Assembly: GCA_937924755.1 (NCBI GenBank) | Contig: CALEVZ010000015.1 | Location: forward strand, 1 to 46,000 | Origin: an uncultured bacterium | GTDB taxonomy: Bacteria; Acidobacteriota; Thermoanaerobaculia; Thermoanaerobaculales; Thermoanaerobaculaceae | Reading direction: 5' to 3' | DNA length: 46,000 nt | Shown here: in pieces, positions 1 to 46,000 of the stretch | How positions within the stretch are numbered: position 1 is the stretch's first letter | Layout: the number at the start of each line of letters is the position of its first letter | Notes under the pieces: model-generated | Database searches by the model: none | What the model was told of the DNA's origin: nothing | What the model saw: only the letters and a program-made list of their open reading frames with translations | Program-made: the position numbers and the translations under genes

Positions 1-700
1 CCTGGGCGTTCTCCAGACTGGTCAGCACCCACTCGTAGTACATCGCCCGCCGCTCGTCGGCGGTGACCCGCTGCTTCCACTCGTACTCGCGCACGGCAAA
101 GCGCAGCACCACGTAGAGCGCCGGCAGCGTGGACAGCGCCAACGCCAGCGGGATGGCCACCCCGAAGCGCAGCAGGACCACCAGCATGGCCGCCAGCGTC
201 AGGCTGTTCTGGGCGATGGAGCCGACGTTCTCGAGCAGCGCCATGGGGCGGCTTGCGACGTCCCAGCGGATGCGGTGCAGCAAATCGAAGTACTCGGGCG
301 ATTCGTAAAAGGCCAGATCCGCCGCCACCGCCCGCTCGTGCACCAGGGAGGCGATGTGGTCCCGCACCATCTCCGACAACGCCGTGCGCACCCACCGGAT
401 CACCGCCGCCAGCACCTCGCCGAGCAGCAATACCGCCGCCATGAGCACGGCATAGAGCAGCGGCTGCGCGAGGTTTTCCCATTCCGCCCCGGAACCCGCC
501 GCCGCCACCAGGCTGTCCACCAAGGCGCGGGTGAGGTAAACCACCGCCACCGGTAACACCCCCTGAACGGCCAGGAGCATCGCCCACGCCGCCGTCAACC
601 GCGGCGCGAAGCGCGCCACCAGGGCTATCGCACGTGCCGTCTCCCGGCCCCGTCGCCGCGCCTCGCTGACCCTGGCCGCCAGGAATCGTCGCCCGCTCAT
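1..700 (-). CDS. ABC transporter, transmembrane domain (partial, C-terminus beyond left edge)
   Basis: The visible 233 residues start at an ATG whose ATGA overlaps the stop of the upstream sulfotransferase gene, so translation is probably coupled. They form the N-terminal half of an ABC exporter membrane domain. There are hydrophobic segments at about residues 35-57 and 82-103, a cytoplasmic-loop-like stretch with YESPEYFDLLHRI near residue 150, and another hydrophobic pair at about 180-215. The YESPEYFDLLHR pattern is typical of fused permease-ATPase exporters found with RiPP clusters; the ATPase domain would lie outside the window. As the last visible gene of the lasso operon it is the obvious candidate for exporting the mature peptide (the D component). 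The exporter family is clear; the lasso substrate is inferred from position. Confidence 0.85.
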   Translation of the reverse strand, partial: MSGRRFLAARVSEARRRGRETARAIALVARFAPRLTAAWAMLLAVQGVLPVAVVYLTRALVDSLVAAAGSGAEWENLAQPLLYAVLMAAVLLLGEVLAAVIRWVRTALSEMVRDHIASLVHERAVAADLAFYESPEYFDLLHRIRWDVASRPMALLENVGSIAQNSLTLAAMLVVLLRFGVAIPLALALSTLPALYVVLRFAVREYEWKQRVTADERRAMYYEWVLTSLENAQ

Positions 701-1734
701 GGCTGCGGTGTTCCGGTCCCCTTGCCCTGCTCAGCCCCCCGCAGGCCATCCGCGGTTATCCTCGCCGTCTCACCGACATTCACATGCTGATCCGCTAACC
801 CCCGCCGGAGGCCGGTGATGAGCTGAGAAAGGGTTCTCGCCACCCGCCTGCTCACCCCGGCAGCCGGCACCGCCACGGCCTCCCACCACCGCTGCCTCCA
901 CCACCCGGGGCGGGCGTAGCCCAACTCGCACAGCAGGCCGCCCGCCACGCAGTCGAAGTCGTATCGGTCGGCGAGGGAAAACTCCCGGTTCCAACGCCCC
1001 ATCTGCGCCCCCTGGTAGTGCTTCGGGTGAGCAGCCACGGCGGGGTCTGCGGTCCGATGCGCCATCCTCATTGCGTCGTAGCTCAGGCTCCGAACGGTCT
1101 GCTCAAGCCACTCGCGTTTCCACGGGATCCCGCAACCGTCCAGCACGCGCGCCAGCTCCCGCTCGGGGGCTTGACGCAGGGCCTCGTAGCGGACCTCCAC
1201 GTAGCGCCCCTCCAGCGCCGCGGCATCCCGCGCCGCCTGGACGTACCGGGTCCAGAGCTTCGCCCCGTGATAGATTCGCATTTCTCCCAGCACCATGGAT
1301 CGACCCGCCCGGCGCAGGGACGCTGCCACGTCGCGACCGTCACGGATGATGTGCACGAAGCGGGAGTCCGGCAGAAAGCGATCGATCAGGCTGACGTGCG
1401 GGGAGTAGGCGGGTTGCTTGTCGAGCAGGAAGCGGCAGCCGCTCTTGCGGGCGGCAACCGCGCGATAGACCTCCTCGACAAAGCGGGCAAGCCACTGCTC
1501 TGCCCACGTCTCGCCGAGAACGAAGGCCAACCCCTGCGGTACCTCGTGCTGCCGCAGTTTCTTTTCGAACTCCCACTTTTCCAACCAGGGGGCGACGTAG
1601 TGATGGAAGACGGTCAGCTCCACTGTGGTGGCGACGAGGGGGTGCGTTCCCAACAGCGCTTGCAGCCAGGTCGAGCCCGAGCGCGGCGAACCGATGATGA
1701 AAATCGGCGTCACCCCCAAATTCACCGCCACCAT
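697..1734 (-). CDS. Sulfotransferase in the lasso operon
   Basis: This 345-residue cytosolic enzyme should transfer sulfate from PAPS to a hydroxyl or amine. The 5'-phosphosulfate loop is GSPRSGSTW at residues 15-23. The 3'-phosphate-binding stretch is FVHIIRDGRDVAASLRR at about 126-142, with the conserved Arg and Asp. LDKQPAYS near 104-111 fits the family pattern. A good Shine-Dalgarno (AAGGGAAGG) precedes the ATG. It sits between the HprK-like kinase and the ABC transporter and overlaps the latter by 4 bases, so it belongs to the lasso operon rather than to the distant polysaccharide genes. A peptide substrate, for example the single Tyr of the predicted core, is an inference; a carbohydrate substrate remains possible. 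Confidence 0.88.
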   Translation of the reverse strand: MVAVNLGVTPIFIIGSPRSGSTWLQALLGTHPLVATTVELTVFHHYVAPWLEKWEFEKKLRQHEVPQGLAFVLGETWAEQWLARFVEEVYRAVAARKSGCRFLLDKQPAYSPHVSLIDRFLPDSRFVHIIRDGRDVAASLRRAGRSMVLGEMRIYHGAKLWTRYVQAARDAAALEGRYVEVRYEALRQAPERELARVLDGCGIPWKREWLEQTVRSLSYDAMRMAHRTADPAVAAHPKHYQGAQMGRWNREFSLADRYDFDCVAGGLLCELGYARPGWWRQRWWEAVAVPAAGVSRRVARTLSQLITGLRRGLADQHVNVGETARITADGLRGAEQGKGTGTPQP

Positions 1735-1791
1735 GGCGCACCTTCCCTTGCCGCGTCTGTCATCTCCAGAGCCTGGCCTTGGGGAGCCAGG

Positions 1792-2763
1792 TCAATTCCC
1801 AATGCATTTCCGCAGAGACGCCCAGGCCCCATCCGGGTCTTCCATCACCTCCCGGCCAAGGTCCACATGGAACGACTCCACCGTACGCACCAGTTGCTCC
1901 AGCACTGCCCATGTGGCCCGGTGCAAGGCCGGGAACTGCCGCGCCAGGTAGGCTGCGCTGGTGGCGAGAATCAAACCGCCGAGGGCCTCCCCCTGGGAAA
2001 TTCGGCGCACCCTCGTCCGGCCCCGACGGCGGTCAATGCGGCAGAGGAGGAGTTTTTGGGGGATGAGCCGAGGGGTGAACACCGTTGGCATGTCGGCACG
2101 GGTCAGAGTCGCCCGCGCCCCTGGAGAGGTTTCGGCTGAGCACCGACGGTGCTCCGGCGGCAGGATGATCGCCGTCGCTGACCGCAAGTGCACGTCGCGC
2201 CTCAATGGCGCCACCTGGATCGTCTCTGCCTGCCTCCACACCAGCAAGCTGTCATCGGAGACGATACGCCCGCCCTGGCGAATTGCCAGCGTTGCCAGGG
2301 TGGACTTGCCCGAATTGCTGGCTCCCGCGCACAACCACCCGTCCTCGCCAACCTCGAAGGCGGCGGCATGCAGCGCCAGAGCGCCAGCGCTGGCCAGGCA
2401 GCGCAGGAGGGCCACCTTGGTTTGCGCCAGGAGAGCGGCCCCGGCATCCCTGGCCTCCGCCGCGTGCTGCAGCTCAATCACCACCTCTTCCGCTGTCAGA
2501 TCCACGCGCACGGCGTGCCGCTGCACCACCAGGTGTCCATCCCTGATATGAACAGAGAATCTCCCATGGCGCGAACCCGAGGCGGGTCGATCTCCATGGT
2601 TACTCCGCAACACCAAGACCGGTAGGCCGTCGCGACTTGCACGAGGACCCTCCGTGCCCCACGAGACGTACCACTCTTCCGCCAAGGCGGACAGCAGCCA
2701 CTGGGGCAATCCCCTGACAGGTACAACAAAGGTGCCATCGGCGAACGGGATTCGGCTGCTCAT
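1792..2763 (-). CDS. HprK-like serine kinase (lasso-associated)
   Basis: This 323-residue protein resembles the C-terminal kinase domain of HPr kinase/phosphorylase. It has a Walker A loop GASNSGKST at about 147-155 and an acidic SDDS motif at about 169-172. Homologues of this size occur in many lasso peptide clusters, and the paeninodin enzyme is known to phosphorylate the C-terminal Ser of its precursor. Here the predicted core ends in Pro and its only hydroxyl side chains are Ser5, Tyr10 and Thr14, so the target is unclear. No good Shine-Dalgarno precedes the ATG, and a strong hairpin lies about 30 bases upstream of it, so expression may be set separately from the genes before it. A 57-base gap separates it from the sulfotransferase gene downstream. 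Confidence 0.85.
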   Translation of the reverse strand: MSSRIPFADGTFVVPVRGLPQWLLSALAEEWYVSWGTEGPRASRDGLPVLVLRSNHGDRPASGSRHGRFSVHIRDGHLVVQRHAVRVDLTAEEVVIELQHAAEARDAGAALLAQTKVALLRCLASAGALALHAAAFEVGEDGWLCAGASNSGKSTLATLAIRQGGRIVSDDSLLVWRQAETIQVAPLRRDVHLRSATAIILPPEHRRCSAETSPGARATLTRADMPTVFTPRLIPQKLLLCRIDRRRGRTRVRRISQGEALGGLILATSAAYLARQFPALHRATWAVLEQLVRTVESFHVDLGREVMEDPDGAWASLRKCIGN

Positions 2764-2791
2764 CGTATGGAAGGCCGGCAGAAGAAAGGAC

Positions 2792-2820
2792 GATGGCGGC
2801 AGTCCCTCACTGCCGCCATC
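2792..2820 (-). terminator. Perfect 11-bp hairpin, likely intrinsic terminator or attenuator
   Basis: GATGGCGGCAG and its exact complement are separated by a 7-base loop. On the minus strand the stem is followed by TCCTTTCTTCT, a broken T-tract. It lies in the 90-base gap between the exported protein gene and the kinase gene, so it may end most transcripts after cyclase, precursor and exported protein and lower the level of kinase, sulfotransferase and exporter. The imperfect T-tract makes partial readthrough more likely than full termination. Confidence 0.6.
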
Positions 2821-2853
2821 CCAGAGCTATCTGCGTGGATCTCTGTATCTGCC

Positions 2854-3540
2854 CTAATATGAAGGAGGCGGCGAATAGTACTGGGTCAACTCCATGAAGC
2901 TGTAGCACAAGGCGCCTACAGCGGCGTTGGTGGTATCGCTGGTCTTGATGCGCACCCGCACCTGCACGTTTTGGTAGTCGTTGTCCAGCCGGACCAGCCC
3001 GTGGTAGGAAGCAAAGCCCAAGTTGCCGGTGCGATTACCCGCCGAGTCGTTGTTCTGGCGCGTCAGGAACGGCTGCGCCGTGGTGCCGGGGCAGGGAATG
3101 GAGCCCGTACCCTGGAACACGGTGCACTGCATCGCCAGGCCAACCACGGTTGAACTGGAGTTGTGGTTGCTGATGGCAACCTGGGAGGTGAAGCTGATGC
3201 CCAGGTACTGCGCCCCCGACACCGGCGTGAAGGTGTAGTCGAACACCGTGAAGAAAGAGTTTGTGAAGTCTAGTTTGCAATTCGAAGTGCCGTACCGGAT
3301 ATTCCGGGCAAAGATGTGCTCTTCCAGACCACTAAACACACAGGGAGACGAGGTGCATGAGTCCAGTGCAGTCACGCCCGATGGAGCATTAACCTCCCCC
3401 GTCACGTCGGCCAGCGACATTGGACCCACTCCATCGTTTTTGGGCGGACCCACCGGCGGCCCAACCCGGTTTTGCGCCGCGGCAATCGCCGCAAACAGCA
3501 CCATTGGAAATACTAAGGCCCCAAACGTCATTTTCTTCAT
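2854..3540 (-). CDS. Exported protein of unknown function within the lasso operon
   Basis: I start this at the ATG giving MKKMTFGALVF, because AAAGGGGGAAAG just upstream is a good Shine-Dalgarno and the residues then form a standard Sec signal peptide: MKK, a hydrophobic run to about residue 21, and an AAA-Q cleavage site. An in-frame start 15 codons earlier would bury that signal. The mature part of about 205 residues is rich in Ser, Thr, Asn and Gly and in alternating hydrophobic residues, suggesting a beta-sandwich. It has Cys pairs (CTSSPC near residue 60 and two further Cys before PFLTR) and ends in SPPPSY. I do not recognise a family. It lies 45 bases downstream of the precursor gene and ahead of the hairpin, so it should be co-expressed with the peptide; an immunity, binding or receptor role is possible but unsupported. 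Confidence 0.75.
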   Translation of the reverse strand: MKKMTFGALVFPMVLFAAIAAAQNRVGPPVGPPKNDGVGPMSLADVTGEVNAPSGVTALDSCTSSPCVFSGLEEHIFARNIRYGTSNCKLDFTNSFFTVFDYTFTPVSGAQYLGISFTSQVAISNHNSSSTVVGLAMQCTVFQGTGSIPCPGTTAQPFLTRQNNDSAGNRTGNLGFASYHGLVRLDNDYQNVQVRVRIKTSDTTNAAVGALCYSFMELTQYYSPPPSY

Positions 3541-3585
3541 GGCTTTCCCCCTTTTTCCTTGTTCGCCGGAGGTGGCCGTGGGCAA

Positions 3586-3717
3586 CTACGGTTCGGTAGC
3601 TGCCCCGTAGACGTCCGGTTCCGAGCCCTCTTCGCCCCGCACCACCTCCTCCAGGCGCCGAACTACAAGAGTTGGCGCAGCGTACACCCGCCGTTGCTTG
3701 CTCTCGTCCTTAGCCAT
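3586..3717 (-). CDS. Lasso peptide precursor, 43 residues
   Basis: This small gene starts 13 bases after the cyclase stop with an excellent Shine-Dalgarno. The leader begins MAKDESKQRRV and carries YAAPTL at residues 12-17, the YxxPxL motif that lasso RRE proteins bind; YAAPTLVVR closely resembles the lariatin leader YNAPSLVQR. The predicted core is GEEGSEPDVYGAATEP (residues 28-43). Gly1 would be joined to the Asp8 side chain to give an 8-residue ring and an 8-residue tail, and no other acid falls at positions 7-9. Tyr12 lies 16 residues before the core, against 17 in lariatin. The usual Thr at leader position -2 is Val here. The core is very acidic (four Glu, one Asp), with one Tyr in an acidic context. 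Neighbouring cyclase, RRE, kinase and exporter genes support the call. Confidence 0.85.
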   Translation of the reverse strand: MAKDESKQRRVYAAPTLVVRRLEEVVRGEEGSEPDVYGAATEP

Positions 3718-3723
3718 CGAAAT

Positions 3724-3730
3724 CCTCCTT
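3724..3730 (-). promoter_or_regulatory. Strong Shine-Dalgarno of the lasso precursor
   Basis: AAGGAGG sits 6 bases before the precursor ATG and directly after the cyclase TGA. It is among the best ribosome-binding sites in the window, which fits a need for more precursor than cyclase from one message. Confidence 0.8.
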
Positions 3731-5563
3731 TCACAGGAACCTTGCTTCGGCCCCACTTTCGTTGGCGGCTCTCACCAGACCCTCAGTAACTGCTATCAAC
3801 GCCATGACTGAACCTCTCGCCCTATTTTTGTACCACCGTCGCAGCTCACTGTCAAGCCCCCGCCCAGATACCACCTCCAGTTGCGCTAAAGCCCAGTTAT
3901 GAGAGCGGTTTGGCAGCCGATGCAGCACGCCGCCGAGCGCCTCTTGCAGCCACTCCTCAAAGGTGGTCATCTCCAGGCGGTCACGAATCGCCGATGCCAG
4001 CAATGGTCCCGCCGCCAGGCGGTGCAAGTGCCGGGGGCGCCGCCCACCGACGAAGAGCCTGCCGGGTAGCGCAAAGCAGTAGTCCACCAGGTCCCCGTCG
4101 CACAGAGGGTGGCGCAGTTCGACGCCCAGGAAAGCACCGTACTGCTCCAGCGCCAGAACACTGCCGGCCTGGTAAAAGTGCACGTTTTCCACCATCCGTT
4201 CATGATTGGAACGAAAGCGGCGGCCACCACCACCAACCAGCAGTCCCTCCCTGCTCGCCAACACCTGCCACCGGGGGTGGAGCCAGGCAGGAAGCCTGGG
4301 GGGGCTATTGGGCCTCCGCCGCAACGCCAGGGACAGAGTCTTACGTACAAGGGCCCACCGCCGGCGGCCGGGCGGGAGTTCCAAAGAGAGCACGTCCTTC
4401 AGCCAGGTCCACACTCTTCCGGCCCGGAGATCCTCGGCCAGGTAGAGCAGACTGCCGGAGAGCCACTCGTTGCCCCCCATGCCGGTGAGAATCACCCGCC
4501 TTCCATCTTCCCTGACGGCCTGTGCGGTCAACTTGACCTGCACCAGCGTCGGCATGGCCAGATAATCCAGGCTCCCCATCAGCTCCCCGAATTCCCCGGC
4601 CAAGCTCTGGGAAGAGGCATCGATGATCACCCCGTCTCCCCCCCCTGCCTCATGGGCGGCGCGGATGCGCTCCGACTCGTCGTAGGGGCGACCGGGGTAG
4701 ATCAGTGAGAAGGGCTGCACGCGTCCCGCCCATGCGGCGCCCGTTTGGCGAGCTGTCACTGTGAGCGCCCACAACGACCCCGAGTCCAGACCTCCGCTGA
4801 GGGAGAGGGCGCAGGGCTGCTCCGGGACCGTCCGCGCCAGTGCCACCGTGATACGTTCCCGCACCTCCTCCACCGCCTGCTTTAGGGGAAGATCATCCCG
4901 GCCCGCGGCGGCGGGAGGAGACCAATACACCTGCTCGCGAGGTGGTACGCATTCTGGCTGAGGCCACGACCAACGCACCAGTCGCGCCGGGCGCACTGCA
5001 TCTACGTCCTGGTAGAGGGTTCTTCCAGAATCGTCGTACAGGTTTGCCAGCCGCATGGCCAGCCGTTCCGGGTCGATGCGCCGTGGCCTCCCGGCGCCGG
5101 CAAGCGCCTGTCGCGCCTCGCTCGCCAGTGCCACCCCGGAGATTGTCCCGCACCAGTGTAAAGGCCGCAGGCCCAGACGATCCCGCGCCGCCACGATCTC
5201 CCCTCGCCCGGCTTCCACCACCACCATCGCCCATTCCCCGCGAAGCGCCGCGACCATGGCCTCGCCCTGCTGACGCCACGCCGCCCACAGCCACTCCGCC
5301 AGGTTCGCCGCCCCGCCAACAGGAATCGCCCAGCGCGCCGCCAGTTCGGCGCGGTTGCCCACGAAGCCGTGGACTGCCAGTACACCATCGCCGCAGCAGT
5401 GAAGCACTGCATCGCCACCGACAGCCTGGACACCCACCGCCCCCCCTGGCACCGCCGCCGCCGTCAGTGCCCCGCGGTGCGGGGACACTGCCGCCATGGC
5501 CGCCAGCCTCGCCCGCGCCTCACTGGCTTTCGCCTCCCCCACCCAAGCCAGAATCGCCCCCAT
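3731..5563 (-). CDS. Lasso cyclase (asparagine synthetase homologue)
   Basis: This protein of 610 residues has an N-terminal glutaminase-like (Ntn) domain over about the first 200 residues and a C-terminal ATP-dependent synthetase domain. The pyrophosphatase loop SLSGGLDSGS lies near residues 254-263. I use the start MGAILAWVG; upstream in-frame codons add about 105 residues of unlikely sequence that would overlap the divergent PqqD gene. Position 2 is Gly instead of the catalytic Cys of true glutamine-dependent enzymes, as in other lasso cyclases, which adenylate the ring acid and need no ammonia. The precursor gene follows at once. Its start codon is about 70 bases from the divergent PqqD start, so the gap between them probably holds both promoters. 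A different amide-forming role is possible, but the context argues for macrolactam formation. Confidence 0.9.
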   Translation of the reverse strand: MGAILAWVGEAKASEARARLAAMAAVSPHRGALTAAAVPGGAVGVQAVGGDAVLHCCGDGVLAVHGFVGNRAELAARWAIPVGGAANLAEWLWAAWRQQGEAMVAALRGEWAMVVVEAGRGEIVAARDRLGLRPLHWCGTISGVALASEARQALAGAGRPRRIDPERLAMRLANLYDDSGRTLYQDVDAVRPARLVRWSWPQPECVPPREQVYWSPPAAAGRDDLPLKQAVEEVRERITVALARTVPEQPCALSLSGGLDSGSLWALTVTARQTGAAWAGRVQPFSLIYPGRPYDESERIRAAHEAGGGDGVIIDASSQSLAGEFGELMGSLDYLAMPTLVQVKLTAQAVREDGRRVILTGMGGNEWLSGSLLYLAEDLRAGRVWTWLKDVLSLELPPGRRRWALVRKTLSLALRRRPNSPPRLPAWLHPRWQVLASREGLLVGGGGRRFRSNHERMVENVHFYQAGSVLALEQYGAFLGVELRHPLCDGDLVDYCFALPGRLFVGGRRPRHLHRLAAGPLLASAIRDRLEMTTFEEWLQEALGGVLHRLPNRSHNWALAQLEVVSGRGLDSELRRWYKNRARGSVMALIAVTEGLVRAANESGAEARFL

Positions 5564-5597
5564 CGACGTCACCCTGCCCGGCCGACCCGTGGCCGCG

Positions 5598-5603
5598 TAT
5601 AAT
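5598..5603 (+). promoter_or_regulatory. -10 box (TATAAT) for first PqqD-like gene
   Basis: A perfect TATAAT in GC-rich surroundings lies 29 bases before the ATG, giving a short leader. No good -35 hexamer is seen 16-18 bases upstream (only CTGCCC), so an activator or a non-canonical sigma factor may be needed. Confidence 0.5.
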
Positions 5604-5632
5604 GAGTGGGCCGTGGAGAGACCCGCCCAGCC

Positions 5633-5914
5633 ATGATCGACGCCGAAGCCCTCGCCAGCGCCCTCACCACCGATGAAAAGCTGACCCTCACCGAACTGGC
5701 CGACGGTTCGGGGGTCATCCTCTCCCTGCACAACCGCGCGGTCGCCTCCCTGAACGAGACCGGGCAGTTCCTCGTCAATCTCTTGCGCAGCGGTGTTACC
5801 AAGGAGAAGGAGCTGGTCGCCCGGCTGACCGCCGAGTTCGACGTCGATGAGAGCACCGCCCGCCATGACGTGGAGCACTTCCTGACCGAGCTCGCCCGGC
5901 TGGTGATGCGGTAG
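5633..5914 (+). CDS. PqqD-like RRE protein 1 (lasso B1)
   Basis: This 93-residue protein is the size of PqqD and of stand-alone lasso B1 proteins, which hold the precursor leader at YxxPxL and present it to protease and cyclase. Family features are LADGSGVILSLHNRAVASLNETGQFLVNLL at about 22-51 (beta strands then helix) followed by a helical half with FDVDESTARHDVEHFLTEL. I choose the ATG giving MIDAEALAS, which aligns with the start of the second copy; an earlier in-frame codon would add nine unlikely residues. It diverges from the cyclase gene and has its own -10 box. A weak GGAGAG lies 12 bases before the start. One of a tandem pair. Confidence 0.85.
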   Translation: MIDAEALASALTTDEKLTLTELADGSGVILSLHNRAVASLNETGQFLVNLLRSGVTKEKELVARLTAEFDVDESTARHDVEHFLTELARLVMR

Positions 5915-5987
5915 CCGACGGTGCCCGGGGGGCCCTTGGCACTACCCACAGCCCGCGGCGGGGGCGCCAAAAGGGATCCCGGAGACC

Positions 5988-6014
5988 ACCGTGAGGCTTG
6001 CCCCGGCTCACGGT
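5988..6014. other. Inverted repeat between the two PqqD genes
   Basis: ACCGTGAG and CTCACGGT form a perfect 8-bp inverted repeat with an 11-base spacer, 73 bases after the stop of the first PqqD gene. No T-tract follows on either strand, so it is either a factor-dependent terminator or an operator upstream of the second PqqD gene. Confidence 0.4.
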
Positions 6015-6098
6015 TAGCGGGGTGAAGGGCCGGCAGCCACCGTGTCGGGGCGAGATCAGTCGCGGGCTTACCGTCCTCGCGCCGACGCCACGGCCCGC

Positions 6099-6104
6099 TA
6101 TACT
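6099..6104 (+). promoter_or_regulatory. -10 box (TATACT) for second PqqD-like gene
   Basis: TATACT lies 23 bases before the ATG of the second copy, in the same arrangement as TATAAT before the first. Again no clear -35 is seen. The parallel suggests the promoter was duplicated with the gene. Confidence 0.45.
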
Positions 6105-6127
6105 GCCGGCACCGAAGGGATGCACCC

Positions 6128-6406
6128 ATGAACCCGATCGAGACCATTGCCAACCTTCTCAAAAGTGGCCGCCTGAGCTGCGCCACCCTGGCCGACGGCA
6201 CCGGAGTGTTACTCCGGCTGGATGGCCTGGAGGTGCTGTCGCTGAACGAAACCGCCCTGTTTCTGGTCCAGGCGATGCGAGAAGGGGCCGCCTCGGAAGC
6301 GGCGCTGGTGGCCAGGCTAGTCAACGCCTTCGAAGTCGATGAGGCCACCGCCGAGCGCGATGTCCAGACGTTCACCCGCCAGCTGGTCACCAGCCTGCGG
6401 CTGTGA
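6128..6406 (+). CDS. PqqD-like RRE protein 2 (tandem paralogue)
   Basis: This 92-residue protein is clearly related to the first PqqD protein: LADGTGVLLRL, SLNETALFLVQAMREG and FEVDEATAERDVQTF match LADGSGVILSL, SLNETGQFLVNLLRSG and FDVDESTARHDVEHF. Shine-Dalgarno GAAGGGA is 7 bases before the ATG. It converges on the nucleotidyltransferase gene, with 46 bases between stops. Only one precursor gene is seen, so the second copy may serve another substrate, another partner enzyme such as the kinase or sulfotransferase, or a precursor outside the window. Confidence 0.85.
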   Translation: MNPIETIANLLKSGRLSCATLADGTGVLLRLDGLEVLSLNETALFLVQAMREGAASEAALVARLVNAFEVDEATAERDVQTFTRQLVTSLRL

Positions 6407-6452
6407 CATCACTGGCTCTCACGCCCCCGCTCCTGAGCGCCGCCCTCCGCCC

Positions 6453-7754
6453 CTACCCTTGAGGGCTGAGCTGGTCGTCTCGCCGATCCCAGAACGACCG
6501 CCCCCGCAGACGCCGTGCACGGAGTCGATAACGCAAGTACATCCGCACATGCCGGAAAAACCTGCGAACCAGATCCAGCGGTCGCCACAGCCGCAGCACC
6601 AGATAGCCCAGTCGGCTGGAGCGGGTGCCGTAGCGCCGGTTCATCTCGCTGCGGGAGATCAGCAAGGCACTGGCCAGCCGGCGTGGCACGAACCACAGAC
6701 CGCGGTCGCCGGGGGCCGGGCGAAAAAGCGCGAACAGGCGCAGGGAATCCGCGTACCCGCGGTCCAGGGCGGAGGCCACCACGTGCCGCAGGAGCAGCGC
6801 GGCGGGTGCCGACTGCTGGTCGGAGAGGAGCTCGGGCACCCGGCCGCTGGCAAGGCTATGGGCGAGGTGAACCGCCGCCTCTACCTCCTGCACCGAGACC
6901 ACGTCGCGAATCCACTGGTAGCCCGCGCCCATGAACACGTCCTGCTCGGCGGGAGAAAAGTCCAGATCCAGGAGATCGGCAACCATGCGGAGCAGCGGGT
7001 ACCGCCAGGGCCGCAACGCGTTCTGGTCGATGCCGTGGGCGATGGCGTGGGCCAGGAGGAGTTGGCGGGCCAGCACGAAGCATTCCCCCGGCAGCTCCGG
7101 CCGGCGCTCCAGCATCCCGGCGGCGTGTAGTTCGGAGAAGGTGGCCGCCGTGGGGTTCCCCGGCGGGCACAGGCGCAGCGCCCGGGAGTGAACCTCCACG
7201 GTCACGCCGCGGAACATCGCCGGCAGCTGGTAGAAACGGATTCGCGTGGTGGGGAGAAAGAATCCTCGTCTTTCCAGGGCCCGCTGGAAGCTCGCGGCCG
7301 CCTCCTCGGGCACCAGGAGGTCCACGTCGGCGGCGCGGCGGGTGCCCAGCGCCACCGCGCCCTGCAGGTGCAACGCGACGAACTTCAAGAACAGCAGGGG
7401 CACACGCTCGGCCGCGGCGATCTCTGCCAGCAGGCTCGCCATACCGGCGACGCGGGCCATCTCGGCCGCCGCCTGGTGATACACCTCCACCAACTGCGCC
7501 GCCACGTCTTCGCCCACCTCCCGCGCCAGCTCACCGGCCGGATTTCGCCCTGCGATTCGCGCGGCCACATCCAGGCGGCGGGCCATGGCGAGGGCTTTGG
7601 CACCGTCCAGACCCTCCCAGGGCAGTCGGCCGGGGGGGGCGAAACCCCGACACAGCACCCAGTAGAGCTCCGCCGGTGCCTCCAGCAAGGGGGGCTGGAA
7701 ACGCAGCCCGGCGAGTTTGCCATTACGCATCTGGCACCCGCGCGGCCTCTTCAT
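6453..7754 (-). CDS. Nucleotidyltransferase-family protein (NTP_transf_5-like)
   Basis: About 433 residues. The middle holds LKFVALHLQGAVALGTRRAADVDLLV (about residues 145-170), the G-x-R-x-x-x-D-x-D pattern of this nucleotidyltransferase fold, with the two Asp that would bind metal. The start ATG follows GGAGCGGTG; an ATG eight codons later is an alternative. It overlaps the end of the sugar transferase gene, so it is transcribed with the polysaccharide genes. However, this family is common in lasso clusters together with HprK-like kinases, and it converges on the PqqD pair, so it may work with the peptide genes. The C-terminus is basic and rich in Arg. The transferred group and acceptor are unknown. 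Confidence 0.8.
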   Translation of the reverse strand: MKRPRGCQMRNGKLAGLRFQPPLLEAPAELYWVLCRGFAPPGRLPWEGLDGAKALAMARRLDVAARIAGRNPAGELAREVGEDVAAQLVEVYHQAAAEMARVAGMASLLAEIAAAERVPLLFLKFVALHLQGAVALGTRRAADVDLLVPEEAAASFQRALERRGFFLPTTRIRFYQLPAMFRGVTVEVHSRALRLCPPGNPTAATFSELHAAGMLERRPELPGECFVLARQLLLAHAIAHGIDQNALRPWRYPLLRMVADLLDLDFSPAEQDVFMGAGYQWIRDVVSVQEVEAAVHLAHSLASGRVPELLSDQQSAPAALLLRHVVASALDRGYADSLRLFALFRPAPGDRGLWFVPRRLASALLISRSEMNRRYGTRSSRLGYLVLRLWRPLDLVRRFFRHVRMYLRYRLRARRLRGRSFWDRRDDQLSPQG

Positions 7755-8415
7755 CACCGCTCCAGGGCGGCGCCTCCCGCATCAGTTCCGCCAGCGACGG
7801 CGGTGGGAACATCGCCGGTCGAAGGACCGCCAAAACAGTGATGAGGATCGTCTTCAGGTCGCTCCGCCAGCTTCTCGTGCGGAGGTAGTCGCAGTAGCGT
7901 CGCAGCTTGTAAGGCTGCAACACGTTGCGATAGAAGCTGTCGCGCTCGCCGGGAACCGATGCCATCAGTTCCTCCTCGTTGCGGAGTGTTATGGTCACCG
8001 GATCGGTCAACCCGGGGCGCACCGAAAGGACTTGCTTCCACAGCGGGTGCGAGGGGTCGACCAACGATGGCACCTCCGGCCTAGGCCCCACCAGATCCAT
8101 CTCCCCCCGCGCCACGTTCCACAGCTCCGGCAACTCGTCCAGCTTGAGCCGGCGAAGGTATCGCCCCACTGGCGTGATGCGGTTATCGTCGCGGGATGTC
8201 ACGAGGGGCCCCTCGCTACCTACTCTCATTGTACGGAACTTGAGCATCCAGAACAACCGCCCCCCCAGACCGACCCGCTGTTGTCGAAAGAGAATCGGCC
8301 CCGGCGAGGAGAACCGCACCAGTATTGCCGTCCCTGCCAGCAGCGGACTGACCAGCAGCAAGGCCGCCCCGGCCACCGCCACGTTTACCCACCGGGGAAA
8401 CCCGGCCGCCGCCAC
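7723..8415 (-). CDS. Initiating sugar-1-phosphate transferase (PglC/WcaJ catalytic core)
   Basis: At 230 residues this has the short, PglC-type form with one N-terminal membrane segment (about residues 11-33), not the five-helix WbaP/WcaJ form. Motifs are FRQQRVGLGGRLFWMLKFRTM (start of the catalytic core) and DELPELWNVARGEMDLVGPRPE (acid and Pro-Arg-Pro signature). It would load the first sugar phosphate on undecaprenyl phosphate at the inner membrane and so start repeat-unit synthesis for the Wzx/Wzy system encoded here. It starts 3 bases after the aminotransferase stop and overlaps the downstream gene. Confidence 0.92.
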   Translation of the reverse strand: MAAAGFPRWVNVAVAGAALLLVSPLLAGTAILVRFSSPGPILFRQQRVGLGGRLFWMLKFRTMRVGSEGPLVTSRDDNRITPVGRYLRRLKLDELPELWNVARGEMDLVGPRPEVPSLVDPSHPLWKQVLSVRPGLTDPVTITLRNEEELMASVPGERDSFYRNVLQPYKLRRYCDYLRTRSWRSDLKTILITVLAVLRPAMFPPPSLAELMREAPPWSGDEEAARVPDA

Positions 8416-8418
8416 CCG

Positions 8419-9576
8419 TCACCTCCGGTGAAGCGTCACGATATCCCCGACTGCCTCGATGACATCCTCCACATCCTCCTCGGTCAATCGGGGGTGGAGG
8501 GGCAGGCTGACCAGCCGCCGAAATTCCCCGGCCGCCGTCGGAAACGACTCTTCTGCATAGTGGTAGCGCTCGCGGTAGTAGGGATGCATGTGCACAGGGA
8601 TGAAATGCACCGATGCGCCGATGTTGCGCCTCCGCAGCTCTTCGATGAACCTGGCGCGATCGATCTGCAGCCTCTGAAGGTGCAATCTGAGCACGTACAG
8701 GTGCCACGCCGACTCCATCCCTTCCCGCTCCACCGGCACTTCCAGCTCGGGAAGGGTGGAGAACGCCTCCGTATACCTGGCCACGATCTCCCGGCGTCGG
8801 CGCTGGAAGGCGGGGAGCCTGGCCAGCTGGTGCAGACCCAGGGCCGCCTGGATGTCGGTCATGTTGCACTTGAAGCCCGGTACCACCACCTCGTAGTACC
8901 AGGACCCCTCCGCCGAATAGCGCTTGTAGGCGTCCCGGCTCATGCCGTGCAGACTCCACAGGCGACACTTCTCCAAGAGTTCCGGCGCTCCGGTGAGCAT
9001 TCCCCCTTCGGCGGTGGTGAGGTTCTTGGTGGCGTAGAAACTGAACGCGGTCAGGTCCCCGATGGTGCCGATCATCCTGCCCAGGTGGCGGGCCGGCAGC
9101 GCGTGCGCCGCATCCTCCAACAGCAAGAGGCCATGCTTGCGCGCCAGGGGCACCAGTGACCCCATATCGCACGGGTGGCCGTACAGGTGCACCGGGATGA
9201 TCGCCTTCGTCCTCGGCGTGATGGCCGCCTCCACCGCTGCCGGGTCGAGGTTGAGGGTGTCTCGCTCCACGTCCACCAGCACCGGCGTCGCACCCACGTG
9301 CTCGATGACGTGGACGGTGGAGCAGAACGTCATGGTCGTGGTGATCACCTCGTCCCCCGGCCCGACGCCGGCGGCGGCCAGCCCCACCAGCATGGCGCTG
9401 GTGGCGGAGTTCACCGCCAGCGCCTCCTCCGCTCCGATGAAGCGAGCGAACTCCTTTTCGAAGCGGCGTGTCTTCGGCCCGGTGGTGATCCAGTCGCTGC
9501 GCAGGGTATCGACGACCTCGGCGATCTCCTCCTCACCCAGGCACGGTGGCGAAAAACTCAAGAACGACTCGCGCAC
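8419..9576 (-). CDS. DegT/DnrJ/EryC1/StrS aminotransferase
   Basis: This PLP enzyme of 385 residues should aminate a keto sugar nucleotide. DEVITTTMTFCSTVHVIEHVGATPVLVD is a typical cofactor and substrate region, and the Schiff-base Lys lies in SFYATKNLTTAEGG. It starts with GTG after GGAAGGAAA. It is directly upstream of the initiating transferase gene, which suggests that it makes the amino sugar (for example a 4-amino-4,6-dideoxy sugar) used as first residue. No dehydratase is adjacent; LegB farther upstream in the locus makes a suitable 4-keto sugar, but its dedicated partner is LegC. Confidence 0.88.
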   Translation of the reverse strand: MRESFLSFSPPCLGEEEIAEVVDTLRSDWITTGPKTRRFEKEFARFIGAEEALAVNSATSAMLVGLAAAGVGPGDEVITTTMTFCSTVHVIEHVGATPVLVDVERDTLNLDPAAVEAAITPRTKAIIPVHLYGHPCDMGSLVPLARKHGLLLLEDAAHALPARHLGRMIGTIGDLTAFSFYATKNLTTAEGGMLTGAPELLEKCRLWSLHGMSRDAYKRYSAEGSWYYEVVVPGFKCNMTDIQAALGLHQLARLPAFQRRRREIVARYTEAFSTLPELEVPVEREGMESAWHLYVLRLHLQRLQIDRARFIEELRRRNIGASVHFIPVHMHPYYRERYHYAEESFPTAAGEFRRLVSLPLHPRLTEEDVEDVIEAVGDIVTLHRR

Positions 9577-9634
9577 TTTCCTTCCCGTCTCCCTTTCTCG
9601 GCCTGCGGCGCTGCTGCCGCCGTCCCCAGGCAGT

Positions 9635-10726
9635 TCATCGAGTTAGCTCCTGCTGCGCTCGCGCAGCTTCGATGCCACCGGTGATGGAAGCCAGTAGGCC
9701 CTCCAGAAACCCGATGCCGTACCCCAGGTGGAGACAACCGAAGACCAGCGGCAAGACCGGCAAGAACCGCCAACCGGAAGCAGCCGCCGCATGCATACTC
9801 GCCAGCAGGTTGACCCCAATATAGGAGACAGCCACTCCGCCACCGACGGCGAGCGTGCCCAGCGCCAGACCGGCGGTGGGGGCCCCGGCCAACGCCGCCG
9901 CGCCCAGGACCAGCGCCAGGGAAGGAAGCCCCAGCAGCGCCAGCACGAAGGCGGCCGGTACCAGGTGTCGAGGTGAGGCCGGCAGACGGTGTTTGCGGAT
10001 GACCGGCACCTTCCAGTAGCCGTACTGGCGGTACTGCTGGAAAAGCTGCGAAAGCCGCCGACGGGGCGAGTACCAACTGCGGAGCTCGGGGGTGTGCCAG
10101 ATGACTCCACCGGCGCGGCTGAGCCGCAGATTGAGCTCGTCGTCCTGGTTGCGCACCAGCGTCTCGTCGAAGAGCCCGATACGGTCGAAAACCTCCCGTC
10201 GGTACACGCCGCCGAACACGGTATCCGAGGGCCCATCCCACGCCGGGTTGTGCCAGCGCGAGCCGCCGACGCCGAAGGGGTGATGGAACGCCACCGCCAC
10301 CGCCTTTTGCACGTAGGTGGTCCCGTCAGCGAACATCGACCCCCCGACGTTGTCCACCTCGGGCCGTCGGTCGAGAAACGCCACCGCCCGGGCGAGGTAA
10401 TCCTCCGCGTAGCGATTATGGGAGCCCATGATGGCGATGTAGCGCCCTCGGCTGGCGAGAATGCCCAGGTTCATGGCAACCGGGGTGATGCGCCGGGGGT
10501 TATCGACGACGTGCAGCCGAGCATCTTCCTGAGCCAGTCGCTGCAACACCTCTCGCGTCCCATCGTCGGACATCCCATCGACCACGATCACCTCATAGCC
10601 GCCCTCGGGCGGCACCTGCGCCAGCACCGAGCGGACAGCAGCCTCGATATGGCCTGCCTCGTTGCGGCAGGGAAGGACCGCCGAGATGGCCGGCGCGGCC
10701 TCGCCTCCATCAGCTGTGCGAGCCAT
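9635..10726 (-). CDS. Family 2 glycosyltransferase with C-terminal membrane segments (ExoA-like)
   Basis: The start giving MARTADGGEAAP puts the GT-A fold at the N-terminus: AVLPCRNEAGHIEAAVRSVL, VDGMSDDGT (nucleotide-binding Asp), then a middle region with DDELNLRL. Three or four hydrophobic segments follow from about residue 265, ending GCLHLGYGIGFLEGL. The arrangement matches succinoglycan ExoA-type enzymes, which add a sugar to a lipid-linked intermediate at the inner membrane. It overlaps the end of the GNAT gene by 17 bases. Longer in-frame starts give low-complexity, unlike residues and were rejected. Confidence 0.88.
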   Translation of the reverse strand: MARTADGGEAAPAISAVLPCRNEAGHIEAAVRSVLAQVPPEGGYEVIVVDGMSDDGTREVLQRLAQEDARLHVVDNPRRITPVAMNLGILASRGRYIAIMGSHNRYAEDYLARAVAFLDRRPEVDNVGGSMFADGTTYVQKAVAVAFHHPFGVGGSRWHNPAWDGPSDTVFGGVYRREVFDRIGLFDETLVRNQDDELNLRLSRAGGVIWHTPELRSWYSPRRRLSQLFQQYRQYGYWKVPVIRKHRLPASPRHLVPAAFVLALLGLPSLALVLGAAALAGAPTAGLALGTLAVGGGVAVSYIGVNLLASMHAAAASGWRFLPVLPLVFGCLHLGYGIGFLEGLLASITGGIEAARAQQELTR

Positions 10727-11411
10727 TCGGGCGATGGCGGGGAGACCAGCCGGGCGAGCCCGACTCGGAATCGAACACCTTGTACCAGGAGATGTACCCG
10801 TGGGCATCCTCATACAGAGGCTGCCACCCCAAACTGGCCAAGATCCGGCTCGCAGGAATGTTGTCCTGGTGGGTGATGCACCGCAAGCTGCGGGCATTGG
10901 TGGCCGTTCGGCACTCCTCCTGAAACCCCCGGTACAGGCGGGCGCCCAACCCGAGACCGCGGGCGCGCTCGGCCAGCCCTATCCCCACTAAACACACGGT
11001 CGGCTCTGGGACCTGAACCGTCTCCGGCGGCGTTGAGCGGCGACGCAGCAGGACGCGAAGCCTGCCCACGAGCGCTCCGAGAATCTCCCCATCGAGGAAA
11101 AGTCGCGGACGAGCGAGCAGGCAGCGAACCACGGTGGGCGCCAGATCCCGGTTGAACTTGCGCTGGTATCCCATGGGGGCGCCGACGGCAAAACCGAGGA
11201 GCTCACCCTCCACCCACGGCCCCAGGGTGACGGCGGTGGGCTCAGCGATAAACCAGCGCAAATAGGCGCGGGCGTACGGCGCGCCCAGCCTTCCGGAGCG
11301 GGACGAGCCGAACGCCTCCAGGTAGATCTCGGTGGCGCGGCCCACGTCTTGCAGCTGCAAACGTTGTAGCGCCACCTGCCTCGCCGATTTGTCCTCCCTT
11401 TTCAACACCAT
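10710..11411 (-). CDS. GNAT-family N-acetyltransferase
   Basis: This protein of 233 residues has the acetyl-CoA pyrophosphate-binding stretch ERARGLGLGARLYRGF (R/Q-x-x-G-x-G/A) and the C-terminal NIPASRILASLGW pattern common to GNATs acting on amino sugars or amino acids. A purine-rich GGAAAGGGGG precedes the ATG. Within the operon it lies between a sulfotransferase and a glycosyltransferase, so acetylation of an amino sugar made by a DegT enzyme is the likely job; the substrate cannot be read from the sequence. Confidence 0.82.
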   Translation of the reverse strand: MVLKREDKSARQVALQRLQLQDVGRATEIYLEAFGSSRSGRLGAPYARAYLRWFIAEPTAVTLGPWVEGELLGFAVGAPMGYQRKFNRDLAPTVVRCLLARPRLFLDGEILGALVGRLRVLLRRRSTPPETVQVPEPTVCLVGIGLAERARGLGLGARLYRGFQEECRTATNARSLRCITHQDNIPASRILASLGWQPLYEDAHGYISWYKVFDSESGSPGWSPRHRPNGSHS

Positions 11412-11438
11412 CCCCCTTTCCTTCTCGTGGCGATTCGA

Positions 11439-12377
11439 TCAGGTGAATTGATAGTTGTAGCGCGCCAGCTCACCCTCCCACAGCGCGTAGCTCTCGGGGC
11501 ACAGGCGCTCGGCCAGCGCCGGGGCGGCGCGCCGCACCGTCGCCATGCTCACCCGGGACGGGGCCGGGAAGAGGCGGTGAATCACCCGCCGCTCCAGCCG
11601 GGTCAGAACGTGGCGGGAGCGCCTGCGGTTAGCGCCCAGGTAGTTGAGAAAGCGCATGAGAGCGCAGGACAGCGCCGAAAAGGACGGGTTCTCCCTGGAG
11701 TAGGAGCGGGCATCCTGGTGGGGTATCAACGCCTCGGGGCCGAGCCCTTCCACCCGCAAAAACCCGAACAGCAGTTCAAAAAACCTGCCGGGCTCTCGCC
11801 GCATCATCTCCTGGGGAAGCGCCAGCACCTGCTCGGCGCCGAACACTCGCCGGTAGTAGTCGTACAGAGACCGGTAGTCCAGCCGCACGGCAATACCGGC
11901 CCCGGGGTAATTGATGACGTCAGCCAGGATGGACGCCAGACTATCGGCGCTGCCCTGCTTGACCATCTGGTTGTACATCGAGGACAGGTAGGCGAGAGGA
12001 TGGCGGAAGACCATGAACACGCGCACGGGCCCCAACGCCTCGTGCAGGCGGTCGGCCACCGCGAAGGCGTTGTGGCCGGTGACGAAGTGACCCGCCAGCC
12101 GCTCGTTGGAGATTCCCACCAGTCGGTCCCCAGCCCCCTGGGTCGCCAACAACTCGAAAAACCGCCTCGCCCAGGCAGAACTCCAGCGGCGCATATCCAG
12201 GACCCCCACCTCCTCCCGCCACAGGCGCTCGATGTGGGTATCCAGCTCCCTGGCGTGCCCGTGGGTGCCGAATATTCTCAGCCGGGGATGGGCGGGGAAC
12301 ACCGTCGTCTGTAAGAAACTCGAGCCCGTCTTGGCCAGTCCGATATGGACGAAATGCACCTGGCCGGTCGCCGTCAC
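11439..12377 (-). CDS. Sulfotransferase, adjacent to glucuronyl C5-epimerase
   Basis: I use the GTG preceded by GGGAGGTGA, giving 312 residues. The PAPS 5' loop is HIGLAKTGSSFLQ near residues 10-22 and the 3'-phosphate site is VFMVFRHPLAYLSSMYNQ. It is a paralogue of the sulfotransferase at 34389-35309: both share VHIGLAKTxSxFLQ, VFPAHPxL, GHxVTGxxAFxVADRL, and an end like WxGxLARxNYxF. It follows the C5-epimerase gene by 25 bases, so a uronic acid or amino sugar in the same polysaccharide is the likely acceptor. Position (2-O, 3-O, 6-O or N) cannot be told from the sequence. Confidence 0.87.
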   Translation of the reverse strand: MTATGQVHFVHIGLAKTGSSFLQTTVFPAHPRLRIFGTHGHARELDTHIERLWREEVGVLDMRRWSSAWARRFFELLATQGAGDRLVGISNERLAGHFVTGHNAFAVADRLHEALGPVRVFMVFRHPLAYLSSMYNQMVKQGSADSLASILADVINYPGAGIAVRLDYRSLYDYYRRVFGAEQVLALPQEMMRREPGRFFELLFGFLRVEGLGPEALIPHQDARSYSRENPSFSALSCALMRFLNYLGANRRRSRHVLTRLERRVIHRLFPAPSRVSMATVRRAAPALAERLCPESYALWEGELARYNYQFT

Positions 12378-12402
12378 CGCCTCACCTCCCCAGCCGCCAT
12401 CC

Positions 12403-13491
12403 TCATCGCCGCCACCGACGAAGCAACCGGGCCGCGTTGTCCCCCAGCCCGCGCAGCACTCCGTACGAGCGGGCGGCCCCGATGACGTCTCCAGCTTTCC
12501 ACCCCAGGTACCAGCTGGCCAGGCGCAGGCGGTTGATCCGGTCGGCGAGAGTCCGCTCCCACACGTCGGCCACGCCGGCGAAGTAGCCATCCCCGGTCAT
12601 CCCGGCCAAGATGCGCAGATGACAGACGTGCACGATGTGGTAACGAGCCTGGAAGAGCGGCCGCTGACCGTGCTCGTGGCGCAGGTCGTAGGAGCTGCAA
12701 AAGGGGAAGTGATAGGCCATCAGATTGCCCCGGATGGTGGCCACGCCTTCGTCGAAGACTCGCCGCGGCAGCTCGTCCCCCGTCACCTTCCACAGGTCGT
12801 ACACGCCGAACAGTGCCGCCATCATGCCGTTGAGGGTGTGGTGCTGCCTGCCCTCCTCGAAAAAGGCGTACTCCTCGAAAAACACCCCGCGGCGTGGATC
12901 GACGCAGCGCACGCCTCCATTGGCGATCTCCTTGAGGAAAACGCCCAGGGCACTTCTGGCGGTGGCGAGGAAGCGTTCGTCACCGCTCTCCTCCCAGGCG
13001 CGGCAAAGCACGGCGATCGCCTGCCCCTGCCCCATGGCCGACAGCCACGGCGCCCGTTGATCGGGGAAAAACGTGGCGTGGTATGGCCAGGTAGCTGTAC
13101 CGTCCGCTTGCCGCACTGCGCCGCGGACCAGCGCCTCGGCCACGCGCAGGAGCTCTTCCCGGTCCTCGGCCCGCCCCTCGGCCAGGTAGCGCTCGTAGTG
13201 CGCCAGGGCGTGATGGGCCGACTTGGTGGGGTGGAGCCAGGGCGCCCCCCGCGGATGCTGGCGGTAGAGTACCCCGCCGTGCTGATCCCGCTCCCTGGCC
13301 TCGCCCAGCTTGGCCAGCAGACTGACGTAGTAGGGGCCGAGCCGGCGCGCGTTGAGATACGATGTGTTGACCACCTTGGAGGGTGGTACCGTCACCGAGC
13401 GGTAGGCCCACACCAGGGCCCCGGCCCAGCTCGCCAGGACTCCGGCGACCACGATTGCCGCCCCTACCGCCACCCACCCCACCGCGGTCAC
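12403..13491 (-). CDS. D-glucuronyl C5-epimerase-like protein
   Basis: The start is a GTG overlapping the deacetylase stop as GTGA; the 362-residue product has one N-terminal membrane anchor (about 6-28) and an (alpha/alpha) barrel-type domain. It shares the strongest blocks of animal heparan sulfate C5-epimerase: WLSAMGQGQAI at 149-159 (animal WYSAMAQGQAI), EEY at 206-208, LNGMMAALFGVYDL at 220-233, YDLRH at 268-272 and RYHIVHVCHL at 283-292 (animal DYHTTHINQL). The three Tyr in these blocks correspond to those proposed as catalytic. It should turn D-glucuronate into L-iduronate within a polymer or lipid-linked chain. Bacterial homologues acting on heparosan are known. The membrane anchor suggests action at the inner membrane. 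Confidence 0.88.
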   Translation of the reverse strand: MTAVGWVAVGAAIVVAGVLASWAGALVWAYRSVTVPPSKVVNTSYLNARRLGPYYVSLLAKLGEARERDQHGGVLYRQHPRGAPWLHPTKSAHHALAHYERYLAEGRAEDREELLRVAEALVRGAVRQADGTATWPYHATFFPDQRAPWLSAMGQGQAIAVLCRAWEESGDERFLATARSALGVFLKEIANGGVRCVDPRRGVFFEEYAFFEEGRQHHTLNGMMAALFGVYDLWKVTGDELPRRVFDEGVATIRGNLMAYHFPFCSSYDLRHEHGQRPLFQARYHIVHVCHLRILAGMTGDGYFAGVADVWERTLADRINRLRLASWYLGWKAGDVIGAARSYGVLRGLGDNAARLLRRWRR

Positions 13492-14357
13492 CTCTGCTCC
13501 CCACTCGCCGCTGCGGCGGGTGGCGCGACGGCGTCCTTCTCCAGGTGAGCAACCACATCCCGACAGGAACAGAACTCCCAGCGGCGGCGGTGGAGCTCCT
13601 GGATCAGCCAGCGGTACCACCGGTCCAGGGGGTCGAACGCCGGGTCGAAGTACACGTCGTGAAAGAGCACCGAGACGTGGTGCAACCCCGCCGCCTCCGC
13701 CTGCCCCAGCCGGGCGAGGGTGAACTCCTGGGCCTGCCGGAGGGTGCGGTTGACCACCCGTGAGTTGTTGCGGAAGGTGTACCCGTCGGTGATCAGGATG
13801 GGCAGCTCCCAAAGGCCACCGACACGGTAGGGATCGCGGACCCCGTAGGTGTTACTGCAGTAGGCAAACCCCGCCTGAGCGAACAGGGGGGCATAGGCAT
13901 CGGTCAGCCGTCCGGCGTTGTCCACCATGCCCACGTTGTGCAGCCGCACCCCCAGCACCGGCGAGCCGGTGATCTCCTCCAGCCGCTGGCGCTCCCACCG
14001 GATACGCTCCGGCCGATCAAAGGCGATGGCGTGCAGGCCGACCTCCAGCCCCTGCTCCAGCACCCGTGCGATCCACGGGCGCGCCCGGCGCGGCCCGTAG
14101 GCCAGGTCCCTGCCCCGGCCGGTGGCAAAAAAGAAGGTCGCCGGCACCCCGTGCTCGCGGTTGAAGGCCAGCAGTGCCTCCAGGTTGTGGGCGCGGTTGG
14201 CGGCCAGGCGCCGAAGTTTGCGCATCAACGCCCTCCCCGACGAGCTCCCCCGCACCGCCTCCACCACCCCGCGTAGGAGGAACTTAGGCACGGCGGCGTC
14301 GCGCCAGTGCTCGGCGAAGGTGAGGTGGTCCACGTCGTGGGAAACCACTACCTTCAT
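13488..14357 (-). CDS. Polysaccharide deacetylase-like protein
   Basis: The ATG giving MKVVVSHDVDHL overlaps the upstream glycosyltransferase stop as ATGA; 289 residues. SHDVDH at 6-11 supplies the metal and base acids of the deacetylase fold, ATFFFATGRG is a typical second strand, and EVGLHAIAFDR holds the metal-binding His of motif 2 in altered form. LFHDVYFD near the C-terminus fits the last motif. Directly before a glucuronyl C5-epimerase gene it is well placed to remove acetyl groups from GlcNAc or GalNAc and so free amines for sulfation. Some proteins in this subgroup have unknown substrates, so the reaction is likely but not certain. Confidence 0.82.
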   Translation of the reverse strand: MKVVVSHDVDHLTFAEHWRDAAVPKFLLRGVVEAVRGSSSGRALMRKLRRLAANRAHNLEALLAFNREHGVPATFFFATGRGRDLAYGPRRARPWIARVLEQGLEVGLHAIAFDRPERIRWERQRLEEITGSPVLGVRLHNVGMVDNAGRLTDAYAPLFAQAGFAYCSNTYGVRDPYRVGGLWELPILITDGYTFRNNSRVVNRTLRQAQEFTLARLGQAEAAGLHHVSVLFHDVYFDPAFDPLDRWYRWLIQELHRRRWEFCSCRDVVAHLEKDAVAPPAAAASGEQR

Positions 14358-15535
14358 CGGGCCTTCGCCGCCGACGGCGCGACCTCGGGCAGCAGCGTGC
14401 GGTAGAGGGCCAAGAGCTTGGCCTCCTCCCGATCCCAGTTGAAGCGCTCCCGCACCGCCCGCCGCCCTCGCTCGCCCATCTCCCGCCGCAGCTCGGGGTG
14501 GTTCCTCAGATGCTCGATCGCCGCCGCCACTGCCGGCGGGCTGGCAGGATCCACCACCATGCCGTAGCCGAACTCCTCCACCTGTCGGCGCAGCTTGGGG
14601 AAATCCGAAACCAGCACCGGAACCCCCACCGACAGGTACTCGAACACCTTCACCACGTACTCCACCTCCAGATAGGCACGCACCGGCTGCAGCAGCGCCA
14701 CCCCCAGATCGGCGTTGGCCAGATGCCCGGCCACCTGGGACCACGGCACCCGCCCGTGGAGCAGCACCCGCGGATGGGCGCGCAGCCTCGCCCCCAACGG
14801 CGTCTCGGGAATGTCGCCAATCACGTGCAGAACCACTTCACCCGCCAGCAGATCCAGGGCGTCCAACAGCACTCCCAGCCCCCGGGCCTGGGTGACGCCG
14901 CCGACGTAGGTGATGCGAAACTCTGCAGTGGTGCGAACGCGCCGCGCCCCCTCCCAGAACAAAGATGACGGAAAATTGGAGACCACCACCGGTCCACTTT
15001 TTGCAAAACGCGACTGCAGATGGCTGTCGACCACCACCACCCCGCTGAGCAACCGGCTGGCGGCCACCTCGACGTCGCCCCAGACTGCAGCCACAGTCCG
15101 CCCAATCGCTCCCCAGCGAGAGAGGCGGTCTTGGACTTGCGCCTTCACATCCTCGTGCACGTCATACACTACCTTACGGCCGAGGACCCGGAGCAGCAGA
15201 CCCACCAACAGCAACTCCGGTTCATGAACGTGATACACGCGCGCCCTCGCCCGCACTGCCTGTCGCAGCGCCTTTACTGCACGAACCGCTCGCGACGGCA
15301 TCGCTGCGCTCGTGGGCAGGAGCGGCACGATGGTGACACCGCACCGCGTCTCTGGCGAGCCATGGAGGCCGACAACGGTCACCGCGAATCCTGCGCGGGC
15401 CAAAGAAACCGCCTCACTGTCGAAGATCCGGTTGTCGGTGGCGCGGTGCGTCGTCGAAAGGTGACAGACGTCGGCCGACGCCCTCCTCCCCTGCACTGGC
15501 GTCACCTGGCCTGCACGACGGGTTGAGCCGGTCAT
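14354..15535 (-). CDS. Family 4 glycosyltransferase
   Basis: The ATG giving MTGSTRRAGQ overlaps the preceding gene as ATGA; 393 residues. The GT-B fold is seen from the N-terminal half (CHLSTTHRATDNRIFDSEA, YHVHEPELLLVGLL) and the C-terminal donor half (RITYVGGVTQARGLGVLLDAL, KVFEYLSVGVPVLVSDF with the Glu of the EX7E-like region). DNRIF after HRATD is typical of this subgroup, in which the donor is often a UDP-sugar. It should add one sugar of the repeat unit at the cytoplasmic face of the membrane. Confidence 0.88.
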   Translation of the reverse strand: MTGSTRRAGQVTPVQGRRASADVCHLSTTHRATDNRIFDSEAVSLARAGFAVTVVGLHGSPETRCGVTIVPLLPTSAAMPSRAVRAVKALRQAVRARARVYHVHEPELLLVGLLLRVLGRKVVYDVHEDVKAQVQDRLSRWGAIGRTVAAVWGDVEVAASRLLSGVVVVDSHLQSRFAKSGPVVVSNFPSSLFWEGARRVRTTAEFRITYVGGVTQARGLGVLLDALDLLAGEVVLHVIGDIPETPLGARLRAHPRVLLHGRVPWSQVAGHLANADLGVALLQPVRAYLEVEYVVKVFEYLSVGVPVLVSDFPKLRRQVEEFGYGMVVDPASPPAVAAAIEHLRNHPELRREMGERGRRAVRERFNWDREEAKLLALYRTLLPEVAPSAAKAR

Positions 15536-16641
15536 CGCCTCGTTGCCATGGCTCCGATGCCATCGTTGACGACGCAGAAAAGATCCTGGCAGAGCGAAGT
15601 CGTCGCCGATGCGTCGCAGGCGTAGGGCCCCTTGATCTGCAATCCGGGCAACTCTGGGAGACGACCGCCTTTCATCCGGAAAGGAATGAACGGTGATCGA
15701 CCTCGCTCGACCGTTGGAACTGGGGTTGCACCCGCGCGAGTGAGAAGGCCAAGAATCACCTCGGCGTTCGCCCGCCTCGCCTCCTCCACCTGTCCCAACC
15801 GACGGATTCCCACCAGCGCCCGCGCCAGCGAAATCCGCCGAATCGGCCGCGGATCCAGGCCGTAGTGCCCCCGACAGCGCGAATACTCCAGGCGCGGCGC
15901 TGCTGTCAGGCGGGACCGACCGCGCAGTACCCGCATCAGATCGCGCAGCGTGCGACGCACCTGGTTGATGTGGACGCCCCACATGCGGAGCTCATCCTCG
16001 AGGCGATGCATCCAGCGGCCGCGAACCATCCGCAGCGACACCCCGTCCCCACGCACCAGGACCGCCCCTCCCATGGCCCCCAGCACGTTCTTCTGGTTGA
16101 AGCTGACGACCACGGCGCAACGGGCGTCGACCTCGGCTGGCGACGGGCAGATGAGGTTCTGGCACTCGTCAAGAATCACCAAGAGGTCGGGTCGGCGGGC
16201 CCTGATCCTCGCCAGCGACTCGGCGGAGCAAGCAACGGCGCCGAAGATCGAGGCGAGAATGACGGCGACGGTTTTGGCGTCAACGATCTTACGTTCGATG
16301 AACTGCAGATCTGGCAGAAGCGTCTCGCTAACCGGCACCGCCTCGGGGACCAGGCCCGCGAAGCGGACGGCTTCCGGGACGACGTTGCAGATGTACGCGG
16401 GTACCAACACGGTACCACCGGGATGCTCCTGGGCCAGTTCAACCAACACGGCGGACAGGGCGGATCGACCGGAACGGAAGAAGCGGACAATGAATGCTCC
16501 GTTGGCGAGGCAGTCCTGTAACTCCCGGGCGACAGCGCGTTCCAGCCAGCGCCGGGGGGCGAAGGCCAGCGCCGTTGCCTGGCCCTGCTCCCCTAGCCGG
16601 CGAAACAGTGCCGCGGCGACCGGCAGCCTTGCGGCGTTCAC
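15532..16641 (-). CDS. DegT/DnrJ/EryC1-like PLP-fold protein
   Basis: The GTG start overlaps the preceding stop as GTGA; 369 residues. VLVPAYICNVVPEAVRFAGLVPEAVPV is the usual N-terminal pattern of DegT-type aminotransferases, VILDECQNL holds the cofactor Asp, and SFNQKNVLGAMGGAVLV holds a Lys in the Schiff-base position. It is more divergent than the other two DegT proteins in the window and its middle section is longer and basic. An amine-forming role on a sugar is likely, but the poor match leaves another PLP-dependent reaction possible. Confidence 0.75.
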   Translation of the reverse strand: MNAARLPVAAALFRRLGEQGQATALAFAPRRWLERAVARELQDCLANGAFIVRFFRSGRSALSAVLVELAQEHPGGTVLVPAYICNVVPEAVRFAGLVPEAVPVSETLLPDLQFIERKIVDAKTVAVILASIFGAVACSAESLARIRARRPDLLVILDECQNLICPSPAEVDARCAVVVSFNQKNVLGAMGGAVLVRGDGVSLRMVRGRWMHRLEDELRMWGVHINQVRRTLRDLMRVLRGRSRLTAAPRLEYSRCRGHYGLDPRPIRRISLARALVGIRRLGQVEEARRANAEVILGLLTRAGATPVPTVERGRSPFIPFRMKGGRLPELPGLQIKGPYACDASATTSLCQDLFCVVNDGIGAMATRR

Positions 16642-17858
16642 TGGTCTCGCTCGGCCTTGCCCGGGGCAAGCTGTCCGGCCCACTCGAGAATGCGCGCCGC
16701 GCGGCTGTTCACGTCAAACTCTCGTGCCCGCGCGGTTGCTGCGGCTGCCTGGCGTGCCCGCAGCCCGGCGTCCTCCCTCAGGCGCACGATCGCAGCTCGC
16801 AGATCCCCTGCGTCGTGGGGCTCGATCAGGATGCCCACCTCGTTATCGACCACGCCCTCGTTGAACTCGCGTCGGGACGCGATTACCGGCAAGCCACAGG
16901 CCAGCGCCTCGAGGATGGCGTTGCTGCACCCCTCGGCGGTGCTGGGCAGGGCAAAGATATCGCACGCCGCCAGGTACTCGGCGACCCGACGATGGGGCAC
17001 CGGTCCCCAGAAGGCGATGGCCGGCTCGGGCGGACGGGCCATCCCCGACCCCAGAAAGACCCCCGCCACGCCGGGCAGGTCGCGGATGGCCGACAGCACC
17101 CGCAGCACCCCCTTGCGCTCGCTGAACGCGCCCACGAAGGCCACCAGGGTGAGGTCGGCCGGTAACCCCAGACGAGCTCGCATCTGACCGCGGTTGCGGG
17201 GGTGAAACACGCTCAGGTCCACGCCGTTGGGCGAAAGGAGAATACGGTCCTCCCCCACTGCCAGTTGCGTCAGAAGGGCGCGTTGCACCGGTCGGGAGAC
17301 GGCGATGAAGCCGGCGGCGCCAGCCAGGAGAGGCCTGGCGTAGGTAAGCCCCAGGGGACGCAGGGTCCACAGGAGATTGCCGTCGTCCCCGTCCACCGAC
17401 TCCCCCACTCCCACCACCGCCCTTGTGGCCAGGGCCCGGCCCGCCGCCACGGCGGCGATCCCCGGCAGGGCCAGGAAGTGCCCGTAGATGAGGTCCGGGC
17501 GCAGACGGTGACGGCGCAACGCCCGCTGCACCGCGGCGCTGAACCCCGCCTGGGTGAGGCGGGCCAGGCGCAGCGGGCCGATTTTCTTCGCCCCCCACGA
17601 AACGAAACGGGGGCGCAACACCGTCAGCCCGTGCCGGTCGCCTTCCCAAGCGTCCTCTGCCACTCCCCCCTTTGCCCGTCGCCGGAGGGCGGGGAGGGGG
17701 TTGACCACGGTCACGCTCACTCCGCAACGGGCGAAGGCGGCCGCCAGCTCGGCCACGAACGCCCCCGCCTGGGGCTGCCTGGGGGAGGGAAAGCCCCTGG
17801 CGATCATCACCAGGGAGCGCACCCCGGGCGGCTGCTCTCCTGCCCGGCCCTCACCCAC
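16638..17858 (-). CDS. Family 4 glycosyltransferase
   Basis: A GTG start overlaps the ATP-grasp gene by 8 bases; 406 residues. N-terminal SLVMIARGFPSPRQPQAGAF and the C-terminal half (LSPNGVDLSVFHP, FVGAFSERKGVLRVLSAI, DIFALPSTAEGCSNAILEAL with the EX7E motif, GLPVIASR) are classic GT4. It should add a sugar to the growing lipid-linked repeat unit. The EGCSNAILEALACGLPV block is among the clearest motifs in the locus. Confidence 0.92.
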   Translation of the reverse strand: MGEGRAGEQPPGVRSLVMIARGFPSPRQPQAGAFVAELAAAFARCGVSVTVVNPLPALRRRAKGGVAEDAWEGDRHGLTVLRPRFVSWGAKKIGPLRLARLTQAGFSAAVQRALRRHRLRPDLIYGHFLALPGIAAVAAGRALATRAVVGVGESVDGDDGNLLWTLRPLGLTYARPLLAGAAGFIAVSRPVQRALLTQLAVGEDRILLSPNGVDLSVFHPRNRGQMRARLGLPADLTLVAFVGAFSERKGVLRVLSAIRDLPGVAGVFLGSGMARPPEPAIAFWGPVPHRRVAEYLAACDIFALPSTAEGCSNAILEALACGLPVIASRREFNEGVVDNEVGILIEPHDAGDLRAAIVRLREDAGLRARQAAAATARAREFDVNSRAARILEWAGQLAPGKAERDQ

Positions 17859-18984
17859 CGTCGGCCACGCCTCCCCGTCGTGCGGTCAGAGAGCAAACCA
17901 CCCACCGCAGCGCCAGCGGCAGACGAGGCACGCAAACGGTCCGGCGGGACAGGAGGTAGGGAAGAACCCGCACGTCGCCGCGCATCAGCCGGTACAGCGC
18001 ATAAATGCCATTCACCCAGTAACGCGGCGTCACGGTCCCTGCGGGGGGGGCGTCAGCCGGTGGCGACCCCAGGCAGCGCCGAACCGGGCCGTCGCCGGTG
18101 GCCGCCTCCACCAGCGCATGCTGCATCCAGAAGCGCGGGTTCAACTCGATGACGTGATAGCGGCCGCTCGGGGCATCCAGCACGAATTCCAGTTCGAAGG
18201 GGCCCTCGAAGGCCAGCTCGTCCAATAGCCGAGAGGTGACCCGGTCCAGCTCGGGCATCGCCGGCAGCACCTCGCAGACGTCCCCGTTGCCGGTGCGCGG
18301 GGGATGCTGCAGCACCTTGCGAGTGGTCAGGTACTCCCGCACCCCGGGTCCGTGCCACCCCCCCACCGAGACGTTGTGGCGCGGAGCGACACTCAGCAAC
18401 TCCTGGTAGCACCAGGCCTCGCGATCCAGCCCCTGCTCCTCGAGACGCCGCTCCAGGGCGGCAAGCTCGGCCCTGGAGCCCACCACCCGGGCGCGCGGCA
18501 GCTTCGCCAGCCCCTGCCAGCTCCGCCGTACCCGCAGCAGGAAGCGGTCGCCAAAGGCGCGCCACGGATCCTCGCTGGAGGGGATGGTGCGCGGCGTCTC
18601 GGCTAACCGGCGAGAAGCGAGGAAGTGACAGAAGAGCTGGCGATCCAGGATGGTATCCAGATGCGCCGGCGACCCCACAAAGACCCGCACCGCCGACGTC
18701 GCCCCCCCGCCGTGGTGGGGGGCCAGGACGTAGTGAAAGCGCTCGTCGGTGAGGAAGACCACCGGCTCGCCGCCGCGGCCAGCCAGCCACGGCAGCAGAT
18801 CCGCCGGGGCCTGGAAATCCACCTCGACCACCCGGACCTCCGGAGCGGCGGTCTCGATCAGGACGGGACCCTGCGCCCGCGGCTTCACCGCCATGATCTC
18901 GCCAGTCCACCCCAGCCGCCGCAGCGAGCCGACGATGCTGACGGCGTTCACGTACGTGCCACAGAGGACGGCGCGAGCGGTCAT
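17851..18984 (-). CDS. ATP-grasp family ligase 1
   Basis: The ATG giving MTARAVLCGTY overlaps the Wzy-like gene stop as ATGA; 377 residues. The N-terminal third resembles a Rossmann-like pre-ATP-grasp domain. FLLRVRRSWQGLAKLPRARVV would be the ATP-binding lysine strand, WCYQELL the adenine hinge, and FELEFVLDAPSGRYHVIELNPRFWMQH carries the metal-binding Glu, Asn and Arg of ATP-grasp enzymes. These join a carboxylate to an amine or thiol. In a polysaccharide operon with uronic acids it may attach an amino compound to a sugar carboxylate; that is inference. Confidence 0.78.
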   Translation of the reverse strand: MTARAVLCGTYVNAVSIVGSLRRLGWTGEIMAVKPRAQGPVLIETAAPEVRVVEVDFQAPADLLPWLAGRGGEPVVFLTDERFHYVLAPHHGGGATSAVRVFVGSPAHLDTILDRQLFCHFLASRRLAETPRTIPSSEDPWRAFGDRFLLRVRRSWQGLAKLPRARVVGSRAELAALERRLEEQGLDREAWCYQELLSVAPRHNVSVGGWHGPGVREYLTTRKVLQHPPRTGNGDVCEVLPAMPELDRVTSRLLDELAFEGPFELEFVLDAPSGRYHVIELNPRFWMQHALVEAATGDGPVRRCLGSPPADAPPAGTVTPRYWVNGIYALYRLMRGDVRVLPYLLSRRTVCVPRLPLALRWVVCSLTARRGGVADGG

Positions 18985-20306
18985 CGCGGTCGGAAGCTGG
19001 TGGTCGCGGGTGGGAGAGCTCCGGCCCGGGCACCGGCCCATCCCGCCGGTGCGGCGTCCCGCCCCCAACTGGGCTCGGCCGCCGGCTGCAACGCCCGGCG
19101 CAAGCGCCGCTCGGCCCCGAAGGAGTAGCCGACCACCGCAGCCACCAACGTCATCGTCATGATACTGTTGAAATTGGGTTTCCCCAGCCCGAGCGCCAGG
19201 ATGGTCAGAATGAGGGCGCGCAGCAACCCGTCCCGGTACTCTCGCCCCAGCCGACGGGCCAGCGCCTTGACGCGGTCCAGCCGGCGCCACAGCACCAGGT
19301 AGAGGGAAAAGTACAGGGCCGCCCCCACCAGCCCGGCGCTGGAGGCCACCTCGACGTAGTCGGAGTGGGCCACGGCGCGGGTGCCGGAGGCAATGCGGTA
19401 GTTGCCCAGGCCGACGCCGAACAGAGGACTCGAGATGATCACGTCGGCGCCGCGCTCGTACAGCAGCCGGCGGGTGGGGTCGATGAACTGCTGCTCCTGG
19501 GCCCGCTCCATTCGCCGACCGAGGTAGGTGGCCGCCATCACCCGGTCCACCAGCACCGCCGCGCCCACGACCAGCAGGCCGAGGGCCACCGCGACCCGCG
19601 CCCGGCGCAGCAGCTCCCGCCGGTAGTCAAACCACAGCCACAGGCCGACCAGCACGAAGGCGGCCAGGAAGCTCTTGCGTGAGGCCGACAGAACGATCCC
19701 CATCAGCATGGCAAAGGCCAGGGCCAGCAGGCCGAGCCTCACCCAGCGGCGACGGCTGCGCAGCCAGAAGTACAACGCCGCGCTGATGCCGTACAGCATG
19801 AAGAAGCCGAAAGCGTTGGGGTTTTTCAAGGTGCCGCGGAACTGGTAGCGCGCCTCCTCTTCCGTGGCCAGATCGTACTGTCCGCTCAGCACGCCGGTCA
19901 CCAGCAGGAACAGCGCCGCCACCAGCAGCGCGGACAGCACCGCCCTGGGGGTGCCCTCGACGGCCGTCAGGTAGGCGACGCCGAACATCAGGATGCCGAT
20001 CTGGGTCACCAGGGTGACCTCCCGGGTGAAGAAGCTGTAGTTCTGCGCCACCATCACCCCGGTCAGCACCGCCCACACCAGAAAGAGAAAAAACAGTGTC
20101 ACTTCCGGAGGCAGCGGGCGGCGCAGCAGCAGCAGCAGTACCAGAGCGGTGCCGACGAAGGCGCCGCCGATGACCTTGTTGGCCAGCGACAGCAGGGGGA
20201 ACTTGTAAATCAAGGTCAAGTTCACCAGCAGGGCGAAGAGCAAACCCTGGGCGAGCCAGATCACCGGCCGCAGGCCCCTGGCCGCCGGATCGTACAAAGT
20301 GTTCAT
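18981..20306 (-). CDS. O-antigen ligase / Wzy-type polymerase
   Basis: A 441-residue membrane protein with about ten to twelve hydrophobic segments; the ATG overlaps the upstream stop as ATGA. Between two segments lies a large periplasmic loop containing GVGLGNYRIASGTRAVAHSDYVEVASSAG, the H-x-x-Y-x-E pattern of the Wzy_C family. LSASRKSFLAAF is the other recognisable block. It either polymerises Wzx-flipped repeat units or ligates the polymer to an acceptor; with no second candidate in the window, polymerase is the simpler reading. The last 50 residues are a Pro/Ala/Arg-rich cytoplasmic tail. Confidence 0.85.
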   Translation of the reverse strand: MNTLYDPAARGLRPVIWLAQGLLFALLVNLTLIYKFPLLSLANKVIGGAFVGTALVLLLLLRRPLPPEVTLFFLFLVWAVLTGVMVAQNYSFFTREVTLVTQIGILMFGVAYLTAVEGTPRAVLSALLVAALFLLVTGVLSGQYDLATEEEARYQFRGTLKNPNAFGFFMLYGISAALYFWLRSRRRWVRLGLLALAFAMLMGIVLSASRKSFLAAFVLVGLWLWFDYRRELLRRARVAVALGLLVVGAAVLVDRVMAATYLGRRMERAQEQQFIDPTRRLLYERGADVIISSPLFGVGLGNYRIASGTRAVAHSDYVEVASSAGLVGAALYFSLYLVLWRRLDRVKALARRLGREYRDGLLRALILTILALGLGKPNFNSIMTMTLVAAVVGYSFGAERRLRRALQPAAEPSWGRDAAPAGWAGARAGALPPATTSFRPR

Positions 20307-21451
20307 GGTCCCTCCCACCAGCGATGGGACACCTTCACTCCCAGGGTTTCGGTGAGCAGGTGGTGAACGCGCAGGTTGGCGCAGGCGTTGCGGGCGAAGT
20401 CCCCGGGCTCGAACCGCCAGCCGCCCGAGTCGCCCTCCCGGACGTACCGCCCCGCTACGCCGTCCCGCCGCGCCTGATCCACCGAGTAAGAGGCGCCGAA
20501 GACGGTGTGCAGCTCGTTCACCAGGTAGCGGCCGTCGGTCGTCTCAAAGATGTCCACGTTCATGGAAGTAAAGCCACCTTTCGAGGTCACATCGTGGAGG
20601 AGATCCAACAACGCGGGGGGAGGCTCATCCCAGGCCACCGCGCCGGAGCCGGAGTGAAACTGCCCCACCCTCCCCTTGGGGTGGCCGAAGTAGGAATCGG
20701 CGATGCGCACCATGCGCCATTCCCGGACCTCGGGGAGGAACTCCTGCAGCAAGACGCTGCCCCACTGGCGGTCGCGGGGATCCCGGCGGCGCGCCACCAG
20801 GCCCGAGCGGAAGGCGCGCCGGATGAGGGCTCGCAGCGATCGCCGCGAGGTGAGAATCCACACCCCCTTGGCGGAGGCGCCGGTGTTGGTCTTGACCACC
20901 ACCGGCAGCGTGGCCTCGGCGGCGAAGGTCATCGCCTCGTCTTCATCGTAGAACACCCAGGTGTGCGGGTGGGGGATGTCGTTGGCCGTCAGCCAGTCGT
21001 GGGTCCGCCGCTTGTTCTCGTACAACCAGGTTTCCCGCTCGCCGGGCACGACCACAAGCCCCATCTCGGCCATGGCCCGCAGCCGGTCGTCGAACATCTC
21101 CTTCCACACCGTCAGCGCCGCCGGCGGCCAGACCAGGAAGGCGTCGCAGCCGCTGTTCCGCACCCGGGCGATCCAGTCGCTGGCGGCCAGGTCGATGAGC
21201 CGGTAGGAAACCCCCAGCTCGCGGCAGGCGAGCACGAAGACCTTGTGGTAGTGGAAGGGCTCCCGCAGGATGCCCAGAGTGCAGGGACTGCCCGGCACCT
21301 CCACCTGATCCCCCTGCGCGGCGAAGGGATCCGCGAGTCGGCGCACATGCTGGTCATACTTCACCAGGGAGACCCGGCGGCGAATGGCGGCCCGCGCCCA
21401 CGGGGGCAGCAGCGGGCTCAGGCGCTGAACGAGGCGAAACACTCCAGGCAC
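20303..21451 (-). CDS. ATP-grasp family ligase 2
   Basis: A 382-residue protein with GTG start, 4 bases after the asparagine-synthetase-like gene. ENKRRTHDWLTANDIPHPHTWVF is typical of RimK/D-Ala-D-Ala-like ATP-grasp proteins. LPVVVKTNTGASAKGVWIL has the ATP-contact Lys and Gly-rich loop, VLLQEFLP the hinge, and FTSMNVDIFETTDGRYLVNELHTVFG the metal-binding Asp, Asn and Glu. It is not closely like the other ATP-grasp protein here. Its pairing with an asparagine-synthetase-like gene suggests that the two form amide bonds on the same product, perhaps between a uronic acid and an amino acid or amino sugar. Confidence 0.78.
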   Translation of the reverse strand: MPGVFRLVQRLSPLLPPWARAAIRRRVSLVKYDQHVRRLADPFAAQGDQVEVPGSPCTLGILREPFHYHKVFVLACRELGVSYRLIDLAASDWIARVRNSGCDAFLVWPPAALTVWKEMFDDRLRAMAEMGLVVVPGERETWLYENKRRTHDWLTANDIPHPHTWVFYDEDEAMTFAAEATLPVVVKTNTGASAKGVWILTSRRSLRALIRRAFRSGLVARRRDPRDRQWGSVLLQEFLPEVREWRMVRIADSYFGHPKGRVGQFHSGSGAVAWDEPPPALLDLLHDVTSKGGFTSMNVDIFETTDGRYLVNELHTVFGASYSVDQARRDGVAGRYVREGDSGGWRFEPGDFARNACANLRVHHLLTETLGVKVSHRWWEGP

Positions 21452-21455
21452 CGTA

Positions 21456-23240
21456 TCACTTCAGCCGGTCGTGCATGGCGCGCAGGAAAAACCCCAAGAA
21501 CAGCGCGTTCTCCTTGGTGGCGTTGGAGCGCATGGCGGCCCGCCAATCCACTTCGGGGAAGAACGCCAGGAGGGCTTGAAAAGCTTCCCGCACCTGCGGG
21601 GAGCGGCGATGCAGCTGCTCGAAGGCCGCCAGATGCGCCGCTCCCAGCCGCCCGGCGCGGATGCGCAGGCGGGTGCGCGCCAGCCACGCCTGCTCGGGAA
21701 GATAACCGCGCAAGGCGGCGTAGAGGCGGTGGCGCAGCGGCTCGGCGGTGAGGGGGAAGCCGTAGTGGGACGTGATCGCCGCCACCTCCGGGTGCAGGCT
21801 GCGCAGCATGGCCGCCTGGAACCGTCCACTCAGACCGATGTGGGGGGTGGCCAGCAGCGCCGCGGCGCGCACCCCAACCTCCATGAACGGCGCCAGCACC
21901 AGGGCCAGCTTGCTCTGGGCGTTCACCACCGGCCCTTCGCAGTCGGGCAGTCGGACGTCGGCGTAGTACCGGCGACGCAGCCACAGGTCGGCCGGTCCCC
22001 AGGCGTCCACCCCCAGTCGGGCACCCAGCTTGGCCAGCACGCTGTCCCGTACCTCCTGCCACTGGCGACCCGTTCGCAGCATGGTGCGGGCCAGGCCGAA
22101 GAAGACCCGGTTCTCCAGCCAGCTGGGAAACGACACCCGCCGTCTGGAACTGAGGTAAGAGTTCCGGTACAGCTCGCCACCCAGGCCGGAAGCGGTGAGG
22201 CCGTTCCCGCCCAGCGTCTGCCGCCGGTAGGCCGGGGTGTAGGTCTCGCTGCAGGCGCCGGAGTTGTCGCTGCTGCGCCCATCGAAGTAGTGCAGATTCT
22301 CCTCCAGCAGCGGACCCACCTCCTCGTCGGCGAGCCGATCCACCCGCCGGCTGGGGATCACCCGTACCTCCACCCCCAGCTGGGCGGCGATTTGCTCGAC
22401 GATCCGTCGTTCCCCCTCGTGGATTGCCATGCCGGCAGTGGCGTGGGTGTGCACCGACACCGGCAGCCGGTGGCGGCAGGCGAGGAGCAGCAAGAGGCGG
22501 CTGTCGTACCCCCCCGAAAGCCCCAGGTCCAGCCCGTACTCCCGGGCACAGGCCGCCACCCGCTGGAGGTAGCCATCCAGCACCTTCACCTGGTATTCCA
22601 CGCACCCGCTGAACTCTCGTACCGCGGCCGGCGGATCGATCACCGGTGGGCGAACAGGGTTGAACTTGAACAACCCGGGAGCCGGGGCGTCGTGGCTTCT
22701 GCCGTCCAGTCGCCGGATGGACGCGACCAGGGTATCCGGGGCGATCACGTAGCCAGAGGTGGCCTTCTCCAGGAAAGCCAGGCGGTCGAGGGCCTGGGGC
22801 TGGCGGAAGGAGGCCAACAGTGCAAGGAACGACGTCGACGCCCGGCGACCGTCCTCGCTGCAAAACACCGGCTGCACTCCGCCGCCGTCGAGGAGCAGGG
22901 TCAGCCGTCCCCCGCCGTCGATGAGGACGGCGTAGTTGCCCGACAGCTCGGTGGCGTCCAGGGCGCCCGAGCGCGCCTCGGCGAGCAGCCGGGCCAACCC
23001 CTGGCTGAAGGGGAGACCGCGATAGATGGGCGTGCCCACCGCAAAGAGCCGCCATCCGTCCCCATCGCCGAGCTGGTTCTCCACCGCCGCCGCTTGCTTG
23101 CGGTAGTGCAGCAGGCGCAGGCGGCCGAGGCGGGACTCGGCGGGAGGCGCGAACCCTTGCCTGGCAAACGCCCGCCGCACGGCCGCCTCGTCCACGCTCG
23201 CCGACTCCTCCCAGAGAAAAAAAGCTCCCATGGGGATCAC
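21456..23240 (-). CDS. Asparagine synthetase-like protein of the polysaccharide locus
   Basis: About 594 residues from a GTG overlapping the previous stop as GTGA; an ATG three codons later (MGAFFLW) is an alternative. The N-terminal glutaminase-like domain lacks the nucleophilic Cys2. The C-terminal synthetase domain has GLSGGYDSRLLL at about 240-251, the ATP pyrophosphatase loop, and SGLGGELYRNS later. Without the Cys it cannot take ammonia from glutamine in the usual way, so it either uses free ammonia or another amine, or acts as an adenylating ligase. Similar proteins occur in other O-antigen and capsule loci. It differs clearly from the lasso cyclase and no precursor gene lies beside it. 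Confidence 0.82.
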   Translation of the reverse strand: MIPMGAFFLWEESASVDEAAVRRAFARQGFAPPAESRLGRLRLLHYRKQAAAVENQLGDGDGWRLFAVGTPIYRGLPFSQGLARLLAEARSGALDATELSGNYAVLIDGGGRLTLLLDGGGVQPVFCSEDGRRASTSFLALLASFRQPQALDRLAFLEKATSGYVIAPDTLVASIRRLDGRSHDAPAPGLFKFNPVRPPVIDPPAAVREFSGCVEYQVKVLDGYLQRVAACAREYGLDLGLSGGYDSRLLLLLACRHRLPVSVHTHATAGMAIHEGERRIVEQIAAQLGVEVRVIPSRRVDRLADEEVGPLLEENLHYFDGRSSDNSGACSETYTPAYRRQTLGGNGLTASGLGGELYRNSYLSSRRRVSFPSWLENRVFFGLARTMLRTGRQWQEVRDSVLAKLGARLGVDAWGPADLWLRRRYYADVRLPDCEGPVVNAQSKLALVLAPFMEVGVRAAALLATPHIGLSGRFQAAMLRSLHPEVAAITSHYGFPLTAEPLRHRLYAALRGYLPEQAWLARTRLRIRAGRLGAAHLAAFEQLHRRSPQVREAFQALLAFFPEVDWRAAMRSNATKENALFLGFFLRAMHDRLK

Positions 23241-24265
23241 CCGGTGGCGTGCTCGAGACCCAGTCGGTCGAGGATGGTTCGCACCCGATGCACGAAGGTA
23301 TGCGCCGCCACAGCGGAACGATAGCCGTGCTCGGCGATGCTCCTGCGCGCTCCCTCGTCGCCCAGCAGGCGCTCGACAGTGGCCACCAACTCCCCGGGGG
23401 CAAAGGCCACGTAGTCAGCTCCCGGCGAAAGCCACTGGGCGAGATAGGCGCGGTCCTCGGTGACCTGGCACACCCGTGCGCCGGGAATGCCGAAAAACAG
23501 CGGGTTGATGGGCTGCGAACCATCGTCCTGATGGACGTTGACGACGATGCGGGCGCGGGAAATCAACCGTCCGTACTCTTCGGGGGAAACCCGCCCGAAC
23601 CAGCGCAGGCGGCTGCCCCGCAGCAGCTGGCGGTCCTGGCGCCGACGCCCGGTCGAACCCACGAAGCCGCAGCGAAACCTCTCCGGCAGCCGCGAACGCG
23701 ACAGCTCCAACAGCGCCCGGCGGCGGCCCGAGTAGTACGGCGCGTTGAGGTTGCCGGCAAAGAGCACGTCCAGCTCGGGTGCTCCCTGACAGGGGCAGAA
23801 CACTTCGTCGTCAAAACCGATGGGCAGCCAAGTAAAGTTGCCGCCCTGGAGGTCGCCGCCGTCGATCACGAAGGTGTGCACGGCGAGGGGAGCCACGCTC
23901 ATCTGGGCGGGGAATCGGGACACCGAGTCGAGGGTCCACAGCGTCACTGGTATGGGCAGGCGGGCCAGGGCCGCCCGCACATCCTCGGCCAGGGACTCTC
24001 CCTTGACGAAGAGCAGCAAATCTGGGCGTGCCCCCGAGTCGGACAAAACCTCACGGCGCAGGGTCTCGTTGAACGCCCGGGCGAGGTACCACGGACCGTA
24101 ACGGCCGTTGATACGATTGAGCAGGCGCTGCCACAAGGTCCACTCGGTGACGTTGCCGTACTGCACCAGCCGGGTTCGCCAGCCCAGACGGCGGAAGGCC
24201 CGTTCAATGGCGCCGCCTTGAATCGAGCGGCCTTGCGCCACGATGATGACCCGCTTCAACGTCAA
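23237..24265 (-). CDS. CgeB-like glycosyltransferase
   Basis: 342 residues. The start is probably TTG, giving MTLKRVIIVAQG; a second TTG two codons later is equally possible. The first half has PDLLLFVKGESL and VTLWTLDS and the second half LDVLFAGNLNAPYYSGRRRALLEL and ARIVVNVHQDDGSQPINPLFFGIPGARVC, the pattern of the CgeB/DUF3880 plus glycosyl transferase 1_2 proteins. It should add a sugar to the repeat unit. A 24-base gap separates it from the upstream sulfotransferase gene. Confidence 0.8.
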   Translation of the reverse strand: MTLKRVIIVAQGRSIQGGAIERAFRRLGWRTRLVQYGNVTEWTLWQRLLNRINGRYGPWYLARAFNETLRREVLSDSGARPDLLLFVKGESLAEDVRAALARLPIPVTLWTLDSVSRFPAQMSVAPLAVHTFVIDGGDLQGGNFTWLPIGFDDEVFCPCQGAPELDVLFAGNLNAPYYSGRRRALLELSRSRLPERFRCGFVGSTGRRRQDRQLLRGSRLRWFGRVSPEEYGRLISRARIVVNVHQDDGSQPINPLFFGIPGARVCQVTEDRAYLAQWLSPGADYVAFAPGELVATVERLLGDEGARRSIAEHGYRSAVAAHTFVHRVRTILDRLGLEHATG

Positions 24266-24289
24266 TACCCCACGAACTGACTACGCCCG

Positions 24290-25228
24290 CTAACCCGGCA
24301 CAGGACGGCGCCAGAGGTCAACGGCCCGGCCCAGCAACTGCTCCACCCGAGCCACGTCCGCTTCGAAGTCGCGGTACACGCGCTGCCGGACCTCGGCCGA
24401 CAACCGCTCCTTCACCCCCTCGCGGTTGGCGGCGGCGAGGCGATCCCGGGTCCGCTGCAGCCGCCCGTACAAGCCCTCGGGCAAGAGGCGACGGGCAACG
24501 GCGCCCCATCGTCCAATGGCCCGCAGCAAAGCGCCGAGCAGCGGGCTTCTGGCCTTGCCCGCCTTGTTGTACACGATGTCCAAATTGCGTGGTCGGTAGG
24601 AGGGCTCCACCCCCAGGAAGGCGAACAGGCGCGAGATCACGGCCAGGGGATCGCGGATCAGTTCCTCGAAGATCACCACCTCCAGCTGGCGGCGGGGGAA
24701 CTCCGCCAGGTACGCCTGCAGCCGGTCGGCGTAGAGGGAGTGCTCCCGGTAACGCCAGAAGTCACCCCAGCCTTGCGCCCGGCGGCTGGCTTCCGCGGCC
24801 AGCGCGGCCTCGAAGGAGAGGGTCTCACGGTTGCTGCGCCGCAGGTGCAGATAGTTGGAATAGGCGCGATCCACCGGATGGCGCAGAGCGAGGATCAGCT
24901 TGACCTCGCGCCCGAGCACGTCTTTGAGGCGAGAGATGCAGTCCGGAAAGAAGAAATAGGAGGGCGAGGCCTCACCCACGACCTGACCCGCCCGTGCTGC
25001 AGCGAAGAAGGCACGGTAGCTGTCCCAGTCCCGACACACCCGGGCCAAGGTGGCACGGTCGCCGGGGCCCTCGCAGGCGGCGCCGATGAAATCGCTGGTG
25101 AAGTAGTGCAGCTCTCCTTTGCCGGGCATGAAGACCTGGGGGTGATCCTTGAGGTAGTGATACAGCGAGGTGGTGCCGGCCTTGGGCACCCCGATGATGA
25201 CGAAAGCGGGCAGATGGACGCTCTTCAT
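24290..25228 (-). CDS. Sulfotransferase of the heparan-sulfate type
   Basis: The ATG giving MKSVHLPAF yields 312 residues, the normal catalytic-domain size. PAPS 5' loop IGVPKAGTTSLYHYLKDHP at 12-30, then GKGELHYF, and the 3'-phosphate site LALRHPVDRAYSNYLHLRR at about 113-131. These blocks follow the N- and 3-O-sulfotransferase pattern of animal heparan sulfate enzymes (PKAGTT or RKGGTR, HPDV, KExHFF, R-x-P-x-x-R-A-Y-S). FDIVYNKAG-like C-terminal text (LDIVYNKAG) also fits. The family match is firm; the exact acceptor atom is not readable. It lies between two glycosyltransferase genes in the main operon. Confidence 0.88.
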   Translation of the reverse strand: MKSVHLPAFVIIGVPKAGTTSLYHYLKDHPQVFMPGKGELHYFTSDFIGAACEGPGDRATLARVCRDWDSYRAFFAAARAGQVVGEASPSYFFFPDCISRLKDVLGREVKLILALRHPVDRAYSNYLHLRRSNRETLSFEAALAAEASRRAQGWGDFWRYREHSLYADRLQAYLAEFPRRQLEVVIFEELIRDPLAVISRLFAFLGVEPSYRPRNLDIVYNKAGKARSPLLGALLRAIGRWGAVARRLLPEGLYGRLQRTRDRLAAANREGVKERLSAEVRQRVYRDFEADVARVEQLLGRAVDLWRRPVPG

Positions 25229-25298
25229 GGACCACCGCCCGTGCGGCTGGCAACCCGCGGGACACCGCCCCATCTGCTCCGGCCGAGCCTTGTTACCA

Positions 25299-26660
25299 TC
25301 AATTCCCCGCGCCGAGCAGGAGGTCCGCCACGAAGGGAGCAGCCGCCCCCAGGTGAGCCAAAGAGCGCCGCAGATACGCATCCTGGCTGGCGCACAGGCG
25401 AGAGCGCGCCTCCCCCGCCTGGCCCAGCCGCCGACACAGGTGCGCCGCCTCCTCCTCGGCACACCACGCCCCGGCACCGGCCTCTGGCAGCTCGCACAGC
25501 TGCTGCTGACCGGGGGCGCGGGCGAACAGCACCGGCACGCCCAGCAGCATGGCCTCCAGCGCCCCCGCCGAGTAGACGTGGTAGATGACGTCGGCGTGGC
25601 GCAGATGCCGGTGGAACTCCACCGACCCGTCCAGCACCACCACCTTCTGGAGCAGCTCGGAGGGAATCCCCTCGGCGTAGTAGCCCAGGTCCTTCTCCAG
25701 CGGGTGCAGGCGCAGCGCCACATCGAGGCCGGCCGCCAGCACCCGTGCCAGACCGCGGCGAAAGGCGGCGTAGGGCTCCGGGTTGCGGCGCGCCCCGTGG
25801 CTGTTGGAGATCACCAGCACCAGCGGTCCCTCGCCGCTGCGGGCCATGGCCCGGCGCAGCCCCTCCTCGGGGGGCGCGGCGCGCAGCGACCACAAGTGGT
25901 CCCAACGGGGACACCCCGCCGCCACCAGTTGGGAGCGTGGCACCCCCATGGCGGCCGCCTCCTCCACGAAGGCCTCCCCCCAGCACAACAGATGATCGGA
26001 GAAGATAGGTAGCTGGAGTTCACTCAGAAAGCCGTGCTGCAGAGAAAACACCGCCGTGCCCGCCGCCTGGGCGCCGAGGATGAAGCCGGCGCGGGCGGCG
26101 TGGTGGTCTCCATCCATGAGGACCGCTGCGGCGGGGCCGATCCAGCCCTGCACCGCCTCCCGCACGACGAGGCCCTTCTCGATCCACTGCACCGCATCCC
26201 CGCAGCCAATCGGGGCGAGGGCGGCGGCCAGCCGGCGGGCCAGGCCCGCCGCCCGTCCCACCGCCCTCACCCGGCGCTCGAGCGGCAGGCCGGCGACCAG
26301 CTCCTCGACGGCCACGTGGCCATCGTGAGGCGCCCACTGGCGGGCTTCGCTGGAATTGGCGGTGGTGACGAGAAACGCGGGCGCACCCCGCCGCTTCAGC
26401 TCCTCCAGCACCGGAAGCAGGCTGCCCAGGTGGGCAGGGGCGGGGGCGCCGACAAACGCCACCACCTGACCGGTGGCGGGCCGGGCCGTCGGACACCGCC
26501 TCAGTCGGTCACGCACCACCCTGGCCAAGCCAGCCATGGGCAAGATGCGAGACGGGCCCCCGGCGTGGTAGCGCCAGCACCCCAGCAGGGGCTCCTCCCC
26601 CTCCAGGGCGGCGGTGGCGGGTGCCTTGGCGGCAATGGTGGCGGTGTCCAGCTTGGCCAT
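25299..26660 (-). CDS. GT-B-like polysaccharide biosynthesis protein
   Basis: 453 residues from the ATG giving MAKLDTATIAAK. Blocks seen are VVAFVGAPAPAHLGSLLPVLEEL near the N-terminus, FSLQHGFLSELQLPIFSDHLLCWG in the middle, and LRLHPLEKDLGYY with VIYHVYSAGALEAMLLGVPVLFA near the C-terminus. The last two resemble capsule and teichoic-acid-type GT-B transferases (CDP-glycerol glycerophosphotransferase, KpsS-like). I cannot assign a donor. It follows the flippase gene after 55 bases. Confidence 0.6.
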   Translation of the reverse strand: MAKLDTATIAAKAPATAALEGEEPLLGCWRYHAGGPSRILPMAGLARVVRDRLRRCPTARPATGQVVAFVGAPAPAHLGSLLPVLEELKRRGAPAFLVTTANSSEARQWAPHDGHVAVEELVAGLPLERRVRAVGRAAGLARRLAAALAPIGCGDAVQWIEKGLVVREAVQGWIGPAAAVLMDGDHHAARAGFILGAQAAGTAVFSLQHGFLSELQLPIFSDHLLCWGEAFVEEAAAMGVPRSQLVAAGCPRWDHLWSLRAAPPEEGLRRAMARSGEGPLVLVISNSHGARRNPEPYAAFRRGLARVLAAGLDVALRLHPLEKDLGYYAEGIPSELLQKVVVLDGSVEFHRHLRHADVIYHVYSAGALEAMLLGVPVLFARAPGQQQLCELPEAGAGAWCAEEEAAHLCRRLGQAGEARSRLCASQDAYLRRSLAHLGAAAPFVADLLLGAGN

Positions 26661-26715
26661 CGGCGACGAACTCGAGAGCTGACCGGCGCGTCGGTGAACT
26701 CGGTCGCCGCTGCGG

Positions 26716-28188
26716 TCAGCGGACGGACGCGGGTGGCTCCGCGGCGGGGCGGCGAAACACCAGCCAGGCGACAAGCAGCGAGCCGGCGAGGTTGTAGGCG
26801 AGGGCCCCGACGGCACAGCCGGCGGGCACGGCGGCCAGACCGAGGTCACTGTGCTGCACCAGCAACCAGGCCGCCGCCACCGAAACCGCGATGGCCGCCA
26901 CCGTGATGCCGGCCAGCAGGTCCTGGCGATTGACGACGTTGAAGACGATGCGGGGGGTGCCGAGGGAGCGAAAATACAGCAGCACCAGCATCCACTGCGC
27001 GGCGGGGATGCCGTCGACAAAGCGCGGCAACACCGCGCGGATGAAGGGGTCCACGAGCCACCACCCGACGGCAAACACCGGCAGCAGGGCGAAGGTCAGG
27101 ACCGTGGCGGGCCCGAAGGCCATCTTGGCCAGGCTGCGGGGGGTGCCCGTCCGGCCGTAAATCTTGCACATGCGCGGGTACAGCACCTGCTGGATGGACT
27201 GGGGCAGCACCATGGCGGCGATGGAAATCTGCAGCGCCGGCGCGTACATCCCCAGCGCCGAGGTGCCCACGAGCACCAGCATGAGGGTGCGATCGATATT
27301 GTTAAGGATCCCCTGCATGAACGCTACGGCGAACATCGGCAGGCCGATGCGCACGCTTTCCCGCAGGCCGGGGCGATCCAGACGCGGCTGCAGCGGCAGC
27401 GGCTGCCACAGGCGCAGTAAGAGATACTCCGATACCCCCAGTACGAGCAGCCTGGCCAGCAGCCCCCACCAGGGGGATACGAGCAACAGACCGACGGTGG
27501 CCACCGCCAGCAGCGCCTCGAGAATGCGAATGCGGGAGAGCTTGAGAAAGTCGCCGGAGGTCCGGTAGGTGACCTGGACGAAATCCCCCAGTTGCTGCGC
27601 CGGCGCCAGGATCGCGTAGAGCAGCCAGGCGGCACCCAGTTCGGGGCTGCCACGGGCGATCAGCCATGCACCGACCGCCGCGCACCCTGCCCCCAGCAGC
27701 CGCGAGGTCAGGCACGTCCACCACCACCCCGAGTTGGCCACCCGCAGGGCGTGCTCCCGCTCCCCCTTGCCCAGCAAGAGGGGGAGCTGGCGAGACGTTC
27801 CCTGTTGCACGCCCAGGCGGATGAACCTGGTGTAAGGCAGCACCGCCAACACCGCCAGCACAAACCCCATGTTCTGCGGTCCGGCCCAACGGGTGACCAG
27901 CAGCCCCGACACCACCCGCACCACCAGCGCCACCACGTTGCTGCCGAAAAAGGAGGCGATCGTCCGCACCAGGGGTGACTTCGCCAGGCCGCCGGCCTCG
28001 GCGCGCAGGCGCGCCCACTCCCAGCCGGGCTCCAGGGAAGGAGTGGCGATTTCTCCGGCCATCGCTGTCGCGCTGGATACATCGTCCTCCGGCAGACCGC
28101 GAGAGACCACCCAGTCCGCCCCCTCGCCCCTTTCCGCGCTCGCTTCCGGTGACAGTAACGGTCGCTGCTCGACGCTACGCTCTCTCAC
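26716..28188 (-). CDS. wzx: Wzx-type oligosaccharide flippase
   Basis: 490 residues with GTG start overlapping the upstream sulfotransferase stop as GTGA. An 80-residue hydrophilic N-terminal stretch is followed by about twelve to fourteen hydrophobic segments. FFGSNVVALVVRVVSGLLVTRWAG and LGVQQGTSRQLPLLLGKGE are typical of the MATE-like polysaccharide exporters. It would move the undecaprenyl-linked repeat unit to the periplasmic face for polymerisation by the Wzy-like protein. The long N-terminal extension is unusual; a later internal start is possible. Confidence 0.88.
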   Translation of the reverse strand: MRERSVEQRPLLSPEASAERGEGADWVVSRGLPEDDVSSATAMAGEIATPSLEPGWEWARLRAEAGGLAKSPLVRTIASFFGSNVVALVVRVVSGLLVTRWAGPQNMGFVLAVLAVLPYTRFIRLGVQQGTSRQLPLLLGKGEREHALRVANSGWWWTCLTSRLLGAGCAAVGAWLIARGSPELGAAWLLYAILAPAQQLGDFVQVTYRTSGDFLKLSRIRILEALLAVATVGLLLVSPWWGLLARLLVLGVSEYLLLRLWQPLPLQPRLDRPGLRESVRIGLPMFAVAFMQGILNNIDRTLMLVLVGTSALGMYAPALQISIAAMVLPQSIQQVLYPRMCKIYGRTGTPRSLAKMAFGPATVLTFALLPVFAVGWWLVDPFIRAVLPRFVDGIPAAQWMLVLLYFRSLGTPRIVFNVVNRQDLLAGITVAAIAVSVAAAWLLVQHSDLGLAAVPAGCAVGALAYNLAGSLLVAWLVFRRPAAEPPASVR

Positions 28189-29195
28189 CGCTGTTTTTTA
28201 CTCCACAAGCGCTTCCCGTGACGGCGCGCCGTCCGCAGGCGCCGCAGCGCGTCTCTCGCCATGGCGACCAGCCGTTGGCGTGGTGTCTGCGCCGGCAGGC
28301 CGCGGCCGGGTAGTGGGCACGGCACGTGCAGAGCGTCCATCACCCTGGCGATCTGTTTCAGCGCGCTCGGAGAGAGCTCTTGGCACCACCCCCAGGCGAG
28401 GGAGTTGGAAAAACGGTCGACGTCGAGGTGTGCGGCCCGCGGACGCGCGCCGCGGACCCCCGCCAGGCACCTCTGAACCGTAGGCGAATCGCTTCGCACA
28501 CCGAGAAACTCGAGAATCGCCGCCAAGCCGCCGTGGACGTCCGCGCACAAGGCCTCGTAGTTCACCACCTGCGTCGGCCTGCCGCCAAGCTGCCTGGCAG
28601 CAATTCTTTCTTTGACAACCAACAGCACCACGAGGCGCTCCAAGGCGGTGCGGGGTAGAGAAAAAGCGCTGGCGAGTTCCGGGTCATCAAGCGTTACCGT
28701 TCGTGCGGCGAAGGCAAACTCGGGTTCGCTCCAGCGACGAAGCAGGTCCCTTTTCAGGTACGAAGCAACCACGCCACCCACATGGCGCTACATCCACACC
28801 ACGCGTCTGGCGCCCCAGGCGTCGCACAGCCAGGCCACGTTCACTCCAGCAGGTTGTTTGACCACGAGGTGGTTGATTCGGTCTTCGCCGAAATGCGCCT
28901 GGAACAGTCGGTCAAGATGATCCGCGAAGACATGGCGGAGTGTCGCCAGCCTGGGGTCATCCGGATGAAGCACCCAGGCGTCGGTCGCGGCCGCGGCCGG
29001 ATCGAGGTGTGGGCTGATCACCCGGCGAACCAGCTCGCTCGTCGGCAAAGGTGGGTGGTACTTGAGGGAACACGGTTCAAAAAGGTAACGAAGATCCGGG
29101 TGCCCCGCCAGGAGTTCACCCACCCAGGTCGTCCCCGAGCGCCCCTGGCCGCTCAGCAGCGTCAGCTCACCCCAGTGGCTTCCCGCTCCCCTCAC
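28185..29195 (-). pseudogene. Sulfotransferase interrupted by in-frame amber codon
   Basis: The reading frame runs from a GTG (GTGA overlap with the upstream oxidoreductase) to a TGA that overlaps the flippase start, 336 codons in all, with one TAG at codon 136 (28788-28790). Before it are the PAPS 5' loop LLSGQGRSGTTWVGELLAGHP and VVKQPAGVNVAWLCDAWGARRVVWM; after it, in the same frame, RHVGGVVASYLKRDLL, the 3'-phosphate site. The stop therefore splits the cofactor site. The rest of the frame is intact and codon use does not change, so the mutation is recent, a sequencing error, or read through. A GTG shortly after the TAG could restart a C-terminal fragment, but two fragments would each lack half the site. 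Confidence 0.8.
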
Positions 29196-30157
29196 GACGC
29201 GCACGCCTCGCCAAGCAGCGCCGCCAGCTCCATCCCCACCACCGCTTCCCGCAGGGAGCACGCCGGCCAGTTCACCGGCCGTTCGCCGCGGACCACCGCC
29301 AGGAAGTGAGCGGCCTGGCCGAAGAAGCCCGGCTTGAACTGGACGTCCTCGGGCGATGGCTCGACGGTCTCGGGGCTCGCCCCCCGGGCCAGCAGCGTGG
29401 CCGTCTCCAGCGGCGCGCTGATCATGCGGACGCCGGGACCGTCCACCACCAGTCGCCAACGGCCAGGCACATCCCAGCTGGAGGCGAAGTGCACCACGGC
29501 CCCGCCTTCGCCCAGGCCGTCCAGGCTCATCTGCCAGCGCAGGGCCGCACCGGCCGGGTCGAGGTTGCGTCCCCACACCCGCGTCACTTCCACCCGACCG
29601 CCGAAGAACGGCAACAGGTCGATGCCGTGCAGGCTGTTGGCGAAGTTCAACAGGGGCAACAGTGCCGGCGGATGACCCAGCTGCAGCATGCGCATGGGAT
29701 CCTCGGACCACTCCACCCACACCCCCGTCACGGCCTCCCTGCCACCCAGCCGCTCGAGAGCCCGGTGATACACAGAGTAGAAGCGGCGGTTGAGACCCAC
29801 CATCACCGGCGTCCCGCAGGCCTCGGCCAGGGCGGCGAGCTCTCTGGTTTCAGCGGGAGACACCCCGGGGGGCTTTTCCACCAGCACCGGCACTCCCAGA
29901 GGGATGAGCGCCTTCGTCACCTCGAACAGCGACAACACGTTAACGCACACCACCAGGCCTGCCGGCCGCTCGCTGGCAACCATCTCGAGGGGATCGGCGT
30001 AGGTGCGGGGAATACCTCCCTCGTCCCGTGCCCTCTCCCGACCCTCCCGACTGCGGTTGCAGGCGGCCACCACCTGGGCGCCCAGGGCGCGGAACACCTC
30101 CAGGTGCCTGCCGGCAATGCCGCCATACCCCACCAGCGCCAGGGGCTCGCCGCTCAT
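29192..30157 (-). CDS. Gfo/Idh/MocA family oxidoreductase A
   Basis: 321 residues; ATG overlaps the next oxidoreductase gene as ATGA. Rossmann start LALVGYGGIAGRHLEVFRALGAQVVAACN, then VLVEKPPGVS (the EKP motif with catalytic Lys) and NRRFYSVYH, followed by an alpha/beta substrate domain with LHGIDLLPFFGG. It should oxidise or reduce a sugar or nucleotide sugar with NAD(P). It is paired with a second family member just upstream, and such pairs often act in sequence on one substrate. Substrate not readable. Confidence 0.85.
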   Translation of the reverse strand: MSGEPLALVGYGGIAGRHLEVFRALGAQVVAACNRSREGRERARDEGGIPRTYADPLEMVASERPAGLVVCVNVLSLFEVTKALIPLGVPVLVEKPPGVSPAETRELAALAEACGTPVMVGLNRRFYSVYHRALERLGGREAVTGVWVEWSEDPMRMLQLGHPPALLPLLNFANSLHGIDLLPFFGGRVEVTRVWGRNLDPAGAALRWQMSLDGLGEGGAVVHFASSWDVPGRWRLVVDGPGVRMISAPLETATLLARGASPETVEPSPEDVQFKPGFFGQAAHFLAVVRGERPVNWPACSLREAVVGMELAALLGEACAS

Positions 30158-31173
30158 GTGATGGCCAGCTCCCGGGCCAGCTCGCCTTCGCCGGACAGGG
30201 GCACCGCAACGGGAGTATGGCCCCGCTCCTGGGAGAGGTACGTTGCCACCACCGCCTCCAGAGAGGCGTAGCCGTGCTCGGCGGCGCAGGTGGGGGCCCG
30301 GCCGGCGACCAGCTCGCCGAGCACTTCGGCGGTGAGAGCGACGATGTCCAGCTCCAGGGGATACTCCTCGGGCAGCGTCACCTCCTCGAAGCTGGGCGGC
30401 CGACCCGGAGCGGTGGGGCTGGATGTATCGCGCCGCAGGATGTGCACCGCCCGGGTTCTCTCCTCGATCACCACGCGGGCGCCGGTGAGATCCAGCAGGA
30501 TGCTACCGGGACCGGCACCGTCCTCGATCTGATGCAACACGAACCGTGTACCGGCCCTCCCTTGGGCCACCACCAGCCCGCCCGGGTCGTGGAAATGGGC
30601 ACCGCGCGGGTTGGTGCCACGCTCCGGGTCCACCCACCCGCTCACGGCGACGAACTCCTCGCCGGTGAGCATGCGCATGAGGTCGAGAAAATGCGTCCCC
30701 AGGCAGCCCAGGCCGATGCCGGGAATACCCATGCGCACCCCCCGCATCTGACCCCAGCAGCCGCTGGCGATCTGCAGCGCCAGCCAGCGGTACGCCGGCA
30801 CGTGGCGGCGACAGTGGTTGACCGCCAGTGCCGTGCCCGCCTCGCGGCACACTGCCATCATCGCCCGGGCGGCGGCGAGGGAGGTGGCCATGGGCTTCTC
30901 GCACAGCACCGCCCGCGCACCCCCCTGGGCTGCCGCCAGGACCAGCTCCCGGTGGCTGGGGGCGGTGGTGGCCACCACTACCAGCTCGGGGTGCAGGGCA
31001 GCCAGGAGCGCCGCCGCGCTGGTGAACCGTGCCGTCGAGGCCGGCACCCCCCCCCACGCCAGCGCCTCCTCCCGGGTGTCGCACACCCCCTCGAGCTCCA
31101 CGCCGGCCACCCGCTGCAGCGCCGCCACGTGCCGCCGGCCCATCGGCCCCAACCCGATGATGGCCGCCCTCAT
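30154..31173 (-). CDS. Gfo/Idh/MocA family oxidoreductase B
   Basis: 339 residues; ATG overlaps the LegC-like gene stop as ATGA. N-terminal AAIIGLGPMGRRHVAALQRV binds the dinucleotide, CEKPMATSL is the EKP motif, and GTHFLDLMRML holds the substrate-domain His and Asp. It lies next to the nonulosonate genes legC and legB, so a role in converting a keto sugar or in tailoring the nonulosonate is possible. Longer in-frame starts were rejected because they overlap LegC with unlikely residues. Confidence 0.85.
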   Translation of the reverse strand: MRAAIIGLGPMGRRHVAALQRVAGVELEGVCDTREEALAWGGVPASTARFTSAAALLAALHPELVVVATTAPSHRELVLAAAQGGARAVLCEKPMATSLAAARAMMAVCREAGTALAVNHCRRHVPAYRWLALQIASGCWGQMRGVRMGIPGIGLGCLGTHFLDLMRMLTGEEFVAVSGWVDPERGTNPRGAHFHDPGGLVVAQGRAGTRFVLHQIEDGAGPGSILLDLTGARVVIEERTRAVHILRRDTSSPTAPGRPPSFEEVTLPEEYPLELDIVALTAEVLGELVAGRAPTCAAEHGYASLEAVVATYLSQERGHTPVAVPLSGEGELARELAIT

Positions 31174-32330
31174 ACCACCTCCCCCTGCAGTGCCGCCATC
31201 AGCACATCGATGACCTCTGCCTGCTCGGCGGGGCGCAGTCCGACGCTGCACGGCAGGCTCAAACCCTGCTCGAACAGCCGCTCCCCCACTCCACCCCCCA
31301 ACCGCTCCGCATCGCGATAAAAGGGCATCAGGTGGGCGGGCGCCCACACTGGCCGGGCCTGGATGCCGTGACGGTCCAGAATCTCCAGGGCCCGCCGGCG
31401 ATCCACGGCTGCCCGGGTCGGGTCAATGAGAATGGAGTACAGCCACATGCTGGGCGCTGCCCAGGTGGGTCGAGGCGGCAAGGACACCCCTGGCACCGCC
31501 CCCAGCGCCTCATCGTAGCGGCGGGCGATGGCCCGCTTGGCGGCCAGGAAGGCGTCCAGCTGCTCGAGCTGCGCCACCCCCAGGGCCGCCGCCAGATTGG
31601 TGAGGCGATAGTTGTACCCCACCTCGTCGTGCCAGTACTCCGGGCCCGGTCGCCGCGCCTGGGTGGTCAGGTGCTTCGCTCTCCGCGCCAACGCCGCATC
31701 GGCGGTGACCATCATGCCGCCACCGCCGGTGGTGATGATCTTGTTGCCGTTGAAGCTGAAGCACCCCAGAAGACCGACCGTGCCCACCTGCCGGCCGGCC
31801 AGCGGACCGGCGGTAAAACCCGCCCCCAGCGCCTCGGCGGCGTCCTCCACCAGGGTAACCCCGCACTCCTGGCATACCTCCATCAGCGGGGCCAGGTCCG
31901 TCGGCAGCCCGAGGACGTGTGCCGGCAACAGCGCCTTGGGCAGAGGCCGGCCCGCCCGTTGCCGGCGCCGCAACTCCTCGCACACCAGAGCAGCGTCCAT
32001 GTTCCAGGTGGCCGGGTCGGCATCCACCAGCACCGGCCTCGCCCCCAGGTAGGTGATGGGGTTGACGGTGGCGATGAAGGTGAAATCCGACACCCACACC
32101 TCGTCCCCGGCCCCTACCCCAGCCACCTGGAGCGCCACGTGAATGGCGGCGGTCCCGCTGGCACAGGCCACCCCGAAGGGCGACCCCACCCGCGCCGCGA
32201 ACTCCGCTTCGAAGCGGGGGACGAAGGGCCCCACCGAGGAGACGAAGTTGGTGTCCACGCACTCCTGCAAGTAGGACCGTTCGTTGCCGGCCAGGTGGGG
32301 TACCGACAGGGGGATGCGCGGCTCAGACAT
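31170..32330 (-). CDS. legC: LegC-type aminotransferase
   Basis: 386 residues. RIPLSVPHLAGNERSYLQECVDTNFVSSVG at the N-terminus is characteristic of the LegC/PseC-related DegT group that aminates C4 of a 4-keto-6-deoxy-GlcNAc nucleotide. The cofactor Asp is in TLVEDAAEALGA and the Schiff-base Lys in SFNGNKIITTGGGGM. It overlaps the LegB gene by 8 bases and matches it in pathway order: dehydratase then aminotransferase. The nucleotide (GDP or UDP) depends on the PtmE-like enzyme nearby; in the Campylobacter legionaminate route it is GDP. Confidence 0.88.
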   Translation of the reverse strand: MSEPRIPLSVPHLAGNERSYLQECVDTNFVSSVGPFVPRFEAEFAARVGSPFGVACASGTAAIHVALQVAGVGAGDEVWVSDFTFIATVNPITYLGARPVLVDADPATWNMDAALVCEELRRRQRAGRPLPKALLPAHVLGLPTDLAPLMEVCQECGVTLVEDAAEALGAGFTAGPLAGRQVGTVGLLGCFSFNGNKIITTGGGGMMVTADAALARRAKHLTTQARRPGPEYWHDEVGYNYRLTNLAAALGVAQLEQLDAFLAAKRAIARRYDEALGAVPGVSLPPRPTWAAPSMWLYSILIDPTRAAVDRRRALEILDRHGIQARPVWAPAHLMPFYRDAERLGGGVGERLFEQGLSLPCSVGLRPAEQAEVIDVLMAALQGEVV

Positions 32331-33315
32331 GGTAGCGGTCGGGGTCGTACAGGTGCATGTGGTCGGCCAGCCAGGAGGCGGTGCGGGCAATCCCCTCCTC
32401 AAGGGGAACTTGCGCCTCCCATCCCAGTCGCTCCCGCGCCCGGGAGGGATCCGACTGCAACACCATCACCTCCCCCGCCTCGGGGCGGAACCGCTCCGCC
32501 TGGGCCACCGGCTGAGCCAAAACCCCCAGGGTCCGGCAGGCGGTCTCGAACAGCTCGCCGATGGACACCGCGCGCCCGGTGCCGAGCTGGATGGTGTCAC
32601 CCTCCACCCCGGGCACCGCCCCCGCCTTCACCAGGCCCTCCACTGTGTCCGCCACGAAGGTCAGATCGCGTCGGGGCGTGAGGTTGCCCAGCGCCACCTG
32701 GCGGCGGCCCTGGAGCAGCTGGACCAGGATGGTGGGCAGCACCGCCCGCGTCGACTGTCGCGGCCCGTAGGTATTGAAGGGCCGCACCGTCACCACCGGT
32801 AGGCCGAAGGTGCAGTAAAACGCCTCGCACAGCTTGTCGGCGGCGATCTTGGTGGCGGCATAAGGGGACTGGCCGTGCAGTGGGTGAGTTTCCCGGATCG
32901 GCAAGGTCATCGGCGTGCCGTACACCTCGCTGGTGGAGGTCTGCACCAGCCGCCCGCACCCCTGCCGCCGTACCGCTTCCAGCACGTTGAGGGTGCCGCG
33001 GACGTTGGTGTCCACGAACGACTCGGCAGCCCGGTAGGAGTAGGGAATGGCGATGAGGGCGGCAAGGTGGAAGACCACCTCCACATCCTGGCAGGCCTCC
33101 TCCACGAAACGGGCGTCCCTCACGTCCCCCAGGCGCACCTCCAGGGCAGCTCGCACCTCGGGCCTCGCCCCATCCAGCCAGCCCAGGGAGCCGTTGGAGT
33201 TGTAGAAGCAAAACGCCCGCACACGGGCGCCCTCGACAACCAGCCGTTCCACCAGATGGCTGCCGATGAAGCCATCCGCTCCCGTCACCAGCACACGGCG
33301 CCCCTGCCAGCTCAT
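32323..33315 (-). CDS. legB: LegB-type 4,6-dehydratase
   Basis: 330-residue extended SDR. VLVTGADGFIGSHLVERL binds NAD, FHLAALIAIPYSYRAAESFVDTNVRGTLNVLEA and TSTSEVYG with SPYAATKIAADKL supply the Ser and Y-x-x-x-K, and VRPFNTYGPRQSTRAVLPTI is the typical substrate region. The ALIAIPYSY and FCFYNSNGSLGWLD blocks are those of LegB, the GDP-GlcNAc 4,6-dehydratase of legionaminic acid synthesis. ATG overlaps the PtmE-like gene as ATGA. UDP-linked substrates are used by near relatives, so the nucleotide is inferred. Confidence 0.9.
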   Translation of the reverse strand: MSWQGRRVLVTGADGFIGSHLVERLVVEGARVRAFCFYNSNGSLGWLDGARPEVRAALEVRLGDVRDARFVEEACQDVEVVFHLAALIAIPYSYRAAESFVDTNVRGTLNVLEAVRRQGCGRLVQTSTSEVYGTPMTLPIRETHPLHGQSPYAATKIAADKLCEAFYCTFGLPVVTVRPFNTYGPRQSTRAVLPTILVQLLQGRRQVALGNLTPRRDLTFVADTVEGLVKAGAVPGVEGDTIQLGTGRAVSIGELFETACRTLGVLAQPVAQAERFRPEAGEVMVLQSDPSRARERLGWEAQVPLEEGIARTASWLADHMHLYDPDRYHV

Positions 33316-34358
33316 GGCTCGACGCTCTCGCCGCGCGCCCGGCGCAGCTCCCGATGATGGCCAACGTCGATCCAGTCCCCCTCGATGGGGAACGCTCCCA
33401 CCGCCTCACCGCGCTCCAGGCACTCCTCGATGAGGGCCGGCAGGTGAAACACCTGGCCGCGTGGCACCCGGGCCACCACTGCCGGTGCGAGGGCGTAGAT
33501 CCCGGCGTTGGCCATCCACACCTGGGTGGGTTTTTCCCGCAGCATTCTCACGCGATCCCCCTGCAACTCCACCACCCCGTAGGGCACGGTATGAACATAC
33601 TCGTGAACCCCGACCACCGCCTGAAAACCGCCCTGTTCGAAGAACGACAGCATCCCTGCCACGTCGAACTGGGTCAGTAGGTCGCCGTTGAGAACCAGCA
33701 CAGGGTGTTCCGGCAGGGCCGGCAGCAGCGACAGGGAGCCGCCGGTGCCCAGCGGCTGGCTCTCCCGCAGATACTCGATGCTGCACCCAAAGGTCTCCCC
33801 GCTCCCGAAGTGCCGCTCGATGACCTCCGCCATGTAGTTCACCGAAAGAAAGATCCGCTTGACGCCGAAGCCAACCAGGTGCAGGACGATGCGTTCCAGG
33901 ATGGGGCGCCCGGCCACCGGCACCATGGGCTTGGGCAGGGAATCGGTGAGGGGGCGCAGGCGCTCGCCGCGGCCGCCTGCCATCACCACCGCCCAGTTGG
34001 GCCGGGGGATGGCGCCGATGATCTCGCGCAGCAGGTGCAGTCCCACCAGGCGGCCCTGCTCGTCCAGAATGGGAATCTGTCGCAGCGTCCGAGCACGCAT
34101 CAGGTCCAGCACCTCGGCCCGGCCAGCCGCCGAGGTCACCGCCGTGAATTCCCGCCGCATCACCCCTGCCACCGGTGAGTCGAGGGGCACGGTCCGCAGG
34201 ATGGCGCGGCGGATGTCGCCGTCGGTGACCGTGCCCAGCAACCTCCCGCGCTCATCCACCACGAAGGCGATTTCCGTCGCCGCTGCGTCGATGGCCTTCA
34301 TGGCGTCGCGCAGCGTCGCCGTCGGGGCCAGGGTCGCTTCCTTCAGCCGAGAAGACAT
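33312..34358 (-). CDS. ptmE: PtmE-like nucleotidyltransferase with CBS domains
   Basis: 348 residues from the ATG preceded by GAGGTGA; a GTG four codons earlier is possible. Two CBS repeats cover about residues 5-115 (GTVTDGDIRRAIL and IPILDEQGRLVGLH are the signature turns). The catalytic part begins VVMAGGRGERLRPLTDSLPKPMVPVAGRPILERI and continues with VLNGDLL and EGDWIDVGHH. This architecture is that of PtmE, which makes GDP-glucosamine from glucosamine-1-phosphate in the legionaminic acid route. The CBS pair may sense adenine nucleotides. Its position directly upstream of legB and legC fits the first step. Confidence 0.87.
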   Translation of the reverse strand: MSSRLKEATLAPTATLRDAMKAIDAAATEIAFVVDERGRLLGTVTDGDIRRAILRTVPLDSPVAGVMRREFTAVTSAAGRAEVLDLMRARTLRQIPILDEQGRLVGLHLLREIIGAIPRPNWAVVMAGGRGERLRPLTDSLPKPMVPVAGRPILERIVLHLVGFGVKRIFLSVNYMAEVIERHFGSGETFGCSIEYLRESQPLGTGGSLSLLPALPEHPVLVLNGDLLTQFDVAGMLSFFEQGGFQAVVGVHEYVHTVPYGVVELQGDRVRMLREKPTQVWMANAGIYALAPAVVARVPRGQVFHLPALIEECLERGEAVGAFPIEGDWIDVGHHRELRRARGESVEP

Positions 34359-34388
34359 ACCGTCGTTCACCTCACAGCCGCCACCGGA

Positions 34389-35309
34389 CTAGTCTTCGAA
34401 GGTGTAATTGAAACGGGCGAGATCACCGTCCCAGATGCGATAGTTCTCGTCCCACAGCAGCTCCGTGAACTCGCCCGCCGCCCGGCACAGGCGCTGGCGG
34501 GTGACCCAGCCCGACCCCCTCAGGCGACGGACCCCTGGCAGACGGCGAAGTCGCCCTGCCCATCTCACAGTACGGCGCCACGGCAGTCCCAGACCGTTAC
34601 CCAGGCGAACGAGGGCGATCAGCAGTGGCGGCCAGGAGGGGTTGGCGGTCCGCTCTTTCGCGTCCAGCTCGATCGGTTCTACGCCGAGAAAGCGCCAGAT
34701 CCTGCCGAGGAAAGCCGCCTGGTCTCGGCAGAGGAGTTCGAAGGGCAGCACCAGGACGTTCTCGGGGTCGAAACGACGGCGGTAATGGGCCACCAGGCGC
34801 CGGTAATCGAGTTTTTGCGTCACGTTCAGCCGGCCAGGAAAGAGCGAAGGGTCGTTCCACAGCCGCGACAGCGGCAGGGTGCCGCCAGTGCGTACATACT
34901 GGTTGTACATGGACCCCACGTAGCTCAACGGATGGCGCAGCACCAGCACGATTTTTACTGGACTGAACAATTCCGCCAAGCGGTCGGCCACCCAGAACGC
35001 CCCCGCCCCCGTCACCATGTGGCCGGACAGGTTCTCGTCGGAAATCCCCCACTTCCTTTCCCTCGCCTCACCGACGCGCGCCAGCAACGCCTCGATCGCA
35101 GTCTGCCAGGCTGCGGCGTCGAACCATCCAGGTTCGGCGAAGGCGAGCGTGTCCAGCAAGGCCTTGGCCCCGATCCGGCGATGGCGGGGAATGCTGACCA
35201 CGGAAAGCTGAGGATGCGCCGGGAACACTTGCTCTTGCAGGAAGGTGCTGGCCGTCTTGGCGAGACCCACGTGGACAAAATCCACCCTGGACGTCTTCCG
35301 GCTAACCAT
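34389..35309 (-). CDS. Sulfotransferase, paralogue of the one by the C5-epimerase
   Basis: 306 residues. PAPS 5' loop VHVGLAKTASTFLQEQVFPAHP at about 12-33 and 3'-phosphate site IVLVLRHPLSYVGSMYNQYV. It matches the product of 11439-12377 along its whole length, ending WDGDLARFNYTF against WEGELARYNYQF. It sits at the start of the PtmE-LegB-LegC group, 36 bases after the SDR gene. No good Shine-Dalgarno is seen near the ATG. The two copies probably sulfate different positions or residues of one polymer. Confidence 0.87.
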   Translation of the reverse strand: MVSRKTSRVDFVHVGLAKTASTFLQEQVFPAHPQLSVVSIPRHRRIGAKALLDTLAFAEPGWFDAAAWQTAIEALLARVGEARERKWGISDENLSGHMVTGAGAFWVADRLAELFSPVKIVLVLRHPLSYVGSMYNQYVRTGGTLPLSRLWNDPSLFPGRLNVTQKLDYRRLVAHYRRRFDPENVLVLPFELLCRDQAAFLGRIWRFLGVEPIELDAKERTANPSWPPLLIALVRLGNGLGLPWRRTVRWAGRLRRLPGVRRLRGSGWVTRQRLCRAAGEFTELLWDENYRIWDGDLARFNYTFED

Positions 35310-35345
35310 CGGGCGTGAAGACTACTCCCTTCGGCGGGCCGGTGC

Positions 35346-36098
35346 TCACACCATCAACAGGCCGCCGTTGATATGAATGCTCTGCCCAGTAATGTAACGG
35401 CCGTTCCGGGCCAGAAAAACGACGCAGGCCCCCAGCTCCTCGGGGTTTCCGAAACGTCCCAAGGGAATCCGCTCCTTGATCCCGATCCGCATCTCCTCAG
35501 GAATGGTAAACAGCATCCCCGCCTCGAAATACCCGGGGCAGATCGCGTTGACGGTGATCCCGTGACGGGCCACCTCCAGCGCCACGGACTTGGTGAAGCC
35601 AATGACACCGGCCTTGGACGCGGCGTAGTTCGACACTCCGATGCCGCCGATAAACCCGACGACCGAGGCGATGTTGACGATGGTGCCGCCGGCGCGCTCG
35701 ATCATGTGCGGCATCACCGCGCGGGTAACGTTGAAGGTGCCGGTGAGGTTGACATCGATGACCCGCGCCCAGTCCTCGGCCGCCATCCTTTTCAACATCT
35801 GGGCCTGGGTCACGCCGGCGTTGTTAACGACCACATCGATACGCCCGAAGCGTTGGAGGGCGCGTTCCACCACGCTGGCGACATCCGACTGGTTGGTCAC
35901 ATCCCCGCGCACGAACTCCGACTCTACCCCTACCGCCTGCAACTCCGAGCGGAACGCGGCGGCTGCCTCCTCGTTGCGGAGGTAGTTGACCACCACCGCA
36001 TACCCGGCGTTGGCCAGACTCAGCGTGATGGCACGGCCCAGCCCGCGCTCCCCGCCCGTCACCAGTGCCACTTCCCGCGTACCGTTCCCTTCGCTCAC
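35346..36098 (-). CDS. FabG-like short-chain dehydrogenase
   Basis: 250 residues with GTG start preceded by a very strong AAGGAGGAGGAG and overlapping the acyltransferase stop as GTGA. Classical SDR motifs: [36 protein letters not shown] (Ser, Tyr, Lys), and [12 protein letters not shown]. It is closest in style to 3-oxoacyl-ACP reductases, but such proteins are recruited in sugar loci. Next to an acyltransferase gene it could make a hydroxyacyl group for N-acylation of an amino sugar; otherwise it is a sugar keto-reductase. Confidence 0.85.
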
Positions 36099-36745
36099 TC
36101 TCCTCCTCCTTGTCCACCTGCGGCTTCGCGAGCCAGTGTGCGGCGCATCGCCATTGCGATGTCGCCGAGATCTTCCGGAACAACCCCGGTTTCTTCATAC
36201 ACGCGCTCGCCCAGCGAAACTACCCTCGTCGGCGGGCGGTCCTTCACCCGTCGGGCGGGCGCCCCGAGATACACACCCCAGGGTTCGAGATCGCGGGTCA
36301 CCACGCTGCCCGCTCCTACCACCGCGCCTTCCCCGATGGTGACGCCGGGGAAAACGACTACGTTGGTGCCCAACAACGAGTGACGCTTGAGATGGACAAG
36401 CGAACGGGTGACCTTGCGATACTTGTGGTTGATCGCCGCCGGAATTGCGGGCGCCGGAATCCCCTGCCCGAGGAAGTCGTCCGTTCCAGTGATCACCCGG
36501 GCGCCGGCCGACAGCCCGGAAAAATCCTCGATGATGAAACACCCGCCCCCGGAAATACTGGAATGCGCAGCCAGGTGGACAAAGTTGCCGATATGAACCC
36601 CAAGGCCTCCGGCGAGGTAACAGAACTCACTGATGATGATGTGGTTACGCAGCGTGATTCGCTCCGGCCGCAAAATTGCCACCGGTTCGAATATCTCCAC
36701 GCCCTCCCCTGCCGAGGCGAACGAAAACCGTCCCACCCTGCTCAT
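36095..36745 (-). CDS. Left-handed beta-helix acyltransferase
   Basis: 216 residues, ATG after GGGAGGTCCG. Many hexapeptide repeats ([LIV]-G-x4) run through the chain, ending [28 protein letters not shown] and [13 protein letters not shown], as in sugar O- and N-acetyltransferases. It lacks the N-terminal Rossmann domain of NeuD/PglD/LegH proteins. It could acetylate the C4 amine of the LegC product (the LegH step) or O-acetylate a sugar. It lies two genes from neuB. Confidence 0.82.
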
Positions 36746-36791
36746 GTCGGACCTCCCGTTTTCACGTGCGCTGGCGCCCGAGCGAGTCGTC

Positions 36792-37844
36792 TCAGGTGAG
36801 CATCTCCCAGCTGATCAGCTCCCCGGCGCGAACCGCCTTCGCCATCCTGCGTCCCAGGACATGGGGCAGCAGAGCTGGAGGCAACCCGCTGCCCGGGCGC
36901 TTGATGGCGATCATTTCCTCGGTTACCACCTCCCCTGCGATCAGGTCCCGCGCCGCGACGAGCGAGCGCCGGGCAACCTTGGCGGTGTCTCGCTCGGCGT
37001 GCACTGGTCGCTTGTACCCATCGCCGAGGGCCTCACGGACCTCCCGCACCCCCCGCACCAGCGCCGCCAGCTCCTGGGGTTCGAGGGAAGCGCGATGATC
37101 GGGGCCGGGAAGGGTGCGGTCAAGGGTGAAGTGCTTTTCCACCATGCACGCTCCCAGCGCCGCCGCTGCCAAGGCCACCGCGACCCCCTGGGTGTGATCA
37201 GACAGCCCCACGGGGACCCCGAAGGCGCGGTGCAGTGTCTCCATCGCGCGCAGGTTGACGTCGGCGGCGGCCGCCGGGTAGGCACTCACGCAGTGAAGCA
37301 GAACCAGGGAACCACGCCCACACTGCTCGACCGCCTGTTCCACCTCGCCGAGGGTGGCCATGCCGGTGGAGACGATGAGCGGGCGCCCGAAGGCCGCGAG
37401 TCGGCGCAGGAACGGCAGGTTGGTGAGATCCCCGGAGGAGACCTTGAAGGCAATCACGCCCAGGGAATCGAGAAAACTCGCCGACTCTTCGTCGAAGGGT
37501 GTCGAAAGGAAAACGATCCCTCGCTGACGGCAGTGTTCGGCCAGCTCAAAAAAAGCGTCGAAAGGCAGCTCCAGGCGGCGGGCCATCTCCAGCTGACTCT
37601 CTCCACCCCCGGTTGTCTCCTTTTGATACGCAGCCTTTTCCGCGTGGGGCGACAACACCGCCTCGGCACGAAAGGTCTGAAACTTCACCGCATCGGCCCC
37701 GCATGAGGCCGCCACATCCACCAGCCGATGGGCCAGGCCGAGATCTCCGTTGTGATTGACGCCCGCCTCGGCGATCACCACGCAGCGTTCCTCGGATCCG
37801 AGTCGCCACGGCCCCAGCGTCACGGATTCCCTATCCCCGGGCAT
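36792..37844 (-). CDS. neuB: NeuB/LegI-type nonulosonate synthase
   Basis: 350 residues from the ATG giving [11 protein letters not shown]; it condenses phosphoenolpyruvate with a six-carbon N-acetyl sugar to give a nine-carbon acid. N-terminal barrel motifs: [78 protein letters not shown]. The last 60 residues ([27 protein letters not shown]) form the SAF antifreeze-like lid. With LegB, LegC and a PtmE-like protein the product is more likely legionaminic acid than sialic acid. A gap of 175 bases precedes it, in which I see no confident gene. Confidence 0.9.
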
Positions 37845-38019
37845 CACCACAGCCCCCGGCGGCGGTGAGCAAGCTCCCCTGCCGACCGCCTCGCCCCAGG
37901 CGCTCCAGGAGAAGGGGCTCGAGCTCCCAAGGGCAGCACCGCCGACCCTGGGAGCGCCGGGCACGGCCGGCGGCCGCGCCGGGATTCCTCATTGCACCTG
38001 AATGACTCACCACCACCCA

Positions 38020-39261
38020 TCAAATACTTTCCCCAGGCGCCATCGCTTCCCCATCCACTCCCCCGTGACTCCCTGCAGTGGTGGTCTCCTCCCGCCGTTG
38101 GGCGTTGGTGGCATCGTGAAAGCGTTTCTGAATCAGACGTGAATCGAGGGGAACGGCGCTCAACCGGGCGACGATCCGTCCTGCGCCATGGCCGTCGCCA
38201 TAGGGGTTGACCAACCCGTGTAGCGCCGTCCTGAACTCCGAGGTGATCGCCCGGGCGATGGCGGCGGTGATTTCCTCGCGCCCGTAACCCACATCGAGGA
38301 CGTTGGCGGCGCGAGTGCGACCCTGCTGCCTGGTGCCGATGTTGACCACCGGGAGGCCGAACGACGGTGCCTCGACGATGCCGCTGGAGGAGTTCCCCAC
38401 CATCGCGGCGGCTGTCGACATGGCGGTGAAATAGGCGCGGGTGCCTAGGTTCTCCACCGCGACGACGTCCGTTCGCTGCTGGGCGAACGCCAGCATCCGC
38501 CGACGCACCTCGCGCCCCGCGGTGTCGGCGTTGGGCAGGGTGATCACCGCGGGGAGCCCTGACTGACTGAGAGCCGCCAGTAGCTCCTCGGTCTGGCTGC
38601 CAGCCTGCTGGTACTCCAGGGTGACGGGGTGGAAGGTCACGAGCAAGAAGCCTCGCGGGGAGAGCGGCATCCCTACGAGCCGCGCGAATTCGTCGAGGGG
38701 GAGAGGGCGGAAATCACGGAGGTTGTCCAGCGACAACGCGCCGCTCACCGTGACTCGCCACGGCTCCTCACCCATCTGCACGATGCGCCGGCCGTACTCC
38801 TGGGTGGCTGGAAAGTGGAGGTGGGCCAGCTTGGTCATGGAGTGGCGCAGGCTCTCGTCGATGGCTCCTGCGGTCAGTTCCCCGCCACCGACGTGGGCCA
38901 CCGGGATCGCGAAGGGGAGCGCCGCCAGCGCCGCGGCATGCATTTCGAAACGGTCCCCCAAGACCACCAGAATGTCCGGGCGAGTCCGTCGGAACGCGTG
39001 GGCAAAGCCGATTACCCCCAGACCCATGGAGGTGGCGATGCCAGCTGGCGTGTCGCTGGCCAGTAGCATCTCCACCTTATCGCCGATGGGAATTCCCTCG
39101 TCCTCGATCTCGCTGACCGTCCATCCCAGATCGGGGGACAGGTGAGAGCCACTGACCATCAAATGCAAACGGAGGTCGTCACTGGACAGAATGAGGCGGA
39201 GCAATGGCCGATAAATGCCGAAGTCAGCCCGCGAGGTGGTTACTACCGCTACTGTTCTCAT
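38020..39261 (-). CDS. neuC: NeuC/LegG-type hydrolysing 2-epimerase
   Basis: 413 residues from the ATG giving MRTVAVVTTSRADFGIYRPLL. GDRFEMHAAALAALPFAIPVAHVGGGELTAGAIDESLRHSMTK carries the catalytic Asp, His and Glu residues of hydrolysing UDP-GlcNAc 2-epimerases, and GNSSSGIVEAPSFGLPVVNIGTRQ binds UDP. It releases the nucleotide and epimerises C2 to give the six-carbon sugar used by NeuB. The C-terminus is about 30 residues longer than usual, rich in Arg, Glu and Gly. It lies 85 bases downstream of the SDR gene. Confidence 0.9.
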   Translation of the reverse strand: MRTVAVVTTSRADFGIYRPLLRLILSSDDLRLHLMVSGSHLSPDLGWTVSEIEDEGIPIGDKVEMLLASDTPAGIATSMGLGVIGFAHAFRRTRPDILVVLGDRFEMHAAALAALPFAIPVAHVGGGELTAGAIDESLRHSMTKLAHLHFPATQEYGRRIVQMGEEPWRVTVSGALSLDNLRDFRPLPLDEFARLVGMPLSPRGFLLVTFHPVTLEYQQAGSQTEELLAALSQSGLPAVITLPNADTAGREVRRRMLAFAQQRTDVVAVENLGTRAYFTAMSTAAAMVGNSSSGIVEAPSFGLPVVNIGTRQQGRTRAANVLDVGYGREEITAAIARAITSEFRTALHGLVNPYGDGHGAGRIVARLSAVPLDSRLIQKRFHDATNAQRREETTTAGSHGGVDGEAMAPGESI

Positions 39262-39346
39262 CCGAGCCGTTCTATCGGGATGGCAACGCGAACAAGCCGC
39301 TCCGCCCGGGCCGCGCCGGTTGCCGACCGTCGCTCTGAGATCTCGC

Positions 39347-40147
39347 TCACCACGCGGTCCATCCCCCATCGACCACCAGGTTGTGGCCGGTGACGTAGGC
39401 CGACAGGTCGCTGGCCAGGTAGGCGGCGGCCCCCTTGAGATCCTCCTCACAGGCCATTCGCCCCAGGGGGGTGCGTGACCGGTAGCGCTGGTGGAAGTTG
39501 TCCGGCTGGTGGCGCCACACCCCCCCTGGGCTAATGGCGTTGGCGCGCACCCTGGGCGCCATGGTGGTGGCCAGGTAGCGCATCAGCTGCAACAGACCCG
39601 CCTTGCTGGCGCCGTAGGCGGCGGGGTGGCGCATGGGGGTGTCCTCGTACAGGCGTAGGTCGGGGCCCACCAGCCCGTACATGGACGACACCAGGATGAT
39701 GGACCCCTTGCCCGAGGCGGCCAGGGCCTCCCGGGCCTCCTGAGCCAGCACGAAGGCCGCCGTGAGGTTGACCCGGATGGCGGCGTCCCAGGCACTGACC
39801 GTCTGGGCCGGAAAGGGTTCCACCCACCCCGGAAACCTGGTCGTTCCGACGAAGGCCGCACAGTGAATCAAAACATCCAGGCGCCCGTGCCGGGCGAGGG
39901 TCGTGCGCACCACTCCCCTGGTCTCACCCTCCTCCAGCAGATCCCCCGCCACCCAATCGAAGGTGCCTTCTCCCCCGGCCAGCTGGGCGCAGGCCTCCTG
40001 GCAAGCCGCCGCCTCCCGATCGGACACCACCACCACTGCTCCCAGCTCTCCCAGCGCCGCCGCCATGGCTCGCCCGATGTGTCCGGCACCGCCGGTGATG
40101 AGGGCAACGCGCCCGGACAGGTTCATGAGTTCGCGAAGGGTACGCAT
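39347..40147 (-). CDS. PtmA-like short-chain dehydrogenase
   Basis: 266 residues; the ATG shares its A with the TGA of the NeuA gene (TGATG). Motifs: ITGGAGHIGRAMAAAL, SSMYGLVGPDLRLYEDTP, YGASKAGLLQLMRYLA, NAISPGGVW. The SSMYG-VGPD and ISPGG-W text is that of the PtmA (flagellin modification A) group found with PtmE, LegB and LegC in Campylobacter. It was proposed to act early in the GDP-glucosamine route, but its exact step is not settled. Confidence 0.85.
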   Translation of the reverse strand: MRTLRELMNLSGRVALITGGAGHIGRAMAAALGELGAVVVVSDREAAACQEACAQLAGGEGTFDWVAGDLLEEGETRGVVRTTLARHGRLDVLIHCAAFVGTTRFPGWVEPFPAQTVSAWDAAIRVNLTAAFVLAQEAREALAASGKGSIILVSSMYGLVGPDLRLYEDTPMRHPAAYGASKAGLLQLMRYLATTMAPRVRANAISPGGVWRHQPDNFHQRYRSRTPLGRMACEEDLKGAAAYLASDLSAYVTGHNLVVDGGWTAW

Positions 40148-40878
40148 CACGCCCCCAGCCAGGGAAAGGTCAGAAAGCCGGCACGCAGCAACAAGTCCGT
40201 CCGCTCGAACTCCTCGGCCTCGTCCAGGTGGACGGCGCGCTTTTCTGGCACCTCCAGCATCAGGTGCCGCCCATGCCGCCAGCTACTCTGCACGCCCAGC
40301 AGAAAGTCTCGCCGCCACAGATACAGGGTGGCGTTCACCCGGTACACCGGCGGAACATCCTGCCGCCGCGTGTAGTGGGGAACGTCGGCAATCAGGGGCG
40401 CCATCCAGCCCTCCTTTTCGACCACGCACACCCACAGCGGGTTGAACTCGGGCCGCGACACACCCACCACGCCGTCGGCCTCCGGCGTTTGCGCGAGGAC
40501 GCGAACAGCCGCAGCAACGTCCTCGGGGAATCGTCCAGGACTGGTGGGATCCAGCAGGAGCACCGCTTCGAAGCGGCGATCGTCCAGCCTCTCGACTTCG
40601 CGCAAGGCGTGTTGGACCACCGCAATCATCGGCGCGGTGTCGGTTGCCAGCTCCGCCGGTCGTCGGAAGGGCACCTCTCCCCCGTGGGCGCGGGCCACTG
40701 CGGCAATCTCCTCAGAATCCGTGCTCACCACCGCCCGGTCGATCTCCGGGCACGCCGCCGCACAGCGGATCGAGTGGGCGATCAGCGGTAACCCGGCCAG
40801 CGGACGGATGTTCTTCCCCGGTAATCCCTTGGACCCGCCGCGAGCGGGAATTACTGCCAGCAGCGGGCGCAGGCTCAC
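40147..40878 (-). CDS. neuA: CMP-nonulosonate synthetase (NeuA/LegF-type)
   Basis: 243 residues from a GTG overlapping the upstream stop as GTGA. LLAVIPARGGSKGLPGKNIRPLAGLPLIAHSI is the CTP-binding P-loop of CMP-sialate synthetases, followed by VVSTDSEEIAAVA, FRRPAELATDTAPM, LLLDPTSPGR and the substrate-binding middle. It activates the nonulosonate with CMP for a transferase. No recognised sialyltransferase family member is seen in the window, so the transferase is one of the unassigned GT-B proteins or outside. Confidence 0.9.
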   Translation of the reverse strand: MSLRPLLAVIPARGGSKGLPGKNIRPLAGLPLIAHSIRCAAACPEIDRAVVSTDSEEIAAVARAHGGEVPFRRPAELATDTAPMIAVVQHALREVERLDDRRFEAVLLLDPTSPGRFPEDVAAAVRVLAQTPEADGVVGVSRPEFNPLWVCVVEKEGWMAPLIADVPHYTRRQDVPPVYRVNATLYLWRRDFLLGVQSSWRHGRHLMLEVPEKRAVHLDEAEEFERTDLLLRAGFLTFPWLGA

Positions 40879-41873
40879 CCCTCCACCTCCTCCGTCCGCC
40901 CAGAGGCGGCGCTCGCCCGCCAGGCATCGCATACGTTGAGGGCCTGGATTCCTTCCTCCAGGGTCGCCAGGCGCCCGGCGCCACTCCCCGCCAGAACCGA
41001 GAGAAAGGCGCGCGCCTGCGCCCGGTAGATGTCCCCGAGCGGTGGCAGATCGCTCAGCGCATGGGCCTCCTGGCCCCCGCGCCAGACCTCGATCCGGCGC
41101 GCGAGCAGGTCGTAGTACACCTCACCGCCGGCACCGGCGGCCCGAAGAGAGCGCGTACGGCGGCGGGACAGGTAGTCCAGCTCGACGGAGACAGCGACCC
41201 CGCCGGGAGCCCTCCAGCCACATGAGGCCCACTCGTCGGCGGCGATGCCCAACCTCCCCAGGTTGGCCAGTTCCCCCCGAACGCGAGTTGGCTGGCCGAA
41301 CAGCCAGAGGGCGTAATCCACCTCGTGAATGAGATCGCGCAGGACCCCGCCCTCGACCGCCCTGGCGGCGTAGGAGTCGCGGTAGTCGCGAGCGGGCCGC
41401 CATTCGGGGAGGTAGGAGCGGCACTCGATGCGCACCGAATGCAGCGGAGCGATGGCCGGCAGCTCCCCCCGCACGCGCCACAGCCCCTCGTCAAAGCGCA
41501 GGCAGCAGGCGACATAGACGGGCACAGAAAACTCCTCGACCGCTCTTCGCAACACCCGCGCGGGCGCTGCCGCCGGTGCCAGCGGTTTCTCGCACAGGGT
41601 CGGCATCCCCAACGACACTGCCTGCAGGGCATCCGAAACGTGGCGGCCGGTATCGGTGGCGATCACCGCCCCTGCCGCCCCCCAGGCCTGCGCCTCCGCC
41701 AGGCTGGCGGCGGTGGCAAGGCCCTGCGCCTCCAGCTCCTCCCGCCGCTGGCTGCGAACCGGCACGGCAATCACCTCGGCCCCTACCTCCCGCAGCACCG
41801 CCAGATGCCGACGACCGATGGACCCGGTGCCGAGCACTGCGCACTTCGGCCTCACGTTTTCGAACCCCGCCAC
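40875..41873 (-). CDS. Gfo/Idh/MocA family oxidoreductase C
   Basis: 332 residues; GTG start with AGG upstream; a second GTG seven codons later fits the alignment nearly as well. CAVLGTGSIGRRHLAVLREVGAEVIAV binds NAD, LCEKPLAPA is the EKP motif, and GVLRDLIHEVDYALWLFG holds the substrate-domain His and Asp. In nonulosonate and other surface sugar loci such members sit between NeuA and formyltransferase-like genes, as here; substrate unknown. Confidence 0.85.
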   Translation of the reverse strand: MAGFENVRPKCAVLGTGSIGRRHLAVLREVGAEVIAVPVRSQRREELEAQGLATAASLAEAQAWGAAGAVIATDTGRHVSDALQAVSLGMPTLCEKPLAPAAAPARVLRRAVEEFSVPVYVACCLRFDEGLWRVRGELPAIAPLHSVRIECRSYLPEWRPARDYRDSYAARAVEGGVLRDLIHEVDYALWLFGQPTRVRGELANLGRLGIAADEWASCGWRAPGGVAVSVELDYLSRRRTRSLRAAGAGGEVYYDLLARRIEVWRGGQEAHALSDLPPLGDIYRAQARAFLSVLAGSGAGRLATLEEGIQALNVCDAWRASAASGRTEEVEG

Positions 41874-41878
41874 CGCGC

Positions 41879-42586
41879 CTACCTGGTCTTGAAGCGACGA
41901 ACGTACTCCGGGACCTTGGCGAGCGCCTGTGCCTCCTGCTCCGGTGGCATCTTCCGGTTGTACACGCTTCCCGGAGCCAGAGGCGTGCCCTCACCAGCGA
42001 GCGCAGCCTCGATGGCCGGGCGGAGCATCTCCAACTGGAGATCGTGGAGTCGCTCGCTGAGGTCGAAAATGCTGTCGTCCTCGTGCACCTCCATGGGCTG
42101 CCGAATCAAGATGGTGCCGGCATCGATCTGCTCATCGATGAGATGGGCGGTGACACCGGGGGGAATGTCGCCGAGGATGGACCACAACAACGCATCCAGA
42201 CCCCGCGCCTCGGGGATGAGGCCAGGGTGAAAATTGATGATGCCGCGGGAAAACCTCCGGATGATGTGAGCTTTCAGGATACGAGCCCCGGTGATGATGC
42301 CGAGATCGGGGGCGAGGGAGCAAAGCAGCTCTTCCGCCTCCGGCGCGTTGTGCGGCACCACCGAATAGGGGATCCCGAAGCGCCGCGCCACCGCCGAGGG
42401 ATGCACGGTTGCCGGGTGACGAATCTTGGTCCGCACCGAAGAGGGCGGAATACTGAGCTTGACGGGATCCGCCGCCAGCACGTGGGTGACGGTGTACCCC
42501 TCCACCAGCAGGCGGAGGAGCATGTCGTAGGTTTTCTTGTGCGGGAAGTTATAGGCAAAGACGACGATGCTGGCGGTTTGCGGCAC
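41879..42586 (-). CDS. Formyltransferase-like protein
   Basis: I start at the GTG (MPQTASIVVFAYN) because AAGGAGG lies 5 bases upstream; an ATG nine codons earlier has no ribosome site. 235 residues of the formyltransferase fold: DLGIITGARILKAHIIRRFSRGIINFHPGLIPEARGLDALLWSIL, with the N-x-H-P catalytic Asn and His, and VTAHLIDEQIDAGTIL with the catalytic Asp. It would transfer a formyl group from 10-formyl-tetrahydrofolate to an amino sugar. It is shorter than ArnA- or WlaRD-type enzymes at the C-terminus. A hydrolase use of the fold is possible. Confidence 0.85.
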   Translation of the reverse strand: MPQTASIVVFAYNFPHKKTYDMLLRLLVEGYTVTHVLAADPVKLSIPPSSVRTKIRHPATVHPSAVARRFGIPYSVVPHNAPEAEELLCSLAPDLGIITGARILKAHIIRRFSRGIINFHPGLIPEARGLDALLWSILGDIPPGVTAHLIDEQIDAGTILIRQPMEVHEDDSIFDLSERLHDLQLEMLRPAIEAALAGEGTPLAPGSVYNRKMPPEQEAQALAKVPEYVRRFKTR

Positions 42587-42632
42587 CACTTCCTCCTTCC
42601 TCGGTGGACTCATCCGCGAGAGGAGCGGGGGG

Positions 42633-43595
42633 CTATTTAACCCTGCGAATCAGTGCCAGTGCCTGAGGGTGGGGCGTTGCCCAGCCAACGCCTGGAGTCC
42701 CCCGACGAACGCCATACACGAACTCGATGGACGGCCGGGCATCCTCCAGCCCATGGCCCCGTCCGGCCAGCACCTCCTCGTACACACGCGTATGAAGATC
42801 CGTAAACCCTTCCGAAAATTCCACCTCTTCTCCGTCTACGGTGATCGACCGAAAGGTCGTCTTCTTGCCCGGCTCCGGCACGAAGGGGAGATCGGCCGTT
42901 TCCAGCGACAGGAACCACTGGACATCGGCACGTTCCAGCTCGATGGCGCCAGCGGCGCGGCGAGGTGTGGAGAGATGGAGTTCGGCTCGCTGCACCCGTC
43001 CAAAGAGCCAGAAGAGCAAATCGAAGAAATGGATGCCGATATTGGTGGCAATCCCTCCGGAGCGTTCCACGTCCCCCTTCCAGGAGTAGTCGTACCACGG
43101 GCCGCGGGTGGTGATATAGCTCAGACACACCTGGTGCCGGCGTCCGGACGTGTCGGCCAGGAGCCGCTCCCGCAGAGCAACCAGCGAGGGGTGGACGCGG
43201 AGCTGAAGCACCGTGAAGACTCGCCGCCCCGTCTCCGCCTCCAGCTCGGCGAGGGCGTCGAGATTCCAGGGGTTGAGGACAAGCGGCTTCTCGCACAGGG
43301 CATCCGCCCCGATTCGAAGTGCCAGCCGGATGTGGGCGTCGTGCAGGTGGTTGGGGGCGCACACACTCAAGTAGTGCACGCGGTTTTCCGGCTGCCGGCG
43401 GCGGAGCATCTCCAGGTGACGGTCGAACCTCTCAAACTCTGTAAAGAAGGCCGCCGAAGGGAAGAAGCCGTCGAGAACGCCCACGGAGTCGTGGGGGTCC
43501 ATGGCGGCGACCAGCCGGTTCCCGGTATCCCGAATCGCCCGCAGGTGCCGGGGCGCAACGAACCCGGCCACTCCAGTGATGGCGAAGTTACTCAT
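42633..43595 (-). CDS. wlbA: WlbA/WbpB-like UDP-GlcNAc uronate 3-dehydrogenase
   Basis: 320 residues from the ATG giving MSNFAITGVAGFVAPRHL. FVAPRHLRAIRDTGNRLVAAMDPHDSVGVLDGFFP, FFTEFERFDRHLEML and SVCAPNHLHDAHIRLALR are close to WlbA proteins, which oxidise C3 of UDP-GlcNAc uronate in the route to diacetamido uronic acids. EKPLVLNPWNLDAL holds the catalytic Lys. The 6-dehydrogenase at the right edge could supply its substrate. The matching WlbC-type aminotransferase and acetyltransferase are not adjacent; one of the DegT proteins might serve. Confidence 0.85.
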   Translation of the reverse strand: MSNFAITGVAGFVAPRHLRAIRDTGNRLVAAMDPHDSVGVLDGFFPSAAFFTEFERFDRHLEMLRRRQPENRVHYLSVCAPNHLHDAHIRLALRIGADALCEKPLVLNPWNLDALAELEAETGRRVFTVLQLRVHPSLVALRERLLADTSGRRHQVCLSYITTRGPWYDYSWKGDVERSGGIATNIGIHFFDLLFWLFGRVQRAELHLSTPRRAAGAIELERADVQWFLSLETADLPFVPEPGKKTTFRSITVDGEEVEFSEGFTDLHTRVYEEVLAGRGHGLEDARPSIEFVYGVRRGTPGVGWATPHPQALALIRRVK

Positions 43596-43678
43596 CCTTT
43601 CATGTCCTTTCGCGAACGCCACCTTCTCTCGAGCAGCCGGCCCACTGACGGTAACGCGATGGTTCTGGGTGGGCGGGA

Positions 43679-43684
43679 AGTATA
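43679..43684 (-). promoter_or_regulatory. -10 box upstream of the WlbA-like gene
   Basis: TATACT on the minus strand, about 84 bases before the WlbA-like start and in a 119-base gap. No good -35 is seen at 16-18 bases. It could drive the long run of genes from wlbA toward lower coordinates. Confidence 0.35.
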
Positions 43685-43714
43685 CCTGGCCAATACGTCG
43701 CCCCGGCCGTGAAA

Positions 43715-44449
43715 TCAGGAGGTGCGGGATTCCAGGCGCTCCACCCGCCCGAGGAGATCGTGGACCACGTTCTCCAGCGTCGTGATACGGCGATCGAGTT
43801 CGGCGAAGGAAAACTTGATCATGGCTTTCAGCTCGGCGAACTCGGCCATGACACGCTCCTCGAACCGCTGCTGGCGCTCCTCGAGCGTAGCAAGGCGGGT
43901 GTCCTGGGCGTCAAGGCGTTGGTCGATGGCGTCGAAGCGAGCGTCGTGCGCCTGCAATCGCTCCTCGATGGCGTCGAAGCGAGCGTCGTGCGCCTGCAAT
44001 CGCTCCTCGATGGCGTCGAAGCGAGCGTCGTGCGCCTGCAATCGCTCCTCGATGGCATCGAAGCGACGGTCGACAGCATCGAAGCGAGCGTCGTGCCACT
44101 GCAACCGCTCCTCGATGGCATCGAAGCGACGGTCGACAGCATCGAAGCGGCGGTCGTGCTCGTCGAAGCGGCGGTCGTGCTCGTCGAAGCGGCGGTCGTG
44201 GGCGTCGAAGCGGCGGTCGTGGGCGTCGAAGCGGGCCCTGGTCTCTTCCTTGAAGCTGCGCAGGTCTTCCTTGATGACGGCGACCTCCACCTCGAGCCGC
44301 ACCTGTCCGGCTTCCAGGCGGTCCAATCGCTGGTTGACCTCGTCGAATTTCGCCAAGAGGACCCTATGCCCCTCGGCGATGATGCGGGTCTGGCCCTCAA
44401 TCCGCTCGACGACGGCCGCGAAGTGGTGAAGCATTTCTTCCTGGGTCAT
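43715..44449 (-). CDS. Coiled-coil heptad-repeat protein
   Basis: 244 residues, no signal peptide or membrane segment. Nearly the whole chain is a coiled coil: IEGQTRIIAEGHRVLLAKFDEVNQRLDRLEA at the start, then 7-residue units FDAHDRR, FDEHDRR and FDAVDRR, then 14-residue units FDAIEERLQAHDAR, then a final helix ending LGRVERLE. The repeat units are in tandem at DNA level, so length may vary. ATG preceded by GAAGAAGAG. Similar proteins are often found as lone genes of unknown function. It lies between two sugar-nucleotide genes; a scaffold or chain-length role is possible but unsupported. Confidence 0.8.
   Translation of the reverse strand: MTQEEMLHHFAAVVERIEGQTRIIAEGHRVLLAKFDEVNQRLDRLEAGQVRLEVEVAVIKEDLRSFKEETRARFDAHDRRFDAHDRRFDEHDRRFDEHDRRFDAVDRRFDAIEERLQWHDARFDAVDRRFDAIEERLQAHDARFDAIEERLQAHDARFDAIEERLQAHDARFDAIDQRLDAQDTRLATLEERQQRFEERVMAEFAELKAMIKFSFAELDRRITTLENVVHDLLGRVERLESRTS
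43925..44050. repeat. Three identical 42-bp tandem repeats
   Basis: The unit starting GATGGCGTCGAAGCGAGCGT occurs three times without mismatch at 43925, 43967 and 44009. A degenerate extension to about 44230 is built of 21-base units (CGTCGAAGCGGCGGTCGTG plus two bases). Each 42-base unit codes 14 residues (two heptads) of the coiled-coil protein. Exact identity suggests recent slippage or recombination. Confidence 0.92.
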
Positions 44450-44482
44450 CTCTTCTTCGCTTTCGGTCTGCGCGCCGCTTCC

Positions 44483-44488
44483 ATTCTA
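44483..44488 (-). promoter_or_regulatory. Possible -10 box of the coiled-coil gene
   Basis: TAGAAT on the minus strand, 33 bases before the coiled-coil ATG, with a poor -35 (TTCGTT at 18 bases spacing). It lies in the 145-base gap after the epimerase gene. Weak support. Confidence 0.3.
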
Positions 44489-44594
44489 CTTCAGTCTTGT
44501 CTCGGGAACGAAGTCGCGCCTCCCTTTTCCCGGTTGCCAATCGGCCTTTCCATGCCCTTCGGCTGGAGGCTATGCACCGCTTTTCCTGCGCCGG

Positions 44595-45614
44595 TCATAC
44601 ACCGTAGTAGGCGCGGTACCACGCCACGAAGGCGCGGACGCCGTCGTCGATGGAGGTAGCAGGCCGGAAGCCCACATCCCGCGCCAGTTCGTCCACGTCG
44701 GCGTAGGTGGCCGGCACGTCGCCCGGCTGCATGGGCAGGTAGGTGCGGCGCGCCGGTCGGCCTACGGCACGCTCGATGGCGGCGATGAACTCCTCCAGCT
44801 CCACCGGGTTATTGTTGCCGATGTTGTAGAGCCGGTAGGGGGCGGGGCTCGAGCCCGGATCGGGGGCGTCGCCGGACCAGGCGGGGTTCGCCGCTGCCGG
44901 CTTTTCCAGCACCCGCACGACACCCTCCACGATGTCGTCAATGTAGGTGAAGTCCCGCCGCATGCGGCCGAAGTTGTAGACCTCGATGGGGTCTCCTCGC
45001 AGGATGGCGTAAGTGAACTTGAACAGCGCCATGTCCGGCCGCCCCCAGGGACCGTAGACGGTGAAGAAGCGCAGGCCCGTGCAGGGGATGTCGTACAGGT
45101 GGGCGTAGGTGTGGGCCATCAGTTCGTTGGCCTTCTTGGTGGCGGCGTAGAGGGACACGGGATGGTCCACGTTGTGGTGGACGGCAAAGGGCATCGCCGT
45201 GTTCAATCCGTACACCGACGAGGACGAGGCGAACACCAGATGCTCCACCGGGTGGTGCCGGCACCCCTCCAGGATGGTCATGAAGCCCTGGAGGTTGGCC
45301 TCCACGTAGGCCCAGGGGTTGACCAACGAGTACCGCACCCCCGCCTGGGCGGCCAGGTGCACCACCCGGGTGATGCCCCCGGAGGCGAAGAGCGCCGCCA
45401 TGCCGTCGCGGTCGGCCACGTCCAAGAGGGCGAACTCAAAACCTGGCCGGCCCTCCAGCTGTGCCAGGCGCGCCCGCTTGAGAGAAGGATCGTAGTAGTC
45501 GTTGAGATTGTCGAGTCCCATCACCTCGTCCCCCCGGGCGAGGAGACGGCTGGCCAGGTGAAAGCCGATGAAGCCGGCGACGCCGGTGATCAGGACTCTA
45601 CCCCTGGAGCTCAT
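44595..45614 (-). CDS. UDP-glucuronate 4-epimerase-type SDR
   Basis: 339 residues. VLITGVAGFIGFHLASRLLARGDEVMGLDNLNDYYDPSLKRARLAQL is the hallmark of bacterial UDP-glucuronate 4-epimerases (LpsL/Cap1J type), with GFIGFHLA and NDYYD. HLAAQAGVRYSLVNPWAYVEANLQGF, SSSSVYG and SLYAATKKANELMAHTY give the Ser, Tyr and Lys; FFTVYGPWGRPDMALFKF binds the sugar. It makes UDP-galacturonate from UDP-glucuronate. It starts 8 bases after the dehydrogenase gene, which would supply its substrate if that enzyme is a UDP-glucose dehydrogenase. Confidence 0.9.
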   Translation of the reverse strand: MSSRGRVLITGVAGFIGFHLASRLLARGDEVMGLDNLNDYYDPSLKRARLAQLEGRPGFEFALLDVADRDGMAALFASGGITRVVHLAAQAGVRYSLVNPWAYVEANLQGFMTILEGCRHHPVEHLVFASSSSVYGLNTAMPFAVHHNVDHPVSLYAATKKANELMAHTYAHLYDIPCTGLRFFTVYGPWGRPDMALFKFTYAILRGDPIEVYNFGRMRRDFTYIDDIVEGVVRVLEKPAAANPAWSGDAPDPGSSPAPYRLYNIGNNNPVELEEFIAAIERAVGRPARRTYLPMQPGDVPATYADVDELARDVGFRPATSIDDGVRAFVAWYRAYYGV

Positions 45615-45622
45615 GGGGTTCG

Positions 45623-46000
45623 CTAGGCCTTGACGACGTTGGGTCTCGGTTGCCGATACACGCCACGGGTGTCGACGATGAGGGGGGCGTGGGCGGCCAC
45701 GAGGGCCCAGTCCACCGCCGAGTGGTCGGTGGCGATGAGAGCGACGTCGCAGGCCGCCAGGGTGGCGGGGTCCAGGGGTACCGAACGCATGGGGGGCAGG
45801 TGGGGCCAGGAGCGCATGCGCGGCGCTACCGGGATGTGGGGGTCGTGGTAAGACACCTCGGCGCCCAGCCGCAGGAGGTGGTGGATCAGCTCGAAGGCCG
45901 GACTTTCCCGGGGATCGTCGATGTCCTTCTTGTAGGCGATGCCGAGCACCAGCACGCGGGCGCCCTTGACCGCCTTGCCGCGGTCGTTGAGGGCGAGGGT
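45623..46000 (-). CDS. Nucleotide-sugar dehydrogenase (partial, N-terminus beyond right edge)
   Basis: The last 125 residues of a UDP-sugar 6-dehydrogenase: LALNDRGKAVKGARVLVLGIAYKKDIDDPRESPAFELIHHLLRLGAEVSYHDPHIP is the C-terminal UDP-binding domain with the conserved Lys-Lys-Asp and Arg-Glu-Ser-Pro. The wording YKKDIDDPRESPA is that of the WbpA/WecC-like group, which oxidises UDP-GlcNAc or UDP-ManNAc, though UDP-glucose dehydrogenases are near relatives. Either substrate makes sense: WlbA needs UDP-GlcNAc uronate and the adjacent 4-epimerase needs UDP-glucuronate. The catalytic Cys lies outside the window. Confidence 0.88.
   Translation of the reverse strand, partial: TLALNDRGKAVKGARVLVLGIAYKKDIDDPRESPAFELIHHLLRLGAEVSYHDPHIPVAPRMRSWPHLPPMRSVPLDPATLAACDVALIATDHSAVDWALVAAHAPLIVDTRGVYRQPRPNVVKA

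Follow-up and report, generated by a model that had tools for sequence, protein, structure and literature searches.

The ring of a lasso peptide joins core residue 1, which is Gly (or Ala, Ser or Cys), to an Asp or Glu at core position 7-9. Among the described systems, the bsf cluster of Bradymonas sediminis was studied by Duan et al. in 2023, and the ring of BsfA was assigned to Gly1-Asp8 (PMC10368454). BsfK, a homologue of HPr kinase, acts on the linear precursor with the aid of B1 and phosphorylates core residue Ser3, and B2 cleaves the BsfA leader, which has Ile at position -2; replacing this Ile with Val almost abolished cleavage (PMC10368454). Leaders with Ile or Val at -2 are found in Acidobacteriaceae, Bradymonadales and Sphingomonadales, where a kinase or phosphotransferase gene accompanies them in every case, and the published positions of the leader Tyr, Pro and Leu are -17, -14 and -12 (PMC10368454). 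Earlier work noted genes for sulfotransferases and HPr kinases in further lasso clusters (PMC4289311, PMC8498205). A kinase gene is common to the paeninodin/pseudomycoidin type of Bacillota, whose kinases modify the C-terminal Ser. A sulfotransferase gene is present in some clusters of this type (PMC8498205).

The window, which is the whole stretch of 46,000 nucleotides analysed here, starts at a contig end and has a small gene that very probably encodes the precursor of a lasso peptide. It comes from an Acidobacteriota lineage whose nearest named relative is Thermoanaerobaculales and which is known here solely from metagenome-assembled genomes. The lasso class itself is already known, and this gene adds to it a precursor that the library models miss.

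The precursor gene and its neighbours

The 43-codon frame had been predicted to have a perfect Shine-Dalgarno sequence, a YxxPxL leader motif and a core with Gly1 and Asp8, and the sequence bears out all of these (Table 1). The cyclase gene lies upstream, with its stop codon 13 nt before the precursor start, and the ATG of the exported-protein gene lies 45 nt downstream. The GC content per codon position of the precursor gene (0.77/0.45/0.70) is coding-like. Its 132 nt exceed the usual minimum of Prodigal, which is 90 nt. A pattern search for a second precursor in the window found none.

The minus-strand genes run in the order cyclase, precursor, exported protein, HPr-kinase-like protein, sulfotransferase and ABC transporter, and two PqqD-type genes and an NTP_transf_5 gene lie on the far side of the cluster. 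Several features of a lasso cluster are present, with a cyclase beside the precursor, a YxxPx[LIV] motif together with a B1 gene, and Gly1 with Asp8. The kinase keeps the catalytic residues named by Duan et al. (PMC10368454). The first 141 bases of the window recur unchanged at the end of contig C73 (L101:7537-7677), and the window's contig, C15, thus joins C73 through the ABC transporter gene. C73 completes this gene, which is followed, as read by eye, by a polysaccharide-type epimerase gene, and the cluster is therefore taken to end on C73.

Table 1. Features of the lasso peptide cluster in the window
Feature	Position	Strand	Basis or remark
Lasso precursor gene (A), 43 aa + stop, MAKDESKQRRVYAAPTLVVRRLEEVVR|GEEGSEPDVYGAATEP (leader|core)	3586..3717	minus	position and translation; equivalent small frames in relatives
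Shine-Dalgarno AGGAGG	3729..3724	minus	6 nt ahead of precursor ATG
Precursor leader	3717..3637	minus	
YxxPxL leader motif (YAAPTL)	3684..3667	minus	ten residues ahead of core Gly1
Core GEEGSEPDVYGAATEP	3636..3589	minus	predicted ring Gly1-Asp8
Precursor stop codon	3588..3586	minus	
Cyclase (C), asparagine-synthetase-like, 610 aa	3731..5563	minus	Pfam PF00733; NCBIfam NF033535; alignment
Exported protein, 228 aa, N-terminal signal-like segment	2854..3540	minus	
HPr-kinase-like protein (K)	1792..2763	minus	His, Walker GxxxxGKS and Asp-Asp intact
Sulfotransferase (PF13469)	697..1734	minus	stop overlaps ABC gene start by 4 nt
ABC transporter (D), N-terminal part	1..700	minus	remainder on contig C73
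PqqD-type RRE protein (B1), first copy	5633..5914	plus	divergently oriented
PqqD-type RRE protein (B1), second copy	6128..6406	plus	
NTP_transf_5 family protein (N)	6453..7757	minus	present in G007 cluster too

Conservation near homologous cyclases

A search of the genome contigs with the single cyclase gave no matches, and an alignment of four cyclases recovered the relatives described here. Homologous cyclases are encoded in G007 (PKYI01000008.1), G118 (JALOLD010000069.1, Thermoanaerobaculales), G292 (JACQZU010000026.1) and L015 (JAKALX010000257.1, labelled Chloroflexi). They are about 28-35% identical, and the clusters are distant. The kinase, B1, B2 and ABC genes are all present in the G007, G118 and G292 clusters. 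The alignment-based search covered 396 genomes and gave two true members at 865-920 bits, against 216 bits for the next match; the many remoter matches are presumably ordinary asparagine synthetases. A search of 77 genomes from the order to which G292 belongs yielded no additional member.

Small frames near the five cyclases have the same design. From leader position -3 to the core they read VVR|GEEGSEPDVYGAATEP in the window, AVR|GNTGSFTDGDPAGFHVG in G007, VVA|GGSPTGVRDGLRTLRKG in G292, AIA|GGTGPTKEPVVEPGAPDMMA in G118 and AVR|GAGGSKPDTNGYPNQA in L015. In each of them exactly ten residues separate YxxPx[LVI] from a Gly, and this Gly1 is accompanied by Asp or Glu at core position 8 or 9. The predicted ring closes at Asp8 in the window, G007 and L015, at Asp9 in G292 and at Glu8 in G118. 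Leader residue -2, counted from Gly1 as the core start, is Val in four clusters and Ile in G118. A motif scan of about 95 loci gave few matches beyond these five clusters. The original prediction had proposed looking for the same small gene beside homologous cyclases, and its appearance near four of them shows that the gene is real. Its reading as a lasso precursor is likewise well supported by the conserved position, motif and core. The small frames at L007 and L070 (..KSGPNPDASPANPTRP and ..GKSGEEPDGAPTEFKF) look similar and were not counted, because they lack a Gly1 core at consistent spacing.

Some of the arrangements differ in detail. The G292 precursor is in phase with its cyclase, with no stop codon between them (L013:8030-10033), and it is possible that this frame is a cyclase-precursor fusion or begins internally, at an ATG with GGAG ahead of it. 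At L015:2518-5341 the cyclase and the precursor are separated by a transposase-like gene and an exported-type protein that ends in a segment similar to IPTL-CTERM sorting tails. In G378 (L123:3338-3860) three consecutive small frames lie beside an asparagine-synthetase-like gene; they have YxxPx[LV], Ile at -2, an acidic residue at core position 8 and a spacing of eleven residues.

The HPr-kinase-like, NTP-transferase-like, ABC transporter, sulfotransferase and two B1 genes place the cluster near the lasso group with Ile or Val at -2 and a kinase. Like the bsf/Acidobacteriaceae group it has a YxxPxL leader, Val or Ile at -2, Gly1 with Asp8, an HPr-like kinase, split B proteins and a C-terminal residue other than Ser. 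Unlike the bsf group, the window has Ser5 rather than Ser3, a sulfotransferase, an exported protein, and two B1 genes with no B2 in the cluster. It also differs in its leader. Counted from Gly1, Tyr, Pro and Leu are at -16, -13 and -11 in all five clusters, so the motif appears to sit one residue nearer the core than published, which is a new point. The canonical spacing would place Glu, Asn, Gly, Gly and Ala at core position 1 across the five clusters; it suits the ring rule less well, and the ten-residue spacing is therefore preferred. Because of this shift the clusters are classed as related to the Ile/Val(-2) group and not as standard members of it. A nucleotidyltransferase gene is shared with pseudomycoidin.

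Maturation and alternative readings

The locus is best explained, with high confidence, as encoding the precursor of a 16-residue lasso peptide, made through B1, K, B2, C and D steps. The gene, its leader motif, its conserved placement and the intact kinase motifs are established; the steps themselves, the threading, the modification sites and the identity of B2 are inferred. Either or both of the PqqD-type B1 proteins (5633-5914 and/or 6128-6406) would bind the YxxPxL leader. The HPr-kinase-like protein would then phosphorylate a hydroxyl of the linear precursor. Ser5 is the likeliest site, since it is the sole Ser/Thr within the predicted ring and the C-terminal residue of the core is Pro, which excludes a C-terminal Ser modification of the paeninodin type.

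The peptide may also be a substrate of the sulfotransferase, with Tyr10 as one conceivable site. There is a considerable chance, though less than even, that this enzyme has the neighbouring exopolysaccharide as its substrate instead of the peptide, as perhaps does the NTP transferase; this would be compatible with the precursor reading. The cluster adjoins a polysaccharide locus that includes glycosyltransferases and a D-glucuronyl C5-epimerase, and the sulfotransferase is absent from all relatives analysed. However, its gene overlaps that of the lasso ABC transporter, and the occurrence of sulfotransferase and HPr kinase genes in other lasso clusters (see above) also argues for a role on the peptide.

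For the lasso pathway, a B2 protease would cut after Arg27, and its identity is the weak point. No B2 gene was found in the cluster or past the join of C15 and C73, which is a further new point, and the genome, which is 97% complete, gave no orthologue of the G007 B2. The sole B2 above the family cut-off, and thus the sole candidate, is in a separate PqqD-B2 pair (G000:C37:92259) that has the expected Cys and His residues. This pair stands alone, with no cyclase in the fetched flanks (L001:1080-1833). Since the change of Ile(-2) to Val in BsfA was so damaging to cleavage, the Val(-2) precursor would need a matching protease. The pathway is either incomplete or served in trans by the C37 pair. 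It is unlikely that the cluster is decaying, having lost its own B2 and left the precursor without a working pathway. B2 adjoins B1 in G007, G118 and G292, and here a second PqqD copy lies next to B1 with no B2 found, as decay would have it, but all other frames are open, the kinase motifs are intact and the C37 pair exists.

After cleavage, the cyclase would join Gly1 to Asp8 around the tail. A precursor that is bound and cyclised could instead give an unthreaded product, either a simple macrolactam or another RiPP of an asparagine-synthetase-like enzyme. Topology is not readable from sequence, the cluster is without a dedicated B2, and the cyclase scores 90 bits against the lasso cyclase model NF033535, below its cut-off of 525. 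This is nevertheless quite improbable, as the B1, C, D, K and N genes here, with B2 in three relatives, match lasso clusters, and the ring rule holds in five of five cores. It is hardly credible that the small frame between the two genes is an ORF by chance: it is short and its 43 residues match no Pfam or NCBIfam model, but when the 190-nt gap was put through 20,000 dinucleotide shuffles, a looser version of the leader motif arose in just 10 of them, and four relatives with cyclases of only about 30% identity have equivalent frames.

The ABC transporter of the proposed lasso pathway would export the product to the location of the exported protein. The five clusters might form a small lasso subfamily, found in Acidobacteriota and in one MAG labelled Chloroflexi, whose leader is shorter by one residue between motif and core and whose ABC-exported, possibly phosphorylated and sulfated peptide acts jointly with a dedicated, fast-evolving exported protein; this reading as a whole is tentative and rather doubtful. 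The subfamily raises the questions of whether B1 and B2 tolerate the one-residue shift of the motif, whether a B2 can act in trans, and what role the exported protein has.

The exported protein and the acidic core

The exported-protein gene immediately follows the precursor in the window, G007 and G292. The G007 and G292 proteins are 25-27% identical to that of the window, and the pairs align well above shuffled controls. A profile of the three has matches in two of 396 Acidobacteriota genomes, which are the two with this type of cyclase. G118 has the cyclase and lacks the exported protein. Searches of Pfam, NCBIfam, AlphaFold and Foldseek gave no family and no reliable fold; the AlphaFold model is poor (mean pLDDT 51.7), and the Foldseek matches, many of them jelly-roll, were set aside for their low TM-scores. 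We know of no such co-encoded exported partner in characterised lasso systems. This fast-evolving protein beside the precursor in three clusters is a new point.

The core GEEGSEPDVYGAATEP has five acidic residues among its 16, namely four Glu and Asp8, and no Lys, Arg or His, as the original prediction had stated. Its suggestion that this sets the core apart from characterised lasso peptides is not supported. The paeninodin core, AGPGTSTPDAFQPDPDEDVHYDS, has six Asp/Glu, no Lys/Arg and one His in 23 residues. The [M+2H]2+ computed for that core, 1209.504, agrees with the reported value of 1209.50 (PMC5067487). The acidic core is not unprecedented and is no strong novelty. The cores of the relatives range from mildly acidic to net basic (GGSPTGVRDGLRTLRKG being net basic), so the acidity is particular to the window peptide and is not a family trait.

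The polysaccharide locus that adjoins the cluster (window 8422-23414) encodes a DegT aminotransferase, glycosyltransferases and an O-antigen ligase-like protein, and its D-glucuronyl C5-epimerase-like protein is encoded at 12406-13851.
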